This document shows, one piece after another, positions 1 through 64,000 of a stretch of DNA of 64,000 bases (position 1 is its first letter; every line of letters begins with the position of its first letter). The notes beneath the pieces were generated by a model, which saw only the letters and a list, made by a program, of their open reading frames with translations, was not told the origin of the DNA and searched no databases. The DNA is taken from the NCBI RefSeq assembly GCF_013626205.1, contig NZ_QHJE01000001.1:2956501-3020500 (forward strand). The letters run 5' to 3'. A program made the position numbers and the translations under genes. The DNA is from Hyphomicrobium methylovorum (lineage in GTDB: Bacteria > Pseudomonadota > Alphaproteobacteria > Rhizobiales > Hyphomicrobiaceae).

Positions 1-2
1 CC

Positions 3-404
3 ACGATGAAGTCCGAATTGACCGATCAGCAGACCGGACAGACACGTCGCTTCGCCGAGCAGCCGGATTTGATCACGAACATCGGTGCCGACTACTACGT
101 GCGTGCTTGGTCGACGACGTTCGGTCTTGGTTACAATCGCACCTACGCCTACGATCAAGACATCGAGCAGGTGAATGGTACGTTCCAGCACACGAGCTTC
201 TCGAATCTCGATCGCCTGGATGCCTCGGTGCGGATTGGGCTGGCTGATCAGGCTGTGCTGACTCTGTCGGCCAGCAACCTCCTGCGCACCGACGACGATC
301 GCATTCTGACGACGCGCAATGCCGCTGGAACGATCACCGCTCAGACGCACAGCAACGAGCCGTCACCGTCGGTCTATTACGCTCGCTTGTCATACGGCTG
401 GTAA
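3..404 (+). CDS. TonB-dependent receptor, C-terminal fragment (cut by window edge)
   Basis: The reading frame is open from the first bases of the window, so the gene begins outside it; about 133 C-terminal residues are visible. They show alternating amphipathic strands (for example TTFGLGYNRTYAY and AVLTLSASNLL) and end in YYARLSYGW. A final beta strand closing on an aromatic residue is the usual signature of an outer-membrane beta barrel, and the spacing fits the last strands of a TonB-dependent receptor. Substrate cannot be judged because the plug domain is missing. A strong terminator follows 32 bp after the stop codon, so this gene ends its transcription unit. It could be another class of outer-membrane barrel. 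Confidence 0.6.
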   Translation, partial: TMKSELTDQQTGQTRRFAEQPDLITNIGADYYVRAWSTTFGLGYNRTYAYDQDIEQVNGTFQHTSFSNLDRLDASVRIGLADQAVLTLSASNLLRTDDDRILTTRNAAGTITAQTHSNEPSPSVYYARLSYGW

Positions 405-435
405 GCCGGTTTGAAGATTGAGATGGACGATTTCA

Positions 436-472
436 TTCCCGCGCGATCTCCGGATCGCGCGGGAATTTTTTT
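436..472 (+). terminator. Rho-independent terminator after the receptor fragment
   Basis: A perfect 13-bp inverted repeat (436-448 and 453-465) with a 4-nt loop is followed directly by seven T residues (466-472). Confidence 0.9.
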
Positions 473-568
473 AGGGCAAGGACATCTCGTTTGCGGTTGG
501 CAATCGAGAGACGACAGTGCCGGGGCGGGAGCCGCCGGTGGGGCACGTGTTTGGTTTACCCTGGTGGT

Positions 569-593
569 GGCTATTGAAATAGCCCGCTTTTTT
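569..593 (+). terminator. Second terminator-like hairpin in the same intergenic region
   Basis: A 6-bp stem GGCTAT/ATAGCC with a TGAA loop (569-584) is followed by CGC and six T residues (588-593). It lies about 100 bp beyond the first terminator and has no open reading frame in front of it. It may end a small RNA or act as a back-up terminator. Nothing else was recognised between 473 and 773. Confidence 0.5.
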
Positions 594-773
594 GAGCCGC
601 CCGTCCCAGGCGGGTGTAGACAGGCCTAGTTTCCGTGAATTTTACTAGCGCCCATCGGTCGGCGCCGGATATTGCAAAGCCGTCCAAATCTCGACGGTTG
701 GCCTGATCCAAGACGACGATCATTTTTCAAGTATGCCGTGACGAGTGCGTGCGCGGCGAGGAGAACGCGGCGC

Positions 774-1562
774 ATGGATATCGTGTTTCCTGTTCTCGTG
801 TTTCTCGTGCTTTTGGCCAGCGCCTGGGCCGGTTGGTTTGCACGGACCAAGCTTCAAGAACGTCACACCAGCCACGAAACGTTCGACAGCATCCGCTTGC
901 TGATGGGCATGCTCTTGACGTTTTCAGCGTTGGTTCTCGGCTTGCTCACGTCCAACGCCAAAAACCGCTTTGATAATTACGACAAAGAACTGGCGCTATT
1001 GAGCGCGAACTTCATTGATCTCGATCATCGCTTGCGTCTCTACGGCGCGGAGGGCGATCCGATCCGAAAAGATTTGCGGACGTATCTCGCTGCCGCCATC
1101 GCTGACTCTTGGCCGTCCCAGCCACATCCCGCAGGAGACTACCCGACGTTTCCGCAACGGTCGGGATTTGAAAGACAGACCCTCGGCGATCTTCTTTCTC
1201 GAGCCGATCAACAAATTCTACAGCTTAAGCCCGCAGATGATTTTCATCGGGAAGCTGCGACACGCATGCGTGATATTTCGTCGGATATTATTCAAACACG
1301 CTGGCAGATCATCACGTCGACGGGGTCAGATATTTCGTGGCCGTTTCTATTTATTCTCGCCTCGTGGCTGGCGATCATCTTCGGTGTTTTCGGACTGACG
1401 TCGCCAAGGAATGGTCTGGTCTACGTGGCGGTGGTGATGTCGGCGCTTTCCATCACGTCGCCTCTGTTTCTCATCATGGACTATAGCGACGCGATGAATG
1501 GGCTACTGCAATTGTCGAGCGCGCCGATGCGCACCGCGTTAATCCATTTGGATGCGCCTTAA
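774..1562 (+). CDS. DUF4239-like integral membrane protein
   Basis: A 262-residue protein with one N-terminal membrane segment, a second at about residues 45-62 (around LLMGMLLTFSALVLGLL), a soluble middle part rich in charged helices, and two C-terminal membrane segments near residues 190-245. This order of segments and the sequence around the second one match the DUF4239 (bestrophin-like) family, whose function is unknown. The ATG at 774 has an AGGAG box about 12 bases upstream and begins with a hydrophobic segment. An upstream in-frame ATG at 672 would add a charged tail without a ribosome site. It stands alone between the terminators and the oxidoreductase gene. Confidence 0.6.
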   Translation: MDIVFPVLVFLVLLASAWAGWFARTKLQERHTSHETFDSIRLLMGMLLTFSALVLGLLTSNAKNRFDNYDKELALLSANFIDLDHRLRLYGAEGDPIRKDLRTYLAAAIADSWPSQPHPAGDYPTFPQRSGFERQTLGDLLSRADQQILQLKPADDFHREAATRMRDISSDIIQTRWQIITSTGSDISWPFLFILASWLAIIFGVFGLTSPRNGLVYVAVVMSALSITSPLFLIMDYSDAMNGLLQLSSAPMRTALIHLDAP

Positions 1563-1743
1563 ATTGCCGATACCTTCCATCCGCGTGGGCTGCTGACCGT
1601 CGCGGCAGTTGCCATCAATCCATGTCAGGCGGTCATGGTTGTGTTAGTGTTTGGCCTTCGCAAAGCTCGATAAGGAACTTGTACCGCTTTTAGCCGTCTT
1701 CCATGTTCTGTTGGTCTGGCCTCGTCCAAGTCTGGAGTTCATC

Positions 1744-4194
1744 ATGGCGCGCAACCCCCATTACGTTTCCGGCCTTGAAAGCGAGCGGCAACAGCAGCGC
1801 CGCGATAACGGCCATCCGTCTCCCGGCGAAACATTCGATCAAAAGCCGAGAATGTCGGAGCAACCCTTCAAGGGTACGCACACCAAAGCAAGTAAGCGCG
1901 CGGTTCCGGGTGTTGAGACGTACTCAGGACCTGCGGGCGGTTGGGGTGCTCTCAAGGCGGTGGCCAAGGCGCTAAGCCATGAGATGGCAGTGTCGCGAGA
2001 AGTCCGCAGCCTGCTGTCGATGAACCAGCCCACTGGGTTCGACTGTCCTGGCTGCGCTTGGCCGGATCCGCGTCACACGTCGTCGTTCGAGTTCTGCGAA
2101 AACGGAGCGAAAGCGGTTGCTTGGGAGGCAACGAGCAAACGCACGACGCCGGAGTTTTTCTCCAATCACACGGTTTCGGAGCTTTGGAGCTGGTCCGACT
2201 ACGCGCTTGAAGGCGAGGGCCGCCTAACGCATCCGATGGTCTACGATCGCGCGACGGATAAGTTTCAGCCAATCGCGTGGGAGGAGGCGTTTGCTCGCAT
2301 CGGTCGAGCGCTGCAGGCCTTGCCTGATCCGAACATGGCGGAGTTCTACACATCCGGGCGCACCTCGAATGAGGCCGCATTTCTTTACCAACTCTTCGTT
2401 CGCGAATTCGGCACCAACAATTTTCCCGACTGCTCGAATATGTGTCACGAGGCGACGAGCGTCGGTCTTCCGGACTCGATCGGCGTTGGCAAAGGAACGG
2501 TGACGATCGAGGACTTCGATCATGCCGACGCGATCTTCTGCATCGGCCACAATCCGGGCACCAATCATCCGCGCATGCTTGGTACGCTTCGCGAGGCATC
2601 CAAGCGCGGATGCAAAATCGTGGTTTTCAATCCCCTACGAGAGCGTGGGCTGGAGCGCTTCCAGGCACCGCAGAATCCCTTCGAGATGGTGACGCTTGGA
2701 TCGACGCCGATTGCGTCGTCATATTATCAGGTTGGCATCGGCGGCGATGTCGCCGTCCTCAAGGGCATGATGAAGTCCTTGCTTGAAATGGATCGCGCGG
2801 AAACGGCGGCAGGCCGGAAAGGCATTCTGGATCGTGCGTTTATTGCCGAGCACACGCAAGGGTTCGATGCGCTTGTTCGGAACATCGATGCGACCGATTG
2901 GGCGCAGATCGAGCGCTACTCAGCCTTGTCGCGGACGGATATCGAGGCGGCTGCGAAGATCTACGCTGAAGCCGATCGGGTCATCATCTGCTACGGCATG
3001 GGCATTACGCAGCATTGCCACGGGACATCGAACGTCAACCAGATCGCGAACCTGCTTCTGATGCGGGGTAATATCGGCAAGGAAGGCGCCGGCATCTGCC
3101 CGCTGCGTGGACATTCGAACGTTCAGGGTGATCGGACTGTCGGCATCACTGAAAACCCATCGAAGGATCTGCTCGATAATCTCGAAGCCGTTTTTCGCAT
3201 CAAGGCGCCACGTAAGAAGGGGCATAACGCCGTTGAGGCCATCGAAGCGATCGTCAACGGGCAGTCTAAGGCGTTGGTGTGCCTGGGTGGCAATCTTGCG
3301 GTGGCGATGTCTGATCCAGACGTAACGTTTCACGCAATGCGTCAGCTTGATCTTGCCGTGCATATTGCGACGAAGTTGAACCGATCGCATCTGCTCATCG
3401 CCAAGGAGAGTTTTATTCTACCCTGCCTTGGGCGGACTGAACTCGATATGCAGGATACCGGGCGGCAAACGGTGACGGTCGAAGACTCTATGGCGATGGT
3501 GCATGCGTCCTCGGGTGGTCTGAAACCTGCGTCGGAGCATCTGAAGTCGGAACCGGCAATCGTCGCCGGTCTGGCAATGGCCGCGATCCCCGATACGAAC
3601 GTTCCTTGGGATGACCTCGTTGCGGACTACAGCCTGATCCGCGAAAAGATAGAAGCCGTGTTTCCGGATTTCTTCGATTTCAATGAGCGTATCGAGCTGC
3701 CCGGTGGCTTCCGTCTGTCGGTTCCTGCGTCTCGTCGGGAGTGGAAGACGAAATCAGGAAAGGCGGAGTTCCTCGTTGTCGGCGGGCTCGAAGAGGACCC
3801 GCGCTGCGAACAACCCGGCGCGCTTGTCCTCGCGACTGTGCGCAGTCACGATCAGTACAATACGACGATCTACGGCTTGGACGATCGCTACCGCGGTATA
3901 ACCGGCCGCCGCGATATCATTTTCATGAATGCTTCCGATCTGGAGGCGCGTGGATTGCACCATGGTGACACTGTCGACATAGAAACGGTGTGCAACGATG
4001 GCGACGAACCGCGCACGCTGAGCGGCCTGACCGCAGTTGCGTTCGATATCGCCGCGGGTTCCGTTGCGACTTACTATCCCGAAGCCAACAGCCTCATCGC
4101 AGTCGATCAGTATGATCGGCGAAGCGGAACACCGTCTTATAAATCAATCCCAGTGGTCGTCAGACGCGTCGGGCCTCAAGCGCAATCGGTGTAG
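1744..4194 (+). CDS. FdhF/YdeP-family molybdopterin oxidoreductase (formate-dehydrogenase-like alpha subunit)
   Basis: An 816-residue member of the molybdopterin oxidoreductase superfamily. The N-terminal region carries DCPGCAWPDP with a later Cys (FCENG), as in the YdeP/Fdh-alpha-like family, which could hold an iron-sulfur cluster. The central region has SNMCHEATSVGL, FCIGHNPGTNHPRM and QIANLLLMRGNIGKEGAG, typical of molybdopterin-dinucleotide binding. The C-terminal molybdopterin-binding domain has TVRSHDQYNTTIYGLDDRYR. It is cytoplasmic, with no Tat signal. The start at ATG 1744 has GGAG 8 bases upstream; a longer frame begins at 1651. The substrate of YdeP-type enzymes is not settled and formate is only possible. 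No fdhD or electron-transfer subunit lies beside it. It converges on sbcC with 37 bp between stops. Confidence 0.85.
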   Translation: MARNPHYVSGLESERQQQRRDNGHPSPGETFDQKPRMSEQPFKGTHTKASKRAVPGVETYSGPAGGWGALKAVAKALSHEMAVSREVRSLLSMNQPTGFDCPGCAWPDPRHTSSFEFCENGAKAVAWEATSKRTTPEFFSNHTVSELWSWSDYALEGEGRLTHPMVYDRATDKFQPIAWEEAFARIGRALQALPDPNMAEFYTSGRTSNEAAFLYQLFVREFGTNNFPDCSNMCHEATSVGLPDSIGVGKGTVTIEDFDHADAIFCIGHNPGTNHPRMLGTLREASKRGCKIVVFNPLRERGLERFQAPQNPFEMVTLGSTPIASSYYQVGIGGDVAVLKGMMKSLLEMDRAETAAGRKGILDRAFIAEHTQGFDALVRNIDATDWAQIERYSALSRTDIEAAAKIYAEADRVIICYGMGITQHCHGTSNVNQIANLLLMRGNIGKEGAGICPLRGHSNVQGDRTVGITENPSKDLLDNLEAVFRIKAPRKKGHNAVEAIEAIVNGQSKALVCLGGNLAVAMSDPDVTFHAMRQLDLAVHIATKLNRSHLLIAKESFILPCLGRTELDMQDTGRQTVTVEDSMAMVHASSGGLKPASEHLKSEPAIVAGLAMAAIPDTNVPWDDLVADYSLIREKIEAVFPDFFDFNERIELPGGFRLSVPASRREWKTKSGKAEFLVVGGLEEDPRCEQPGALVLATVRSHDQYNTTIYGLDDRYRGITGRRDIIFMNASDLEARGLHHGDTVDIETVCNDGDEPRTLSGLTAVAFDIAAGSVATYYPEANSLIAVDQYDRRSGTPSYKSIPVVVRRVGPQAQSV

Positions 4195-4231
4195 GAGGAC
4201 ATGCGCGTCTCTTTTGTTGCGCCATCACTGT

Positions 4232-7200
4232 TCAAATTGCGATCTTGGTTTCCACGGTGCTACCGGCGATGTCTTTGCGTATGTAGAAACCGTTTGGAAT
4301 GGCTTCCTGCACGAGGGGAACGTGCGAGATGATGCCGACTGAGCGGTTCTGGCTGACGAGCTTGCTCAAAACCTGGAGCACTTGGTCGAGGGTGCCCGCG
4401 CCGTTCTCGGTGTCCAGACTGCCGAAGCCTTCATCGATGAAAATGGTGTCGAGGCGTATCTTGCAGCTGGCGCTTTCAACGACGTCGGCGAGTCCTAACG
4501 CGAGAGCCAAGGCGGCAATGAATGTTTCTCCGCCGGATAGCGTGCTTGTCGACCGCGCTTTGCCCGTATGCGTGTCGAACACTTGAATGTCGAGGCCGCG
4601 ACGTCCGCGGCCGATATCCAGATCTCGTTCCAGCCGGTAGCGATTATTCGTCATCGGGCCAATACGCAGGTTGGCGGCTTCGAGAACCTGATCGAACATC
4701 GCGCCGATGGCGAACGTTTCCAGATCGAGGTTCTGTTTGTTGTTGCCGTTCATGAGGGCCGCGAGTTTGCGCAGCGGCCCGGAAGTGGCTTCTTCCTCGT
4801 CGAGCTTTCGGAATGTGTCGGCGAGTTCGTCGCGAAGTTTAATGAGCTGCGTTAGCTTGGCCTTGGCATGAGATCGCTGATCGGAAGCTTCGGCCAGCTT
4901 TTCTCCGGCTTCTTTCTGACGTGCCATGAGGCTTATGAGATCAGGACGGGCTTTGCCGTCTATGGCTTTTGCTGCACTTGCAGCAGTGTCTTTTGCTAGT
5001 GCCAACTTGCGATCATGATCCGCCACGATCGCTCGATCTGTTTCGATGGTCTTGATTGCAGGTTTCAGAACGAGGAAATCATCGGCGGTGAGCCCGCTCT
5101 CGGCAAGCCGGGATTCGAAAATGGTGATCGCGTTCCGGTGACGTTCGCGACAATCCAAGAGGGCGCTGTCGGCGGCTTGCTGATCTTTCTGCGCGGTCAG
5201 AGCCGCCTCGCGGGACTCTTGCGCAATCCGTTCGGCGGTTTCTTTTGCGACGAGGCGCGACTTGTACGCTTCTGATGCAGCTTGTTTGGCGGACGAGAGA
5301 GTTTCGGGATTTCTCAGGCTTTCAGGAATGGGAGATAGAGTTTCTTCCAGGCGAACGCGTGCCTCTGATTTTTTTCTCAAACACTCAGAGTGCGCATCTC
5401 GCAATGTCTCAATCTGTTGCTTGAGCGTTTCGATGTCATTGCTCAATTGCTCGAACTCGGCGTTCGCCTGGGAAAGGTCTATCTGAGGCCCAAGATGTTC
5501 GAGGGTGCGTTTTATGTCTTGGATTTTCGTATTCAGAGATGATGCGCTGTCTGCGGGCTTTTGTAGGTCTTCGAGCCTGTTCTGGCGGTCCTGCAGCACG
5601 CTGCGGGCTGACGCTAAGTGTTCCGCGGCGTCACGTGCGGCTGCGTCTGTCTGCTGCCAAGCGTTTTTCGCGTCTCGGAATGTTTGCTCGGTTTCGACGT
5701 GCTCGACCGCGTGCGTTGCGGGTGCTGGATGGTTGGTCGAGCCGCAAACGGGGCAGGGGGAGCCCGGCTCTAGTCTCGAGGCGAGATGCAGAGCCTGAGC
5801 GGCAGAGAAGCTTTGCTCTGCAACCTCGTATGCGGATTTTGCGGCCTCGGCTTGGCGCTTCGCGGTTTCGTGGGCTGCGTTTCGTTGCTCGACATTGACG
5901 CTCGCCTTTTGAACGTCATCGCCAGCTTTCTCAAAAGCCGTGGCTTCGACAAGAGCTGCGCTCAGCGTATGAAGCTGGATTGTTCCTTCGCTCCGCTGAG
6001 CGTCTCTCTGGTGCGCGAGTTTGAGCGCCTCCGATTTCTTCTGACCTGCGCTTTGGAGGTCTGTCAGCCTTCGTTGAGCTTGGTCCAGGTCGATACTTGC
6101 AGCGCGCTCGGCTGCGTGTGCTTTGTCGACCTCGCTTTTTAGGTCTGCTGATTTCTTCAGCACTAACGCGTGGCGTTCGAGTTCTTCGATGTTCCGGCGC
6201 AGAACATCGATCTCATCTGCTCGATCGATTTCTTTCTTTAGTTGCTCCGCTGCTTTGTTTGCTGCGTCTACCGCTTGCTCGACGTGGAGTTGAGCGCTCT
6301 GCAATTTCTTTTCGGCCGTTGCGACATCGGTGGCGAAGGTCGTGACGTGCGCTTCTACGTCAAGCAGGGAACGTGCTCGTTCCGCCTTTGTGACGCGCTC
6401 AGCCAGAGCCTTCATCTCGTTTTTGTTTTCTTCAAACGCGGTTATGGTATTCGCAGCCGTTTCAGACGCTTTGAAGAGCGCTTCGATTTTCTCGGCATTG
6501 GTGACGGCTGTCTGCGTCTCTGTAAAAAGCCCGAGTGCAGTCTTTTCGGCTTCGATCAAATCAGCATGATGCGCATCGGCGCTGACGATCCCGTCGCTCA
6601 AGGCGTCGGTACTTTCGAAGCCTTCGGCTGCGAGACGACCCGCGCAGACGTGTCGGTCGTGGCTCACTCGATCTTCAACGGCTTTGGCGTCTGCTTTCAG
6701 CTTGGCTGCGAGGTTGCGGTAAAGCGAGACATCAAAGAGATCACGAAGGATTTCGAGACGTTGTTTCGTTTTTGCAGCAAGAAATGTTTCGAACCGGCCT
6801 TGTGGCAGAAGAACGATCTGGCGGAATTGGTCGGCGCCATAGCCCAGCATATCCGAGACCGCCTGATCGACCAGTCCGACCTTTTTCTCGGCGATGATCT
6901 TTCCGCGTTGGTTCTCGCTGATCGACTCGAGCGTTTGCCCGGTGGCCTCAAAAAGAAAAGCCTCATGCGGGGTTGAGGTCTCTCCATTTCCTCGTTGCTT
7001 CGGCCGCTTCTGTTCGGGCCGCCGAACTATGACATAGCGACGGTTTCCGATGTCGAACACGAACTCGACTTCGGTCATCAAGGCGGGATCCGCATGATCG
7101 GAACGCAGCGATGTCGGTTCCTGATCCGGCTTTGCGGGTGCGCCGAATAGTGCGAACGTCATCGCGCTAAAGATGGTGGATTTTCCGGAACCGGTTTGCC

Positions 7201-7303
7201 CGTAGATGCCGAAAAGGCCCGCATCGACCGCGCTGCGGAAATCGATTGCGACGCGTCCCGGGTAAGGACCGAAGGCCTGCATTGTCAGTCTTACTGGCCT
7301 CAC
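4232..7303 (-). CDS. sbcC: SbcC, ATPase subunit of the SbcCD nuclease (Rad50-like)
   Basis: A 1023-residue SMC/Rad50-type ATPase. It opens with VRPVRLTMQAFGPYPG and a Walker A (GIYGQTGSGKST). Long charged coiled-coil arms flank a zinc-hook CxxC (CPVCGSTNHP). The C-terminal part has STLSGGETFIAALALALGLAD (ABC signature) and a Walker B ending in TIFIDEGFGSLD. With SbcD it cleaves hairpins and protein-blocked ends during replication and repair. Translation should start at the GTG whose first base is 7303: it overlaps the sbcD stop as GTGA and has GGAGG inside the end of sbcD. A longer frame reaching 7498 lies within sbcD and is unlikely. The pair is a translationally coupled operon. Confidence 0.95.
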   Translation of the reverse strand: MRPVRLTMQAFGPYPGRVAIDFRSAVDAGLFGIYGQTGSGKSTIFSAMTFALFGAPAKPDQEPTSLRSDHADPALMTEVEFVFDIGNRRYVIVRRPEQKRPKQRGNGETSTPHEAFLFEATGQTLESISENQRGKIIAEKKVGLVDQAVSDMLGYGADQFRQIVLLPQGRFETFLAAKTKQRLEILRDLFDVSLYRNLAAKLKADAKAVEDRVSHDRHVCAGRLAAEGFESTDALSDGIVSADAHHADLIEAEKTALGLFTETQTAVTNAEKIEALFKASETAANTITAFEENKNEMKALAERVTKAERARSLLDVEAHVTTFATDVATAEKKLQSAQLHVEQAVDAANKAAEQLKKEIDRADEIDVLRRNIEELERHALVLKKSADLKSEVDKAHAAERAASIDLDQAQRRLTDLQSAGQKKSEALKLAHQRDAQRSEGTIQLHTLSAALVEATAFEKAGDDVQKASVNVEQRNAAHETAKRQAEAAKSAYEVAEQSFSAAQALHLASRLEPGSPCPVCGSTNHPAPATHAVEHVETEQTFRDAKNAWQQTDAAARDAAEHLASARSVLQDRQNRLEDLQKPADSASSLNTKIQDIKRTLEHLGPQIDLSQANAEFEQLSNDIETLKQQIETLRDAHSECLRKKSEARVRLEETLSPIPESLRNPETLSSAKQAASEAYKSRLVAKETAERIAQESREAALTAQKDQQAADSALLDCRERHRNAITIFESRLAESGLTADDFLVLKPAIKTIETDRAIVADHDRKLALAKDTAASAAKAIDGKARPDLISLMARQKEAGEKLAEASDQRSHAKAKLTQLIKLRDELADTFRKLDEEEATSGPLRKLAALMNGNNKQNLDLETFAIGAMFDQVLEAANLRIGPMTNNRYRLERDLDIGRGRRGLDIQVFDTHTGKARSTSTLSGGETFIAALALALGLADVVESASCKIRLDTIFIDEGFGSLDTENGAGTLDQVLQVLSKLVSQNRSVGIISHVPLVQEAIPNGFYIRKDIAGSTVETKIAI

Positions 7304-8442
7304 GCTGCCTCCTCGCCATTTTCGATGGAATGGAGAGCTGAGGTCACGATGCTGCGGTCCGTTTCTGTCATCGGTTCGTTGCTGACGCTGTTCAGGAAGT
7401 CGCCGACGACTTCGATCGGGTCTCTCAATCGTACGCTCGATCTTTCGAGAGGTTTGGTTTCGCGCGGGCGTTCGTCCCGCTGGTACGTTAGATCGCAAGC
7501 GTTCGGAAATATTGCACGCATGCGCTTCATGGCGTCGATAACAGGTGTGTCATCGGTCAGAATGACTTTGACGAAGTCCGTCGAAGGCTCGCTGAGCAGC
7601 AGCTCTGCGTGCTTGCCCTTGAGGATACGGATGCCGCGCAGTGGCTTGAATGGAATTGCTTCCGTTGTCGATATGCCTGCCGCGTCGATTTCCACGAGGT
7701 TCATGGATTTTGCAGCATCTACCTCGTCGAAGCCGAAGGCTAATGGAGATCCTGAATATCGAATGTGAGTTTGGGCGACGAACTGAGGGCGATGCAGATG
7801 ACCCAACGCGACGTAATGTGCGCCTTCGAAGATTTCTGGTCGGACCGTTTCGATTCCGCCCACGCGCGCAAGCGGCCGTTCGCTATCGCTTCCCTGCGCG
7901 CCCGCCACAAAAGCATGAGCGATGACAACCCAGCGTGCGCCGTCAGGAACATTGTTTCGCGCTGCTGCAACTTGTGCGGCAAGCACGTGCTCCGGGGTTT
8001 GCATTGTTTCGTCGGCAAAGCATTCTCGTGCCGCGAATTCGTATGAGAAGGGTAAGCCGGAGAAGGCAACGACCCCGTGAGCATCGTGCAGCAGCAGAGG
8101 TTTTTCGTCGGCGCTTATAACGCCGCGAATAAGCGCGCGCTTTGCATCGGTCATCACAGACATTGATGCGATGCGATCGCCTGAGTCGTGATTGCCGGCG
8201 ATCATCGCGACTGCGGCCGAGGTTTCGGACGCGATGCGTGAAAGGAACGTATTGAACTGACGAACGGCTGTTGCTGGCGGGTTCGCGCGGTCGAATATAT
8301 CGCCAGCAATAATGAGGACGTCGGCGGACGAGGCTTTAACGGCGCTTACAATTTGATCGAGGATCGCCTGGTGATCCTCTTCGAGAGGGATTCCGTTGAA
8401 CTGGCGGCCGAGGTGTAAGTCTGCGGTATGCAGAATTCTCAT
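7300..8442 (-). CDS. sbcD: SbcD, Mre11-like nuclease subunit
   Basis: A 380-residue metallophosphoesterase with the Mre11/SbcD motif set: ILHTADLHLGRQF at the start, IIAGDIFDRANPP, MIAGNHDSGDR, a histidine in VVIAHAF, and YVALGHLHRPQ. These supply the two-manganese site. It is the nuclease partner of SbcC, whose gene follows with a 4-base overlap. The chosen start (ATG at 8442) gives the family-typical MRILHTADLHLG. An in-frame ATG at 8454 would add MGNS, and the longer frame to 8619 is not expected. The broken gltS lies upstream on the same strand. Confidence 0.95.
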   Translation of the reverse strand: MRILHTADLHLGRQFNGIPLEEDHQAILDQIVSAVKASSADVLIIAGDIFDRANPPATAVRQFNTFLSRIASETSAAVAMIAGNHDSGDRIASMSVMTDAKRALIRGVISADEKPLLLHDAHGVVAFSGLPFSYEFAARECFADETMQTPEHVLAAQVAAARNNVPDGARWVVIAHAFVAGAQGSDSERPLARVGGIETVRPEIFEGAHYVALGHLHRPQFVAQTHIRYSGSPLAFGFDEVDAAKSMNLVEIDAAGISTTEAIPFKPLRGIRILKGKHAELLLSEPSTDFVKVILTDDTPVIDAMKRMRAIFPNACDLTYQRDERPRETKPLERSSVRLRDPIEVVGDFLNSVSNEPMTETDRSIVTSALHSIENGEEAA

Positions 8443-8524
8443 GGAGTTACCCATATCTGTAGTTACGCAGCGGTGGCGTCCTGTATCGACACAGGGTCGA
8501 GGACTACTCCGACGCGCTTTATGA

Positions 8525-9737
8525 CTAGCGGACCATGAAGCCGATTGCGATGGCGTTCGCAATGTCGATGAAGAACGCGGATACCAAGGGTAGGATGATG
8601 AAGGCTCTTGCGCAGGCACCGTGTACTTTTGTCACCGCTGACATGTTCGCGATGGCCGTTGGTGTTGCGCCGAGACTTATACCCGTGAACCCTGCGGAGA
8701 GCACGGCGGCTTCGTAGTTCCGTCCCATCATCGGGAAAACGACGAAGATTATGTATGCAACCGCGACGGCCGTCTGCAGCGCCAGAATAATTGCAAGCGC
8801 TGGTCCCATGCCGCCAAGTGTCCAGAGCTGCATGCTCATCAAAGACATGGCTAGGAAGATATTGAGAGATAGGTCCGAGATCAGTGCCAATGCGCGCGTG
8901 CGTGTCGGCCATCTGGCTGCGGGGAACGCGAGCGGAATGGTATTTGTGGCGACGATTCCGACGAGAAGGCAAATGACGAACAACGGTAACTTCAATCCCG
9001 TTTTGGCGACGACTTCATCAAGTGCTACGCCAATCAGGATAACGACATTCAGAACGAAGATGGTGCGTAAGAGTTCAATGTGATTGATGTCGTCGGCCTC
9101 GGGTTTGGCGAGGTCATCGGGGATTCCGACTAAAGGGTCCTACGTTGGTGCTCCGCTCAGCTGATGACGGCCGATCAGGAAGCTTGCGATCGGTCCGCCA
9201 GCGAGGCTTGCGATGACCAATCCAAGCGTTGCGGAGGCGATGCCGATTTCAAGAGCATTGGTTAGCCCGAAGCGTTCCGTGAATATCGGCGCCCACGCGA
9301 TCGTTGTGCCATGTCCTCCGATCAGCGATGCCGAGCCGACGAGAGGGGCCATGCCGTGCGGCAGATCCAACGCAACGACGCTGGCCGAAGCAACGAGATT
9401 TTGTATGACGAGATAGGCCAGGGTAAGCCCCAGGAGCACAGCGAGGGGGGGGGCCACCTGAAACGAGATCGTTGAATTTGGCGTTGAGGCCGATGCCGGC
9501 AAAGAAGTAGAGCAGCAGCAAATCACGCGCGTCCAGCGTGAACGCGATTTCGGTTCCGAAAAATACGTAAACGCCGAGAGTTATGATTGCCGCGAGCATT
9601 CCGCCGGTTACGGCTTCCGGGATGTTCCAGCGGCCTATCGGTTTGACCACTTTGTTGATGCTGACGCCCGCGAAGAACACCAGCACTGCAATCGTGAAAC
9701 TCAAAAGTCCAGAAAGCTGTATTGCTGATGACGTCAT
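8525..9737 (-). pseudogene. gltS: gltS-like sodium/glutamate symporter, disrupted
   Basis: Reading leftward from the ATG at 9737, the first part (SGLLSFTIAVLVFFAGVSIN ... LLLLYFFAGIGLNAKFNDL) matches the start of a GltS-type glutamate:sodium symporter. The frame is lost in a run of nine G (9445-9453 on the plus strand). Removing one base of the run would join it to the next frame (LAVLLGLTLAYLVIQN ... SASLIGGHGTTIAWAP), which holds the family's glycine-rich motif. That frame then meets a TAG near 9140. Beyond the TAG the same frame continues as symporter sequence (LVGIPDDLAKPEADDINHIE) to the stop at 8525. One frameshift and one in-frame stop are thus needed to break an otherwise full gene of about 400 codons. 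A sequencing error in the G run is possible; the stop codon is a separate lesion. Confidence 0.8.
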
Positions 9738-10127
9738 GTCGTAGTGGCAATGCGTTTTGAAATCGGGCGAGCGTGCGAAAGCTCCGCAATCTTCGAGCGT
9801 CTCCCAAAAGGCGAGGGGACTTCGATCTTTGAAGGGGTATTGGGTTCGAACATTCTCCGCCAATCTCCGTGCGTTCCGAGGTCAATCCAGATTTCGCATT
9901 TGCATTTTGGATGCTAAATCGATTGGATCCAGCAGGCACTAACGTGCTAAGGACATTTTTATACGAGCCTGACTATATTATTCAGTGCCTTGGCAACCAT
10001 GTGCCGTCATTCAGATGAATTTCTTGTTGGCCCTGCTGTTGTGACGTACCAGAATTGCTAACGTGACTATCGTTCGTTCTATAGCTCACTGATCCGCGAG
10101 ATAACATGTAAAGTAAGGGAGATAATA
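9738..10127. other. Intergenic region without a recognised gene
   Basis: About 390 bases between the gltS remnant and the small exported protein. Open frames here have no family features. The part from about 9940 to 10110 is AT-richer than its neighbours and should hold the promoter of the small exported gene. I could not assign a convincing operator. Confidence 0.4.
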
Positions 10128-10382
10128 ATGAGAATATTGCTTCCGCTTATCGCACTTTTCTGTGTTTTCGCATTTGCTGACGTCATTACAAGTCCGAGCG
10201 CGAATGCAGCGGTTATTACAACCGATGCTCATGCGCTTAAGACTTCCAAAGCACCTGGAATAACGGAGCAGGTTCGCTACCGTTGCTGGTGGCGGAACGG
10301 CCGTCGGCATTGTCGCTGGGTTGGCCCGTGGCGCGGACCTCGTCACTGCTGGTGGCGAAATGGACGCCGCATCTGCCGTTGA
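10128..10382 (+). CDS. Small exported Trp/Arg/Cys-rich protein
   Basis: An 84-residue protein. Residues 1-27 form a signal peptide (MRILLPLIALFCVFAF ... PSANA with a likely cleavage after ANA). The mature part ends in two near-copies of CWWRNGRR, each followed by H/I-C-R, separated by WVGPWRGPRH, giving four cysteines. GGGAG lies 9-10 bases before the ATG and a terminator follows, so it is a stand-alone gene. I do not recognise a characterised family. The composition suggests a periplasmic or surface peptide with disulfides or metal/polyanion binding. That role is inference only. Confidence 0.7.
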   Translation: MRILLPLIALFCVFAFADVITSPSANAAVITTDAHALKTSKAPGITEQVRYRCWWRNGRRHCRWVGPWRGPRHCWWRNGRRICR

Positions 10383-10411
10383 TGATGGCCGCTGTCGTTT
10401 AAGAGGTTGTG

Positions 10412-10442
10412 AGCGTCAGGGACCTCTCCCTGGCGCTTTTTG
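10412..10442 (+). terminator. Rho-independent terminator of the small exported gene
   Basis: An 11-bp stem (10412-10422 with 10427-10437, one G-T pair) with loop CCTC is followed by five T residues. Confidence 0.85.
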
Positions 10443-10764
10443 ATTCTTCTCAGCGGAGGGTGAATTCCGCGAGTTTGAGCTCGCCTTGGCTGCATGCGGT
10501 GAGGCTGGCTGCGCCGCTGTAGGTATTTTTGCGCGATAGCGACTCGGCTATTACGTGACGAGTCTTTCCGACGCGGCGTCAATGGTGTGCGATTGCAATT
10601 TTAACGTCCTCGCAAAACATTGTTTTGACTAGATATTTTGTTATTTGAGATAAGAAGGCCACGCAGGCTGTCAGAAATGATCGCTGTGCGGATTTTATGT
10701 TTGAGAAGACTTCGCTTGTCGACATAGTTACAAAGCTATATCGATTGGTGGGGAAACTAGAAAA
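10443..10764 (+). promoter_or_regulatory. Leader region of the TonB-receptor operon
   Basis: About 320 bases with no convincing gene. It becomes AT-rich from 10600. TTGACT (10625-10630) followed 18 bases later by GATAAG (10649-10654) is a possible sigma-70 promoter with a poor -10 box. No Fur box or riboswitch could be assigned by eye. Confidence 0.3.
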
Positions 10765-13011
10765 ATGCGTCAACGCGGAATTTGCGTGTCTCTTTGCGCA
10801 GCACTCATGGCAACGACGGCAGGAAACCTGCAGGCCCAGGAAGCGGCGAGTAACAATCAGAGCGACGTCACGTCGGTGCCATTGCCGCCAGTCGTGGTCG
10901 CTTCGCCGAAGCAGCGTATTCAGCAACGGCCTAAGTACAAACCGAAGGCGGCTGGCACGGAAACGGCCTCGGGTGAAGCGAGCAATCAGACATCTGATTC
11001 CGACGGCGAGGGAGACGGCAGCATCTCCAGCCCGAACGCTGGCCTGCCAGGGAGCGCGGCGGTCTTTACGCTCGGGCAGCTCGACATGGTCGGCGGATCG
11101 TCGATCACGAACGACGCGATGTGGACCTTCTCGAAGAACACGCTCGATCAGGCATTGTCGTTGGCTCCGGGCGTTTCCGCTTCGAATTCCGGCGGAAGCC
11201 GCAACGAGCAGCTGATTTTCGTACGCGGGTTCGATCGCTGGCAGGTGCCGTTGTCTATCGACGGTATTCGTATCTATCGACCGGCTGATAACCGCATCGA
11301 TTTCTCAAGTTTCCAGACGGCTGACATTTCGGAAGTGCAGATTGCGAAGGGGTACACGTCCGTTCTCAATGGGCCGGGCGGTCTCGGCGGCGCGATCAAC
11401 CTCGTTACGAAGAAGCCCACCAAAGCGCTCGATGCCCAGGTTCAGGGCGGCCTGCTGTTTGGTACCGACGGCCAGTATGAGGGATATAAAACCTACGCTT
11501 CGCTTGGGACCAAGCAACGAGGCTATTACGCTCAGGTCAGCGGCGCCGTTCTGGATACGGATGGTTGGTTCTTATCGAACGACTTCACGCCGACGCCTAA
11601 CGAAAATGGTGGCGAGCGCGAGAACTCCTACAAGAACAACTGGCAGATCAACGCCAAGTTCGGTCTGACGCCGAATGCGACGGATGACTACTCGATCAAC
11701 TATCAGAGGATCAATAGTGGGAAGGGCGCTCCTTACCACACGACCGATCCGGTCGCGACGCAACGGTATTGGGACTGGCCAAATACGCAGCAGGAAAATC
11801 TGTACTGGCTCTCGCATACGAAGATCGGAACGGCTTCGTTCGTCGAGACGAAGATGTATTACACGACATTTTCCGATCAGCTTATGAGCTATGACGATCC
11901 CAAGCAGACGACGCAGAGCCTGCCGAAGGCCTTCCGGAGCGACTACAAAGATTGGGCAGCAGGTGGCAGCATCCTCGGCGCTACCGACATTACGGAATGG
12001 GATACGCTGAAAGCGTCGTTTCACTTCCGTCGCGATCAGCACGCGGAAACGCAGGCCTACAACGTGCGAGGTCGGCCTTGCGGTTCCATTCTCCCGTGCT
12101 TCCAGGAGCCTGAGCAGCTCGATATCGAAGACACCTATTCGGTGGCGCTCGAGAATACCGTTCATTTAACGAAGCGGATCGATGTTGTTGCGGGTGTCAG
12201 CTACGACTGGCGCAAGCTCTACAAGGCGGAAGAATTTACGACCGACCTTGGGATGTTCGAGTACAACAAGAAGGACTCGGACGCGTTCAATTGGCAGAGT
12301 GCTATTATTTATCGCTACAACGACACCGACACGTTGCACGCGAGCGTCTCTGACCGCACTCGTTTCCCGACGATTTTCGAACGTTTCAGCTCGCGCTTCG
12401 GCGGAGCGACGTCGAATCCGGGGCTTCTTCCGGAACGCGCTACAAACTACGAAATCGGCTGGGCCAGCAATTTTGCGCGTAACAGCCAAGTCGCGACCGC
12501 TGTCTTCTACAGCGACGTGACGAATATGATCCAGTCTGTGCCGTTCATCTTCCAAGGCAACGCCGTTACGCAAAGTCAGAACGTTGGTGATGGCAATTTC
12601 TATGGCGTTGAATTCTCGGTCGACTATGCGGTGAGCGATAAGCTGGTGGTTGGCGGCAACGTTACGTGGCTGCAGCGTGACGTAACTAATCCGACGAATC
12701 CGAAGTTCGAGCTGACAGGCGTTCCTGAGTGGAAGGGCATTGGCTACCTCACGTATCAAATCACGGATGCGTGGAGCGTGACGCCGAGTGTTGAATTCGC
12801 CAACGATCGTTGGACGGTGACAACTGACGGCAAGAACTATTATCGCACGGGTACTTTTGCTTTGGCGAACCTGCAGACTGAGTATGATTTCGACGAACGT
12901 ACGAGCCTCATGCTGGCGGCACGCAACCTGTTCGACGATAACTACCAGTTGGCGGACGGGTATCCGGAAATGGGACGCAGCTATTACGCCAACATGCGCT
13001 GGAAATTCTAA
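10765..13011 (+). CDS. TonB-dependent outer-membrane receptor
   Basis: A 748-residue protein with a signal peptide (cleavage near LQAQ, residue 25), a low-complexity linker, and a plug domain at about residues 90-215 (LDQALSLAPGVSASNSGG, QLIFVRGFDRWQVPLSIDGI, VLNGPGGLGGAINLVTKKP). A 22-strand-type barrel follows, ending in YYANMRWKF with a terminal Phe. Receptors of this type import metal chelates, cobalamin or other large solutes using TonB energy. The substrate is not evident. The next two genes, a periplasmic protein and a di-heme peroxidase, lie 22 and 15 bp apart on the same strand and point to a metal- or redox-linked job. Confidence 0.9.
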   Translation: MRQRGICVSLCAALMATTAGNLQAQEAASNNQSDVTSVPLPPVVVASPKQRIQQRPKYKPKAAGTETASGEASNQTSDSDGEGDGSISSPNAGLPGSAAVFTLGQLDMVGGSSITNDAMWTFSKNTLDQALSLAPGVSASNSGGSRNEQLIFVRGFDRWQVPLSIDGIRIYRPADNRIDFSSFQTADISEVQIAKGYTSVLNGPGGLGGAINLVTKKPTKALDAQVQGGLLFGTDGQYEGYKTYASLGTKQRGYYAQVSGAVLDTDGWFLSNDFTPTPNENGGERENSYKNNWQINAKFGLTPNATDDYSINYQRINSGKGAPYHTTDPVATQRYWDWPNTQQENLYWLSHTKIGTASFVETKMYYTTFSDQLMSYDDPKQTTQSLPKAFRSDYKDWAAGGSILGATDITEWDTLKASFHFRRDQHAETQAYNVRGRPCGSILPCFQEPEQLDIEDTYSVALENTVHLTKRIDVVAGVSYDWRKLYKAEEFTTDLGMFEYNKKDSDAFNWQSAIIYRYNDTDTLHASVSDRTRFPTIFERFSSRFGGATSNPGLLPERATNYEIGWASNFARNSQVATAVFYSDVTNMIQSVPFIFQGNAVTQSQNVGDGNFYGVEFSVDYAVSDKLVVGGNVTWLQRDVTNPTNPKFELTGVPEWKGIGYLTYQITDAWSVTPSVEFANDRWTVTTDGKNYYRTGTFALANLQTEYDFDERTSLMLAARNLFDDNYQLADGYPEMGRSYYANMRWKF

Positions 13012-13033
13012 GTCGAGAGTGAAGCACACAGCT

Positions 13034-13585
13034 ATGCAGACAATTACAAAAAACCCATCTGCTCGAAAGTTTTCGGGCATCCTCATCGCCGCGCTCATGA
13101 CTGCGGCGATGGGGAGCGCGGTCCGCGCAGACGACAAATGTGCGGGCTTTAAATGGCCCGTCGAAACTGAAGCCGCGTGGATGGCGGCCAAGGATCTGCA
13201 AGACGTCTCTGTGGGTGGCACGCTTTCAGACATTCCGGCGAAGGCGATAAAGGTCAAGCTGGATCAGACGACGTCCGTTAAGTTCCCGGTTGCGCCTGGC
13301 ATCAAGAAGCAGGCGCTTCCGCCAGGTAGCTACTCGGGTTGGTTCACGATTGAGAAAGTGCCGGCTCCGGGCCTGTACCAGGTCACGATATCGGAACACT
13401 CATGGATCGATGTTGTGCAGGGTGGAGAGCTGCTTCAGTCGACGGCCTTCACGGGTGCAAAAGAATGCGAGACCATGGGCAAAAGCGTTCGTTTCGAACT
13501 ACGTGAAGGACCCGTTGTGGTGCAGGTGAGTGGTGTCGTGAACGATTCCATTAAGGTAACGATCCGACCGGCGGCCGATAAGTAA
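13034..13585 (+). CDS. Exported protein of unknown function between a TonB receptor and a di-heme peroxidase
   Basis: A 183-residue protein with a signal peptide (cleavage near AVRA-DDK, about residue 33). The mature part has two cysteines, one right after the cleavage site (DDKCAGFKWPVE) and one near residue 147 (AKECETMGK), which could form a disulfide. The rest is rich in short beta-like stretches (GSYSGWFTIEKVPAPGLYQV, VVVQVSGVVNDSIKVTIRP), suggesting a small beta sandwich. I do not recognise the family. Its place between receptor and peroxidase makes it a candidate periplasmic binding protein or peroxidase substrate. It does not show the four-cysteine pattern expected of MbnP-type partners. 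Confidence 0.65.
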   Translation: MQTITKNPSARKFSGILIAALMTAAMGSAVRADDKCAGFKWPVETEAAWMAAKDLQDVSVGGTLSDIPAKAIKVKLDQTTSVKFPVAPGIKKQALPPGSYSGWFTIEKVPAPGLYQVTISEHSWIDVVQGGELLQSTAFTGAKECETMGKSVRFELREGPVVVQVSGVVNDSIKVTIRPAADK

Positions 13586-13600
13586 CCCCGGGGCTCGACG

Positions 13601-14773
13601 GTGGCGACGTTCCCTTTACGAGGACTGGCGTTGGCGGCTGTGCTGTCGGCGTCGGTCCTTGCCTCTTTTGCGATATCTGCCTTCTCGCAATCGGCAGTGG
13701 TTCCGAACCTCGATGCGCTTGAGGCGCTCGGAGGCCAGCTGTTCAGCGATCGTGATCTCTCGTTCAGCCGCAAGCAGAATTGCGTGAGCTGTCATTCTCC
13801 ACAACTTGCGTTTTCGGATCCGAGGTCATTGGGTGAGATCAATGGCGCCGTTTCGCGTGGCGGCGATGGGCGTTCATTCGGCGACCGCAATGCGCCGACG
13901 CTTATGTACATCGCGTTTACGCCAGCATTTCATCGTGCAGCCGGTGGCGCAGCGATAGGCGGGATGTTTTGGGATGGGCGCGCTTCGACGCTGAAAGATC
14001 AAATACGCGACCCGCTTCTCAATCCCGTAGAGATGGCAATGCCGGACGAGGAGAGTGTCGTCCAGCGTTTGCGAGAGAAGCCGGAGTATCAAGAAGCTTT
14101 TGCATCGCTGTTCGGGCCCGAGGTCTTGTCCGATACGCCGCGCGCGTTTGCGGCTGCAGAGGAGGCGATGGCTGCGTTTCTTCGCACGAGAGACTTTGCG
14201 CCGTTCGATTCGAAGTACGATCGATCGTTGCGCGGCGAAGTCGTCTTGAGTGCCGCGGAGTCCAAGGGGCGCGATATATTCTTCGCCGATGGTCGTTGTA
14301 GCGCATGCCACATGACATCAGAGTCTTCTGGCTCAAAGGCCGAGCTTTTTACAAACTTCCGCTATTATAACTTGGGCGTGCCGAAGAACGATACGGTGCG
14401 AAGGCTGAACGGTAGTAAGCCCGATCGCATCGATCACGGTCTTCTCGAAAACGCGGCCATCGATGATCCTGCGCAGAGCGGACGGTTTAAAGTGCCGACA
14501 CTTCGCAATGTCGCGGTAACCGGTCCGTACATGCACAATGGCCTGTTCCAGGAGCTTCGAACGGCCGTTCTATTCCATCAGCGGTTCTCGCCTCATAATT
14601 CGGAAGCCCAAATCAATCCGGAAACCGGACGGAACTGGGATACGCCCGAGGTTGCGGACAACGTTGCGCGCGCGGAGCTGCAAGCGTCACCGCTTTCATC
14701 GCAGGATGTCGACAATCTTATTGCGTTTCTGAAGTCGCTTACGGACCGGACATACGAGGATCTTCTGCGTTAG
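13601..14773 (+). CDS. Di-heme cytochrome c peroxidase, MauG family
   Basis: A 390-residue periplasmic protein with an N-terminal signal segment (LALAAVLSASVLASFAISAF) and two heme c sites, CVSCH near residue 64 and CSACH near residue 230. Family sequence includes GMFWDGRASTLKDQIRDPL, LLNPVEMAM, VPTLRNVAVTGPYMHNG and LSSQDVDNLIAFLKSLTDR. MauG/CcpA-type enzymes reduce peroxide or oxidise residues of a partner protein. The start is a GTG at 13601, 15 bp after the preceding gene and with a weak ribosome site, suggesting translation coupled to that gene. The partner may be that exported protein, which is inference. Confidence 0.88.
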   Translation: MATFPLRGLALAAVLSASVLASFAISAFSQSAVVPNLDALEALGGQLFSDRDLSFSRKQNCVSCHSPQLAFSDPRSLGEINGAVSRGGDGRSFGDRNAPTLMYIAFTPAFHRAAGGAAIGGMFWDGRASTLKDQIRDPLLNPVEMAMPDEESVVQRLREKPEYQEAFASLFGPEVLSDTPRAFAAAEEAMAAFLRTRDFAPFDSKYDRSLRGEVVLSAAESKGRDIFFADGRCSACHMTSESSGSKAELFTNFRYYNLGVPKNDTVRRLNGSKPDRIDHGLLENAAIDDPAQSGRFKVPTLRNVAVTGPYMHNGLFQELRTAVLFHQRFSPHNSEAQINPETGRNWDTPEVADNVARAELQASPLSSQDVDNLIAFLKSLTDRTYEDLLR

Positions 14774-14814
14774 TCGCTTGCCGGCGTCTGCCTTCAGAGC
14801 CGACGAAGATGGAT

Positions 14815-15240
14815 TCAGTTGTCGCTCTCGTAACGCAGGCACGCGATCAATGCGGGAACCATGAACATTCCCAGATAGCCCGCCAGCAGCACTGAGTTCA
14901 CGTCCGTCAGTCTAAACCCCGAAAGAAAGCCGATGGTCATGATAATCCCGGGAACGGTGATTGTCAGAGCGAGCCAAACCGTACGATCGATGTCCAACAG
15001 GCGTTTTGCGACCAGCAGCGACACGATGAAGACGAAGGCGAAAGCCCACAGCGCGATCAGCACTATCGACGGCACGTCCTGATGTCCGCCAGCCGCGAGC
15101 AACAGTGAAATGCCCAAGTGAAAAACGGCGACGGCGGTGATCATCGCCAAACACCACTGCTCTCTGGGCAGCGTGCCCTTGAGCGAGAAGAAGACATCGA
15201 ACACCGATGTCGTATCCCGGGGGTGATAGCTATCGAACAT
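14815..15240 (-). CDS. DUF805-family membrane protein
   Basis: A 141-residue protein with four predicted membrane segments. The pattern LKGTLPREQWCLAMI near the start and VAKRLLDIDRTVWLAL in the middle corresponds to the DUF805 hallmarks (an R-x-x-W/Y-W entry helix and a KRLHD-like motif). The family is a set of small inner-membrane proteins of unknown role. It converges with the peroxidase gene and lies 62 bp downstream of the SMR exporter on the same strand, so the two could be co-transcribed. Confidence 0.7.
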   Translation of the reverse strand: MFDSYHPRDTTSVFDVFFSLKGTLPREQWCLAMITAVAVFHLGISLLLAAGGHQDVPSIVLIALWAFAFVFIVSLLVAKRLLDIDRTVWLALTITVPGIIMTIGFLSGFRLTDVNSVLLAGYLGMFMVPALIACLRYESDN

Positions 15241-15302
15241 GACGAATAGGCCTCCGCGAACGTCAGAGTATTGAGATCAAAATGTAAATAGATCGGGAAA
15301 GT

Positions 15303-15620
15303 TCAGCTTTGAGATAAATTCATCAGCAGGATGCCCGCAACGATGAGGGCTGCCGCAACGAAACGGAGCGGTGTCGCAGCTTCTCCCAGGAAGACAATTC
15401 CTGCCAGAAACGCACCTGCGGACCCTATGCCCGTCCAGACACAATAGGCCGTTCCGAGCGGTAGCGTTTTCATAGCGTTGGCGAGTAGCACAACGCTGAT
15501 GAACATCGTTACGGCGGTAATGGCCGAGGGCACAAGCAGGGTGAAGCCATCAGACCTTTTGAGGAAGAAAGACCAAACAATCTCGAAAACACCAGCGATG
15601 AATAGAACGATCCAAGCCAC
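15303..15620 (-). CDS. gdx: Gdx/SugE-type small multidrug resistance transporter
   Basis: A 105-residue protein with four membrane helices. It begins MAWIVLFIAGVFEIVWSFFL, with the conserved membrane-embedded glutamate, and has LPLGTAYCVWTGIGSAGAFL, the signature of the SugE/Gdx branch that exports guanidinium. The start is a GTG at 15620 with AGGGG upstream. The leader contains a hairpin with a loop typical of guanidine-II riboswitches, which supports the guanidinium-exporter reading. A quaternary-ammonium exporter of the EmrE branch is less likely from the sequence. Confidence 0.88.
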   Translation of the reverse strand: MAWIVLFIAGVFEIVWSFFLKRSDGFTLLVPSAITAVTMFISVVLLANAMKTLPLGTAYCVWTGIGSAGAFLAGIVFLGEAATPLRFVAAALIVAGILLMNLSQS

Positions 15621-15641
15621 ATCGGGCCCCTTTTATCTGGG

Positions 15642-15698
15642 CCGGGCCGTCCCGGGATGAAATGTGGAAATGAAGAGGGTCGGAGCCCTCACCACCGT
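15642..15698 (-). promoter_or_regulatory. Possible guanidine-II (mini-ykkC) riboswitch before gdx
   Basis: On the minus strand a perfect hairpin CCGGG-ACGG-CCCGG (plus-strand 15642-15655) sits about 20 bases before the start codon and ribosome site. The ACGG tetraloop on a G/C stem is the hallmark of each guanidine-II stem-loop. A second ACGG lies upstream (15695-15698), but its stem is imperfect. A separate GAGGG/CCCTC hairpin occupies 15675-15690. One hairpin matches well and the other does not, so this is a candidate only. Confidence 0.4.
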
Positions 15699-16022
15699 AG
15701 AGAATAAATGTCAGCTCTGAATTTGCAAGGGGAGTGCGATCTTATCTGCTGTCACTTTTATTTATAGCGGCAATCAGGGTAATGGATGGCATTTTATACG
15801 TCTGCTGAATAATTGGAGCAGATATGCAGTATTTGGATTGGTTGGACGTTCGAAACTCGCGTTTTAGTTCGGAACCAGTTCCAACCTATTTCCTGTGGTG
15901 CGACGCTGCGGGAGTTGCGGCCCCATTCGTTGGGCGTTGATTTGCCGAACGTTGTGTCCAGGTGCAGGCTCTCGGCGAGCTTTTCCATTGGGCTGGGCTG
16001 ATGCTTTACACGGAGGCATGCG
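15699..16022. other. Intergenic region between gdx and the DUF488 gene
   Basis: About 320 bases carrying the divergent promoters. Two overlapping short frames near 15794-16001 have no recognisable features and I do not accept them as genes. Confidence 0.4.
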
Positions 16023-16403
16023 GTGACGGTTACGCGGGTTCCAGTTTCTCATCTGCGATTGAAGCGCGCCTACGAACCTGCGGCTCCAGAAGATGGAATT
16101 CGAATTCTCGTTGATCGGCTTTGGCCGCGTGGCGTCAGCAAGGATAAGGCGGCGCTCGACGAGTGGAACAAGGATATTTCCCCGAGCACGGAACTGCGCA
16201 AATGGTTCGGGCATGATCCAGAGCGATGGAGCGAGTTTCAGCGGCGGTATCGGACGGAGCTTCGTGAACACGAGACGGATCTGGAGCGCATTCGCAAACT
16301 CGCAAAGGCGCAGACCGTCACGCTTATCTATAGCGCGCATGACGAGGCGCATAACGATGCCGTGGTTCTGAGAGATGTGCTTCTTGGAAAGGCGGCGCGC
16401 TGA
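16023..16403 (+). CDS. DUF488-family protein
   Basis: A 126-residue protein with the DUF488 hallmarks RILVDRLWPRGVSKD near residue 27, WNKDISPSTELRKWFGHDP near residue 48, and VTLIYSAHDEAHNDAVVL near the C-terminus. The family has no established activity; a nucleic-acid or nucleotide role has been proposed. The start is a GTG at 16023. It is followed after 5 bp by the uracil-DNA-glycosylase-family gene, so the two form an operon. Confidence 0.85.
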   Translation: MTVTRVPVSHLRLKRAYEPAAPEDGIRILVDRLWPRGVSKDKAALDEWNKDISPSTELRKWFGHDPERWSEFQRRYRTELREHETDLERIRKLAKAQTVTLIYSAHDEAHNDAVVLRDVLLGKAAR

Positions 16404-16408
16404 GGCCC

Positions 16409-17041
16409 GTGAGAGATAAATCCGAAACGCTGGACGCTCTTCTTTGCGACATCCGGGCTTGCCGCGTTTGTCTGGACAATCCGCGATATGGAGATCCGCT
16501 GCCTCACGAGCCGAGACCGGTCGTGCAGATCTCGAAGACGGCGCGCATTTGTATCGCCAGTCAAGCTCCGGGCACGCGGGTACATCGTTCCGGCCGTCCG
16601 TTCGATGATCCGTCTGGAGTGCGATTGCGCGGCTGGCTCGGTATCGACGAGGTGACATTCTACGATCCGTCCAAAGTAGCCATCATACCGATGGGCTTTT
16701 GCTTCCCTGGTCTCAGATCTAACGGAAGCGATCTTCCTCCGCGTCGCGAATGCGCGGAACTCTGGCGAACGAAATTATTTGCGCGGCTACCGAACCTGCA
16801 ACTGCTTCTTGTCATCGGCGCCTACGCGCAACGATGGCACTTGGGAGCGAGCGTCGGCCGGCAAGGTGTCAACGATACTGTTGCGCAATGGCGGAGCTAC
16901 TATCACGCGGATCCGGCGTTGCGCATGATCCCGCTACCGCATCCGTCGTGGCACAATAACAGATGGCTCATGAGTCATCCGTGGTTCGAGACGGAGCTTC
17001 TCCCAGTGTTAAGAACGGACGTGCGCAAATTGTTGTTTTGA
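16409..17041 (+). CDS. Uracil-DNA glycosylase superfamily protein
   Basis: A 210-residue protein with ICIASQAPGTRVHRSGRPF, in which SQAPG replaces the usual GEAPG motif, then FDDPSGVRLRGWLGI and, near residue 185, LPHPSWHN, matching the C-terminal H-P-S motif of the superfamily. It probably removes uracil or a related lesion, but the substrate of this sub-branch is unknown. Three cysteines cluster near residues 13-21 (CDIRACRVC). A full four-cysteine iron-sulfur site is not evident. The GTG start follows the DUF488 stop by 5 bp. Confidence 0.75.
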   Translation: MRDKSETLDALLCDIRACRVCLDNPRYGDPLPHEPRPVVQISKTARICIASQAPGTRVHRSGRPFDDPSGVRLRGWLGIDEVTFYDPSKVAIIPMGFCFPGLRSNGSDLPPRRECAELWRTKLFARLPNLQLLLVIGAYAQRWHLGASVGRQGVNDTVAQWRSYYHADPALRMIPLPHPSWHNNRWLMSHPWFETELLPVLRTDVRKLLF

Positions 17042-17099
17042 ACACTGCATAGGTGTGAGAGGGGGGGCGCTGGTTTCAGGGTGGCTGAGCGCTTCAAAC

Positions 17100-17939
17100 T
17101 CAATCCGGATTCATCATCGAGCGGACGTAGAGCCAAGGCGTAAACTTCTGCCTGAATTTTGGTCCTTTGCTCGGGCGCTCTGTGCGCGGCGGTTTGACTT
17201 TGTATTCTCCCGTCCATCCGGAAACCGGGTGCTTGTCTACGAGCCGACGCATAAGTGAGCCTGCGGGTGGAAGCAGGTATTTTGAGACCTTGGCGCGCCG
17301 GAATACTTCATTCCACAGATGAAGGAATTTAGCTTCGTTCAGGCGTTGGGCGAGCGCGTCGTGCTGTGCCGGGACGAGAACGTTGAGCGCCTCGCTATAG
17401 TGGATCGGGTAACAGATTTCAGGAGGATAGGCCGCTTCGATCCGATTCTGCTCTTTTAGAAGTCGCGTTACGAGGCCTGGGCCAATTTCACCCCACGCTG
17501 CGTTGTCACCGACGTGCATCGCGATAGCTGCAGCTTCCCTCATCAAGCTATCTCCTGCCTCGAAACACAGGAGGGCATTGTTTACGAGGACATCGTCTTC
17601 CCAAGCTGCGAATGGAGGCGTCAATGCGATGTCGTCCGACATGCACACGACATCCGTATCGACCCACCAGCCTCCGCGTTCGGCAAGTAATTTGTAGCGA
17701 AATAAGTTGGATCCCGCTGCGAACGACCCTTTTCCCGCGCCGCTTTTGTAAGCGAAACACTCTTCTCGAGCGAGAATTTCAGAGGCGTCTTTCAGGACGA
17801 CTCCCTTGGGAACTTTCAGTGAGTCGTCATAGCAGTAGAGATGGAACGAATGTCCGTGATCGATAAATGAACGCAGGCACAATTTTTCATACGGCGAAAT
17901 CGATGATCCAACCCAAAACGACTGGAAAACTTTGCTCAC
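17100..17939 (-). CDS. DXD-type glycosyltransferase (capsule/oligosaccharide family)
   Basis: A 279-residue cytoplasmic protein. VFQSFWVGSSISPYEKLCLRSF at the start and ERGGWWVDTDVVCMSDDIAL near residue 95 give the D-x-D nucleotide-sugar/metal motif of sugar transferases with a Gly_transf_sug-like fold. The start is taken as GTG at 17939 because it directly precedes this domain. The frame stays open to 18254, but that part is Arg/Ser-rich and overlaps the divergent gene. It probably adds a sugar to a surface glycan together with the neighbouring PLP-enzyme and TupA-like genes; donor and acceptor are unknown. Confidence 0.75.
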   Translation of the reverse strand: MSKVFQSFWVGSSISPYEKLCLRSFIDHGHSFHLYCYDDSLKVPKGVVLKDASEILAREECFAYKSGAGKGSFAAGSNLFRYKLLAERGGWWVDTDVVCMSDDIALTPPFAAWEDDVLVNNALLCFEAGDSLMREAAAIAMHVGDNAAWGEIGPGLVTRLLKEQNRIEAAYPPEICYPIHYSEALNVLVPAQHDALAQRLNEAKFLHLWNEVFRRAKVSKYLLPPAGSLMRRLVDKHPVSGWTGEYKVKPPRTERPSKGPKFRQKFTPWLYVRSMMNPD

Positions 17940-18150
17940 ATTCGTGGTCCGATGTTGCTCGTTGGTTGCGCGTCGGGAAAGTAGTCGGACGCTGCCTACC
18001 GAAGTCGTTAGTTGATCGACAGCGGCTCGGCTAACACGATGGATTAGCCGAAACAAGCAAACAAGAATCGGACTCAATGCGCGCCGGGAAAAAATCCGGC
18101 ATCGACACTTCTTGCAGCTGGAGTTAGCGTCACCTCTCCACGGTTCCGGA

Positions 18151-19503
18151 ATGGATCCGCGGCGGGTTGGGGACGTTCGCAAAATGATGATCGATGACCG
18201 AAGCTCCCATGAAGCTTGGGTGCATGCCGCTTTGCGCGAAGATCGCAAACTCATGCATCGTCAGATCAATTTGGCCTGCAATGAAAACGTGCTTTCGCTA
18301 GCGGGCGAAGCGGCTCTGTCGTCAGACTATTATTCGAGATATTTTCTCGGGACATGCGAAGGCCGAGGCTATGAAACAACCACAGTTCTTAATGGTCTTG
18401 TTTTAGGGAATCTCCCAGGACTCAATCGAATAGAGGAACGAGCGCATGCCGCGGCGTGCACGCTGTTTGGTTCGAGCCATGTTGAAACCCGGTTTCTTTC
18501 GGGACTTCATTGTGCTGCGACCGCGATCCTAGGGTTGACCAATCCTGGAGACACTATTTGGAGTTTGGATCCCCAGATGAGTGCCGGTCACTTTGCGACG
18601 AGGGGGATTGCTCAATGCTCCGGAAGACGGCACGACTATCTTCCCTGGAATGTCGACAGTCACGATTTTGATGCTTCAGAAATTTCTCGCCGAGCGAAGC
18701 AACACGCCCCAAAACTGATTTTCTTGGACTGCGGTGCACCACTCTTTCCACTTCAACTGACATCGCTTCGTGACATAGTCGGAGACCAGACGCTCATTGT
18801 CTACGACGCCTCCCATTCGCTAGGGCTGATTGCTGGCGGCCGGTTTCAAGCGCCGTTGCGTGACGGGGCCGATCTCTTGCAGGGAAATACGCACAAGTCA
18901 TTTCCTGGGCCGCCGAAGGCGATCGCTCTTTGCAACGATGCGAGTATCTCTGCTGTCGTCGCGGAAACGTTGTCGTGCGCAACGGTTTCTAGCCAAGAGA
19001 CGGCGGCCACGGCGGCGCTGCATGTCACCATGCTAGAGCTGCTAGAGCACGCGGCTGACTATGCAGAAGCTCTTACAGATAATGCTCAGATATTTGGCCG
19101 TGAACTCGCCGCACATGGTCTATCGCTTTTCAAGGTGGGGGCCGAATTTACGGAATCGCATATTCTGTTGGTCACCTTCGATTCTGATGACAAGACGTCG
19201 AAAGTTGCGCGACGTCTCATCGAAGCGGGGTTATTGTGCAATGCTCGCCGGATTTATGGAAAGCCTACGCTCCGGATCGGAATGCAGGAGATTACCCGGC
19301 GCGGTATTGAATATTTCGATCTCAAGGAGCTCGCGCGAATTTTTGCGGCAATTGTGAAAGACGAGGCGACCTCTGGTGACTTCGACGGAATTTCCGAAAT
19401 GTCGCGACGTCTTTCGGGAAGAGAATATGGCTGGGGGGCAGCTACTGAGTCTGTGATGTCGCGCGATATAGAGGTTTCACGGTCTGTCGATCAAACTCTA
19501 TAA
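18151..19503 (+). CDS. Serine-hydroxymethyltransferase-like PLP enzyme in a glycan locus
   Basis: A 450-residue fold-type-I PLP protein. RQINLACNENVLSL, YFLGTCEGRGYETT, VETRFLSGLHCAATAILGLT, LIVYDASHSLGLIAGG and LLQGNTHKSFPGPPKAIAL follow the SHMT order, with His-Lys as the likely PLP lysine. Sequence between motifs is far from housekeeping GlyA, and conserved serine-binding and folate loops are not clear. It is therefore probably a specialised paralogue, perhaps making or attaching an amino-acid-derived group. The start is uncertain: ATG 18151 is chosen; TTG 18112 and ATG 18184 are in frame. The 3' end overlaps the convergent TupA-like gene by 62 bp. Confidence 0.65.
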   Translation: MDPRRVGDVRKMMIDDRSSHEAWVHAALREDRKLMHRQINLACNENVLSLAGEAALSSDYYSRYFLGTCEGRGYETTTVLNGLVLGNLPGLNRIEERAHAAACTLFGSSHVETRFLSGLHCAATAILGLTNPGDTIWSLDPQMSAGHFATRGIAQCSGRRHDYLPWNVDSHDFDASEISRRAKQHAPKLIFLDCGAPLFPLQLTSLRDIVGDQTLIVYDASHSLGLIAGGRFQAPLRDGADLLQGNTHKSFPGPPKAIALCNDASISAVVAETLSCATVSSQETAATAALHVTMLELLEHAADYAEALTDNAQIFGRELAAHGLSLFKVGAEFTESHILLVTFDSDDKTSKVARRLIEAGLLCNARRIYGKPTLRIGMQEITRRGIEYFDLKELARIFAAIVKDEATSGDFDGISEMSRRLSGREYGWGAATESVMSRDIEVSRSVDQTL

Positions 19504-20395
19504 ATTCTCCTAGCTTTTCCTGGCCGTCACCCTTGTAGAGTCCGGCATGGGGCCAGAACGTCATCTCTCCTAGGTAAATGCGGTCTTGGCTCTGATAGAG
19601 ATCGATCCGAACGTATTTGAAATTTTCTGCCAGCTTTTCAGCTGCCGCGATAAGGTGGGTCCAATTCTTCGGTCGTTTGAAGTCATTCCCCTTTTTGTAG
19701 TGAAGTGAAAGGCGAAACTCGAGATCACGACCTTCAGGAGTGAGCGTTTGTTCTTTCGTATCGACGCCGCGATCATAGAGGAAATGGACGAAGCCGACTT
19801 TGCCACTTGAACAGTGGAATTTATAATCCGGAGGCGGTGCCGGGTTTTCCGGTTCCATGAACTCTTCTGCGAAAATTTTTCGCGATATGAACTCGTATCC
19901 CCATTCGCCTGCGTGAGCGCCATGGGGGGCGCGTTGCAACGATTCAGAGAACTTGCTCTCAAGTGCGGCGAGATCCAAAGTCGATTTGTCTCGAACAAGT
20001 ACAACAGAACCTGAATCGTGGTTTGTTTTAAGGACGAAGCTTTTCGGTAGTTTATCGAAATTTATGTCCTGGAATGTGTCGGCAACCTGATAGATGTCGA
20101 GCAAGCAGGACGTTCCGAGTTTTTCTTTCGCGAATTCGCGAACACCCAGTTTGTCGCTGCACTGAATGATTTGATCGCTTTGGTCAAATAGTTTTAGCCA
20201 CTGTACTTTGTCGTTCAGCGAGCGGCTATTCACGAGGTTGGGAAATTTTCCGAGCGCGTTGAAATACGAGCGGTGGATCTTTCGATAGAGTGGCCAATGG
20301 TCCGATGTGAGCGGAAGTCTGCTCTTATCCTGAATCCATTTCAGGCGAATTCGCCCCGACAGTATTTTCGATTGGGCGAATGTTTGTGAGTTCAT
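19442..20395 (-). CDS. TupA-like ATP-grasp protein
   Basis: A 317-residue protein. Visible features are SDHWPLYRKIHRSYFNALGK and LNDKVQWLKLFDQSDQ near the start, then CSDKLGVREFAKEKLG, LPKSFVLKTNHDSGSVVLVRD, the acidic DYKFHCSSGKVGFVHFLYDR, and near the C-terminus YVRIDLYQSQDRIYLGEMTF followed by WPHAG. This order is that of the TupA-like ATP-grasp family, named after teichuronopeptide synthesis and often found in capsule and O-antigen loci. ATP-grasp enzymes typically form amide bonds, which fits modification of a glycan by an amino acid. The ATG at 20395 has AGGAT upstream. Confidence 0.75.
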   Translation of the reverse strand: MNSQTFAQSKILSGRIRLKWIQDKSRLPLTSDHWPLYRKIHRSYFNALGKFPNLVNSRSLNDKVQWLKLFDQSDQIIQCSDKLGVREFAKEKLGTSCLLDIYQVADTFQDINFDKLPKSFVLKTNHDSGSVVLVRDKSTLDLAALESKFSESLQRAPHGAHAGEWGYEFISRKIFAEEFMEPENPAPPPDYKFHCSSGKVGFVHFLYDRGVDTKEQTLTPEGRDLEFRLSLHYKKGNDFKRPKNWTHLIAAAEKLAENFKYVRIDLYQSQDRIYLGEMTFWPHAGLYKGDGQEKLGEFIEFDRQTVKPLYRATSQTQ

Positions 20396-20622
20396 CTTGT
20401 ATCCTGCCGATTGGCACAGAGAACCGAACGCCGATATTTGGTAGAAGATTTCTTGATGTTTAGCTACCGGGTTGCTGGTTCGATCTGCGCTTGCTCTACG
20501 GAGACAGCCCACGGAACGCAGTCTTCATTGGCGCGTTTATATCGTGTTGTTTGTAGGGGCTGAATGGAATTTCACGTTTGGCCCTCAATTGATTAAACGC
20601 GCTGGAGTCGGAAGGGCGAGCG

Positions 20623-20865
20623 ATGGACTCTCTCGCAATTGTAAACGCCTTTGGCGCGGCTAGTACGATTGTTGCTGCGATTTTCATCGCGTCGAATTAT
20701 TCGCCGCGCATCATGGTTCTTGGTTTTTGCGTCTTCGTGTTCGCGAGCGTGGCTTGGATGCTCTCGGGCTGGCTCGATCAGAAGCCGTCTCTGATGGTTC
20801 AGAACGGGGTGCTGCTCGTCGTAAATATTGCCGGCATCTGGCGGTGGCTGCCTAAGGCGAACTAG
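20623..20865 (+). CDS. Small integral membrane protein
   Basis: An 80-residue protein with three predicted membrane helices (AFGAASTIVAAIFIA, IMVLGFCVFVFASVAWMLSG, MVQNGVLLVVNIAGIWRWL). GGAAGGGCG lies just before the ATG. The final helix with QN-x-x-LL-x-x-N-x-x-GIWRWL recurs in small alphaproteobacterial membrane proteins of unknown role and resembles a segment of PnuC/MtN3-like proteins. No function can be assigned. It stands alone before the pyruvate dehydrogenase operon. Confidence 0.6.
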   Translation: MDSLAIVNAFGAASTIVAAIFIASNYSPRIMVLGFCVFVFASVAWMLSGWLDQKPSLMVQNGVLLVVNIAGIWRWLPKAN

Positions 20866-21042
20866 GCGGCATCGCGCTGTTTCGCGCCTTGTGGAGAGGC
20901 GGTCGAAAGACCACATTTATTCGAGCGGCGTACGAATCTACCGTCGATGGACTGTGTTCGTTCGTCCGCTTTGCGCGCGTTCGTGCGGCTGCCTGTCGAG
21001 CGCGGATCATATGCCGGCGTTGCCGGTGACTCGGAGCATACC

Positions 21043-23715
<2,673 letters not shown>

Positions 23716-23734
23716 CAAACGACAGGTTATCGAA

Positions 23735-25036
23735 ATGGCGCTGGTTGACGTAAAAGTACCGAATATCGGCGATTTCGAGAACGTCCCCGTTGTCGAAGTT
23801 CAGGTGAAGACGGGGCAAACGGTGGCCGCCGACGAGCCGCTGATTACGCTCGAAAGCGATAAGGCTGCGCTCGATATTCCGGCTCCGGAAGCAGGGCGGG
23901 TTACAGACATTCTCATCTCGGTTGGAGACAAAGTCAGCGAGGGCGCGGTCATTCTGCGTCTCGAGACGGGCGGTACCGGGAAGAAGGATAGTAAACCGGC
24001 GGATGACGAAGACGACGACAAAGGCGACGAAGACAAAGCGAATACAGATCATCACGAGTCTAAGCGTGAACCGCAGTCGCGCGAGGATGAGGAAGCTCGG
24101 CCAGAGATGCCACGTGCGCCTTCATCGCTGCCGGTGGAGCCGGGACTTGTGCATGCGAGTCCATCGGTGCGCCGGATAGCGCATGAACTCGATGTCGATT
24201 TGACCAAGTTGAAGGGGTCGGGTGAGAAGGGCCGGATCACCAAGGACGATGTGAAACGCCATATCGCGGAGAGCGCGGGCAGCGCGATGTCGCACGGCGT
24301 CGGCATTCCTGAAATCCCCGCTCAAGACTTCGCAAAATTCGGTCCGATTGAAACGAAGCCGATGTCGCGGCTGCAACGCCTCGCCGGTCCGCATCTGCAT
24401 CGTTCGTGGCTCAACATTCCGCATGTCACCAATTCGGATGAAGCTGACATTACGGAACTTGAAAGCTATCGCAAATCTCTCGATGAAACGGCGAAGGCTT
24501 CAGGATATCGCGTGACGCTCGTTTCATTTCTGCTGAAGGCTTCCGTTTTCGCGCTGAAGCAACATCCGAACGTCAATGCGTCGCTCGCGCCGAGTAAAGA
24601 TGCGCTCATTCTCAAGCGCTATTACAACATCGGCGTTGCGGTCGATACGCCGGACGGGCTTGTCGTGCCTGTGATCCGAGATGTGGATCGGAAGGGCATT
24701 CTGGAGCTGAGCCAGGAGCTGACCGCCGTGTCGGAACGGATGCGCGAGGGGCGGATTACGCCGACGGATATTCAGGGCAGCACGTTTTCCATTTCGAGTC
24801 TCGGTGGGATAGGCGGAACGGGTTTCACGCCGATCGTGAATGCGCCGGAAGTCGCTATTCTTGGTGTTGTGCGGGCGGTGATGAAACCTGTTTGGGACGG
24901 CAAGACGTTTCAACCGCGTTTGATGCTTCCGATTTGTCTTTCCTACGATCATCGTGCGATCGACGGTGCGCTTGCCGCGCGTTTTCTGCGGAAAATGAGC
25001 GATGCGCTTAGCGATGTTCGCCAGCTTGTGCTTTAG
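23735..25036 (+). CDS. aceF: Dihydrolipoamide acetyltransferase (E2) of pyruvate dehydrogenase
   Basis: A 433-residue E2 with one N-terminal lipoyl domain (lipoyl lysine in TLESDKAALDIPAPEAG), an extremely acidic linker (residues about 88-130), a peripheral-subunit-binding domain (VHASPSVRRIAHELDVDLTK), and a catalytic acetyltransferase domain with LSYDHRAIDGALAARFL carrying the active-site His and Asp. It moves the acetyl group to CoA and forms the complex core. The gene starts 19 bp after aceE. The charged linker differs from the Ala/Pro-rich swinging arms of well-studied E2s. Confidence 0.95.
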   Translation: MALVDVKVPNIGDFENVPVVEVQVKTGQTVAADEPLITLESDKAALDIPAPEAGRVTDILISVGDKVSEGAVILRLETGGTGKKDSKPADDEDDDKGDEDKANTDHHESKREPQSREDEEARPEMPRAPSSLPVEPGLVHASPSVRRIAHELDVDLTKLKGSGEKGRITKDDVKRHIAESAGSAMSHGVGIPEIPAQDFAKFGPIETKPMSRLQRLAGPHLHRSWLNIPHVTNSDEADITELESYRKSLDETAKASGYRVTLVSFLLKASVFALKQHPNVNASLAPSKDALILKRYYNIGVAVDTPDGLVVPVIRDVDRKGILELSQELTAVSERMREGRITPTDIQGSTFSISSLGGIGGTGFTPIVNAPEVAILGVVRAVMKPVWDGKTFQPRLMLPICLSYDHRAIDGALAARFLRKMSDALSDVRQLVL

Positions 25037-25084
25037 CGGGCGCTCTCACGATCGTGCCTTCTCTCGGGAGCATGGACACCAGAG

Positions 25085-26839
25085 ATGAGTAAACAACGGA
25101 TTCGAATTCCGGATATCGGCGACTTCGAAGATGTGCCGGTTATCGAGGTATTGGTGAAGCCGGGTGCAAGGGTCGCCAAGGAAGACGCATTGCTCACTCT
25201 CGAGAGCGACAAGGCGTCGTTCGATGTTCCTTCGCCCGCAGACGGCGTCATCGTTGACGTGCTCGTTAAGGTGGGCGATCGCGTGAGCGAGGGGACGGAG
25301 ATTGCGGTCCTTGAGAGTAGCGACAAGGACGACGCTGCCACCGCTGATGCTGACCCTTCGAAAGGCGAGAAGCAATCAGCGTCTTCTCGGGAAACGTCGG
25401 TGCAATCGAAGGAAAAGCGCGCGGCTGCGGACCACGAGTGTGATGTGCTTGTTCTTGGCTCAGGGCCGGGCGGGTATTCCGCTGCATTTCGCGCGGCTGA
25501 TCTTGGTGCGCGAACGGTTTTGGTCGAACGGTGGCCGGTGCTTGGCGGCGTGTGTTTGAACGTCGGCTGTATCCCGTCGAAAGCGTTGCTGCATACGGCT
25601 GGCGTCATTGAAGCTGCTCGGGCTCTTGAGCGGCAGGGTGTTCGTTTCGGTGCGCCGGAAGTCGATCTCAAGGCGCTTGCGGCGCATAAGGATGCGGTCG
25701 TCACCAAGTTGACGAGCGGTCTCGCGAGCATGGCCAAGGCGCGCAAGGTCACGACGCTCACCGGAGTGGGGGCGTTTGTTGACGAACATTCTTTGAAGAT
25801 TACGTCCGGCGCGCAGGAAACGATTGTTCGGTTTGAGTCTGCGATCATTGCGGCGGGCTCGGAAGCTGTGCGCTTGCCGTTTCTTCCTGATGATCCGCGC
25901 ATCGTGGATTCGACCGGCGCGCTGGAGTTGCGACACGTGCCGAAGTCGATGCTTGTCATCGGTGGTGGTATCATCGGTCTTGAAATGGCGACGGTCTATT
26001 CGGCGCTGGGTGCGCGCGTCGACGTCGTGGAGGTTCTCGACGGATTGATGCCGGGAGCGGATCGCGATCTCGTTGCCGTCTGGCAGAAGTTCAATGCGGG
26101 CCGCTTTGGTCGGATCATGCTCGATACGCGCGTTGTCGCGGCGAAGGCAAAGCAAGACGGTATAGAGATCACCTTCGAAGGCAAGAACGCGCCGGGCGAG
26201 ACGATGCAGTACGGGCTTGTGCTCTCGGCAGTCGGTCGAAAGCCGAATGGCAACGCGATTGGAGCCGAGAAGGCGGGGGTTCGGATTTCGGAGCGAGGGT
26301 TCATCCCCGTCGATCGTGAGATGCGGACGAACGTCAGACATATCTTTGCGATCGGCGATGTCGCGTGCGAGCCCATGCTTGCACACAAGGCCGTGCATGA
26401 GGGGCACGTAGCGGCGGAGAACGCAGCGGGAAAGCGGAGTGCGTTCGATGCGCGGCAAATTCCGTCGGTAGCTTACACGGACCCAGAAATCGCTTGGGCG
26501 GGATTGACCGAGACGGACGCGAAGGCGCGGAGCATTCCCTATCGTAAGGCAATTTTTCCCTGGGCTGCGTCAGGCCGGGCGCTTGCGAACGGACGTGCGG
26601 AGGGCTTCACCAAGCTGCTCTTCGATCCCGAAACAGAGCGCATCGTAGGGGGCGCTATCGTTGGCGTTGAAGCGGGCAATCTGATTTCCGAAGTGTGTTT
26701 GGCGATCGAGATGGGCGCGGATGCCGTCGATATCGGGAAGACGATCCATCCGCATCCCACGCTGTCGGAATCTATCGGGATGGCAGCCGAGGTTTTTGAA
26801 GGGATCTGCACCGATCTGCCGCCGCAAAAGCGTGTGTGA
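25085..26839 (+). CDS. lpdA: Dihydrolipoamide dehydrogenase (E3) with an N-terminal lipoyl domain
   Basis: A 584-residue fusion. Residues 1-80 are a lipoyl domain with the modifiable lysine in TLESDKASFDVPSPADG, followed by a charged linker. The flavoprotein begins at about residue 118 (DVLVLGSGPGGYSAAFRAAD). It has the redox disulfide GGVCLNVGCIPSKALL, a second dinucleotide fold (MLVIGGGIIGLEMATVYSAL), IFAIGDVACEPMLAHKA, and the C-terminal HPHPTLSES with the catalytic His. It reoxidises dihydrolipoamide with NAD+. The lipoyl domain closely resembles the one in the adjacent E2, suggesting copying within the operon. Confidence 0.95.
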   Translation: MSKQRIRIPDIGDFEDVPVIEVLVKPGARVAKEDALLTLESDKASFDVPSPADGVIVDVLVKVGDRVSEGTEIAVLESSDKDDAATADADPSKGEKQSASSRETSVQSKEKRAAADHECDVLVLGSGPGGYSAAFRAADLGARTVLVERWPVLGGVCLNVGCIPSKALLHTAGVIEAARALERQGVRFGAPEVDLKALAAHKDAVVTKLTSGLASMAKARKVTTLTGVGAFVDEHSLKITSGAQETIVRFESAIIAAGSEAVRLPFLPDDPRIVDSTGALELRHVPKSMLVIGGGIIGLEMATVYSALGARVDVVEVLDGLMPGADRDLVAVWQKFNAGRFGRIMLDTRVVAAKAKQDGIEITFEGKNAPGETMQYGLVLSAVGRKPNGNAIGAEKAGVRISERGFIPVDREMRTNVRHIFAIGDVACEPMLAHKAVHEGHVAAENAAGKRSAFDARQIPSVAYTDPEIAWAGLTETDAKARSIPYRKAIFPWAASGRALANGRAEGFTKLLFDPETERIVGGAIVGVEAGNLISEVCLAIEMGADAVDIGKTIHPHPTLSESIGMAAEVFEGICTDLPPQKRV

Positions 26840-26864
26840 GATAACTTGAGCAGACTGCGGCCAG

Positions 26865-28112
26865 CTATGCTGCTTGTTCGCGTGTGTCTTTGATCTTCGT
26901 TTCCGGCAGGGCGCAAGCGACTGTGGTGAATGCGACGAGACCTATCGATGCAAGTGCCAGGAAGGCCGCTTCGACGCCGAGACGATAGGCGAGGTAACCA
27001 CCGAGCGCGGTGCTGATCGCAGCGCCGAGGCCCATGGCAATGCCGATGAAGCCCAACGCGAGATTGAAGTTTCCGCTTTCCTCAGTGATGTCGGCGACGG
27101 AGCTGGCGACGAGCACGCCGAGCGCGGTTGCTGAGATGCCATCGAGAATCTGAATCGTCACGAGAATAGCGGGTTCCGTCGTTGCGGCCAAAAGCACGAT
27201 GCGGATTGGCAGCGAGGCAAATCCAATCAGCAGCAATTTGTGGCGTCCATATCGGTCGGCGTAGCGTCCGACCGGAGCGGATGCGAGCGTAACGATGATT
27301 TGCGGACCGATAATGCAGAGCGCAACGAGCGCCGTGGCCGCCTCGCTGGAACGGAGCGTAATGATATTGGCGACAAGCGGCAGAACCGCAGCATTCGAAA
27401 GATGAAAGAGCGCGACGCTGATGGCGAGGATCAACAGCGGCCGGTGACCTGAGAGTTCTTTGAGCGCGTTTCTGAAATCGTAGGTCGTGTCTTCGATCTG
27501 CGCAACTTTATGATGTTTGAGATCTTCGCTCGAAACGAACTGCAAGGCGATGAGTGCTGGGATCACCATCGAAGCTGAAACGAAGAACACCGCTTGGCTC
27601 GTCAACAGATAGCCGCATACGCCCATCGCTATTGCGGCGACCACGCTGCCCGCTGAACCGAAAGCCGCATTGCGGCCGAGGCGCTCCCCGATCAGGCGGT
27701 GGCCCACGAGACGCAGGCTGAGTGCTGCGAGTGCCGGACCGATGATGACGCTTGCGGCAGCATGCAGCGTCTGGGCGAGGATGACGGCTGAAAAGCGTGG
27801 CCAGAGCGCGATGCAAAAGGCGCTGATGCCGATGGCAACCATTGCAATGCTTGCGAGAAGCTTTTCGCGGCGGACAGCGTCGACGAGCGCGCCGCCTGGG
27901 AGTTGGCCCAAAAGCGCGATCACGCTGACGATGGTGAAGACGAGGCCTATGTCCGCGTTGGTCCATTTTTCAGTCGTCAGGTAGACGCTGAGAAACGGGC
28001 CAAAGCCCATCTGTACGTCGGCAACGAAGAACGCGAACCAGTCGATGCCTTGTCCACTTCGGCGCGCGGATTTTAGAGTGCGTGGGCATTCCCTTTGCTC
28101 ACGTTTCTGCAT
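26865..28112 (-). CDS. MFS transporter
   Basis: A 415-residue protein with twelve predicted membrane helices. It begins with a short basic tail and FAFFVADVQMGFGPFLSVYL. MFS signatures are visible as GQLPGGALVDAVRREKLL between helices 2 and 3 and APVGRYADRYGRHKLLL between helices 8 and 9. The substrate is unknown; organic-acid, sugar or drug export are all possible. It converges on the E3 gene with 25 bp between stops, so it is not part of the pyruvate dehydrogenase operon. Confidence 0.85.
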   Translation of the reverse strand: MQKREQRECPRTLKSARRSGQGIDWFAFFVADVQMGFGPFLSVYLTTEKWTNADIGLVFTIVSVIALLGQLPGGALVDAVRREKLLASIAMVAIGISAFCIALWPRFSAVILAQTLHAAASVIIGPALAALSLRLVGHRLIGERLGRNAAFGSAGSVVAAIAMGVCGYLLTSQAVFFVSASMVIPALIALQFVSSEDLKHHKVAQIEDTTYDFRNALKELSGHRPLLILAISVALFHLSNAAVLPLVANIITLRSSEAATALVALCIIGPQIIVTLASAPVGRYADRYGRHKLLLIGFASLPIRIVLLAATTEPAILVTIQILDGISATALGVLVASSVADITEESGNFNLALGFIGIAMGLGAAISTALGGYLAYRLGVEAAFLALASIGLVAFTTVACALPETKIKDTREQAA

Positions 28113-28149
28113 CGCCTAATCCCATCCGCTGGTGGCGCGCATAACGCTC

Positions 28150-28716
28150 TCATTTTCCGGGAGCTTGTGACGGCTTCTGTTGTGGCGGGGCGTTGGAGGA
28201 GGCAGCCGCTTTGCCAGGAGGTGAGCTGCTCGTTGCGCCAACGACCACGATCGGTTCGCCGTGCCGATACTCCGGCGAGACGCGGAGCTCGTCTCGCGTC
28301 ATGTCGACGACAATCGCCTCCGGCGTGAAGCGGAGCGCAGACCATGCGATCGCAATCTTGCGCGTGCCGACTCCCAGGAAGCCGCCGAAGTCTATTATGG
28401 CCGCGCGAATGTCACCGGACTTGCCGGCGATGACGTCCGTAATCTGTCCGAGTTTTTCGCCAGTGGCGCTTTTGATGTCTTTGCCGAGCAGGCTTTCGAC
28501 TTCGGTGTCATCGACTACTACGGCCGGCGTTCCCTCAAGTTTGGTGGGCAGATCTTTGGGATCTCCTTTTCGAGGTGGTGAGGCTTGTGGTGTATCGGAG
28601 GTGTGCGGCGGCGTCTGGGGCGGCGAAGCGGCTTGGGCACCGACGTTGCCGGACTCAATCAACACAAGGGTCAGCGCTACGGCGCTCGTCCATGCAATTC
28701 GCCCGGTATGTTTCAT
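28150..28716 (-). CDS. Exported PRC-barrel domain protein
   Basis: A 188-residue protein with a signal peptide (MKHTGRIAWTSAVALTLVLIE, cleavage near GAQA), a Pro/Ser-rich linker, and a PRC-barrel at about residues 68-145 (VESLLGKDIKSATGEKLGQI, IIDFGGFLGVGTRKIAIAWS). The tail is Pro/Ser/Gln-rich and disordered. Such proteins are common in alphaproteobacterial periplasms and have no set function. The ATG at 28716 is chosen because it gives a normal signal peptide; an ATG at 28737 would add seven residues. It lies upstream of the MFS gene on the same strand. Confidence 0.75.
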   Translation of the reverse strand: MKHTGRIAWTSAVALTLVLIESGNVGAQAASPPQTPPHTSDTPQASPPRKGDPKDLPTKLEGTPAVVVDDTEVESLLGKDIKSATGEKLGQITDVIAGKSGDIRAAIIDFGGFLGVGTRKIAIAWSALRFTPEAIVVDMTRDELRVSPEYRHGEPIVVVGATSSSPPGKAAASSNAPPQQKPSQAPGK

Positions 28717-28909
28717 GCGTTTTTCTTTTCTGCGCATTTGGCCGTGGCTTGCGGCAGAGAAAAGACGGTCCTGCGATGGCTAACTCACCAACCGATGTGG
28801 GGTTCCTGAGCAAACTCGCCTTCGAAACGGCGGCAGTGGCCCCTGTCGTTGCGAACCAATTGGCGTAGCCGCGCGTTGCCTGTGACAGGCAACCGTTCCG
28901 GGACATTCT

Positions 28910-29890
28910 ATGGCTAAAGAAAAATTTGCGTTGGCGTTAGGGGGCGGAGCGGCCCGTGGATGGGCGCATATCGGAATTTTGCGCGGATTGATCGAGGCAG
29001 ATCTCGAACCGGATATCGTTGTCGGCACGTCGATAGGTGCCATCGTTGGAGGCCATTATGCAGCGGGTCGGCTGGATGCTCTCGAAGAGTTCGCACGCCA
29101 GCTGACGCGTCGGGGCGTGTTCGGCTATCTCGATCTCAGCGTTTCGGGGTCTGGGCTCATCACCGGACAGCGCCTGTTCGACCGGTTCGACGATCATCTG
29201 AGCGGATTGAAGATCGAAGATCTGCCGACGCGGTTTGCGGCAATCGCGACCGATCTCTCCAGCGGGCATGAGATATGGCTGCGGCGCGGATGCGTGAATG
29301 AGGCGGTGCGCGCGTCTTCCGCCATTCCGGGGATCGTTCGCCCGGTTAGCATCAATGGCCGATGGCTAGTGGACGGGTGCCTGGTCAATCCCATTCCGGT
29401 TTCGGTCTGCCGTTCGATGGGCGCGCGGACGGTCGTTGCCGTCAATCTGACGAGCGAATTCGGGCGCGGTGGAATTCTTTTGGACGACGACGAAGAAACC
29501 GTCGAGATCGCGCCAATGGAGTCTGCGCCGCCTGTGCCGATTACGCGATGGAATGGGCGCGGCGCGCTACAGTTGCTGCATCGGCAGCTCTTCGGACATC
29601 GTGAGGAGGCGGCTCCCGGTATTACGTCGGTCATTCTAAATTCGTTCAGCATTTTTCATGATCGGATCGCGCGGGCGCGGCTGATGGGTGATCCGCCCGA
29701 TCATTTGCTGGCGCCTGATCTGGCGCACATCGGTGTTCTCGATTTTCATCGTGCCGATGAGATGATTGCGATGGGACGCGAGGCGATCGAGCCGTTTCTG
29801 CCAACCATCGCGCGGCAGGTGCGTGATCGGACGGCGGCCCCTGTGGCCGGGCGCCTCTTTTCGCCCGCAGAAGCAACGAACGGCAAATGA
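28910..29890 (+). CDS. Patatin-like phospholipase (RssA/NTE type)
   Basis: A 326-residue protein. LALGGGAARGWAHIGIL holds the oxyanion-hole glycines, VVGTSIGAIVGG the nucleophile serine in G-x-S-x-G, and LVDGCLVNPIPV the aspartate of the Ser-Asp dyad. It should hydrolyse acyl esters of phospholipids or related lipids. The order of motifs and length fit the bacterial RssA-like group. No signal peptide is visible, so it acts in the cytoplasm or on the inner membrane. It stands alone, followed after about 165 bp by tRNA-Thr. Confidence 0.9.
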   Translation: MAKEKFALALGGGAARGWAHIGILRGLIEADLEPDIVVGTSIGAIVGGHYAAGRLDALEEFARQLTRRGVFGYLDLSVSGSGLITGQRLFDRFDDHLSGLKIEDLPTRFAAIATDLSSGHEIWLRRGCVNEAVRASSAIPGIVRPVSINGRWLVDGCLVNPIPVSVCRSMGARTVVAVNLTSEFGRGGILLDDDEETVEIAPMESAPPVPITRWNGRGALQLLHRQLFGHREEAAPGITSVILNSFSIFHDRIARARLMGDPPDHLLAPDLAHIGVLDFHRADEMIAMGREAIEPFLPTIARQVRDRTAAPVAGRLFSPAEATNGK

Positions 29891-30055
29891 GGCGTTTGGG
29901 GTCGGGCAGGCCTTTTGCTTGGCTGGGTCGAGCGCTTGAGGGGCGCCAAAATGCGCAGCTTGCGCGGAATGCGTAACCTCTTGTATTAAGCGCCAATCGC
30001 GCTTCGAAAAGCGTGCTCCTGGGCGGGGTCCTCGCTCGCGTATTCTTCTTGGTTT

Positions 30056-30130
30056 GCCGGCTTAGCACAGTGGTAGTGCACCTGATTTGTAATCAGGGGG
30101 TCGCAGGTTCAAATCCTGCAGCCGGCACCA
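30056..30130 (+). tRNA. tRNA-Thr (anticodon TGT)
   Basis: A full cloverleaf is visible: acceptor GCCGGCT/AGCCGGC, D arm GCAC/GTGC, anticodon arm CCTGA/TCAGG around TTTGTAA (anticodon TGT), and T arm GCAGG/CCTGC with TTCAAAT. The CCA end is encoded (30128-30130). Confidence 0.95.
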
Positions 30131-30149
30131 TTCCAAAAATCAGCAAAAG

Positions 30150-30176
30150 AAAAAGGAGCAGAGATGTCTCTGCTCC
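30150..30176 (-). terminator. Rho-independent terminator of the His/Arg-rich exported gene
   Basis: The inverted repeat GGAGCAGAG/CTCTGCTCC (30155-30176, ATGT loop) is followed, on the minus strand, by TTTTT and TTTT. It lies between the tRNA and the leftward gene at 30213-30515. Confidence 0.8.
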
Positions 30177-30212
30177 CAAAACTTGATTCGTCACGTTCCG
30201 CTCATCAGAGCG

Positions 30213-30515
30213 TTACGGGCACCACCAGAGCGGGCCGACCATGATGCAGCCGCGACGCTGCCAGTCACCCGGGCGCTTATGATGGCGATGCCAGTTGGCG
30301 GGCGCTCTGTCGTAGCGATGGCCCGGCTTGTAGTGCCGCTTGTTGTGGCGGTGTTGACGGTAGTGCTTCTTGTTGTTCCGATAGTCGACCGTATGAAGCG
30401 TTGACGTGGATGAGGTCGATGCAATCGCTTGCGTGTTCGCAACGGTGACCGCCGACGCAGACGTTGCCGGGACGGCGAACAGCATGGCGAACAGAGCAAT
30501 GGTTTTAAATTTCAA
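30213..30515 (-). CDS. Small exported His/Arg/Tyr-rich protein
   Basis: A 100-residue protein beginning with a signal peptide (KFKTIALFAMLFAVPATSASA). The mature part is very basic and rich in His, Arg and Tyr (KHYRQHRHNKRHYKPGHRYD) and ends GCIMVGPLWWCP with two cysteines. The start is taken as TTG at 30515, which has GGAG six bases upstream and gives a normal signal peptide; an ATG at 30542 is in frame but lacks this. A terminator follows. No characterised family is recognised. The composition suggests binding of metal or of acidic polymers in the periplasm, which is inference. Confidence 0.65.
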   Translation of the reverse strand: MKFKTIALFAMLFAVPATSASAVTVANTQAIASTSSTSTLHTVDYRNNKKHYRQHRHNKRHYKPGHRYDRAPANWHRHHKRPGDWQRRGCIMVGPLWWCP

Positions 30516-30766
30516 GATTATCTCCAATCTCGCTAGTCTCATTGATGCGGCGGCACCGCATCTCAGTGAGGTAACGCCGCGCGGGGACTTATCCGTCGAA
30601 TTCGGGCGGAATTATCTTCGCAAAGCATAAATGCCGGATGTTTCCGAGATTTGGACCGAGATGCTCATCTCAATGGTGCTGTACTCTCGTGCGCACACGC
30701 TCGGCGGGCAGATTGTGCGTACGATGATGGCGCGCGATTGCCGCGTCGCGATTCATTTCGTCGCGA

Positions 30767-31528
30767 TTAGTTCCTGCTCGGCTTTAGGAGAAGTCCCGCG
30801 AAGAGCAAGGCACTGTCGAGGTAGCGTTTTGCTAGGCGCCGCGGATTGGACGCGAGCCGCCACGCCCATTCCAGTCCGGTCTTTTGAAAAACAAGAGGCG
30901 CGCGGGTTTGTGCGCCGACGATGAAGTCGAGAGCGGCGCCGATGCAGACCATTCCGCAAGCGATGCCTTCCGCGCGTGCGCGTTCGGCGAATACCTCTTG
31001 CTTTGGGGCGCCGAGTGCAACGAAGCACAGGCGCGCGCCTGATCTCTTGATTGCGTCGAGTGCGGCGTCTGCTTCAGCGCCTTCGGGATTGAACGACAGT
31101 GAAGGCGAAGCTGCGCCGCGGATGTCGATCGACCCATGAGTCAGTTCGCGAAGCTTTGCGCTGACGTCGCGCAGAATGTCCGGCGAGGAGCCGAAGAGAT
31201 AAATCGGGAGATGGGATGCCGCGGCGGCGCGGATCAGCGGCAGGACCATGTCCGCGCCTGTGGTGCGTTCAATTCGCTCGTCTTGCCGCCGCGCCAACAT
31301 GGCGACCGGCGCGCCGTCGGCCGTAACGATGGTGGCGTTGGCGTACGCCCGTCGGAAGGCATCGTTGCGGCGAAGCTTGACCAAGTGATCGAGGTTCAAC
31401 GTGAAGACGGTGAAGGGGACAGCAGCGTGAGCGCGGTCGAGAGCGGAGTCGATGGCGTCCGCGAGATCGGGCGAATTGATCGTGTAGCCGTCAACGCGGG
31501 CGAGTATGGATTTCGGCGATTGCAACAT
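30767..31528 (-). CDS. WecB/TagA/CpsF-family glycosyltransferase
   Basis: A 253-residue protein with the family hallmarks TLNLDHLVKLRRNDAFRRAY, VTADGAPVAMLAR, RTTGADMVLPLI, YLFGSSPDIL, LCFVALGAPKQEVFAER and CIGAALDFIVGAQTRAPL. These enzymes transfer N-acetylmannosamine-type or related sugars to a lipid-linked intermediate in polymer synthesis. The C-terminal helix (GLEWAWRLASNPRRLAKRYL) is typical. The start MLQSPKS at 31528 is preferred; the frame is open to 31612. It lies downstream of the Wzc-like gene on the same strand and probably serves the same exopolysaccharide. Confidence 0.88.
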   Translation of the reverse strand: MLQSPKSILARVDGYTINSPDLADAIDSALDRAHAAVPFTVFTLNLDHLVKLRRNDAFRRAYANATIVTADGAPVAMLARRQDERIERTTGADMVLPLIRAAAASHLPIYLFGSSPDILRDVSAKLRELTHGSIDIRGAASPSLSFNPEGAEADAALDAIKRSGARLCFVALGAPKQEVFAERARAEGIACGMVCIGAALDFIVGAQTRAPLVFQKTGLEWAWRLASNPRRLAKRYLDSALLFAGLLLKPSRN

Positions 31529-31532
31529 GGTC

Positions 31533-31597
31533 GTCCGCTTAATGGTTATCGAGCGGACAGTTTCAGTTGGGGTGTCCGCCCAATGGGTATCGAGAGG
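31533..31597. repeat. Two 24-bp direct repeats before the WecB-type gene
   Basis: 31533-31556 and 31574-31597 match at about 20 of 24 positions (core AATGG-T/G-TATCGAG, led by GTCCGC), with starts 41 bp apart, close to four helical turns. The first copy also carries a 7-bp inverted repeat GTCCGCT/AGCGGAC and lies just upstream of the start codon. Confidence 0.55.
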
Positions 31598-31670
31598 GTC
31601 AGCAAGTTCCATGCCCGCATCCCATTTGTTCGAACTCTAGACCAAAAATGCGAATATTGGGCCTTGTGCC

Positions 31671-33842
31671 CTAAGCGGAGGATGCTTCGTTCATAGTCAA
31701 AATTGCTCCGGCCAGGCGTTCACCTTCCGGGTCCAGTACGTCCAATGTCTGGATAAGATCGACGCTGGCCGTTCTGCCTTGGCGGGCGAGCAGGAACACC
31801 TGACTGACAACAGGCAGCAGGCTCGCGGTTGCTTCGTCTTCCAGCACGCTGCCGGCGTCTATGACGACGAGGTCGTAGCCCGGGCAGAGGGCGCTTAACC
31901 CGGTTACGAGGCGGCGGCGCTGATCGCTTTTCAGCTTGCGGAGATCGGCGAGCGCGATCGGCAGGAACGCGAGGCCGGATCCTGCATCGTGTGTCGTGAT
32001 CTGATTGAGATGATCCTTGTTGTCGAGCTTGATGACCGTGGTTGGCTGCAACGATGTTGCGAAGGCTCTCGACAGTTCCGGATTCGAGGATGAGGCATCG
32101 ATCAGCAGTGTGCGGTCGCCGTTGAGCGAGGCTGCATAGGCGAGAGCAAGTGCCGCCGTCGAGTTTCCTGCCCCGTGATGTGGCGAAGCAATCATGACGA
32201 CGGGCGGATGGCCAGCGCGTCCGTGCGCCATGATGCGCGCAAGAAGCCTTAAGACGGCTTGGCGATAGCGGCTATGGTCTGGGGTTCTTGGATCAGCAAT
32301 GGTGTGTAAGAGCGCTTTGAACTGTTTCGCATCCGGGATTTTAATGTTGGCTGCGGTCGCGCCTCGGCCGCCCCGCGTCTCTGTCAAAACGGGGAGGGCG
32401 GCGACGGACTCGAGGCCCAAATCGGTGGCCAGTTGAGCGGGGGATTGGATCGTTTCATCGAAGCTGTGTGCGAGGAACGCCCAGCCCAGCCCGAGGCCAA
32501 GTCCGCTGACAAGGCCCGCTCCCAGGACCAATATGGAGCTCGGGTTGGACGGCTTCGATGGCACGGATGGCGCGCTGATAATGCGTGCGTCCGGCGTTGA
32601 TATTTTTTCCTGCTCGTTCGTTTCCTTGGCGCGCTGAAGAAATTGGCGCATCAACTCGCGGCTTGTCATCACTTCCTGCAGGATTTCGCGTGCCTTGATC
32701 TCTGCGGTTTGCGTGCGGGTTACATCCTGCTTGGCATCTTCGAGTTCGTGGACGAGATCGCGTTCGCGTTTTAGCGCGGCCTGATAATCATTTGCGGCGG
32801 CTCCCGAGATGCGGACAAGTTCGGCGTCAATCTGGTTTTGCATCTCGGTGAGTTGGAAGCGCACGTCTACGAGCACCGGGTGACGCGCTCCCAATTGCGA
32901 TGACAGAGAGGCTTCGCGCCGGGCTATCTGGGCGTATTGATCGCGCAGCCGCTGGATGAGGGGTGACTTCAGCGCTTCTGTATTGAGGCTTGCGCCGAAC
33001 GAAGATGCGAGCGTGCTTTGGATTTGCTCGTGGCGTGCGCGGGCTTCGGCGGTCGCGGCGCGTGCGGTCGTCAATTGTTCGCTTAACTTGGTGAGCTGCT
33101 GTTCGGCGACGGCGCGGCCTTCCGCCGTCAGAATGGCATTGGCGCGTCTATAATTGTCGTAGCGCGCCTCGGCACTGCGGACAGTGGCGCGAAGTTCGTC
33201 GAGGCGGGCGTTGATCAGAGCGTTGGCGCGCTTTTCGTCGGCGCTTTTGGCGTCCATCTGATCGGCGAGATAGGCGTCCAATACTCCCTGGGCGATTTGA
33301 GCCGCCCTTTCCGGCGACGATGACGTGGCGTCTATATTGATGACGTACGTGTTCGCTGCGCGTTGCACGCGAACGGTGCGGGACAGCGCATCGAGTGCCC
33401 GGTCGGCGGCATTGCCGCGAGGAACTTGCGGGACGACGAGGCTTTTTATCCGGGCGAGGAGGCCTGGATTGTCTCCCGTCGCTTCCGGATCATTTGCCAA
33501 GTTAAGGCTATCGACCACGCGCTTCAGTACTGAGCGCGACTTGATGATGACGATCTGGCTTTCGAGCAGCGCCGCATCCGGATTGTAACCGCTTGCCGCG
33601 GCGTTGTTCGTGACGACTTTGGGATTGCGGAGATCGACGAACAGCGAAGCCGACGCCATGTAAGCGGGTCGGCTGACTGCAAGAAATGCCAGAGCGGCTG
33701 CGAGCGTCAGGAGAACGGAGACATAGATCTTGCGCCGGTTCCGTTGGAGGCCGGCAAAAAGATTGTCCGTCGTTGGCGGGTCTCTCTCTTCATATGACTC
33801 GACGATCGAGGATCCGGTGTTCTGCGCTCTGCGTATCGGCAT
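31671..33842 (-). CDS. Wzc-like polysaccharide co-polymerase with a degenerate kinase domain
   Basis: A 723-residue inner-membrane protein. It has an N-terminal membrane segment (KIYVSVLLTLAAALAFLAV), a Wzz domain, a long periplasmic coiled coil (about residues 200-410), a second membrane segment (SILVLGAGLVSGLGLGLGWA) and a C-terminal cytoplasmic BY-kinase-like domain. In that domain the Walker A reads ASPHHGAGNST, with Asn in place of the essential Lys. Walker A' reads LLIDASSSNP rather than LLIDADLRxP, and no C-terminal tyrosine cluster is seen. It probably controls chain length and export without kinase activity. The WecB-type gene follows about 140 bp downstream. Confidence 0.85.
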   Translation of the reverse strand: MPIRRAQNTGSSIVESYEERDPPTTDNLFAGLQRNRRKIYVSVLLTLAAALAFLAVSRPAYMASASLFVDLRNPKVVTNNAAASGYNPDAALLESQIVIIKSRSVLKRVVDSLNLANDPEATGDNPGLLARIKSLVVPQVPRGNAADRALDALSRTVRVQRAANTYVINIDATSSSPERAAQIAQGVLDAYLADQMDAKSADEKRANALINARLDELRATVRSAEARYDNYRRANAILTAEGRAVAEQQLTKLSEQLTTARAATAEARARHEQIQSTLASSFGASLNTEALKSPLIQRLRDQYAQIARREASLSSQLGARHPVLVDVRFQLTEMQNQIDAELVRISGAAANDYQAALKRERDLVHELEDAKQDVTRTQTAEIKAREILQEVMTSRELMRQFLQRAKETNEQEKISTPDARIISAPSVPSKPSNPSSILVLGAGLVSGLGLGLGWAFLAHSFDETIQSPAQLATDLGLESVAALPVLTETRGGRGATAANIKIPDAKQFKALLHTIADPRTPDHSRYRQAVLRLLARIMAHGRAGHPPVVMIASPHHGAGNSTAALALAYAASLNGDRTLLIDASSSNPELSRAFATSLQPTTVIKLDNKDHLNQITTHDAGSGLAFLPIALADLRKLKSDQRRRLVTGLSALCPGYDLVVIDAGSVLEDEATASLLPVVSQVFLLARQGRTASVDLIQTLDVLDPEGERLAGAILTMNEASSA

Positions 33843-34204
33843 TCCAAATGACCTGTGCGGCGCCGGGTAAAGTGAACGACTGATGCCTGAAGATTATCGA
33901 GAGCATCGAAGTGTCTCATTTTGCGCCGTTGACGTATTAAAACCAAACGCAGCTGCCTTGAGGTTGCAAAGATCGACGCAAGCACGTCGCGCGCTTTCCA
34001 GCCCGGGCAGCTTTTCTGAACGGTCATTTTGCAAGAGGTATGCCCAAAGTCCCGGCAGGTCCCGGTGAGGCGGGATATTTATGGTGGCCGGGGGACTTAG
34101 GTGGGGTTGAGGCCTAATACGGAAGCAGTATGGAGATAGTGAATTTTCGATAAATTTAGTCCGGCAGAAATAATCTAAGGCGGCGCTATATCTAGGCCCA
34201 CGAA
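33843..34204. other. Divergent promoter region of the exopolysaccharide genes
   Basis: About 360 bases between the leftward Wzc-like gene and the rightward WcaJ-type gene, with no convincing reading frame. The last 100 bases before 34205 are AT-rich. No operator was recognised. Confidence 0.4.
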
Positions 34205-35707
34205 ATGCATTGTCGGTTCACGACGAACGATCCGGTTCGTTGGAACGTGACAGGGAAGTTACTCGTGAACAGCGGCGCAAACAGTATTGCGGCTGATACC
34301 AAGTTGAGATGGCCGCGCTTTGCGCTGACATATCCTCGTATCGGTGCCGCAGCTTTCTTCATCGAGATTCTTTGTATCATTGCCGCTGCGGTAGCGACGG
34401 GCAGTGCGTATCACGTTCTGGTCTACGGATCGTTGGGTTCAATCGGGAGCTTCGCGGCCATCGGCGCCCTTATCGCGATGGGGTTTGGACTCGCATCCCT
34501 CATCCGCGAAGAATACGGCGTCGAGAGCCTTCTCGATGGTCGCCGTACAGCGGGCCGGTTGTTCATCAACTGGAACATCGTCTTCGTTGCACTTGCAGTG
34601 ATCGGCTTTCTCACCAAGGGAACGCAGATCTATTCGCGAGGCTGGCTGACGCTCTTTTACGTCTTCGGCTTTATCACCGTGCTTTTGTTCAATGTTGGAC
34701 TCCGCGCGTTGATTTCGCTGCTGATTGCCCGCAGTTGGGTGCGCTGCCGGAAGCTTATGATTGTCGCGACCGATACCGATCTATCCGACCTCGAACGGGA
34801 GATCGTGAGCAGCGCGGCTGGGTTCGCGGTTGCTGCGCGCATGACGCTTGGCGATAGCGATGCGGATCGCGCGGATCTCGACGCAGCGCTCAGTTCCGCC
34901 GTGGCAAAGGCGCGGGCGCTGGGCATCGAAGACGTCATCATTTCAAACTCGCTTTCGGGCGAGCATACGTTGGAGAAAACCGTAGCGGCGTTCAGTGCGC
35001 TTCCGGTTGCCATTCATTTGAGTGCGGGTGGCTTTCTTGCGCGGTTCAAGCACGTGCGCGTTGCACGCTTCGGCCACGCTGCGGCGCTGTCAATTACGCG
35101 CGCGCCGCTCGGCTCATTCGAAGCGGCGGCGAAGCGCGCTTTCGATTTCATCGTCGCTAGTCTGGCGCTTGTGCTTCTTGCGCCGCTCTTTGCGCTTATC
35201 GGATTGGTGATCAAGCTCGATAGCAAAGGGCCGGTGTTCTTCAAGCAGCGGCGGCGTGGCTACAACACGGCGGAGTTCCGAATTTGGAAGTTTCGCACCA
35301 TGACGACGCTCGACGACGGTGACACCATTCGGCAGGCAACCAAAGGCGACGCGCGCATAACTGCGATCGGCAATTTCCTTCGCCGGACGTCTCTCGACGA
35401 ACTGCCGCAGCTCATCAATGTCATCAAGGGTGAGATGTCGCTGGTGGGGCCGAGGCCGCATGCGGTGGCTCACGATCGGGAGTTCGAACGCCGGATTGCT
35501 GACTATCCCCGTCGGTTGAATGTGAAACCCGGAATTACCGGCTGGGCGCAGGTCAATGGCTTCCGGGGTGCTACGATCACTGACGACGCCATGCGCCAAC
35601 GCGTCGAGCATGATCTTTTTTACATCGATAACTGCTCGATGGGTTTCGATCTCTACATTATTCTGCTGACGCTTATTTCGCCTAAGGCGAGCCGGAACGC
35701 GCTCTAG
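34205..35707 (+). CDS. Polyprenyl-phosphate sugar phosphotransferase (WcaJ type)
   Basis: A 500-residue protein. Five N-terminal membrane helices (about residues 45-180) precede a nucleotide-binding-like middle domain (LMIVATDTDLSDLEREIV). The C-terminal catalytic domain has KRAFDFIVASLALVLLAPLF, KFRTMTTLDDG, FLRRTSLDELPQLINVIKGE, SLVGPRPHAVAHD and LNVKPGITGWAQVNGFRG. This is the signature of enzymes that start exopolysaccharide synthesis by loading a sugar-1-phosphate, often glucose, onto undecaprenyl phosphate. A GTG at 34265, with AGGGAAG upstream, is a possible alternative start. It is divergent from the Wzc-like gene, with which it should work. Confidence 0.92.
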   Translation: MHCRFTTNDPVRWNVTGKLLVNSGANSIAADTKLRWPRFALTYPRIGAAAFFIEILCIIAAAVATGSAYHVLVYGSLGSIGSFAAIGALIAMGFGLASLIREEYGVESLLDGRRTAGRLFINWNIVFVALAVIGFLTKGTQIYSRGWLTLFYVFGFITVLLFNVGLRALISLLIARSWVRCRKLMIVATDTDLSDLEREIVSSAAGFAVAARMTLGDSDADRADLDAALSSAVAKARALGIEDVIISNSLSGEHTLEKTVAAFSALPVAIHLSAGGFLARFKHVRVARFGHAAALSITRAPLGSFEAAAKRAFDFIVASLALVLLAPLFALIGLVIKLDSKGPVFFKQRRRGYNTAEFRIWKFRTMTTLDDGDTIRQATKGDARITAIGNFLRRTSLDELPQLINVIKGEMSLVGPRPHAVAHDREFERRIADYPRRLNVKPGITGWAQVNGFRGATITDDAMRQRVEHDLFYIDNCSMGFDLYIILLTLISPKASRNAL

Positions 35708-35888
35708 AGGGTGCTTTTCGGCTGATCCGGGGCCTGCTGTGGCCATGGCGGCGATGCTACGGTTACGCCAGAAACGGCTGATAGCGATTGTCCGGCCCGT
35801 GCTGTTTAGGCGATCTTCAGATAATCTAGGCAACGATTCTACTGCGGTGGCGAACTGCCGGCGCACCGACGAGACCTGGAGCTGCCCA

Positions 35889-36230
35889 ATGCGCACGCCT
35901 TCTCTAATAGCACTCGCAGCAACCGCTGCGGCGCTGCTTTCTGTTAGTCAGCCGGTGTCCGCGTTCGATGCACTGCATCGTCCGGACCTGCGCTATCGCC
36001 AGTTCGATCCGGATAAAGCGGCGGACCTCGAACGTTATTACGGCTACTATTACTCTCCGCGTGGATGGTATCCCTACTACAACTCGGGTGAGTGGGGTCC
36101 GCGTCAGGTCCGGCGCTATCGCGGACATTTGCCGCCATATTACGCGTCGTGGGGATCGCCCAAGCGCAATTATCGCCATGTCGAATGGCATCGCCGTCAT
36201 TACGGCGGACATCGCCGCGGCGATTGGTAA
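35889..36230 (+). CDS. Small exported Tyr/Arg-rich protein
   Basis: A 113-residue protein with a signal peptide (MRTPSLIALAATAAALLSVS, cleavage near VSA-FDA). The mature part is rich in Tyr, Arg, Gly and His (ERYYGYYYSPRGWYPYYN, then NYRHVEWHRRHYGG). GGAG lies upstream of the ATG at 35889; the frame is open from 35739 but that part lacks a signal sequence. It follows the exopolysaccharide-initiating gene by 180 bp. No family is recognised. It resembles in style the other two small basic exported proteins in this window, not in sequence. Confidence 0.65.
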   Translation: MRTPSLIALAATAAALLSVSQPVSAFDALHRPDLRYRQFDPDKAADLERYYGYYYSPRGWYPYYNSGEWGPRQVRRYRGHLPPYYASWGSPKRNYRHVEWHRRHYGGHRRGDW

Positions 36231-36260
36231 GCAACGACATCGTTTTCAGATTGAGTCGAT

Positions 36261-36294
36261 CGGCGGCGTTCATAGCGCCGCCGGACGCGTTTTT
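36261..36294 (+). terminator. Terminator-like hairpin after the Tyr/Arg-rich gene
   Basis: A perfect 8-bp stem CGGCGGCG/CGCCGCCG (36261-36268 and 36276-36283), loop TTCATAG, is followed after six bases by TTTTT. Confidence 0.6.
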
Positions 36295-36325
36295 GGGGGA
36301 CGCGTTGGAGTATGCGTCCGCGGGA

Positions 36326-37297
36326 TCAAGCCTTCGTTCGCTGCTGGCGTGAGGCCATTGCCGCATAGAGCGCAACTGCTGCGGCATTCGATACGTTCAG
36401 GCTGGCGAGCTGGCCGTCCTGCGGGATGCGCACAAGGCTGTCGCACGTTTTCCGCGTGAGTTCTCTCAAGCCTTTGCCTTCGGCGCCCATGACGATTGCG
36501 GTTGGTCGAGACCAGTCGGCGTCAGCGATCGATTGTTCCGCTTCGCCATCCAGACCCAAGACGGTAAAACCCGCTTCCTTCAGTTCATCGAGCGCCCGCG
36601 CCAGGTTGGCCACCAGCGCGACGGGTACGAGTTCCAGTGCGCCCGAGGCCGATTTTGCGAGAACGCCGTTAAGCGGAGGACTGTGCCGTCGCGTCATCAC
36701 GAGGCCGCTGGCCCCGAATACAGAAGCCGATCGCAGAATCGCGCCGACGTTGTGGGGATCAGTTACCTGATCGAGCACAATCAAGGGCCGTGCGTTCGCA
36801 TCTTTTGCGAGATCTTCAAAGTGGGGCTCTGGAAGCGGCTCCGTCTCCAGCAGCACCCCCTGGTGGACCGTATCGGCACCGAGGCGGCGATCCAGGTCCC
36901 GGGGTGTGACCCGTTCAATCGGGGGGGAAATCGCGCCCAGGGCCTCGATAAGCCGTCGCTCAGCGTTCTCTGTCAGTAGGAGCCGGTGGGCGCGTCGCGC
37001 TGGGTTACGGAGTGCAGCTTCTACCGCGTGCAGGCCGAAGAGTTCGAGCGGGCCATCGTGCCCCGCCGAGCCTTGCTCTCCCGGCGCGCCGTGCCGCTGC
37101 GGCTTTCCGCCCGACGCCGCGCCGCGGGCGCGTTCTAGGCGGCTCGAAAAGCGCTTTTTCTCGCGCCATGGCTTCTTGAAGCGTTCGTTTGACAGGGCTG
37201 ATCTCGCACTTGAATGGGCGGCTTTCGGCACGCCGGCCCGTTCTGGCGGGCCAAGCAGAGCTGAGAAGCGGCTAAGCACTGGATGTCGCCGCGACAT
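36326..37297 (-). CDS. rlmB: 23S rRNA 2'-O-methyltransferase RlmB (TrmH/SpoU family)
   Basis: A 323-residue SPOUT methyltransferase. The family motifs are DPHNVGAILRSASVFGASGL (motif 1), AIVMGAEGKGLRELTRKTCD (motif 2) and IPQDGQLASLNVSNAAAVAL (motif 3), which form the knot that binds S-adenosylmethionine. The substrate-binding domain begins at LFGLHAVEAALRNPARRAHR. RlmB methylates a conserved guanosine of 23S rRNA. The first 90 residues are a low-complexity, Arg/Gly/Ala-rich tail common in alphaproteobacterial members. It is divergent from tRNA-Tyr. Confidence 0.92.
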   Translation of the reverse strand: MSRRHPVLSRFSALLGPPERAGVPKAAHSSARSALSNERFKKPWREKKRFSSRLERARGAASGGKPQRHGAPGEQGSAGHDGPLELFGLHAVEAALRNPARRAHRLLLTENAERRLIEALGAISPPIERVTPRDLDRRLGADTVHQGVLLETEPLPEPHFEDLAKDANARPLIVLDQVTDPHNVGAILRSASVFGASGLVMTRRHSPPLNGVLAKSASGALELVPVALVANLARALDELKEAGFTVLGLDGEAEQSIADADWSRPTAIVMGAEGKGLRELTRKTCDSLVRIPQDGQLASLNVSNAAAVALYAAMASRQQRTKA

Positions 37298-37350
37298 TGC
37301 AGCTTTTCCGATTGACAGGGAAGGCCCCCGTGAAGATAACGCGGGCGTAG

Positions 37351-37382
37351 GCCCTGCCCTCGACGGCAGGGCGCTTTCGTTT
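37351..37382. other. Stable hairpin between rlmB and tRNA-Tyr
   Basis: A perfect 8-bp stem GCCCTGCC/GGCAGGGC (37351-37358 and 37365-37372) with loop CTCGAC is followed by GCTTTCGTTT. It looks like a weak rightward terminator, but no rightward gene precedes it. Confidence 0.4.
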
Positions 37383-37404
37383 GGCGGCTTCAGTGTCGCC
37401 CTGG

Positions 37405-37489
37405 GGAGAGGTGCCCGAGTGGCTAAAGGGGACGGACTGTAAATCCGTTGGCTTCGCCTACGCTGGTTCGAATCCAGCCCTCTCCACCA
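37405..37489 (+). tRNA. tRNA-Tyr (anticodon GTA)
   Basis: A class-II tRNA of 85 nt including the encoded CCA. The acceptor is GGAGAGG/CCTCTCC, the anticodon arm ACGGA/TCCGT surrounds CTGTAAA (anticodon GTA), the variable arm is long, and the T arm contains GGTTCGAATCC. Confidence 0.96.
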
Positions 37490-37626
37490 ACTTACCTTCC
37501 GCAGACGCCCGTTTCAGCCTTACGAAGCAACTTCCTGCAAAAGTTAGGACCGACGCTCACAAGAAGTGCGATCCGCGAAGTTTGTGGATTTGTGCGGATA
37601 AGGGGTTGGTTGTGCTTGCGATTAAT

Positions 37627-37983
37627 TCACGCCGCCAGCTCAACCTTAAACTCAAACTTCAGCCCATCATAATCGAACCGCACGCCCTTTTCGTCGCGTT
37701 CGATCACGCCGGCGTTGATGAGGCGAGTCACGTCGCGATGCACGGCTTGCACGTCGCGCCCAACCCTGCGCGCAACCTCACGAATGGCAAGCGGTCCTTG
37801 GCCAGCCAGTGCCTTGATAATTTCGAGGCGCGACGGCGCAAGGGTTTCGTGCATGTCCGAATAGGTTGGGAAGCCAACAGAGTGCTCCGCCTTTGTCTTG
37901 CCCTTCTGCGCGGCCTTTAGCGCCGCCAGTGCGCCACGCTTCCATTCTTCGGTGGACTGAATTTTTATGAGTAGGTTGGTCAT
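37627..37983 (-). CDS. Winged-helix DNA-binding protein, HVO_A0114/TumA antitoxin-like
   Basis: A 118-residue protein. An N-terminal helical part is followed by a winged helix at about residues 52-95 (LEIIKALAGQGPLAIREVAR, RVGRDVQAVHRDVTRLINAG, VIERDEKGVRFDYDGLKFEF). This fits the HVO_A0114 family of putative DNA-binding proteins, which in several genomes is the antitoxin partner of TumE-type toxins. A toxin gene would be expected directly upstream, but none is seen; the next upstream leftward gene is a methyltransferase. It may be an orphan antitoxin or a plain regulator. Short inverted repeats before its start may be its own operator. Confidence 0.7.
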   Translation of the reverse strand: MTNLLIKIQSTEEWKRGALAALKAAQKGKTKAEHSVGFPTYSDMHETLAPSRLEIIKALAGQGPLAIREVARRVGRDVQAVHRDVTRLINAGVIERDEKGVRFDYDGLKFEFKVELAA

Positions 37984-38016
37984 TTTGTTAGCCCCACTTT
38001 CGTATTGTTATTGAAA

Positions 38017-38036
38017 ACAACGCTCGCAATCGTTGT
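38017..38036. promoter_or_regulatory. Inverted repeat, possible operator of the winged-helix gene
   Basis: ACAACG-8 nt-CGTTGT (38017-38022 and 38031-38036) lies 34 bp upstream of the start. Further copies of the half-site (ATTGTT at 38004-38009, AACAAC downstream at about 38043) surround it, giving a cluster of AACAAC/GTTGTT elements in an AT-richer patch. Confidence 0.35.
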
Positions 38037-38127
38037 CAACGGGAACAACAATTTCGCGATGTTTTGTGAGGCTGGGTGCAAGGCGCGGTGGCGATGTGGT
38101 GTGCGAATCATCCCTTCTTAAGGCGCT

Positions 38128-38244
38128 ATGCTGAGCGCTACAGACATCATCGTCATTTATGCAGCGGTCGTCGCAATCGGTGCGTTGCTGTGGGATATTT
38201 GCAAGTGGCGCCCGCACCGAACGGGTCCGCTTAGGCCGAGGTGA
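38128..38244 (+). CDS. Very small membrane protein, possibly a truncated remnant
   Basis: A 38-codon frame: MLSATDIIVIYAAVVAIGAL, then LLWDICKWRPHRTGP and a short basic end before TGA. AAGG lies about seven bases before the ATG. One membrane helix followed by a W-x-x-x-K-W basic stop-transfer is typical of the first part of larger anchored proteins that start with a similar sequence. It may be what is left of such a gene or a genuine short membrane protein. It is divergent from the winged-helix gene. Confidence 0.45.
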   Translation: MLSATDIIVIYAAVVAIGALLWDICKWRPHRTGPLRPR

Positions 38245-38270
38245 CGAATTGGGATTCGGTGTGTGTCCAG

Positions 38271-38915
38271 TCAGATGCGGTAGACGGTATATGATTTTAC
38301 TATTCCCAGAGATCGCTCGACGAATATTTTTGCGTCCGGAAACATTGTAATTAAGGAGCGCTTTTCGATTACGCGTGTGCCGGCTACCATCTCGGTCCAT
38401 TCCGGCATTTTTTCTTTCCAGCGGCGCAGATATTTCTCTCTCAGTGCTTCCGAATAGAACCACCACAATGGCATGCCATTGTGGGCCTCGATCGGGAACC
38501 ATTTGGCTGGCGTCTGGATCCAATATCTGGGTGCGAGGCGGCGTGCGTTTGTAGCGAATGCTTCCTGGCGGCCACTGTCGCCCACGTGTTCGATGACGCT
38601 GTTTGAAAATACGAGATCGAAGCTGTTCGACGGTGCGGTCAGATCACACGCGTCCCCTTGGACATATGTAAACTTGTGATGTGATTTGCCGTTGGACCTG
38701 ACGGTGCAGGGATCTTGGCCGCTGTTGAGCAGAGTTATATCAAGAGGCGTCGGCACCAACTCCCAGATCTTGGGTGTTCCACCAAGGTCGATGACCCGCA
38801 TTCCGGGTCGCAAGCCCATTCGGTTGATGAATTGACTAATGCGCTTGCGGCGCCTGCGGGCGCTGTATGGTTGCAGCAGTTGGTAGAATGTTTGAACTCT
38901 CAGCGTTGCCGTCAT
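38271..38915 (-). CDS. SAM-dependent methyltransferase (class I, Methyltransf_11 type)
   Basis: A 214-residue protein with motif I at MRVIDLGGTPKIWELVP (near residue 40), an acidic residue after beta-2, FTYVQGDACDLTAPSNSFDL and VFSNSVIEHVGD, which is motif IV of class I methyltransferases. RYWIQTPAKWFPIEAHNGMP and ALREKYLRRWKE follow. Proteins of this shape occur in polysaccharide and glycan gene groups, but the substrate is unknown. Its third codon positions and surroundings are more AT-rich than typical for the window, a hint of recent transfer together with the flanking AT-rich stretch. Confidence 0.75.
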   Translation of the reverse strand: MTATLRVQTFYQLLQPYSARRRRKRISQFINRMGLRPGMRVIDLGGTPKIWELVPTPLDITLLNSGQDPCTVRSNGKSHHKFTYVQGDACDLTAPSNSFDLVFSNSVIEHVGDSGRQEAFATNARRLAPRYWIQTPAKWFPIEAHNGMPLWWFYSEALREKYLRRWKEKMPEWTEMVAGTRVIEKRSLITMFPDAKIFVERSLGIVKSYTVYRI

Positions 38916-39276
38916 GGCAATTCTCGCCGTTATATGAATATCAATTCGTGTTCATTTCATCGGAATAAAATACACCTCTACAACTAGCGGGATTTGATGA
39001 GTTTTGGCGGCATTATTGCGTATTCGGTTAAAAATAGAATTTTTATGGAAAATTAAATGGATTAATGGCGGCCAAATTTGGCGAGTCCGGCGCTTTATTT
39101 CGAGCAATGCCGCGGCTCAAAATTCGTCAGCGCTTATTGGATTAAGCTGGCTGCCGAGTGGTCAAGCCAAACTCATTGACCCCACAGGCTTTCGGAATTT
39201 TTCTCCGGAGCGTGTGATCTTGCGGTGTCTGGACAGAACAATGAGGAGCGCTCTCATTGAGCCAGCGTCATTGCGG
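38916..39276. other. AT-rich intergenic region
   Basis: About 360 bases, clearly AT-rich around 38930-39070, without a credible gene. An inverted repeat CAATGAG-7 nt-CTCATTG (39239-39259) lies just beyond the stop of the leftward gene at 39277 and may act as its weak terminator. Confidence 0.45.
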
Positions 39277-39648
39277 CTAGTGTTTTGTGCTTGTCGCGGA
39301 TTCGTCAAAGAGATTGCACGATAATTCTTCAAAGAACTTGTCGGCAGGCTCGCGGTTATTCGGACCTTTTCCGGGCGATATGCAAAGGCAAACCTCGGCG
39401 TCGTCCAGCCGCGGATAGGACGTAACATTGAACCAGAGAGACTGTCCGTTTCCGCGCAGTTCGAAAGCTTGATGCGCGACTTCGAACCCGTTGCCGCAAT
39501 TCGATACTTCTATGAAGGCGCGCAAGACGAAGTCTTTGATGCTGACGCCATGGGCAGCGAGCGTCTTCTCTACGCTGCCATAGAGATCAAAGCGGATGTT
39601 GATCGGCGTGAAGCTCGAAGTGTCCCTGAGGGTATCGAGGTCATCCAT
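39277..39648 (-). CDS. Protein of unknown function
   Basis: A 123-residue soluble protein (MDDLDTLRDTSSFTPINIRF at the start; VSIKDFVLRAFIEVSNCGNG, WFNVTSYPRLDDAEVCLCIS and DKFFEELSCNLFDES later). It has four cysteines, no signal peptide and no membrane segment. Alternating strands and helices suggest a small alpha/beta fold. The ATG at 39648 has GGGAG about ten bases upstream; the frame extends to a TTG at 39702. I recognise no family. It lies alone between the AT-rich region and the divergent pilus operon. Confidence 0.5.
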   Translation of the reverse strand: MDDLDTLRDTSSFTPINIRFDLYGSVEKTLAAHGVSIKDFVLRAFIEVSNCGNGFEVAHQAFELRGNGQSLWFNVTSYPRLDDAEVCLCISPGKGPNNREPADKFFEELSCNLFDESATSTKH

Positions 39649-40073
39649 CGCGACAGTCTCCCAGTGATCGACGCGAAACACATTGCTTCTTAGGGGAGCC
39701 AACTGCGCGCTTTAAATTTCTACGCGACGCGTCGCGATTTTGTCCGATTGCACCTTGGCTAAGGTGCTCGAATTTCGCATCGGAGGGCAAAATCTGTCAA
39801 GCGATGCGGATCGAAAAACGCGGGCTGTCGAGCAAAGGCAACGGATGTCGTCAGTATAGAGATATGCGGCTCGCGGATGATTCCGTCCCTGCAACCTTGC
39901 GCGAACCTTGCTCGCCGCTTGCGTGGCGACGGCGTGCCGCAGACTGTTGCCGCGAATCACGATAGTTTCTGTACGGTGTACATTTTAGCGCGCACTACGT
40001 TTTTCGAAGTCTCTGTACGTTTCAAAGTTTCTTTTTTTTCTCTGATCTGACTGTCAACATGCGAGGACTCTCA
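39649..40073. promoter_or_regulatory. Upstream region of the pilus operon with two inverted repeats
   Basis: About 425 bases without an accepted gene. It holds a perfect 14-bp palindrome CGCGACGCGTCGCG (39723-39736) and a hairpin GCACCTT-GGCT-AAGGTGC (39750-39767). A pyrimidine-rich stretch (40030-40042) and a GAGG ribosome site (40062-40065) come just before the first pilin gene. Confidence 0.4.
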
Positions 40074-40589
40074 ATGCCGGTATTTTTCCGATCGATCGTG
40101 TTTGCCTTTTTTTCCTTCGTGGTAGCTGGACAGGCAAGCGCTACGGACCAGAACATCAATCTGACGGCCACTGTTGCTGCTTTCTGCACGATTGAGGGAT
40201 CGCTATCCCCGAGCGCCGATTCAGCGACCGTTCCGGCACCTGGTGGTATTGTCGACTCTACGGCGATCGTGAAATCGTATGCCGTGATCTGTAATGCTTC
40301 TGCAGATGTGACGCTGACGTCGATCAACGGGCGCATGACGACGGTGGCAGGAGCCATCACCGGCTTCGACAATTTCATCGATTATACCGCGGGCGCCGGT
40401 GGTTTCGTAACGATTGCGCCATCCAGCACAGCCGTCGGTCCTCTCGGTACGAAGGTTCTTGGCACGACGTCTACGAGCGGCGCCAAAGCTGGAAGCCTCA
40501 CGGTCACGATTACGCCGATAACGGCCCAACCACTGGTCGCCGGGGCCTATGCCGATACCCTGCGCGTTTCGATTGTTCCGCAGATATGA
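40074..40589 (+). CDS. Spore-coat-U-domain pilin-like subunit
   Basis: A 171-residue exported protein with a signal peptide (VFFRSIVFAFFSFVVAGQ, cleavage near ASA-TDQ). The mature part starts INLTATVAAFCTIEGS with the usual early cysteine and a second cysteine in YAVICNASADVTL, and ends GAYADTLRVSIVPQI, the edge-strand pattern of SCPU-domain subunits of chaperone-usher fibres (Csu-like class). The ATG at 40074 has GAGG eight bases upstream; an ATG at 40059 is also in frame. The chaperone gene overlaps its stop by 4 bases. Confidence 0.85.
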   Translation: MPVFFRSIVFAFFSFVVAGQASATDQNINLTATVAAFCTIEGSLSPSADSATVPAPGGIVDSTAIVKSYAVICNASADVTLTSINGRMTTVAGAITGFDNFIDYTAGAGGFVTIAPSSTAVGPLGTKVLGTTSTSGAKAGSLTVTITPITAQPLVAGAYADTLRVSIVPQI

Positions 40590-41392
40590 ATGGCCAGGGC
40601 GAGGTGTCGGCCGATAGCCGACGTCGCGCTCGCGCTGCATATCGCCGTGCTTCGGACGTAAGCAGCCGTGCGCTTGTATTCGTGTTGGCCGTGCTTATCG
40701 CTTTCCTGGCTGCTGACGCAGCCCAGGCGATGAGTGTTTCGCCAACGGAGATTGAGATGTCGACGGTGGGCGGGAAAAGCCGCGCGCAGATCGGCGTTAC
40801 AAACGATGGAGATCTTCCGCTTCCCGTTGAATTGGTGCTGAACAAGCTGACCCTTGATGAGGCCAGCGGGCGAACGCTGAGTGCGGCGGGTGACGAATTT
40901 CTGGTGTTTCCGCCGCAAGCCATGATCGCGCCCGGCGAAACGCAGGTCTTCCGGCTGCAGTGGGTGGGCGAGCCGGATATTGCCGCCAGCAAATCCTATC
41001 TGATGTCTGTCAGTCAGGTGCCGGTGAAGTTCAAAGGAGCGCGCAGTCAGGTTCAGGTCGTCGTGGGACTTGGCGTTGTCGTCAACGTTGCGCCACCTTC
41101 CGGCACGCCGAACCTTCGTGTCGTTGCGGCTGGCATCTCCAACGATCGCGGCGGCCACCGGCATCCGACGATCACCGTCGAGAATACCGGCAATGTCCAT
41201 GCTTTGTTGTCTCGCGCCACGATCGACGTGTCGGGGCACGGATGGTCGACGCAGGTTCCTGCGGCCATCATTCGTGAGCGGCTTGGGATGGGGCTTGTTC
41301 AGCCCGGAAAGCGACGCTCGTTCGTGCTGCCGGTCGCCGTTCCTGACAACGTTGCGGCGGTGGGGGCAGCGCTAACTTACAAGTTGAAATGA
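40586..41392 (+). CDS. Pilus assembly periplasmic chaperone (PapD-like)
   Basis: A 268-residue protein with an unusually long N-terminal part before the signal helix (SRALVFVLAVLIAFLAADAA, cleavage near AQA-MSV). Domain 1 has MSVSPTEIEMSTVGGKSRAQ, IGVTNDGDLPLPVELVL and FLVFPPQAMIAPGETQVFRL, the conserved chaperone pattern. The G1 strand region is YLMSVSQVPVKF. Domain 2 follows to LTYKLK. It caps and folds the SCPU subunits and delivers them to the usher. The ATG overlaps the pilin stop (ATGA) and its own stop overlaps the usher start. Confidence 0.88.
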   Translation: MNGQGEVSADSRRRARAAYRRASDVSSRALVFVLAVLIAFLAADAAQAMSVSPTEIEMSTVGGKSRAQIGVTNDGDLPLPVELVLNKLTLDEASGRTLSAAGDEFLVFPPQAMIAPGETQVFRLQWVGEPDIAASKSYLMSVSQVPVKFKGARSQVQVVVGLGVVVNVAPPSGTPNLRVVAAGISNDRGGHRHPTITVENTGNVHALLSRATIDVSGHGWSTQVPAAIIRERLGMGLVQPGKRRSFVLPVAVPDNVAAVGAALTYKLK

Positions 41393-44106
41393 TGACCGGC
41401 AGTTTGCGAGCGGCGGAGACAACGCCGAACGCGGCTCGGCAAGCGGAGGGCGGCCATTCGGTTCGTGCGGTGCGCGGGCAGCTCGCGACGCTTTTTGCTG
41501 CTGTTGGTTTTTTAGGAGTCGCATTGCTTCGGACTGATCCCCTGTTGGCGGGGGTCGCACCGCAGGACGGTAGCGAGTTTGTTGCCCAGGAGCATACGTT
41601 GAACAGCACCGGTCGCGCTGTGACGCTCGCCGTGCCGTTGACGCGCGCGGGGGATGCGCTGGGTGATATCTCCGTCGTTATTGGGAAAAACGATAGCGTT
41701 CTCATTCCCAAGCAACCGCTTCTCGCGCTTCTCGAACCGGTTATCGATTCCGCCGTTCATGCCCGTCTCGCGGCGTTGCCTGGAAATTCCGGCCGCTTGT
41801 CGCTGATCGATATCAACAGCACCGGAGTCAAACTTAAGTTTGACCGTCGCCGGCTTGAACTTGTGCTGATACCGGATGCAGACGTTCATCAAACCGATGT
41901 GCCGATCACGCGTGCGCCGAAGGCCGCCGCGCCGCCCCTTCGGCCTGCCGATTTTTCAGGTTACGTGAATGTCACCGCGGGCGTCGATTACTACTGGGAT
42001 GATGGCGTTACGGGCTCGGGTCCCGGAGCGCACGTCAATCTTCAATCCGCTATGCGGTGGCATGGCAGCGTGATCGAGAATGAAGCGAGCCTTGGCGGAC
42101 GCGGGGGCGATGGTCTTTGCCCTCTCGGCGCGCGCTGCATCTATGACGACCTCAATGGTTTCAGGCGGACGCGCTCGCGTATCGTCTACGATATTCCCGA
42201 TGATGACATTCGCATTCAGGCCGGAGACGCGGACGTTTTCACCAGCGGGTTTCAGCGCGCGCCGGACGTTGCGGGGTTCACGATAGAGAAATCGCCGCGC
42301 AAATTTCACCCCGGTATCGATACGTCGCCTGGGGGAAGGACGCGTTTTCAACTCGATCGCACGTCTGAAATCGATGTGCGCGTCAACGGTGTCGTCGTGC
42401 GCCACATGCGGCTTGCGGCGGGCACGTATGATCTTTCCAATTTTCCGTTACCGAGCGGCGCGAGCGATATCGAGCTCGTCATTACGGATAACGCTGGGCA
42501 GACTCGGAGCCTACACTTCTCGACCTTTGCGGGCGATACGCTGCTGGCGCCCGGAATGAACGAATGGTCGGTTTCGGCGGGCGTTCCTTCGTATTTGTTC
42601 GATAGCGAGCGGCGCTATGAAAGCGGCGCGTTCTTCGGGACGGGATTTCTGCGCTACGGATTGACCGACGCGCTCACTGGTGAAGTAAATCTGCAGGGCG
42701 ATCAGAGGGTCGCGATGGGCGGCGTGGGTGGAAGCCTTGGAACGCCGTGGGGGCTTTTCGGTCTCGATGGCGCGCTGAGTACGAGCGATACAGGTTTCGG
42801 CTTTGCCACCCAGTTGAAGTACGACCTCACGAATTTTCGCGGGCCGTTCTCGTACTACAGCGATCTCCCGGAATCATTCCGCTTCAACGCGGAGTACCGC
42901 AGCAGGGATTTTCGGGAGCCTGGCGAATTTCTCGTTGGTGCGGGGGACATTCTCTACCCGCAGTTTCCTTATTGGCTTCGGCTCTCGGCTTATTACTCGA
43001 TGGCGCTTTCGCCGGTGACGTCGGCCACCCTCAGCGCGCGATACCAATTCGCCAATGATGATGCACTGATCCTTTCGCCCTACACGCTCAAGGATGATCG
43101 GTACGGCGCCGATCTTACACTCTCTCGCCCGCTGACATCGTGGATGAGTGGGAGCCTCACACTCGGCTATTCGAACGAATCCTATGCCTACAGAAATTTT
43201 TACGAACGGGAGGAGCCCGAGTTCCGCCTCATGGTTCGGCTGTCGGCGATCCCTGCGGAGCATACGCGGATCGAAACCAGCTACGATACGCTCAACGATG
43301 CGGGCTATGTGTTTGCGTCGCGCGAGTCTGGCTATGGCGTGGGAAGCTGGCAGACGTCGATCAATGCGCAACAGGATGGCAGTTCCGATACAAGTTCGTT
43401 CGACGGATCGATCACGTATATCGGGAACCGCAGCGAGGTGCGGGTGGCGCAGCGTGCAGGATTTGCGGCATCCGTTTTCAACGGCTTCGAGGGAGGACCG
43501 CGTGGGTCGGTCACCAGTATCGAGGCGGCGACGTCGATTGCATTTGCGGACGGAGTGATTGGAGTCGGTCGGCCGATACGGGGAAACGGTTTCGCTATCC
43601 TCAGCCCGCATGAGAGCATCGCCGACCTGACTGTTGTTGCCGGAATGCCTGAGGACGTAAGTGCCGAAGCGGATTGGCTGGGGCCGGCGGTCGTTCCGAA
43701 TTTACCCGCCTATTCGCGAACCACGATTCCTGTCGACGTTCCTGATCTGCCGGTGGGATACAGTCTAGGCTCCGGAACGTACGAAGCGGTTGCGCCTTAT
43801 AAGGCCGGATACCGAATTCAAGTCGGTTCGGCCCACTCCGTTTCTGTCTATGGCAAGTTGCTTGATGCCCAAGGCGAACCGCTGGCGTTGCTGACGGGTG
43901 CGGCCCACGCCTCGGAAGAACCTGACAGGCGTGTCGAGATTTTCACGAATTCGGCGGGTCGCTTCGCGGCCGATGGATTGTCGCCGGGGCGGTGGATCAT
44001 CGACATGGGCAGCGACGAAGACGCGACGCACTATTCGATAGACGTTCCGCCCGGAACGATCGGTCTATTCAAAGCTGGAGATCTGATGCCAGGGGGCGCG
44101 ACGTGA
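41389..44106 (+). CDS. Outer-membrane usher of a chaperone-usher pilus
   Basis: A 905-residue FimD-like usher. An N-terminal hydrophobic export segment (ATLFAAVGFLGVALL) precedes the periplasmic N domain. The barrel contains FSGYVNVTAGVDYYWDDG, YDIPDDDIRIQAGD, the plug-domain pattern (RTRFQLDRTSEIDVRVNGV, LAAGTYDLSNFPLPSGASDI) and many amphipathic strands up to about residue 720. Two small C-terminal beta domains end in IGLFKAGDLMPGGAT. It forms the secretion pore and assembly platform. It overlaps the chaperone gene before it and the tip-subunit gene after it. Confidence 0.92.
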   Translation: MMTGSLRAAETTPNAARQAEGGHSVRAVRGQLATLFAAVGFLGVALLRTDPLLAGVAPQDGSEFVAQEHTLNSTGRAVTLAVPLTRAGDALGDISVVIGKNDSVLIPKQPLLALLEPVIDSAVHARLAALPGNSGRLSLIDINSTGVKLKFDRRRLELVLIPDADVHQTDVPITRAPKAAAPPLRPADFSGYVNVTAGVDYYWDDGVTGSGPGAHVNLQSAMRWHGSVIENEASLGGRGGDGLCPLGARCIYDDLNGFRRTRSRIVYDIPDDDIRIQAGDADVFTSGFQRAPDVAGFTIEKSPRKFHPGIDTSPGGRTRFQLDRTSEIDVRVNGVVVRHMRLAAGTYDLSNFPLPSGASDIELVITDNAGQTRSLHFSTFAGDTLLAPGMNEWSVSAGVPSYLFDSERRYESGAFFGTGFLRYGLTDALTGEVNLQGDQRVAMGGVGGSLGTPWGLFGLDGALSTSDTGFGFATQLKYDLTNFRGPFSYYSDLPESFRFNAEYRSRDFREPGEFLVGAGDILYPQFPYWLRLSAYYSMALSPVTSATLSARYQFANDDALILSPYTLKDDRYGADLTLSRPLTSWMSGSLTLGYSNESYAYRNFYEREEPEFRLMVRLSAIPAEHTRIETSYDTLNDAGYVFASRESGYGVGSWQTSINAQQDGSSDTSSFDGSITYIGNRSEVRVAQRAGFAASVFNGFEGGPRGSVTSIEAATSIAFADGVIGVGRPIRGNGFAILSPHESIADLTVVAGMPEDVSAEADWLGPAVVPNLPAYSRTTIPVDVPDLPVGYSLGSGTYEAVAPYKAGYRIQVGSAHSVSVYGKLLDAQGEPLALLTGAAHASEEPDRRVEIFTNSAGRFAADGLSPGRWIIDMGSDEDATHYSIDVPPGTIGLFKAGDLMPGGAT

Positions 44107-45098
44107 CATTGCGGCGTTTGATATCGGCAGTGGCTGGCTTCATTTCGGCCGCGCTATGCCTTGTGGTGACGGCAACGCCGGGGCAGGCAGCGCTGTGCGT
44201 CGCGCCGTTTCCGATCACTGTTAGTTCGGTGACGACGACGCTGCTGTCACCTTATGATCCATTTTCGGGCACCGACGCGACACTCGGCGTTACGATTACG
44301 TTGTCGAACAGTCTCATTTCTCTTGGTTGCGACGTTTCCATCTCATTTACGCGCTTGGCGGGGTTGCCCGCTGTCATGAGCCAGGGCGCGAATTCGTTGC
44401 AGTACACGATAGAGTCGCCAGGCGGGGCAACGCTTCTGCAGACAACAGGCTTTGTGCAAGGCTCTAGTCCTGCTCCCGCCAATCGCATTGACGCCGTTGT
44501 GCCATTGCTTGGCAGCGTATCCGTCAATGTCATCATCCGTGTTCCGGCGGGCCAACTGGTGGCGGCTGGAAACTATTCGGATCTGCAGGTCACCCTGCTT
44601 GTCGTCTCGCGAGGGGTTTTGTTGAGCAATACTCCAAGAGCCATCATTGCGCAGCAGGCGTTCGTTCCATCGATTTCGGTGGTGTCAAAGTGCGTTCTGC
44701 CCGCGCCAAGCTCCTCGACGCTCGATTTCACATCCGCGATTTCGCACGGGGTGCCCAATCCGGCGATTGTGAAGTCCACGCAGTTCACGAACGTGCAATG
44801 CACGGCGCCGTCCATTCTGCGTCTCAGTGGGTCAGCGATGCAGCCTGTCTTGGCGACGCCGCCCAAAACGGGGTTCGATAACTCCATCAACTGGCGCGCG
44901 AACGGGACGTTCGGGAATGCTTCGAGTTCGCTGAATACGTCGATTGCGTCTCAAGCCGATAGCGGCTCGAAGAACGTCGGTTCAGGTGCGACCTCCAATG
45001 GCAACATCAATGTCGATGTCAATTTGCTCAGCGGAAATCCGATCATCAGCGGCAATTATTCCGGCGTGCTGAAGGTAACGATCGACCCCAATCTTTAG
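44103..45098 (+). CDS. Two-domain SCPU subunit, probable tip adhesin
   Basis: A 331-residue exported protein: signal peptide (LISAVAGFISAALCLVVTAT, cleavage near GQA-ALC), then two spore-coat-U domains. The first begins ALCVAPFPITVSSVTTTLLS with later CDVSISF. The second begins VVSKCVLPAPSSSTLDFTSA with CTAPSILRLSG, and the protein ends NYSGVLKVTIDPNL. A two-domain subunit at the end of Csu-type operons is the tip adhesin. The start is a GTG at 44103 overlapping the usher stop (GTGA). A hairpin follows. Confidence 0.85.
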   Translation: MTLRRLISAVAGFISAALCLVVTATPGQAALCVAPFPITVSSVTTTLLSPYDPFSGTDATLGVTITLSNSLISLGCDVSISFTRLAGLPAVMSQGANSLQYTIESPGGATLLQTTGFVQGSSPAPANRIDAVVPLLGSVSVNVIIRVPAGQLVAAGNYSDLQVTLLVVSRGVLLSNTPRAIIAQQAFVPSISVVSKCVLPAPSSSTLDFTSAISHGVPNPAIVKSTQFTNVQCTAPSILRLSGSAMQPVLATPPKTGFDNSINWRANGTFGNASSSLNTSIASQADSGSKNVGSGATSNGNINVDVNLLSGNPIISGNYSGVLKVTIDPNL

Positions 45099-45126
45099 TC
45101 GCGGAGACGGCTAGCCGACGCACGAA

Positions 45127-45160
45127 TGCGCACCCCCGCGTTGTCGGCGAAGGGTGCGCA
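45127..45160. terminator. Hairpin between converging pilus and ebo operons
   Basis: A 9-bp inverted repeat TGCGCACCC/GGGTGCGCA (45127-45135 and 45152-45160) with a 16-nt loop lies between two converging operons. It has no T-run, so termination is plausible on position only. Confidence 0.45.
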
Positions 45161-45188
45161 GCGGCATGTTCAGCACTGCTGGTTTGCG

Positions 45189-46082
45189 TCAGCTCTTGGT
45201 GTCGACTTGCGGAGTTTGTCCGCCGCGCAGGACCGTGTTGCCCTGATAAAGCGTCCGCTGATCGATCGGCGCGGGCTTCAGCCAGTCGTCTTCCTTGATC
45301 TGGCCGCTCTGCCCGTAAGCCGCGAGCGCATTTGCATACGTTACCAAGCGGATGTCGCTATCGGAGATGCCTTGCGCTGCCATCAGCTCGGCCGTTTTGG
45401 GAACCGACAGCGGATCGGATATGCCCCAATCGCATGCGGAATCGACGATCAACCGTTCGGCGCCGTATTGTTTCACGAGTGCCGCCATGCGTTCCGCGGT
45501 CATCTTCGAGTGCGGGTAGATAGAGAACGCCGCCCAGAAGCCACGGTCTTTCACTTCTTGGATCGTCTCTTCGTTGACGTGATCGATGACGACGCGGTTT
45601 GGCGACAGCTTGTGTTCGAGGATCACGTCCATTGAACGCGATGCGCCGCGCTTCTTATCGCGATGAGGCGTGTGGATCATGACCGGCAAATCGAGTTCGC
45701 GCGCGAGATCGAGCTGCAACCGAAAATACTTGTCCTCAAGCGCCGTCTGTTCGTCGTAGCCGATTTCGCCGATGGCAACGACGCCCTCTTTGACGGCAAA
45801 CGAGGGCAGAAGGTCCATCACCGCTTCCGCAAGTTCCTCATTGTTGGCTTCCTTGGAATTGAGGCCGATGCAACAATAGTGACAGATACCGAACTGACCG
45901 GCGCGGAAGCGTTCGAAGCCGAGAATGTGCGAAAGGTAATCGCGATAGCTTCCGGCGTTCGTGCGTGCTTGCCCTGTCCAGAACGCAGGCTCGATGACGG
46001 CGACGACGCCAGCCTTTGCCATTGCTTCGTAGTCGTCGGTCGTGCGCGAGATCATGTGCGCATGCGGGTCGATGTAGGGCAT
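45189..46082 (-). CDS. eboB: EboB, TatD-like metal-dependent hydrolase of the ebo cluster
   Basis: A 297-residue amidohydrolase-fold protein. DPHAHMISR at the start, GVVAIGEIGYDEQTALED, LPVMIHTPHRDK, VVIDHVNEETIQEV and LIVDSACDWGISDPL provide the metal-binding His, Glu, His, His and Asp of the TatD-like group. The reaction is unknown; the ebo cluster is linked in cyanobacteria to export of scytonemin precursors. The last 35 residues (KPAPIDQRTLYQGNTVLRGG and beyond) extend past the barrel. It is the last of five leftward genes, 34 bp after eboA. I name it by family and context. Confidence 0.85.
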   Translation of the reverse strand: MPYIDPHAHMISRTTDDYEAMAKAGVVAVIEPAFWTGQARTNAGSYRDYLSHILGFERFRAGQFGICHYCCIGLNSKEANNEELAEAVMDLLPSFAVKEGVVAIGEIGYDEQTALEDKYFRLQLDLARELDLPVMIHTPHRDKKRGASRSMDVILEHKLSPNRVVIDHVNEETIQEVKDRGFWAAFSIYPHSKMTAERMAALVKQYGAERLIVDSACDWGISDPLSVPKTAELMAAQGISDSDIRLVTYANALAAYGQSGQIKEDDWLKPAPIDQRTLYQGNTVLRGGQTPQVDTKS

Positions 46083-46116
46083 AGTATAGAGGCTCCTTCG
46101 TGGGCGATGCGCTCGG

Positions 46117-46995
46117 CTAGCGGCAGATCGAGTTCCAGGTTATGCGCTGATTTGCAACGCGGTCCACCACCGCGCTGTGCTGCTTCAGCGCCTGTTGCGC
46201 AGCTGGCAGGGTGCTTTCAGAAAGAGAGAGGGCGGCAGCGTTTGCTTCCATCTCAGTGTTTGATCGAAGCGCTTTGACGAGCGTGGCGAGATCCTGCTCG
46301 CGCACGTATGGCCCGATGCAGCGCCAGATTTCCGGCGAGACTGCGCGTCCCGCTGCCCAGCGTTCATGCACGTAGTCGATCAGCGTTGACGCGAGGTCGG
46401 GATTGCGACGCTCGTCGATGCCTTGGATCGGCGCGAGCACGCTTTCGATGAAGAACGCTTTCAGCACCATTTGATTCCACTGCGCTTCATTGAACTCTTC
46501 CTTCGGGAAGGGATTTCGATGCGCAACGGATTCAAATACCGGCCCCATAGCGGAGCGAAGACCCTCGGCGGCGCGTGGGACGAGTTGCTTGCTTGCGGGG
46601 TAAAGCGGGAGTCCGCGCAACAAAGCGATGTGCTCACTGATTTCGCCCGACTGGAAGATGAAATCCAAGCCGGACGCGAAGGCGGCTGCGTCTCCCTTAT
46701 AGCTTGCAAGCGCGAACAGGATGCGCGCCGTCTGGTCGACGCTCCAGCCGGTCGTATCGAGGCCAGCGCGGACACGTTCGGCTTCGGCGCGTTCGTCTGC
46801 GGAGAGTTCGAGGTCAGCCTTGCCGAGTTTCCGCGGTGCAAGGGCGACGGCGAGGGAGAGTTCGCGTTGGCGCGGTTCGCTCGAGATTGCAGAGAGGCGC
46901 TGATCAATCCAGAGGAGTTGCTCGGCGGAAACTCTGCGTTCCAGCCAGCCGCGGAGCATCGCAATCCTTGCAGGAACGTCGTCAACTTGAGACAT
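46117..46995 (-). CDS. eboA: EboA, helical protein of the ebo cluster
   Basis: A 292-residue soluble all-helical protein (MLRGWLERRVSAEQLLWIDQ, WSVDQTARILFALASYKGDA, GLPLYPASKQLVPRAAEGLR, NEAQWNQMVLKAFFIESVLA, DLASTLIDYVHERWAAGRAV). There are no catalytic motifs. The sequence pattern and its place between eboC and eboB fit EboA, annotated elsewhere as a metabolite-traffic protein of unknown mechanism. It begins 15 bp after eboC, so the genes are co-transcribed. Confidence 0.85.
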   Translation of the reverse strand: MSQVDDVPARIAMLRGWLERRVSAEQLLWIDQRLSAISSEPRQRELSLAVALAPRKLGKADLELSADERAEAERVRAGLDTTGWSVDQTARILFALASYKGDAAAFASGLDFIFQSGEISEHIALLRGLPLYPASKQLVPRAAEGLRSAMGPVFESVAHRNPFPKEEFNEAQWNQMVLKAFFIESVLAPIQGIDERRNPDLASTLIDYVHERWAAGRAVSPEIWRCIGPYVREQDLATLVKALRSNTEMEANAAALSLSESTLPAAQQALKQHSAVVDRVANQRITWNSICR

Positions 46996-47010
46996 GCTTT
47001 CGAACCAATC

Positions 47011-47859
47011 CTAGGTGCCTGGAATCGTGCGCTGGGACATTACCGTCACGACGAAGAGTGCGCAGCACGCCAGCGCCATGTCGATACGTCCTGCCGATGC
47101 AGCCGCGATTGCATCGCAGAGCGCGATCGCGGCGATCAACAACGATACGGCGCGGCCGACGTCGCCCGGTGCCCGCCGCCGCAGCCAATGCAGCGCCAAC
47201 GCAATCGCTCCGGCTGTCAGGGCGATGAAGGGAAGAACAGCCGCTTCGCTCGAAGCGTATTGAAGCCCATTTAGAAGCGGAAGGGCAAGGAGCGCGAGCG
47301 GCCACCATGAGCGAACCCGGTCAAAGCTTTCTTCTTTTGCCGCGAAGGTGAGGCCCGCGACGTAGGCGAGCAGCGCGAGCGCTGCGAGGAGCAGGGGACC
47401 GGTCAACAGCGCGCTCAGCGCTACGGCCGTGGCGATGTACACCAGCGCGCGGCATAGCCCCATGATGAACGGGGCGATCGGGTTGCCTTTGTGCCAGGCA
47501 TCATAAACGACGATCGCAGCCGCCAGAGCCAGGGCAGCGGCGGTGGTCTCCAGGCCGAACACTGAGAACACGCCGACGCCACAAATCAGCATGGCGATGC
47601 CTACAATCCAGACGCTTCGCAAACTGACTTTTTGTGACGGGATCGGACGGGTGGGGCGTTCGACGGCATCGATTTTCTGGTCGAAGGCATCGTTGAGAAC
47701 CATGCCGGCGGTGTAAAGCAGCGATGCCGCAAGCATCACGAGCACGACGTAATCATCGAACACGGCGCCGGTCAGCGCCGTTGCTGCGAGGACGTTGCTC
47801 CAAACTGTCGGCAGGTTGGAGACGCGGGCTAGCCGAAGAAACGTGCCGAGCTTGCTCAC
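47011..47859 (-). CDS. eboC: EboC, UbiA-family prenyltransferase
   Basis: A 282-residue membrane protein with about eight helices. LGTFLRLARVSNLPTVWSNV and LNDAFDQKIDAVERPTRPIP contain the N-D-x-x-D-x-x-x-D motif that binds the prenyl diphosphate. The second aspartate-rich motif of typical UbiA enzymes is weak (SFDRVRSWWPL). It probably prenylates the small molecule made by the ebo enzymes, anchoring it in the membrane, which is inference. Translation should start at the GTG at 47859, overlapping the eboE stop as GTGA; a longer frame to 47997 lies inside eboE. Confidence 0.88.
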   Translation of the reverse strand: MSKLGTFLRLARVSNLPTVWSNVLAATALTGAVFDDYVVLVMLAASLLYTAGMVLNDAFDQKIDAVERPTRPIPSQKVSLRSVWIVGIAMLICGVGVFSVFGLETTAAALALAAAIVVYDAWHKGNPIAPFIMGLCRALVYIATAVALSALLTGPLLLAALALLAYVAGLTFAAKEESFDRVRSWWPLALLALPLLNGLQYASSEAAVLPFIALTAGAIALALHWLRRRAPGDVGRAVSLLIAAIALCDAIAAASAGRIDMALACCALFVVTVMSQRTIPGT

Positions 47860-49055
47860 GTGCCGAGTTCCTTCAGCACCCAATCGAGTTCGCGAACGAT
47901 AGCACTCGTCATGTCGCTCTGGCGGAGTTCCGACGGTAGCACGCTCCAGGTGTACGTTTCGACCTCCAGATGCGGCGCGACCGTGCGCTCGCGGCAAATG
48001 CGAAGCACATCGCGCAACGAGGCCTGCGTCGATTGCAGGGTTTCAAATCGATCGACGAAAACAGGCACGTGGCAGTGAACGCGCCATTCTCCGCCTGCTT
48101 CGCCTCGGCCGAGTGCCGCGAATGCGTCAGCGAGGTCGGTGTGGCGTGTGATGGCGCCATTTCGAGATTCAACCGTCTGATGCAGATAGACTCCATCGTC
48201 GAACTTCGCGAGTTCGGCTTTGGTACCCGGCTCGACGTTGGCCACCCGAAGAGCTGAGCTCAATTGTATTTTTGGGATGCGGATGCCTGCGCGCTCAACG
48301 CGTTCCAGTATCTCGTCTGGGTTTTCGAATTCGACCGCGGAATGACATACGTCAAAGCAGAGGCCGATGTGCTGCCGGAGCGCGGCTTCCGCATCTTCTT
48401 TCGAAGCGCCAGTCAGCGCCGCAAATTGCGCAACAGCAGAGTCTGCGAACAGGTGTTGCGAGAAATAGTCGATCGCCTCGTCAGTGGTTTCCAGGAAGCA
48501 CGCGGGCTCGGGTTCGATAGCGAGAGCGATTGTTTGCCCGGTCGTTTTGCGAAGCGAATGCAGGTGCGCGGCGCAAGCAACCAGCGCATGCGTAATTGCT
48601 TCGACGTCGGCGTCCGTTGTGATGTGAGCTTTGAAGCCACCTGGAACAGTGCTGATGCTCGTTTCCGAGCCGTTAGGCGCGAGTTTTGACAGGATGTTCG
48701 CGACGCGACGTGTGAAGTCCAGGCGCTCAGGACGACGCCAGTCGGGCTCGTACACCTGCTCCTTCACGCGCTGCCCGTGAAAAGGGCCGTAGGGAAACGC
48801 GTTGATTGTGAAGACGTACAGACCGTTGTCAGCCAGGAACTGTTGAAGTTCGGCGAGCGTATCCGGTTGCTCCAGTTCTGCGGCGGCGATCGCCGACAAG
48901 CGAAGGCCGACGCCCATCGGGGCATCGGGAGATATGGCTGCTTTTACAGCAGGTAGATTCCGGCGAAGCGCAGTATTGATTTCGGCCCACGTTTCGCCGG
49001 CGTGGATGTTGGTGCAGTATGTGAGGTGCGGCCTGCCCGGGAGAGGAAGCTGCAT
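47856..49055 (-). CDS. eboE: EboE, AP-endonuclease-2/xylose-isomerase-like TIM-barrel protein
   Basis: A 399-residue TIM barrel. HLTYCTNIHAGETWAEINTA at the start, VFTINAFPYGPFHGQRVKEQ, TIALAIEPEPACFLETTDEA, IGLCFDVCHSAVEFENP, RVHCHVPVFVDRFE and PHLEVETYTWSVLP give the Glu, His and Asp residues expected to bind metal. The family includes epimerases and isomerases of sugar-like compounds. EboE proteins are annotated as metabolite-traffic proteins with unknown reaction. Its start overlaps the eboD stop by one base (TAATG) and its stop overlaps the eboC start. Confidence 0.88.
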   Translation of the reverse strand: MQLPLPGRPHLTYCTNIHAGETWAEINTALRRNLPAVKAAISPDAPMGVGLRLSAIAAAELEQPDTLAELQQFLADNGLYVFTINAFPYGPFHGQRVKEQVYEPDWRRPERLDFTRRVANILSKLAPNGSETSISTVPGGFKAHITTDADVEAITHALVACAAHLHSLRKTTGQTIALAIEPEPACFLETTDEAIDYFSQHLFADSAVAQFAALTGASKEDAEAALRQHIGLCFDVCHSAVEFENPDEILERVERAGIRIPKIQLSSALRVANVEPGTKAELAKFDDGVYLHQTVESRNGAITRHTDLADAFAALGRGEAGGEWRVHCHVPVFVDRFETLQSTQASLRDVLRICRERTVAPHLEVETYTWSVLPSELRQSDMTSAIVRELDWVLKELGT

Positions 49056-50269
49056 TAGGCCGGCATCTCCTCGCGAAGCCAGTCGATCGCTTCGACGATC
49101 AGTTTCGGGTCCATCGTGTGGACTTCGACACCAACGCCGATGGCAGACAGCAGCGTGATGGACAGTTCGCCGCCGAGATGGGCGCGGAACTCTTCAAGCC
49201 CGTCGAGCACTTTCAACCCGCCGCTCGCGTTCTTTTCACCGGCCGCTTCGTGCCAAAGAGTGAATCCGAGTTGTTCAAGAAGACGGCGCACACGGATGTC
49301 GTCGCCTTCCGGCAGCAATCCGGAAATGACGGAGTAGCGCGTATCCAAAGCGATGCCGATGGCGACGGCTTCTCCGTGGCGTAGGGTATAATTGGAGAGT
49401 GTCTCGAGCTTGTGAGCTGCCCAGTGGCCGAAATCGAGCGGCCGCGCATTGCCGCGTTCGAAGGGATCGCCGCCCTGGGCGATCTGGCGCATGTGAAGCA
49501 TCGCGCAGTGACGGATCAAGCGGTCCAGCGGCTCAGACTGAAACAGGGCTAGTGCACCCGCCTGATCTTCAAGCCACTTGAAAAACTCGCCGTCACGGAT
49601 GAGGGCAACCTTCACAGCTTCGGCCATTCCGGCGCGCTTGTCGCGTCCCGGCAGCACGTCAATGAATGCTGAGTCGTTGATGACCGCAGACGGTGGCTGG
49701 AACGTGCCGAGCAGGTTCTTCACGCTGAAAGCGTTGACGCCGTTTTTGACGCCGACGCCGGAATCGTTTTGCGCCAGCACCGTCGTCGGAACGCGGATAT
49801 GGCGAATGCCGCGATGAGTGGTTGCGGCGACGTATCCGATGAGATCGAGAACTGCGCCGCCACCGATGCCGACGACATACGAGTGCCGGTCTATGCCTGC
49901 GTCCACGAGGCGCCGCTGAAGCGTTTCGACGATTGTCGTGTCGTTCTTGCAGATCTCTCCGCCATCGACGCATTCGACGGGATGTACGAGATCAAATGCG
50001 TCGGTGTGCGCGAGCGCGTAATTCGAGATCCGGCGCGCAATGTCGGGCATCTGCTGTTCGACGCCGCTGTCGATAAAGAACGTCACGCGGGGTTTGTTCG
50101 GTCCGCCGTTGCTCGTGATGCACTCACGGAGGGCAGTATTCCCAGGAGAAAAAATATCTCGGGTGAAGAGAACGGGATATTCGTATGGGACGGAAAATCG
50201 CTGGTAGTAGGTTCGGATCTGTCCAGGTGCTTCGAACTTCTCCAGTGCGTCGCTGATTGTGCTCGACAC
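49055..50269 (-). CDS. eboD: EboD, 3-dehydroquinate-synthase-like sugar phosphate cyclase
   Basis: A 404-residue member of the sugar phosphate cyclase superfamily. VVGIGGGAVLDLIGYVAATT, IRVPTTVLAQNDSGVGVKNG, VNAFSVKNLLGTFQPP and KRAGMAEAVKVALIRD correspond to the NAD- and substrate-binding motifs, and GHWAAHKLE with LRHGEAVAIGI supply the metal-binding histidines. The DSGVGVKNGVN stretch is closer to the 2-epi-5-epi-valiolone synthase branch than to AroB, so it may close a sugar phosphate other than DAHP. It is the first gene of the leftward ebo operon; the start is GTG 50269 with GGAG upstream. Confidence 0.88.
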   Translation of the reverse strand: MSSTISDALEKFEAPGQIRTYYQRFSVPYEYPVLFTRDIFSPGNTALRECITSNGGPNKPRVTFFIDSGVEQQMPDIARRISNYALAHTDAFDLVHPVECVDGGEICKNDTTIVETLQRRLVDAGIDRHSYVVGIGGGAVLDLIGYVAATTHRGIRHIRVPTTVLAQNDSGVGVKNGVNAFSVKNLLGTFQPPSAVINDSAFIDVLPGRDKRAGMAEAVKVALIRDGEFFKWLEDQAGALALFQSEPLDRLIRHCAMLHMRQIAQGGDPFERGNARPLDFGHWAAHKLETLSNYTLRHGEAVAIGIALDTRYSVISGLLPEGDDIRVRRLLEQLGFTLWHEAAGEKNASGGLKVLDGLEEFRAHLGGELSITLLSAIGVGVEVHTMDPKLIVEAIDWLREEMPA

Positions 50270-50744
50270 TCGTTAAACTCCATTCCCATGCTTGCGCTGT
50301 CTACGTTGCGGCGATCGCAAATTGCAAGGCCAGCTCGATATCTTAGCTGCTTTTTGCCCGTTTTTGCGTGCGAATTTTTAGCTTTCCTAATGATGGCGTA
50401 GCGAGGCTGGAGCACGCGTTGTGGTTGCTCGCACGTGATTTTGTCCGGCTCGATGATTGGTCGTGTGCGCTCGCCGTTTACCTTCCAACACCCGCAGGGA
50501 ATTATTCCCGGTTCAAAGTTCGATTTTGCTGATCCGCATGAAGATCCTATTTGCTTTCTCATCAGTAGATAAGTTTTCTCACATTTAGTTGATCAGAGCG
50601 GAGGTGAGCTTGTGCCGATGAATGCCGTAACGTAGCGTGATTACGCCGCAGACGCATCAAATGCGTCAGCGCGGTGAAGTACGGCGCCGATCCAAGGTCC
50701 CTCGGTTCGCGCCGACAGCAAATTCCATAAGGGAGTAACGTCCA
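50270..50744. promoter_or_regulatory. Divergent promoter region of the ebo cluster
   Basis: About 475 bases between eboD and the sugar dehydrogenase gene, with no accepted gene. It carries a perfect 7-bp inverted repeat GACGCAT-CAA-ATGCGTC (50651-50667) and a nearby CGTAA-10 nt-TTACG (50628-50647). Both lie 75-120 bp before the dehydrogenase start and could be operators or leader hairpins. AT-rich segments near 50330-50390 and 50560-50600 could hold promoters. Confidence 0.4.
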
Positions 50745-52169
50745 ATGCGAATGCGGTTAGAACTTGCCGCGTCGATTGCCGCTGCCGCCACGCTCATGCT
50801 TGGTTCGGTTCCGGCATTTTCTCAGGTCGTGCCGACCAAGGCCGACGAAGTTGCCCGCCCAGGCGGAAAGCTTCCGGGCGATCCCAAAATCGCGCTCGTC
50901 AAAGTTGCAGACGGATTTTTGGATCCTGTCGGCGTTGCGTCAGCTTTTGACGGATCGGGCCGCATCTTTGTTGTCGAACGTCAGGGCAAGATCCGGGTCG
51001 TCACCAAGGACGGAAAGGTCAACGAAAAGCCGTTCCTCGATCTGACGAAGAACAGCCCGCTTGGCTCGGAAGTTCAGACCGGCTTCGTCGAGCAGGGACT
51101 CTGGTCCGTTGCTTTCGATCCGAAGTTCAAAGAAAACGGCTACTTCTTCGTGAGCTATTCGTCGCTGCCCTTCAACGGCGCGCACGTTATCGCACGTTAT
51201 ACGGTTGATCCGGCCAGCCCGGACGTTGTGACGGTCGAGCAGGCAAACAAGTCTGTTAAGGTCATCATCAATATCCCGCAGCCCTACTACAACCACTACG
51301 GCGGCGGCATTCAGTTCGGGCCCGACGGCTATCTTTATGTCGGCAAGGGCGACGCGGGCTGGGAAGGCGATCCTTTGGACGCCGGCCAGAGCAAGAATGA
51401 GCTTTGGGGCAAAATGCTTCGCCTCGACGTCAACACGCCGGATGGCGTCGGCTACAAGATTCCCGACACCAACCCGTGGGCTCACGCTTCGCAGGCACGC
51501 ATGATGACGCTGTTCGGCGTCACCGAAGAGCAGTTCGCACAGATCCACATGGGCTCGCGTCCTGAAATCTGGGCTTTCGGTCTTCGCAATCCCTACTCGT
51601 TCCACTTCAACAAGAAGACTGGCGACCTGTTCATCGCTGACGTAGGCCAGAACCATCTCGAAGAGATCGACTGGCAGCCTGCGTCCAGCAAGGGCGGCGA
51701 GAACTACGGTTGGAAGCACAACATGGGCACCAACTGCCATCCGATGTTGGGGCCGAATGACAAATGCCCGATCGTCGGCGTTCTTCCGGTCGCAGAATAC
51801 CCGCACCAGACTCCGTATCCCGGCGCTGAAAAGCTGAAGGATGGCTGGGGCTGCTCGGTGCAGGGTCTCGGCGTTGCCAACTATGCTGGCATGAACGGCG
51901 TCTTCCTGACGGGCGACTGGTGCTCGGGCCGGGTCTTCGGAACTGGCTGGGACGGCACCAAGTGGCAGCTGCAGGAACTGGCGCAGACCGCGCTTCAGTT
52001 TACTTCCGGCAACAATGACGAGGACGGAACGGTTCTCGCCGTTAACTGCAACTGCTTCTACACCGACGACAGAGGCGCCACGGCAAACCCGCCGGGATCG
52101 CTCTGGCGCGTTGTAGCGGCTGACGCTGTGCCTCCGGGCGCCGAAGTTGCAAAGACGAAAAAGAACTAA
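50745..52169 (+). CDS. PQQ-dependent sugar dehydrogenase-like protein (soluble GDH fold), exported
   Basis: A 474-residue exported six-bladed beta-propeller. It has a signal peptide (cleavage near AFSQ), VGVASAFDGSGRIFVVERQG and WSVAFDPKFKENGYFFVSYS. NHYGGGIQFGPDGYLYVGKG holds the likely catalytic His, and GLRNPYSFHFNKKTGDLFIA and DVGQNHLEEIDWQPA follow. This is the soluble aldose/glucose dehydrogenase family, which usually uses PQQ and passes electrons to a cytochrome. A cytochrome c gene follows directly and eboF after it, so the substrate may be an ebo-related sugar or cyclitol (inference). GGGAG precedes the ATG. No pqq genes are in the window. Confidence 0.85.
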   Translation: MRMRLELAASIAAAATLMLGSVPAFSQVVPTKADEVARPGGKLPGDPKIALVKVADGFLDPVGVASAFDGSGRIFVVERQGKIRVVTKDGKVNEKPFLDLTKNSPLGSEVQTGFVEQGLWSVAFDPKFKENGYFFVSYSSLPFNGAHVIARYTVDPASPDVVTVEQANKSVKVIINIPQPYYNHYGGGIQFGPDGYLYVGKGDAGWEGDPLDAGQSKNELWGKMLRLDVNTPDGVGYKIPDTNPWAHASQARMMTLFGVTEEQFAQIHMGSRPEIWAFGLRNPYSFHFNKKTGDLFIADVGQNHLEEIDWQPASSKGGENYGWKHNMGTNCHPMLGPNDKCPIVGVLPVAEYPHQTPYPGAEKLKDGWGCSVQGLGVANYAGMNGVFLTGDWCSGRVFGTGWDGTKWQLQELAQTALQFTSGNNDEDGTVLAVNCNCFYTDDRGATANPPGSLWRVVAADAVPPGAEVAKTKKN

Positions 52170-52193
52170 GTCGAAAAACTACGCTTGAAATAC

Positions 52194-52228
52194 CGGGGCC
52201 TCTTTGCGAAATCTGCAGAGAGGCCCCG
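52194..52228 (+). other. Strong intercistronic hairpin between dehydrogenase and cytochrome c
   Basis: A 14-bp stem CGGGGCCTCTTTGC/GCAGAGAGGCCCCG with one G-U pair and loop GAAATCT. There is no T-run. It is likely to stabilise or process the upstream message, giving different levels of the two products. Confidence 0.6.
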
Positions 52229-52265
52229 TGACTTACGGTTAGTCCAGAACCAAGAGATTTATTTC

Positions 52266-52730
52266 ATGCAGTCGAACACGCGCTTCTTCACCATCCTTCT
52301 CGCCGGGTCGCTTCTTGCGCTGACGCCCGCTTTGACGGCTCCGGCCGTCGCCGACGTCAAGTTCCTCAATGCGCTTGACGATTCCCCGCTCGATCTTGAG
52401 CCGATCAAGGGCGAGACGTTCACCGATGCGGTCAAGTCGTTCCACAAGGACGGCAAGAACCCGTACAACGGCGATGCAGCGGCGATTGCAGCCGGCAAAA
52501 CCCAATTCGAAGAGCACTGTGTTGCCTGCCACGCCGACGATGCGTCGGGCGGAATGGGGCCGAGCCTCGTCGACGACGTGTATTCGAACACGCGCGCGAA
52601 CACGGATGTCGGCATGTTCGAGATCATTCACTCCGGTGCTTCGGGTGCGATGCGCTCGTTCTCGATCCGCGGTGTCACGCAGGACCAGATCCTGCAGATG
52701 ATCGCTTACATTCACTCGCTCAAGAAGTAA
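52266..52730 (+). CDS. Exported mono-heme cytochrome c
   Basis: A 154-residue protein with a signal peptide (FFTILLAGSLLALTPALTAP, cleavage near AVA-DVK), an N-terminal extension of about 45 residues, and a class I cytochrome c domain with the heme site CVACH and GGMGPSLVDD. A distal methionine is likely in GAMRSFSIRG, and the protein ends QILQMIAYIHSLKK. It is the probable electron acceptor of the sugar dehydrogenase encoded just before it. The ATG at 52266 gives the signal peptide; the frame is open from 52185. eboF starts 31 bp after its stop. Confidence 0.88.
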   Translation: MQSNTRFFTILLAGSLLALTPALTAPAVADVKFLNALDDSPLDLEPIKGETFTDAVKSFHKDGKNPYNGDAAAIAAGKTQFEEHCVACHADDASGGMGPSLVDDVYSNTRANTDVGMFEIIHSGASGAMRSFSIRGVTQDQILQMIAYIHSLKK

Positions 52731-52761
52731 GAGCCTTCGTTCGAAGGGCGGGTCTCCCATC

Positions 52762-54153
52762 ATGACTCCCACGATCGTCATCAACGTCGTCGGTTTGACG
52801 CCGGCGTTGATCGGTGATGCGACGCCGAACATCCGGCGCTTTGCCGAGCGTGGTGCTGCGCGTGCACTGACGACGATCACGCCCGCCGTCACGTGCAGCG
52901 TTCAAGCAACCTTGACGACCGGGAGTCTGCCGCGAGAGCACGGAATTGTCGCCAACGGCTGGTTTTTCCGCGAGGTGCTGGAAATCTGGCTTTGGCGGCA
53001 ATCGAACAAGCTGGTCGCGGGCGAGCACATCTGGGACGCCGCTCGAAAGCAAGACGCGAACTTCACAGTCGCGAACTTGTTCTGGTGGTACGCGATGGGC
53101 GCTGCGACGGACTATTCCGTTACGCCGCGTCCGATCTACAAGGCCGACGGCCGCAAAATACCGGATTGCTATTCGGATCCACCGGAGCTTCGCGACGAAC
53201 TCTCAGCGAAGCTCGGCGTGTTTCCGCTGTTTCAGTTCTGGGGACCGGCGACGACCATCGCATCCAGTCGCTGGATTGCGGACGCGGCCAAGCACGTGAT
53301 GACGGCGCGCGATCCGACGTTGACGCTCGTCTACCTTCCGCATCTCGACTACGGCTTGCAACGGTTCGGGCCGGACGCGCCGGAAATTCGTTCGGACCTC
53401 ACCGAGATCGATGACGTGGTGGGCGATCTGATCGCCGAGGCGGAAAAGCTCGGTCGTCGGGTCGTTTTGCTTTCCGAGTATGGGATCGTTCCCGTTCGGC
53501 GTCCGGTGCATATCAATCGCGCGTTGCGCGAAGCCGGGCTGCTGGCGGTTCGAACGGAGCAGGGCGGCGAGCTGCTCGATATTCCACGTTCTCGGGCGTT
53601 TGCAGTTGCCGATCATCAGATCGCGCATGTTTATGTCCGCGATCCCTCGGCGCTGCCGCTGGTGCGTGCGGTGTTGGCGAAGCTCGACGGTATCGACGCC
53701 ATTCTGGACGAAGACGGCAAGCGTGGGCACGGGCTCGATCATTCCCGGTCTGGCGAGATCGTCGTGCTTGCAGCAAGCGACGCCTGGTTCACGTACTATT
53801 ATTGGCTCGATGACGCGCGTGCGCCGGATTTCGCGCGGACGGTCGAAATTCACCGCAAACCTGGATACGATCCGGTCGAGCTTTTTCTCGATCCCGCGAT
53901 CCGATTTCCGAAGCTTGCTGTCGGATGGCGTCTGCTGAAAAAGATTCTTGGCTTTCGGACGCTGATGAATGTCATTCCGCTCGACGCCAAGCTGGTGCGC
54001 GGTTCGCATGGGCGGGCTGATACACCCGCCGAACACACGCCGGTCTTCATGTCATCCGAGCGTGACTTTGTGCCGGACGGTCCGGTTGATGCGCGGGACG
54101 TTAAAGCGTTGGTGCTCCGGCATATCTTTGAACCGCCATCGTCCAGGTCGTAG
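52762..54153 (+). CDS. eboF: EboF, alkaline-phosphatase-superfamily protein of the ebo cluster
   Basis: A 463-residue protein of the nucleotide pyrophosphatase/phosphodiesterase branch. TPAVTCSVQATLTTGSLPRE holds the likely threonine nucleophile, and the fold is supported by ATPNIRRFAERGAARAL, WWYAMGAATDYSVTPRPIYK and LVYLPHLDYGLQRFGPDAP. Canonical metal ligands look altered: the first Asp is replaced in INVVGLTPAL, the D-H pair reads LLSEYGIVPV, and the His of D-x-x-G-H reads Gln. No signal peptide is visible. It shares a strand with the dehydrogenase and cytochrome genes, 31 bp behind the latter, apart from the leftward eboD-B genes. Confidence 0.85.
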   Translation: MTPTIVINVVGLTPALIGDATPNIRRFAERGAARALTTITPAVTCSVQATLTTGSLPREHGIVANGWFFREVLEIWLWRQSNKLVAGEHIWDAARKQDANFTVANLFWWYAMGAATDYSVTPRPIYKADGRKIPDCYSDPPELRDELSAKLGVFPLFQFWGPATTIASSRWIADAAKHVMTARDPTLTLVYLPHLDYGLQRFGPDAPEIRSDLTEIDDVVGDLIAEAEKLGRRVVLLSEYGIVPVRRPVHINRALREAGLLAVRTEQGGELLDIPRSRAFAVADHQIAHVYVRDPSALPLVRAVLAKLDGIDAILDEDGKRGHGLDHSRSGEIVVLAASDAWFTYYYWLDDARAPDFARTVEIHRKPGYDPVELFLDPAIRFPKLAVGWRLLKKILGFRTLMNVIPLDAKLVRGSHGRADTPAEHTPVFMSSERDFVPDGPVDARDVKALVLRHIFEPPSSRS

Positions 54154-54197
54154 CCGGTTCAAACTTCAGCGAGGGCCACGTTGGCCCGCTGTGCAAT

Positions 54198-54479
54198 TCA
54201 GCGGTGACTGATGGCAAGGCTGGTTGTCGTCTCTTTCTTCGTAGAGCAAACTTTGGATATCGTCTTGCACTCTGTCTGAGTGGCATAGTTCTTACGCGAC
54301 GGCTCCTTGCCATTGGCAATTTCATAGCAATGGTCGAGCAGAGAAGCGAGCGGCCGCTCATCTCCCAGCGGACCGACCGAGATCTTCTTTGGACTACGCA
54401 GCCAAAAAAACGATGCAAGCGTCGCCGCGAAGAGTAGCAGTGCCACGCTTACGATGATTTGCTTTTGCGTGCCGCTCAT
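54198..54479 (-). CDS. Small membrane-anchored protein of unknown function
   Basis: A 93-residue protein: one N-terminal membrane helix (IIVSVALLLFAATLASFFWL) followed by a soluble, charged tail with two cysteines (LLDHCYEIANGK and KVCSTKKE). GGGG precedes the ATG at 54479; the frame is open to 54545 but that part lacks features. It converges on eboF with 44 bp between stops. No family is recognised. Confidence 0.5.
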   Translation of the reverse strand: MSGTQKQIIVSVALLLFAATLASFFWLRSPKKISVGPLGDERPLASLLDHCYEIANGKEPSRKNYATQTECKTISKVCSTKKETTTSLAISHR

Positions 54480-54686
54480 AGCCCCGTTCCCCCGCCCCGG
54501 AAGATGACGTCCACGATCTTCAATCATATCAGCGGCGGACGTCAATGCTCGCTGTTTAGTCTATTGCGACTCTACACGCGCATGATATATATTAACATAT
54601 AAATATTGCTATTTGATGCGGAAAGGTAGCTGCCGAGGCGTCTTCCCCTTCTAAGTCAGATCCAAATCCAACATCGAGGTTTCTCA

Positions 54687-55193
54687 ATGCGCATGCTCGT
54701 TCTTGCTGTCACGGCGCTGATTGCTGCCGCTCCAACTGTTGCTTTTGCTCAGTCTGCTGATGTTGTCGGGCCAAATATGGCGAAGATCGGCAAGATCGAA
54801 GCGAAAGAGGGACCGCATGGTCTGGTCTTGGTGCTTAACCTCGACAAGGGTGCGCTGACCCCAGGCGCTCACGGCATTCACATCCACGAGCATGGAGACT
54901 GCTCGGATGAGGGCTTCAAGAATTCAAAGAGCCACATTAACCCGAGCAAAACCGAGCACGGATTTTTGAATCCGAAGGGACCTCATCCTTCGGATCTGCC
55001 GAACGTCTGGGCGCATGAGGATGGTTCTGTGTTGGCCGAAATGTTTGTTCCTGGCCTGTCGCTCACGGGCGAAAACGCTATCTACGATGAAGACGGCTCG
55101 GCGGTCGTCATTCACGCCAGTGCGGATGATCACATCACGCAGCCCATTGGCGGCGCCGGCGCTCGCGTGGCCTGCGGACTATTCAAGAAATAA
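54687..55193 (+). CDS. sodC: Periplasmic Cu/Zn superoxide dismutase
   Basis: A 168-residue protein with a signal peptide (MLVLAVTALIAAAPTVAFA). Copper/zinc site motifs are GIHIHEHGDCSD and SHINPSKTEHGF, followed by SAVVIHASADDHITQP and GAGARVACGLFKK, where the two cysteines can form the conserved disulfide. It converts superoxide to peroxide in the periplasm. GAGG precedes the ATG and a strong terminator follows, so it is a single-gene unit between the ebo cluster and the cbb operon. Confidence 0.95.
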   Translation: MRMLVLAVTALIAAAPTVAFAQSADVVGPNMAKIGKIEAKEGPHGLVLVLNLDKGALTPGAHGIHIHEHGDCSDEGFKNSKSHINPSKTEHGFLNPKGPHPSDLPNVWAHEDGSVLAEMFVPGLSLTGENAIYDEDGSAVVIHASADDHITQPIGGAGARVACGLFKK

Positions 55194-55253
55194 GCGTTGG
55201 ATGGTGTTTGGTCGCAAGAGCGATCAATGCAGTGCATGCATGTAAGTACCTTC

Positions 55254-55295
55254 GGGGTGATAGCGCAGACTTGGCTTCGCTATCGCCCCTTTTTC
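55254..55295 (+). terminator. Rho-independent terminator of sodC
   Basis: A 12-bp stem (55254-55265 with 55278-55289, one G-T pair), 12-nt loop, followed by TTTTT-C-TTTT. Confidence 0.88.
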
Positions 55296-55354
55296 TTTTG
55301 CAAAATATTCAAACCGCATTGAAATGGTGAATACACCGCGTTTCTCGGCCGTGA

Positions 55355-56278
55355 TTATATGCCGGGTACCTGTGGCAGATGTTTTGCCCCGTCTTTCAAT
55401 GCGTAAGTCCAGAACGCCGTAGCGGTTGGACCCAATCCTTTATCGAGGCGGTGCACCAGATTCCATTCTCGGACTACGGGTAGGTCCTTGATGTTGAGAA
55501 TGGATAGGTATCCGGCCTCGATTTCCAATTCAATTGTGTGCGCCGATATCAAGGCGATTCCTAAACCCGCCATCACCGCTTGTTTGATTGTTTCGTTCGA
55601 TCCGAACTCGATAATGGACGAGGGGTGGGCAAGAGGTGTGCCTTTGAAGAACTTTTCGACGGTTACGCGGCTGCCTGAGCCTTCTTCGCGGACAAGCAGT
55701 TTGTTTCCGATCAGCACGCTGCGGTCCATGACACGCTTGCGGCTTGCTAAGGGATGATCGGGCCGTGTGATCAGGACGTAGGGATGCGGTCCAAAGCATG
55801 CCTTGCTCGTGACGATGTCGCTCGGCGGGCGCCCCATCATCGCAATGTCGATTTCATAGTCCCTGAGAGCAGCGATCGTTTCTTCGCGGTTGCCGACCAG
55901 CAAGCGTATTTCGACGCTCGGTACGGTCTGAATAAACGCATGGATGAGTCGCGGTACGAAATACTTTGCCGTGCTGACCACGCCTATTGTGATGCTGCCG
56001 GTCTCCAGGCCCTTCAACGATTGAAGCTGTTCGGTCGTATCTTGAATCAAAGCCTCGATGCGCATCGCAGCTTCAAGCACGATGTGGCCCGCGTCCGTCG
56101 GTCGCAATCCGCTTTTCGTTCGATCGAACAAGCGCAGATCGAGATCTCGCTCAAGGAGTCTGAGTTGCTCCGTGACGGCAGGTGGCGTTAGCCCCAACCT
56201 ATTGGCCGCAATAACAATCTTGCCCGATTTTGCTATCGCAATGACAGATCGGAGCTGTCTCAGGGTCGCGTCTCGCAT
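55355..56278 (-). CDS. cbbR: CbbR, LysR-type regulator of the Calvin-cycle operon
   Basis: A 307-residue LysR-family protein. The N-terminal helix-turn-helix (TLRQLRSVIAIAKSGKIVIA, ANRLGLTPPAVTEQLRLLER) is followed by an effector domain starting TGSITIGVVSTAKYFVPRLI, which is CbbR-like. It is divergent from cbbF with 116 bp between starts, the usual arrangement for CbbR, which activates cbb genes in response to metabolites such as NADPH or sugar phosphates. An inverted repeat in the shared region may be its site. Confidence 0.92.
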   Translation of the reverse strand: MRDATLRQLRSVIAIAKSGKIVIAANRLGLTPPAVTEQLRLLERDLDLRLFDRTKSGLRPTDAGHIVLEAAMRIEALIQDTTEQLQSLKGLETGSITIGVVSTAKYFVPRLIHAFIQTVPSVEIRLLVGNREETIAALRDYEIDIAMMGRPPSDIVTSKACFGPHPYVLITRPDHPLASRKRVMDRSVLIGNKLLVREEGSGSRVTVEKFFKGTPLAHPSSIIEFGSNETIKQAVMAGLGIALISAHTIELEIEAGYLSILNIKDLPVVREWNLVHRLDKGLGPTATAFWTYALKDGAKHLPQVPGI

Positions 56279-56291
56279 TTTTCACCAGTCA

Positions 56292-56339
56292 ATAAAATCT
56301 AGCACAGAACTCATTATATTCGATTTTATCTATCTATCA
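56292..56339. promoter_or_regulatory. Candidate CbbR operator
   Basis: A perfect inverted repeat ATAAAATC-32 nt-GATTTTAT (56292-56299 and 56332-56339) occupies the AT-rich middle of the cbbR-cbbF intergenic region, where LysR-type tetramers bind two dyad sites. Promoter boxes for both genes should overlap it. Confidence 0.5.
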
Positions 56340-56394
56340 ACGAGGCGCATCCTCTTTCCACAGTCGCACTTTGGAAGCTGGAGGAGACGGGCCA

Positions 56395-57438
56395 ATGCAA
56401 AAGGAAATAGATCTCCAAAGTTATTTGTCGACGCTGGTCGCTCAAGGAAACGCGTCGTCGGAACTCGAGAGCATTGTTGATGCGCTCGGACGTTCGGCGA
56501 TAAAAATTTCAAAGCTTATTGCTCGTGGTGAAGCAGGTGGCGGTCTCGCCAAATGCGTGAAGGCCGACAACGGAACGGGGGATTCGCAGAAGCGCCTTGA
56601 CGTACTGGCTCACAATTATGTGGTCGACGCTTTGCAGGGCTTGCCTGTTGCGTGGCTCGCTTCAGAGGAATGCGAAGAGAGCATTGAAATAACGCCTGGA
56701 GCGTCGCTGTCTGTCGCTATTGATCCTCTTGATGGTTCGTCCAACATCGAGACGAACGCGCCCATCGGCACCATTTTTTCAATTCTTCCGACTGCATCTG
56801 ACGCGACGTCAGACTCAACGTTCTTTCAGCCAGGTGCCAAGCAGGTTGCGGCAGGATTCTTTGTTTACGGCCCGCAGTGCGCGCTGTTTTTGACATGCGG
56901 TTGCGGAACCGACGTATTCATTCTCGATCCCGACAGCGGCCTATTCGTACTCAACTCAAAGGGCGCGAAAATAGCGAGAAATGCGTCTGAATTTGCGATC
57001 AATTGCTCCAATGCTCGCCACTGGAGCTTGGCCGTTCGCCACTATGTCGATGATTGCGCTGCAGGCAAGAATGGACCGATCGGACGCGATTTCAATATGC
57101 GTTGGATTGCGTCGCTGGTCGCTGAAGCACAGCGTATCGTTGTTCGGGGCGGGGTGTATTTGTATCCGAGCGACGAGCGAAACGGCTACGAGAACGGCCG
57201 TTTGCGCTTGATCTATGAAGCCAATCCCATCGCGCTCCTCGTCGAGCAAGCCGGTGGATTGGCGACCGATGGCAGCGCACGCATCCTCGACGTCAAACCT
57301 ACGCGCCTGCATCAGCGAACGCCTTTCGTTTTTGGTTCGCGCGGCGATGTCGAACTCGTTCGCTATTACACGCGTGGTCCTCATTCACGCGAACGGAGCC
57401 CCGCGCTCTTTTCTCAGCGCGATATTTTTCGCCACTGA
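56395..57438 (+). CDS. cbbF: Fructose-1,6-/sedoheptulose-1,7-bisphosphatase, class I
   Basis: A 347-residue class I FBPase. SVAIDPLDGSSNIETNAPIG is the metal-binding motif. VAWLASEECEE, FVYGPQCALFLTCGCG, GGVYLYPSDERNGYENGRLR and LIYEANPIALLVEQAGGLAT are further hallmarks. It dephosphorylates fructose and sedoheptulose bisphosphates in the Calvin cycle. ATG 56395 has GGAGGAG upstream. It is the first gene of the rightward cbb operon. Confidence 0.95.
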   Translation: MQKEIDLQSYLSTLVAQGNASSELESIVDALGRSAIKISKLIARGEAGGGLAKCVKADNGTGDSQKRLDVLAHNYVVDALQGLPVAWLASEECEESIEITPGASLSVAIDPLDGSSNIETNAPIGTIFSILPTASDATSDSTFFQPGAKQVAAGFFVYGPQCALFLTCGCGTDVFILDPDSGLFVLNSKGAKIARNASEFAINCSNARHWSLAVRHYVDDCAAGKNGPIGRDFNMRWIASLVAEAQRIVVRGGVYLYPSDERNGYENGRLRLIYEANPIALLVEQAGGLATDGSARILDVKPTRLHQRTPFVFGSRGDVELVRYYTRGPHSRERSPALFSQRDIFRH

Positions 57439-57478
57439 CACCTCGCGAACGACTTCAATTTCTGGAACGTGAAAATTT

Positions 57479-58396
57479 ATGTCGAAATTGCACCCAATCA
57501 TATCGGTCACGGGTTCATCAGGTTCAGGGACGACTCTGATCAAGGCGACGTTTGATGCGATTTTTCATCGCGAGAATGTCACCGCGGCTTGCATCGAAGG
57601 CGATGCATTCCATCGCTATGACCGCGCCGGAATGAAGAAAGAGAACGAAGCTGCGCTCGCGGCTGGCTTGCCCCAGCCGAGCCACTTCGGGCTTGAAGCG
57701 AACCTTCTGAAGGAGCTGGAAGAGACTTTCAAAAATTATGGTGTGAATGGGACGGGAAGAACGCGCACGTATGTTCACGACGAAAACGATGCTGAAACGT
57801 ATGGCGTTCCCGTAGGAAATTTCACGCCCTGGCGCGACTTGCCGGAAAATACGGATTTACTTTTTTATGAGGGGCTGCACGGCGCTCTTGTTTCAGCTGG
57901 CGTTGATATTGCCAAGCATGTCGACCTGAAGGTCGGTGTTGTGCCGGTGATCAATCTTGAGTGGATTCAAAAGATCCATCGCGATCGATCGACGCGCGGG
58001 TATTCGACTGAAGCCATTACCGATGTGATCCTTCGGCGGATGCCGGATTACGTGCACTACATCTGCCCGCAGTTCACCGAGACTGACATTAATTTTCAGC
58101 GCGTGCCGATTGTCGATACGTCCAATCCGTTCGTTGCTCGCTGGATTCCGACATTGGATGAATCTCTTGTCGTCATCCGATTCAAGAATCCGCGCGGAAT
58201 CGACTTCTCCTATCTGCTGTCGATGATTGATTCCAGTTTCATGAGCCGCGCGAACTCAATCGTGATTCCTGGCGGGAAGCTCGATCTGGCGATGCAGCTC
58301 ATTCTAACGCCCATCATTCTGGAATTGATCGACAGAAAGCGGCGCGTCGGCTGGGGCGCAAATGCAATCTCGGCATTGGAGCAAGAAAAGGCATGA
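57479..58396 (+). CDS. cbbP: Phosphoribulokinase
   Basis: A 305-residue class I proteobacterial phosphoribulokinase. The P-loop is [13 protein letters not shown]. Other features are [56 protein letters not shown] and [20 protein letters not shown]. It makes ribulose-1,5-bisphosphate from ribulose-5-phosphate and ATP. It starts 40 bp after cbbF; its last four bases overlap the cbbT start. Confidence 0.96.
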
Positions 58397-60429
58397 GCTA
58401 CGCGCGAGCATTTTCCGGGTCTGATACTGCAGGCATGGGCAACGCCATTCGTTTTCTGACGATGGATGCCGTCGAAGAAGCGAACTCCGGGCACCCCGGG
58501 ATGCCGATGGGTATGGCTGACGTTGCGGCGGTGTTGTTTCGAGATCATATCAAACTCGATCCCGCAGTTCCCTATTGGCCAGATCGCGACCGCTTCGTGC
58601 TGTCCGCCGGACACGGTTCGATGCTGCAGTATGCGATCCATTATCTGCTCGGCTATCGAGATATGCCGATCGAGGCGCTGCAACGCTTTCGTAAATTTGG
58701 CGCAACGACCGCAGGACATCCGGAATTTGGTCACTGCCAGGGCGTTGAGGCAACAACGGGGCCGCTCGGTCAAGGCATCGCGATGGCGGTGGGCATGGCC
58801 ATTGCGGAGCGCATGCAGAACGCGCGCTTCGGAAACGATCTCGTCGATCATTATACCTATGTGATGGCCGGCGACGGGTGCCTGATGGAGGGCATTTCGC
58901 AGGAAGCAATCGATCTTGCGGGCCATCTTCAGCTCGGCCGATTGATCGTGCTTTGGGACGACAATGGAATTTCCATTGACGGCCGAACCAACCTGTCAAC
59001 GTCGACGCATCAACTGGATCGCTTCGCGGCCTCCGGATGGGATGTCGTCAGTGTGAACGGTTACGACCACGACGAAATATCGTCGGCAATCAGCGTGGTT
59101 CGGAAGTCGGTTCGACCGAGTCTGATTGCGTGTCGGACGGTGATTGGCCGCGGTGCGCCAACCAAGCAAGGAACGGAAGGTGTGCACGGAGCTCCTCTTG
59201 GCGCGGCCGAGATCTCGTCTGCACGTCAAATGTTGGATTGGCCGCATGAGCCATTTGTCATTCCGGAAAATATTCTGGAAGCATGGCGTGACGTGGCGCG
59301 GCGCGGAGCCTCTGCGCGTCACGCATGGGAGCAGCGTTTAGCGCAGTCTTCAGCGAAGGATGACTTTGAAAGAATTGACGCTGGCGAATTACCGGCGTCG
59401 TTTTCCCGCCGCATGTCGCAGTTCAAGGAACAACTCGTTGCGACGAAGCCCAAGGTGGCTACGCGGAAAGCGAGTGAGATGGCGCTGGCGGTCATCAATG
59501 ATGAGACCGATCTGACGATTGGCGGCTCGGCCGATCTCACGCATTCCAACTTGACGCTGACGGAGCAGCTCAAGCCGGCCGTATCAGCGGATTCATTTCG
59601 CGGCCGCTATCTTCACTACGGTATTCGCGAGCATGCGATGGCCGCCGCGATGAATGGCATCGCGTTGCACGGTGGATTTATTCCGTACGGAGGGACCTTT
59701 CTCGTGTTCTCTGACTACGCGAGAGGCGCCATTCGTTTGTCGGCTTTGATGCGGCAGAGAGTTATCTATGTATTGACGCACGATTCAATCGGCCTGGGTG
59801 AAGATGGCCCGACGCATCAGCCGATTGAGCACCTTGCATCGTTGCGGGCGATCCCGAACCTGAATGTGTTCCGTCCAGCCGACGTGGTGGAAACGGCGGA
59901 GTGCTGGGAATTGGCACTCGCGTTGAGAGCAACACCCTCTGCGCTTTGCCTTTCACGGCAGACGCTTCCAACGCTGCGGCGCGATTGCGACGAAAACCTA
60001 AGCGCCAAAGGTGCGTACGTTCTGCATGACGTGGGTAAGGCGCGGGACGTCACGCTGCTTGCTACGGGATCAGAAGTCGAGATCGCCATGATCGCGGCTG
60101 AATCTCTGAACGCCGGTGGCATCAAGGCAGCCGTCGTCTCGATGCCGTGCTGGGAATTGTTCGAAGCGCAAGACCCAGCGTATCGCGCTGCGGTTCTCGG
60201 GAAAGCACCGCGCATTGGCATCGAAGCTGCTGCCCGTCTCGGCTGGGATCGCTGGATCGGAGACACAGGCCGTTTCGTTGGGATGTCCAGCTTCGGTGCA
60301 TCCGGTCCGGCTTCCGAGCTCTATCGGCACTTCAAGATTACGCCCGACGACATCATCGATATCGCAAAGTATCTCGCACGACCTAACACGTCTTACGGGC
60401 CGTCACTCCGCAGCTCTTTTCACCTTTGA
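58393..60429 (+). CDS. cbbT: Transketolase
   Basis: A 678-residue transketolase. [20 protein letters not shown], the thiamine/metal motif [34 protein letters not shown], and in the pyrimidine domain [20 protein letters not shown] and [20 protein letters not shown] are visible. It moves two-carbon units to regenerate pentose phosphates in the Calvin cycle. The ATG overlaps the cbbP stop (ATGA), giving translational coupling. Confidence 0.96.
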
Positions 60430-60439
60430 GGTTTATTCG

Positions 60440-61528
60440 ATGGCACGCATCACTCTTCGTCAACTTCTCGATCACGCAGCCGAGCGCGGATACGGTGTCC
60501 CCGCGTTCAACATCAACAATATGGAACAGGCGCTTGCGATTATGGAGGCTGCGCGCGCAACCGACAGCCCCGTCATTCTGCAAGTGAGCCGCGGCGCGCG
60601 GACGTATGCCAACGACATCATGCTGGCAAAAATCATGGACGCGCTGGAAGCGATCTATCCTGAGATTCCGATTTGCATCCATCAGGATCATGGCAACAGC
60701 GTCAGCACGTGTCTGTCGGCCATTCAACATGGATTCACATCGGTGATGATGGATGGATCCCTTGGGGAAGACGCAAAGACGCCCCGAAATTATGCCGAGA
60801 ACGTCGCCGTTACTCGCGAGGTTGCGCGCCTTGCTCACATGGTTGGTGCGTCAGTTGAAGGTGAACTCGGGTGCCTCGGTTCGCTCGAGACCGGGCGGGG
60901 TGAAGCAGAGGACGGACACGGCTTCGAAGGCGCGCTCGACAAGTCCATGCTTCTCACAGATCCCTGTGAGGCGAAGCGTTTCGTAGCGGAGACGAATGTC
61001 GATGCCCTGGCGGTCGCTATTGGCACTAGCCACGGCGCCTACAAGTTCACGCAGAAGCCGACGAACGCTGTGCTGGCAATGGATTTGATCGAGAAGATCC
61101 ATGCCAAGCTGCCCAATACGCACATCGTTATGCATGGCTCTTCGTCCGTTCCGCAGGAATGGCAAGATGCGTTCAAAGCGTATGGCGGCGCGATGAATGA
61201 AACCTATGGCGTACCCGTCGAGGAGATCGTTCGCGGCATTCGTTTCGGTGTTCGAAAGATCAACATCGATACCGATCTTCGTCTGGCTGCGGCTGCGGAA
61301 TTCCGCCGTGTGGCCGAGACGCAGAGATCGGAATTCGACCCGCGCAAGTTTCTCAAACCAGCGATGCTCGCAATGACTGCGCTTTGCTTGCAGCGTTTCG
61401 AAGCATTCGGCACCGCGGGCAATGCCTCAAAAATCAAAGTTATCGCCATGTCGGATATGGCGAAGCGATACGCGGCGGGTGAATTCGGAATCCCCACTCC
61501 GCCGACCGACGTTGCCAAGGCTGCCTGA
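60440..61528 (+). CDS. cbbA: Fructose-bisphosphate aldolase, class II (Calvin-cycle type)
   Basis: A 362-residue zinc aldolase. [86 protein letters not shown] and [14 protein letters not shown] contain the zinc histidines and substrate-binding residues. It forms fructose and sedoheptulose bisphosphates from triose phosphate. GAGG precedes the ATG 10 bp after cbbT. Confidence 0.95.
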
Positions 61529-63028
<1,500 letters not shown>

Positions 63029-63058
63029 AAAATTGATCACGACATTAGGAGCTAAGAC

Positions 63059-63484
63059 ATGCGCGTAACTCAAGGTGCATTCTCATTCTTGCCCGATCTT
63101 ACGGACGCTGAAATCCGCAGGCAGATTCAGTACTGCCTCGAGAACGGTTGGGCAGTGAACGTCGAATTTACGGATGATCCACATCCCCGCAACAGTTTCT
63201 GGGATATGTGGAACCTGCCCATGTTCGACATTCCCGATGCTGCAGGTGTGATGCAGGAAATCAATGCATGCCGAAAGGTACATGGCGGCAGAGCTTACAT
63301 CCGCGTGACGGCATTCGATAATACACACGGATGGGAGTCCGTGAAGTTGTCCTTCATCATTGATCGCCCGAGAGACGAAGCGGGTTACGCTTTGGTTCGT
63401 CAGGAAGGTGCCGGCAGATCGATCGCATACACCACGCGGGCATATGCGACTGACAAGCCGGAAGGGGAGCGATATCGCGACTGA
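63059..63484 (+). CDS. cbbS: Rubisco small subunit, red type
   Basis: A 141-residue small subunit: GAFSFLPDLTDAEIRRQIQY, then CLENGWAVNVEFTDDPHPRN, SFWDMWNLPMFDI, and VHGGRAYIRVTAFDNTHGWE. The last 30 residues (from about GYALVRQEGAGRSIAYTTRA) form the beta-hairpin extension of red-type small subunits that fills the central channel. AGGAG precedes the ATG, 30 bp after cbbL. Confidence 0.97.
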   Translation: MRVTQGAFSFLPDLTDAEIRRQIQYCLENGWAVNVEFTDDPHPRNSFWDMWNLPMFDIPDAAGVMQEINACRKVHGGRAYIRVTAFDNTHGWESVKLSFIIDRPRDEAGYALVRQEGAGRSIAYTTRAYATDKPEGERYRD

Positions 63485-63490
63485 TGCGAG

Positions 63491-63530
63491 AGCGGCGGCG
63501 GTTCTCACTTGCCGCCGCTTTGCTTTCTTT
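63491..63530 (+). terminator. Hairpin between cbbS and cbbX
   Basis: A 9-bp GC-only-rich stem AGCGGCGGC/GCCGCCGCT (63491-63499 and 63511-63519) with an 11-nt loop is followed by TTGCTTTCTTTT. It probably gives partial termination or protects the cbbLS message, lowering cbbX expression. Confidence 0.65.
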
Positions 63531-63551
63531 TCCTAGATATAGGATCGAAAA

Positions 63552-64000
63552 ATGTCTGAAGATTTGGCGCGTGTTGAGATCGCGGGACAGGCAGCAGCTA
63601 ACTCTGATGCAGTCATTGATCTACAAGCTGAGTTTGCTGAGACCGGTCTCAGCGAAACCGTAGCCAGCCTCGATCGCGAACTGATCGGGCTCGCGCCGGT
63701 CAAGCAGCGCGTCAAAGAGATTGCGGCATTGCTGCTGGTGAATAGAGCGCGCAAGCGTTTCGGGCTCGAGAGCGAAGTTCCAACGCTTCACATGAGCTTC
63801 ACCGGCAATCCGGGGACGGGCAAGACCACGGTCGCCTTGAAGATGGCCGAGATCCTTCATCGGTTGGGCTACGTGCGTAAAGCTCATGTTGTTTCGGTGA
63901 CGCGCGACGACCTCGTCGGACAATACATCGGTCACACGGCGCCGAAGACCAAGGAGATCCTGAAGAAAGCGATGGGCGGCGTGCTGTTCATCGATGAAGC
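63552..64000 (+). CDS. cbbX: CbbX, red-type Rubisco activase (5' part, cut by window edge)
   Basis: The first 149 residues are visible. After about 45 acidic residues comes [20 protein letters not shown], a Walker A in [40 protein letters not shown] and the start of a Walker B in GGVLFIDEA at the window edge. These belong to the AAA+ protein CbbX, which removes inhibitory sugar phosphates from red-type Rubisco by pulling on the large-subunit C-terminus. It follows cbbS by 67 bp, separated by a hairpin. Confidence 0.96.

Follow-up and report, generated by a model that had tools for sequence, protein, structure and literature searches.

The ebo operon, named in 2016, occurs in eustigmatophyte plastids and in many bacteria (PMC5133447). 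At the locus described here, which belongs to a bacterium with Hyphomicrobium as its nearest named relatives and occupies positions 45189–54153 of a 64,000-nt window (the whole stretch of DNA that was analysed), the ebo genes share their cluster with a GSDH-fold protein and a cytochrome c. Does this pair act on what ebo makes or exports, or does it only lie beside it?

Organization of the ebo locus

Five leftward genes, eboD-E-C-A-B, lie opposite a rightward unit of GSDH, cytochrome c and eboF. This arrangement had been described in an earlier note on this DNA, and the coordinates and strands of 8/8 genes were confirmed. The identification of an ebo cluster in the same note stands as well, with all six genes, eboA–F, present as one cluster and EboE above its cut-off (NCBIfam and Pfam):

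eboB, 45189–46082, minus strand: TatD/amidohydrolase-like protein, 297 aa (PF01026, 63.5 bits; cut-off 27); orthologues adjoin other ebo genes
eboA, 46117–46995, minus strand: 292 aa (NF035938 EboA_domain, 154.3 bits; cut-off 50)
eboC, 47011–47859, minus strand: UbiA-like prenyltransferase (PF01040; NF035940 EboC, 137.5 bits, below the cut-off of 250)
eboE, 47856–49055, minus strand: xylose-isomerase-like TIM barrel, 399 aa (NF035939, 469.8 bits; cut-off 250)
eboD, 49055–50269, minus strand: sugar phosphate cyclase family, DHQ-synthase-like, 404 aa (PF01761/PF24621)
Divergent intergenic region, 50270–50744, no strand: 475 bp, presumed from the gene map to hold promoters for both arms
Type-1 GSDH-fold protein, 50745–52169, plus strand: 474 aa, Sec-like signal peptide (PF07995, 98 bits; cut-off 25)
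Small exported cytochrome c, cytochrome cL-like, 52266–52730, plus strand (TIGR03872, 98.3 bits, below the cut-off of 147.8; PDB matches 7c90 and 2c8s)
eboF, 52762–54153, plus strand: type I phosphodiesterase/phosphatase-like protein, 463 aa (PF01663, 225 bits)

The ends of eboD and eboE have one base in common (TAATG). The open frame of eboC extends to 47997, and its probable start, read from the sequence, is the GTG at 47859; with this start, eboE and eboC overlap by GTGA, after which the remaining gaps in the leftward arm are 15 and 34 bases. For the cytochrome, the ATG at 52266 is the most likely start. Sec-like signal peptides were recognized by eye at the N-termini of GSDH and the cytochrome, and none was seen by eye in EboF.

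EboA did not reach the stricter NCBIfam full-family model (235.7 bits; cut-off 320). Because EboC missed its curated cut-off, it is named from its position between eboE and eboA and from its best match, the EboC model being the top among the 22 UbiA-type models listed. In a control search of 14 well-known genomes with the EboE model, the sole match, in Haloferax volcanii, was below the cut-off. A second DHQ-synthase-like gene in the genome is AroB (G000:C1:1458080-1459123; 362.8 bits, cut-off 305).

The same six clustered genes make up the operon described in PMC5133447, from which this locus differs by the added GSDH and cytochrome, and relatives of the locus by an added idi. That paper names an inserted glycosyltransferase, tyrA and dsbA in other ebo operons, along with unnamed inserted genes, and its main text does not contain the words ‘cytochrome’, ‘isopentenyl’ or ‘Hyphomicrobium’. 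No description of ebo with a dehydrogenase–cytochrome pair was found in the open-access papers searched.

Co-occurrence of ebo and the GSDH–cytochrome pair

The earlier note had proposed that the pair belongs with ebo and that relatives be searched for both. Among 103 genomes of the family, 18 carry EboE, 16 a close GSDH (at least 67% identity) and 15 both, an association with a Fisher p of 3e-14 in a statistic that ignores kinship. EboE and the close GSDH are gained and lost jointly within genera: both are present in 3 and neither in 19 of the 22 genomes of the window's genus; a second genus (g10) has both in 6/8 and neither in 2; and a third (g11) has both in 5/8, EboE alone in 1 and neither in 2.

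Across the Alphaproteobacteria, a type-1 or type-2 GSDH lies in the locus in 28/35 EboE-bearing genomes, and in 26/27 of the subset in which all six ebo genes were detected. A cL-like cytochrome accompanies 19/19 type-1 loci in these genomes, and a different cytochrome 9/11 type-2 loci. GSDH is missing from the remaining 7/35 genomes; in 5 of these, the stretch read holds only part of the ebo set. Conversely, among the top 80 GSDH loci from a large scan, ebo genes were present at 35/37 alphaproteobacterial type-1 loci and lay beside the pair at 0/33 loci in Acidobacteriota, 0/2 in Planctomycetota and 0/5 in Betaproteobacteria. On the GSDH tree, the ebo label changes 5 times by a quick method, versus a shuffled mean of 27. 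Neither GSDH nor cytochrome was found in the ebo clusters of the two genomes located outside the class (G910 and G862), and the pair was absent from the ebo clusters of 6/6 plasmids examined, five of them alphaproteobacterial. The association of ebo with the pair is real and is conserved in part of the class; the proposal that the two belong together holds in the Alphaproteobacteria, and the complete lack of co-occurrence in relatives that the note had named as refuting was not observed.

These data bear on a competing explanation, in which the pair would be a common type of periplasmic dehydrogenase for sugars or aldehydes that feeds respiration; it would adjoin ebo through expression under the same conditions, without acting on the ebo product. 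Sugar dehydrogenases do occur among PF07995 relatives with solved structures, some ebo clusters lack the pair, the Acidobacteriota have it, mostly fused, without ebo, and the commonest other gene in the stretch at ebo-less loci (14/43) encodes a large protein judged by eye to be TonB-receptor-like. However, simple neighbourhood accounts less readily for the near-constant presence of ebo at alphaproteobacterial type-1 loci, for joint gain and loss within genera, and for the presence at ebo loci of another GSDH type, in most cases accompanied by a cytochrome of its own. We regard this explanation as possible but rather improbable. Neighbouring genes may share regulation without a common substrate.

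The pair as a redox unit

GSDH and cytochrome are encoded in a single open frame at 33/43 ebo-less loci, versus 0/37 ebo loci, and Pfam finds both domains in the one fused protein scanned. These fusions indicate that GSDH and cytochrome make up a single redox unit, captured by ebo clusters. Since Acidobacteriota, Planctomycetota and Betaproteobacteria have the pair but no ebo genes beside it, the substrate of the pair may be something other than the ebo product.

Cytochrome cL (MxaG) is the electron acceptor of methanol dehydrogenase. The cytochrome described here has the cytochrome cL/MoxG model (TIGR03872) as its nearest family model and cytochrome cL among its best PDB matches, and shares with it a CxxCH motif and a conserved methionine. 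By contrast, its partner is a GSDH-fold protein and its score lies under the family cut-off; it is therefore termed cytochrome cL-like only. C86, C89 and H90 of the single CxxCH motif, together with M130, are invariant in an alignment of 13 sequences, making M130 a candidate distal haem ligand. Fungal AA12 pyranose dehydrogenase (PMC6881789, PMC6881810) provides a precedent for a propeller of this kind linked to a cytochrome domain, although the haem is b-type in AA12 and c-type here.

Active site and cofactor of the GSDH-fold protein

The PF07995 match covers only profile positions 4–221 of 332, and NCBIfam TIGR03606 gave 34.8 bits, far short of its cut-off of 434.55. The AF2 model of the protein (pLDDT 67, pTM 0.77) matches hedgehog-interacting protein (HHIP) first and PQQ aldose/glucose dehydrogenases thereafter, and HHIP is the best PDB match by sequence as well as by fold. 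The protein could thus be a binding or scaffold propeller like HHIP rather than a PQQ oxidoreductase, a reading that we consider unlikely. The type-1 sequence match to HHIP is limited to residues 51–250, and GSDH has a cytochrome c as its fusion partner or neighbour. Moreover, H184, R281 and N282 are invariant in 14 homologues. H184 would correspond to His144 of sGDH, given the equal ranges 116–205 and 76–165, and R281-N282 to Arg-Asn 228–229 of sGDH through an aligned RNP motif; the catalytic roles of these sGDH residues are described in PMC6881810. The propeller fold and the positions of the catalytic His and Arg-Asn pair are shared with sGDH, Asd and the AA12 enzyme.

The C-terminal PQQ arginines of sGDH and Asd, however, were not found. 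Arg408 of sGDH binds PQQ (PMC6881789). The other GSDH-family protein encoded by this genome has an Arg-x-Arg, as do 5/5 PDB homologues aligned with it; the motif is missing at the aligned place from the type-1 and type-2 sequences inspected (8 out of 25 in the alignment), where the C-terminal alignment is weak. The second arginine likewise binds the PQQ carboxylates. Because the PqqE model matches 14/14 control genomes below the cut-off, only matches above it were counted. The genome itself carries PqqE, as do 16/16 family genomes with a close GSDH, versus 80/103 overall. Among 48 genomes reached via their GSDH loci and searched, PqqE exceeded the cut-off in just 11 (9/16 with ebo, 2/32 without) and did not in 37. 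The missing arginines and the scarcity of PqqE would suit a scaffold, but Escherichia coli and other bacteria without PQQ synthesis of their own use external PQQ (PMC6881789).

The label of PQQ-type sugar dehydrogenase that the earlier note had given is not borne out in that form by these results: because the C-terminal arginines were not found and 37/48 genomes lack PqqE over the cut-off, PQQ use is doubtful, although the catalytic His and Arg-Asn are kept. The cofactor may be PQQ, made or scavenged, or another, and ‘sugar’ is a family name only.

A proposed path from ebo to the periplasm

We propose, with somewhat more confidence than doubt, that this is an ebo cluster with a captured periplasmic redox unit that oxidises the exported ebo-dependent molecule. 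In the cytoplasm, EboD would cyclise a sugar phosphate, and EboE, EboB and EboF would modify the cyclised product. Membrane-bound EboC would add a prenyl chain, as suggested by the protein families and by idi neighbours in relatives. By analogy with Nostoc, the ebo product would either be exported itself or act as a lipid carrier in the export of another molecule. Once in the periplasm, the exported molecule may be oxidised by the GSDH-fold protein, and electrons would pass from GSDH to the adjacent cytochrome c and on to respiration. Conserved co-occurrence supports a role for the unit in ebo function. Since ebo and the pair tend to be retained together in related bacteria, the molecule made or exported by ebo probably undergoes oxidation outside the inner membrane.

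An idi gene, for isopentenyl-diphosphate isomerase, lies inside the ebo locus in 21/35 alphaproteobacterial genomes; none is in the 64,000-nt window, and this genome's own idi lies elsewhere. The idi genes in ebo loci are a hint that slightly strengthens the idea of prenylation, and a prenylated (isoprenoid) cyclitol has already been proposed for ebo (PMC5133447). By family EboC is a prenyltransferase, and in flavobacterial relatives quinoline acids are farnesylated in vitro (PMC9235831). These points and the block of export in Nostoc ebo mutants (PMC6282210) argue against a reversed flow, in which a compound entering the cell is oxidised by the periplasmic unit and then processed inside by the Ebo enzymes, detoxifying or recycling a metabolite. 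Hydrolase-, phosphodiesterase- and isomerase-like enzymes are frequent in catabolism, and ebo lies among sugar-catabolism genes on a Ketogulonicigenium plasmid, but we consider such a flow very improbable.

The proposed oxidation of an exported molecule resembles the Nostoc punctiforme ebo/scy system, in which ebo acts in export of the scytonemin monomer, Ebo proteins are inside and the presumed oxidation of the molecule outside is ascribed to exported ScyE (PMC6282210). It differs in the cytochrome partner, an addition here, and GSDH stays below the cut-off of the ScyD/ScyE family model (E 0.0048, 16.5 bits; cut-off 80). The EDB cluster of Pseudomonas fluorescens NZI7 is reportedly responsible for nematode repulsion. 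It holds a full ebo cluster, like this locus (PMC6282210), and the Pseudomonas EDB cluster leads to tryptophan-derived indoles (Zhou 2022, cited through the review PMC9655573). The Nostoc and Pseudomonas experiments point to a cargo other than a prenylated cyclitol.

More tentatively, ebo could be the inner half of a general relay that makes, exports and oxidises: a prenyl-linked cyclitol would be exported or carry cargo, different lineages would add different periplasmic oxidising units, and the ebo product would be what results from this oxidation, possibly a redox-active lipid of the periplasm. Candidate oxidising units are type-1 GSDH with the cL-like cytochrome, type-2 GSDH with another cytochrome, and ScyE in Cyanobacteria. 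A further candidate is a PQQ dehydrogenase of the eight-bladed type on a Salipiger plasmid.

The conserved, exported dehydrogenase–cytochrome pair offers a soluble handle on the ebo product. If the pair acts on ebo cargo, the Nostoc pattern of Ebo-dependent export followed by periplasmic oxidation would be wider than scytonemin.

Organization of the ebo locus

The genome of Hyphomicrobium methylovorum (3.4 Mb in 4 contigs) carries an ebo locus that the earlier note described as five leftward ebo genes facing a rightward unit of dehydrogenase, cytochrome c and eboF. The gene map and family profiles bear this layout out, with the dehydrogenase assigned to the GSDH fold (PF07995; type-1 GSDH, together with its relatives):

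45189-46082, leftward, eboB
46117-46995, leftward, eboA (EboA domain passes the curated cut-off)
ending at 47011, leftward, eboC (best match, but 137.5 bits against a cut-off of 250)
47856-49055, leftward, eboE (EboE passes the curated cut-off)
49055-50269, leftward, eboD
50745-52169, rightward, GSDH
52266-52730, rightward, cytochrome c
52762-54153, rightward, eboF

The eboD and eboE genes have one base in common in TAATG, eboE and eboC overlap in GTGA, and no tandem repeats were found in window positions 38000-58000. Because a separate AroB, scoring over its cut-off, is present elsewhere in the genome, EboD would be free for another substrate, an argument that PMC5133447 makes for its own clade.

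The flanking genes were also profiled. Near eboB, PapD-like chaperone and usher genes (40586-44106; Pfam) probably constitute a pilus-type assembly operon that adjoins the ebo cluster. After eboF come genes for a Cu-Zn superoxide dismutase, a CbbR-like regulator, fructose bisphosphatase and phosphoribulokinase (54687-58396). With sedoheptulose 7-phosphate as a proposed EboD substrate, the last three would fit a Calvin-cycle link; we regard their position as coincidence, since CbbR has 0 matches in the 39 mapped family, order, class and phylum stretches. Weak CbbR matches (25-30%) in three fetched stretches (L082, L136 and L156) are presumably other LysR regulators. The superoxide dismutase gene (54687-55193) was rejected as a member of the unit, being matched in only one other mapped stretch (L047, 36%). 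Some recurrent neighbour ORF groups look antisense or overlapping, and two of the seven groups scanned lack a Pfam match. GAF and SDR genes also occur among ebo neighbours, and a gene for a small TMEM220-family membrane protein recurs in ebo loci L042, L049, L050 and L052-L055, often adjoining eboD.

Co-occurrence of GSDH with ebo genes

Counting ebo and GSDH genes in relatives, as the earlier note proposed, revealed marked co-occurrence. EboE was detected in 18 of 103 family genomes and GSDH (at least 67% identity) in 16; both were present in 15, EboE only in 3, GSDH only in 1 and neither in 84 (Fisher P = 3e-14, kinship ignored). In the window's genus, EboE and GSDH occur in the same 3 of 22 genomes. 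Among the discordant genomes, G063 (EboE without GSDH) has a contig that begins inside eboD; G024 (EboE, no close type-1 GSDH) has a second kind of GSDH, type 2, adjoining eboC; and G094 (GSDH without an EboE match) carries GSDH-cytochrome-eboF-idi on a 7.2-kb contig. A decayed locus was observed in G082 (L047:9330-10459), the third genome with EboE and without GSDH: its eboE is missing roughly the first 92 codons and directly adjoins a frameshifted cytochrome gene remnant. As eboD, GSDH and eboF were not found in the 18-kb stretch L047, the locus resembles the outcome of a deletion across both divergent arms.

Sampling at higher ranks gave EboE in 14 of 397 order genomes (9 new), 9 of 289 class genomes (8 new) and 3 of 299 phylum genomes (2 new). 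The resulting locus map comprises 37 ebo genomes, 35 of them Alphaproteobacteria. Type-1 GSDH is present in 19 of these 35, type 2 in 11, both in 2 and either in 28, and either type occurs in 26 of the 27 alphaproteobacterial genomes in which all six ebo genes were detected. All 19 type-1 loci have a cytochrome cL-like gene, and 9 of the 11 type-2 loci have a different small cytochrome. Neither GSDH type was found in the two ebo genomes outside the class. In two of the 28 positives (G037 and G065) the locus is spread across contigs, GSDH and eboD each falling close to the end of one. Three of the seven negatives (G063, G277 and G201) are situated at contig ends or close to them, with 12 kb of a 17.7-kb contig covered for G277; in G374 and G709 only eboC, eboD and eboE were seen, G082 has the decayed locus described above, and G759 has the full ebo set without GSDH. 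The ebo-GSDH link is thus strong among the genomes sampled, and not universal. Both GSDH types, each with its own cytochrome match, were observed in single ebo stretches L049, L051 (from the same contig as L139), L086, L130, L131, L141 and L143.

Plasmid-borne ebo clusters were also surveyed. EboE matched 48 plasmid records, of which six were examined (five alphaproteobacterial, from four genera, and one Mycetohabitans); neither GSDH type was found within 12 kb of ebo genes in any of the six, the Ketogulonicigenium cluster included. On that plasmid, genes for an isomerase, a regulator and transporters separate eboB from genes for a cytochrome c and a DUF7133 protein, which lie some 5 kb away. 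One of the plasmids, from Salipiger, carries a gene for a PQQ-family (PF01011) dehydrogenase shortly after eboB. The 633-residue EboD of a Salipiger plasmid (L154:10085-11986) has a VTT membrane domain at its N-terminal end, a possible membrane anchor for the cyclase. The plasmid-borne eboC of Ketogulonicigenium vulgare WSH-001 (L153:13176-14023) may be broken, since its annotation shows two frames that overlap. On the Mycetohabitans plasmid, LodA/GoxA-oxidase and tryptophan 7-halogenase genes lie about 7 kb upstream of eboD (L158:1-2630).

GSDH and cytochrome c as a redox pair

In the converse survey, 84,980 species were scanned with a type-1 GSDH alignment, yielding 216 confirmed relatives; counts were made on the best 80, so that the survey leans to close relatives. 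Hyphomicrobium provides the nearest named relatives of the window's GSDH among these 80; in Hyphomicrobium zavarzinii ATCC 27496 and H. sulfonivorans S1, a single stretch contains eboA-F together with GSDH and the cytochrome. At least one ebo gene lies in the stretch at 37 of the 80 loci and at least three at 33; four of the 37 (L070, L072, L079 and L118) have eboF only. By lineage, again among the best 80 of 216, loci with ebo genes make up 35 of 37 in Alphaproteobacteria, 1 of 1 in Gammaproteobacteria and 1 of 2 in unplaced Pseudomonadota, with 0 of 5 in Betaproteobacteria, 0 of 33 in Acidobacteriota and 0 of 2 in Planctomycetota. Mapped on a quick tree of 81 GSDHs, presence of ebo genes requires 5 changes, compared with a shuffled mean of 27. 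Several Hyphomicrobium genomes are common to the forward and converse surveys, which are therefore not independent.

A cytochrome match was found in 78 of the 80 stretches; it is absent from L102 and L135, and in L147 it lies 2.7 kb from GSDH on the other strand. GSDH and cytochrome form one open frame in 33 of the 43 loci without ebo genes (31 Acidobacteriota and 2 Planctomycetota, including L087, L088 and L091) and in 0 of the 37 with them. In this scoring, matches that overlap slightly give spurious distances near -1800, and L116 was scored as separate genes despite a 575-residue ORF. Pfam detected both domains in the one fusion protein scanned. Gene fusion strongly supports the reading of GSDH and cytochrome as one redox pair. 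The simplest account would be a redox module in its own right, whose two parts are fused in Acidobacteriota and split in Proteobacteria, and which became linked to ebo genes chiefly in Alphaproteobacteria.

Cofactor of the dehydrogenase

The nearest family model for the cytochrome is cytochrome cL, the acceptor of PQQ methanol dehydrogenase, and CxxCH and a Met are invariant in its alignment. A signal peptide was seen by eye in GSDH. An AlphaFold model of moderate quality (pLDDT 67, pTM 0.77) matched hedgehog-interacting protein first, followed by PQQ aldose and glucose dehydrogenases.

The earlier note had called the enzyme a PQQ-type dehydrogenase, and here the evidence divides. Positions that, by an inferred mapping, correspond to His144, Arg228 and Asn229 of sGDH are invariant; PMC6881810 gives these as the likely base and residues around the PQQ ketones. 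All five aligned PDB homologues have an Arg-x-Arg close to the C terminus, which was not found in the type-1 and type-2 GSDH sequences inspected (8 of 25 aligned). The genome's other GSDH-family protein (L148:572-1858) keeps Arg-x-Arg and lacks a His where the catalytic one would align; it is therefore an imperfect yardstick for a PQQ enzyme, and the PDB homologues are better. PqqE scored over its cut-off in 11 of the 48 genomes that were reached by way of GSDH loci (9 of the 16 that have ebo genes, 2 of the 32 that do not), and none of these 11 is among the 25 acidobacterial and planctomycete genomes in that set; the 48 include Hyphomicrobium zavarzinii (L073), also in the family survey. All 16 type-1 family genomes have PqqE, compared with 80 of 103 family genomes overall, and G024, with type-2 GSDH only, has none. 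PQQ scavenging is known (PMC6881789), so the missing motif and scarce PqqE cast doubt on PQQ use without disproving it. The window's protein is of the GSDH fold and probably oxidizing, and may use PQQ or another cofactor.

Implications for the ebo product

Judged by their families, EboD would cyclize its substrate and EboC would prenylate. The idi gene lies in the ebo locus of 21 of 35 alphaproteobacterial genomes. In the family, 51 of 103 genomes have idi, whether or not they carry ebo genes. It is nearly always single-copy there, so where the cluster has a copy, the genome usually has no other; idi lies outside the ebo locus in the window's genome and in G047. A flavobacterial EboC can transfer a farnesyl group to 8-hydroxyquinoline-2-carboxylic acid in vitro (PMC9235831), and the Pseudomonas EDB cluster is reported to yield indoles in E. 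coli (reviewed in PMC9655573); no single compound unites these products. A link through the 'L-sorbosone dehydrogenase' of the Nostoc paper was rejected, as that protein serves there only as a periplasmic marker (PMC6282210).

We found no earlier description of the GSDH-cytochrome pair with ebo genes in searches of the open-access literature, including the texts of PMC5133447, PMC6282210 and PMC6092422. Comparison across genomes shows that ebo genes and GSDH are associated, and on balance we lean towards the view that an ebo-dependent molecule would be oxidized in the periplasm by the pair.
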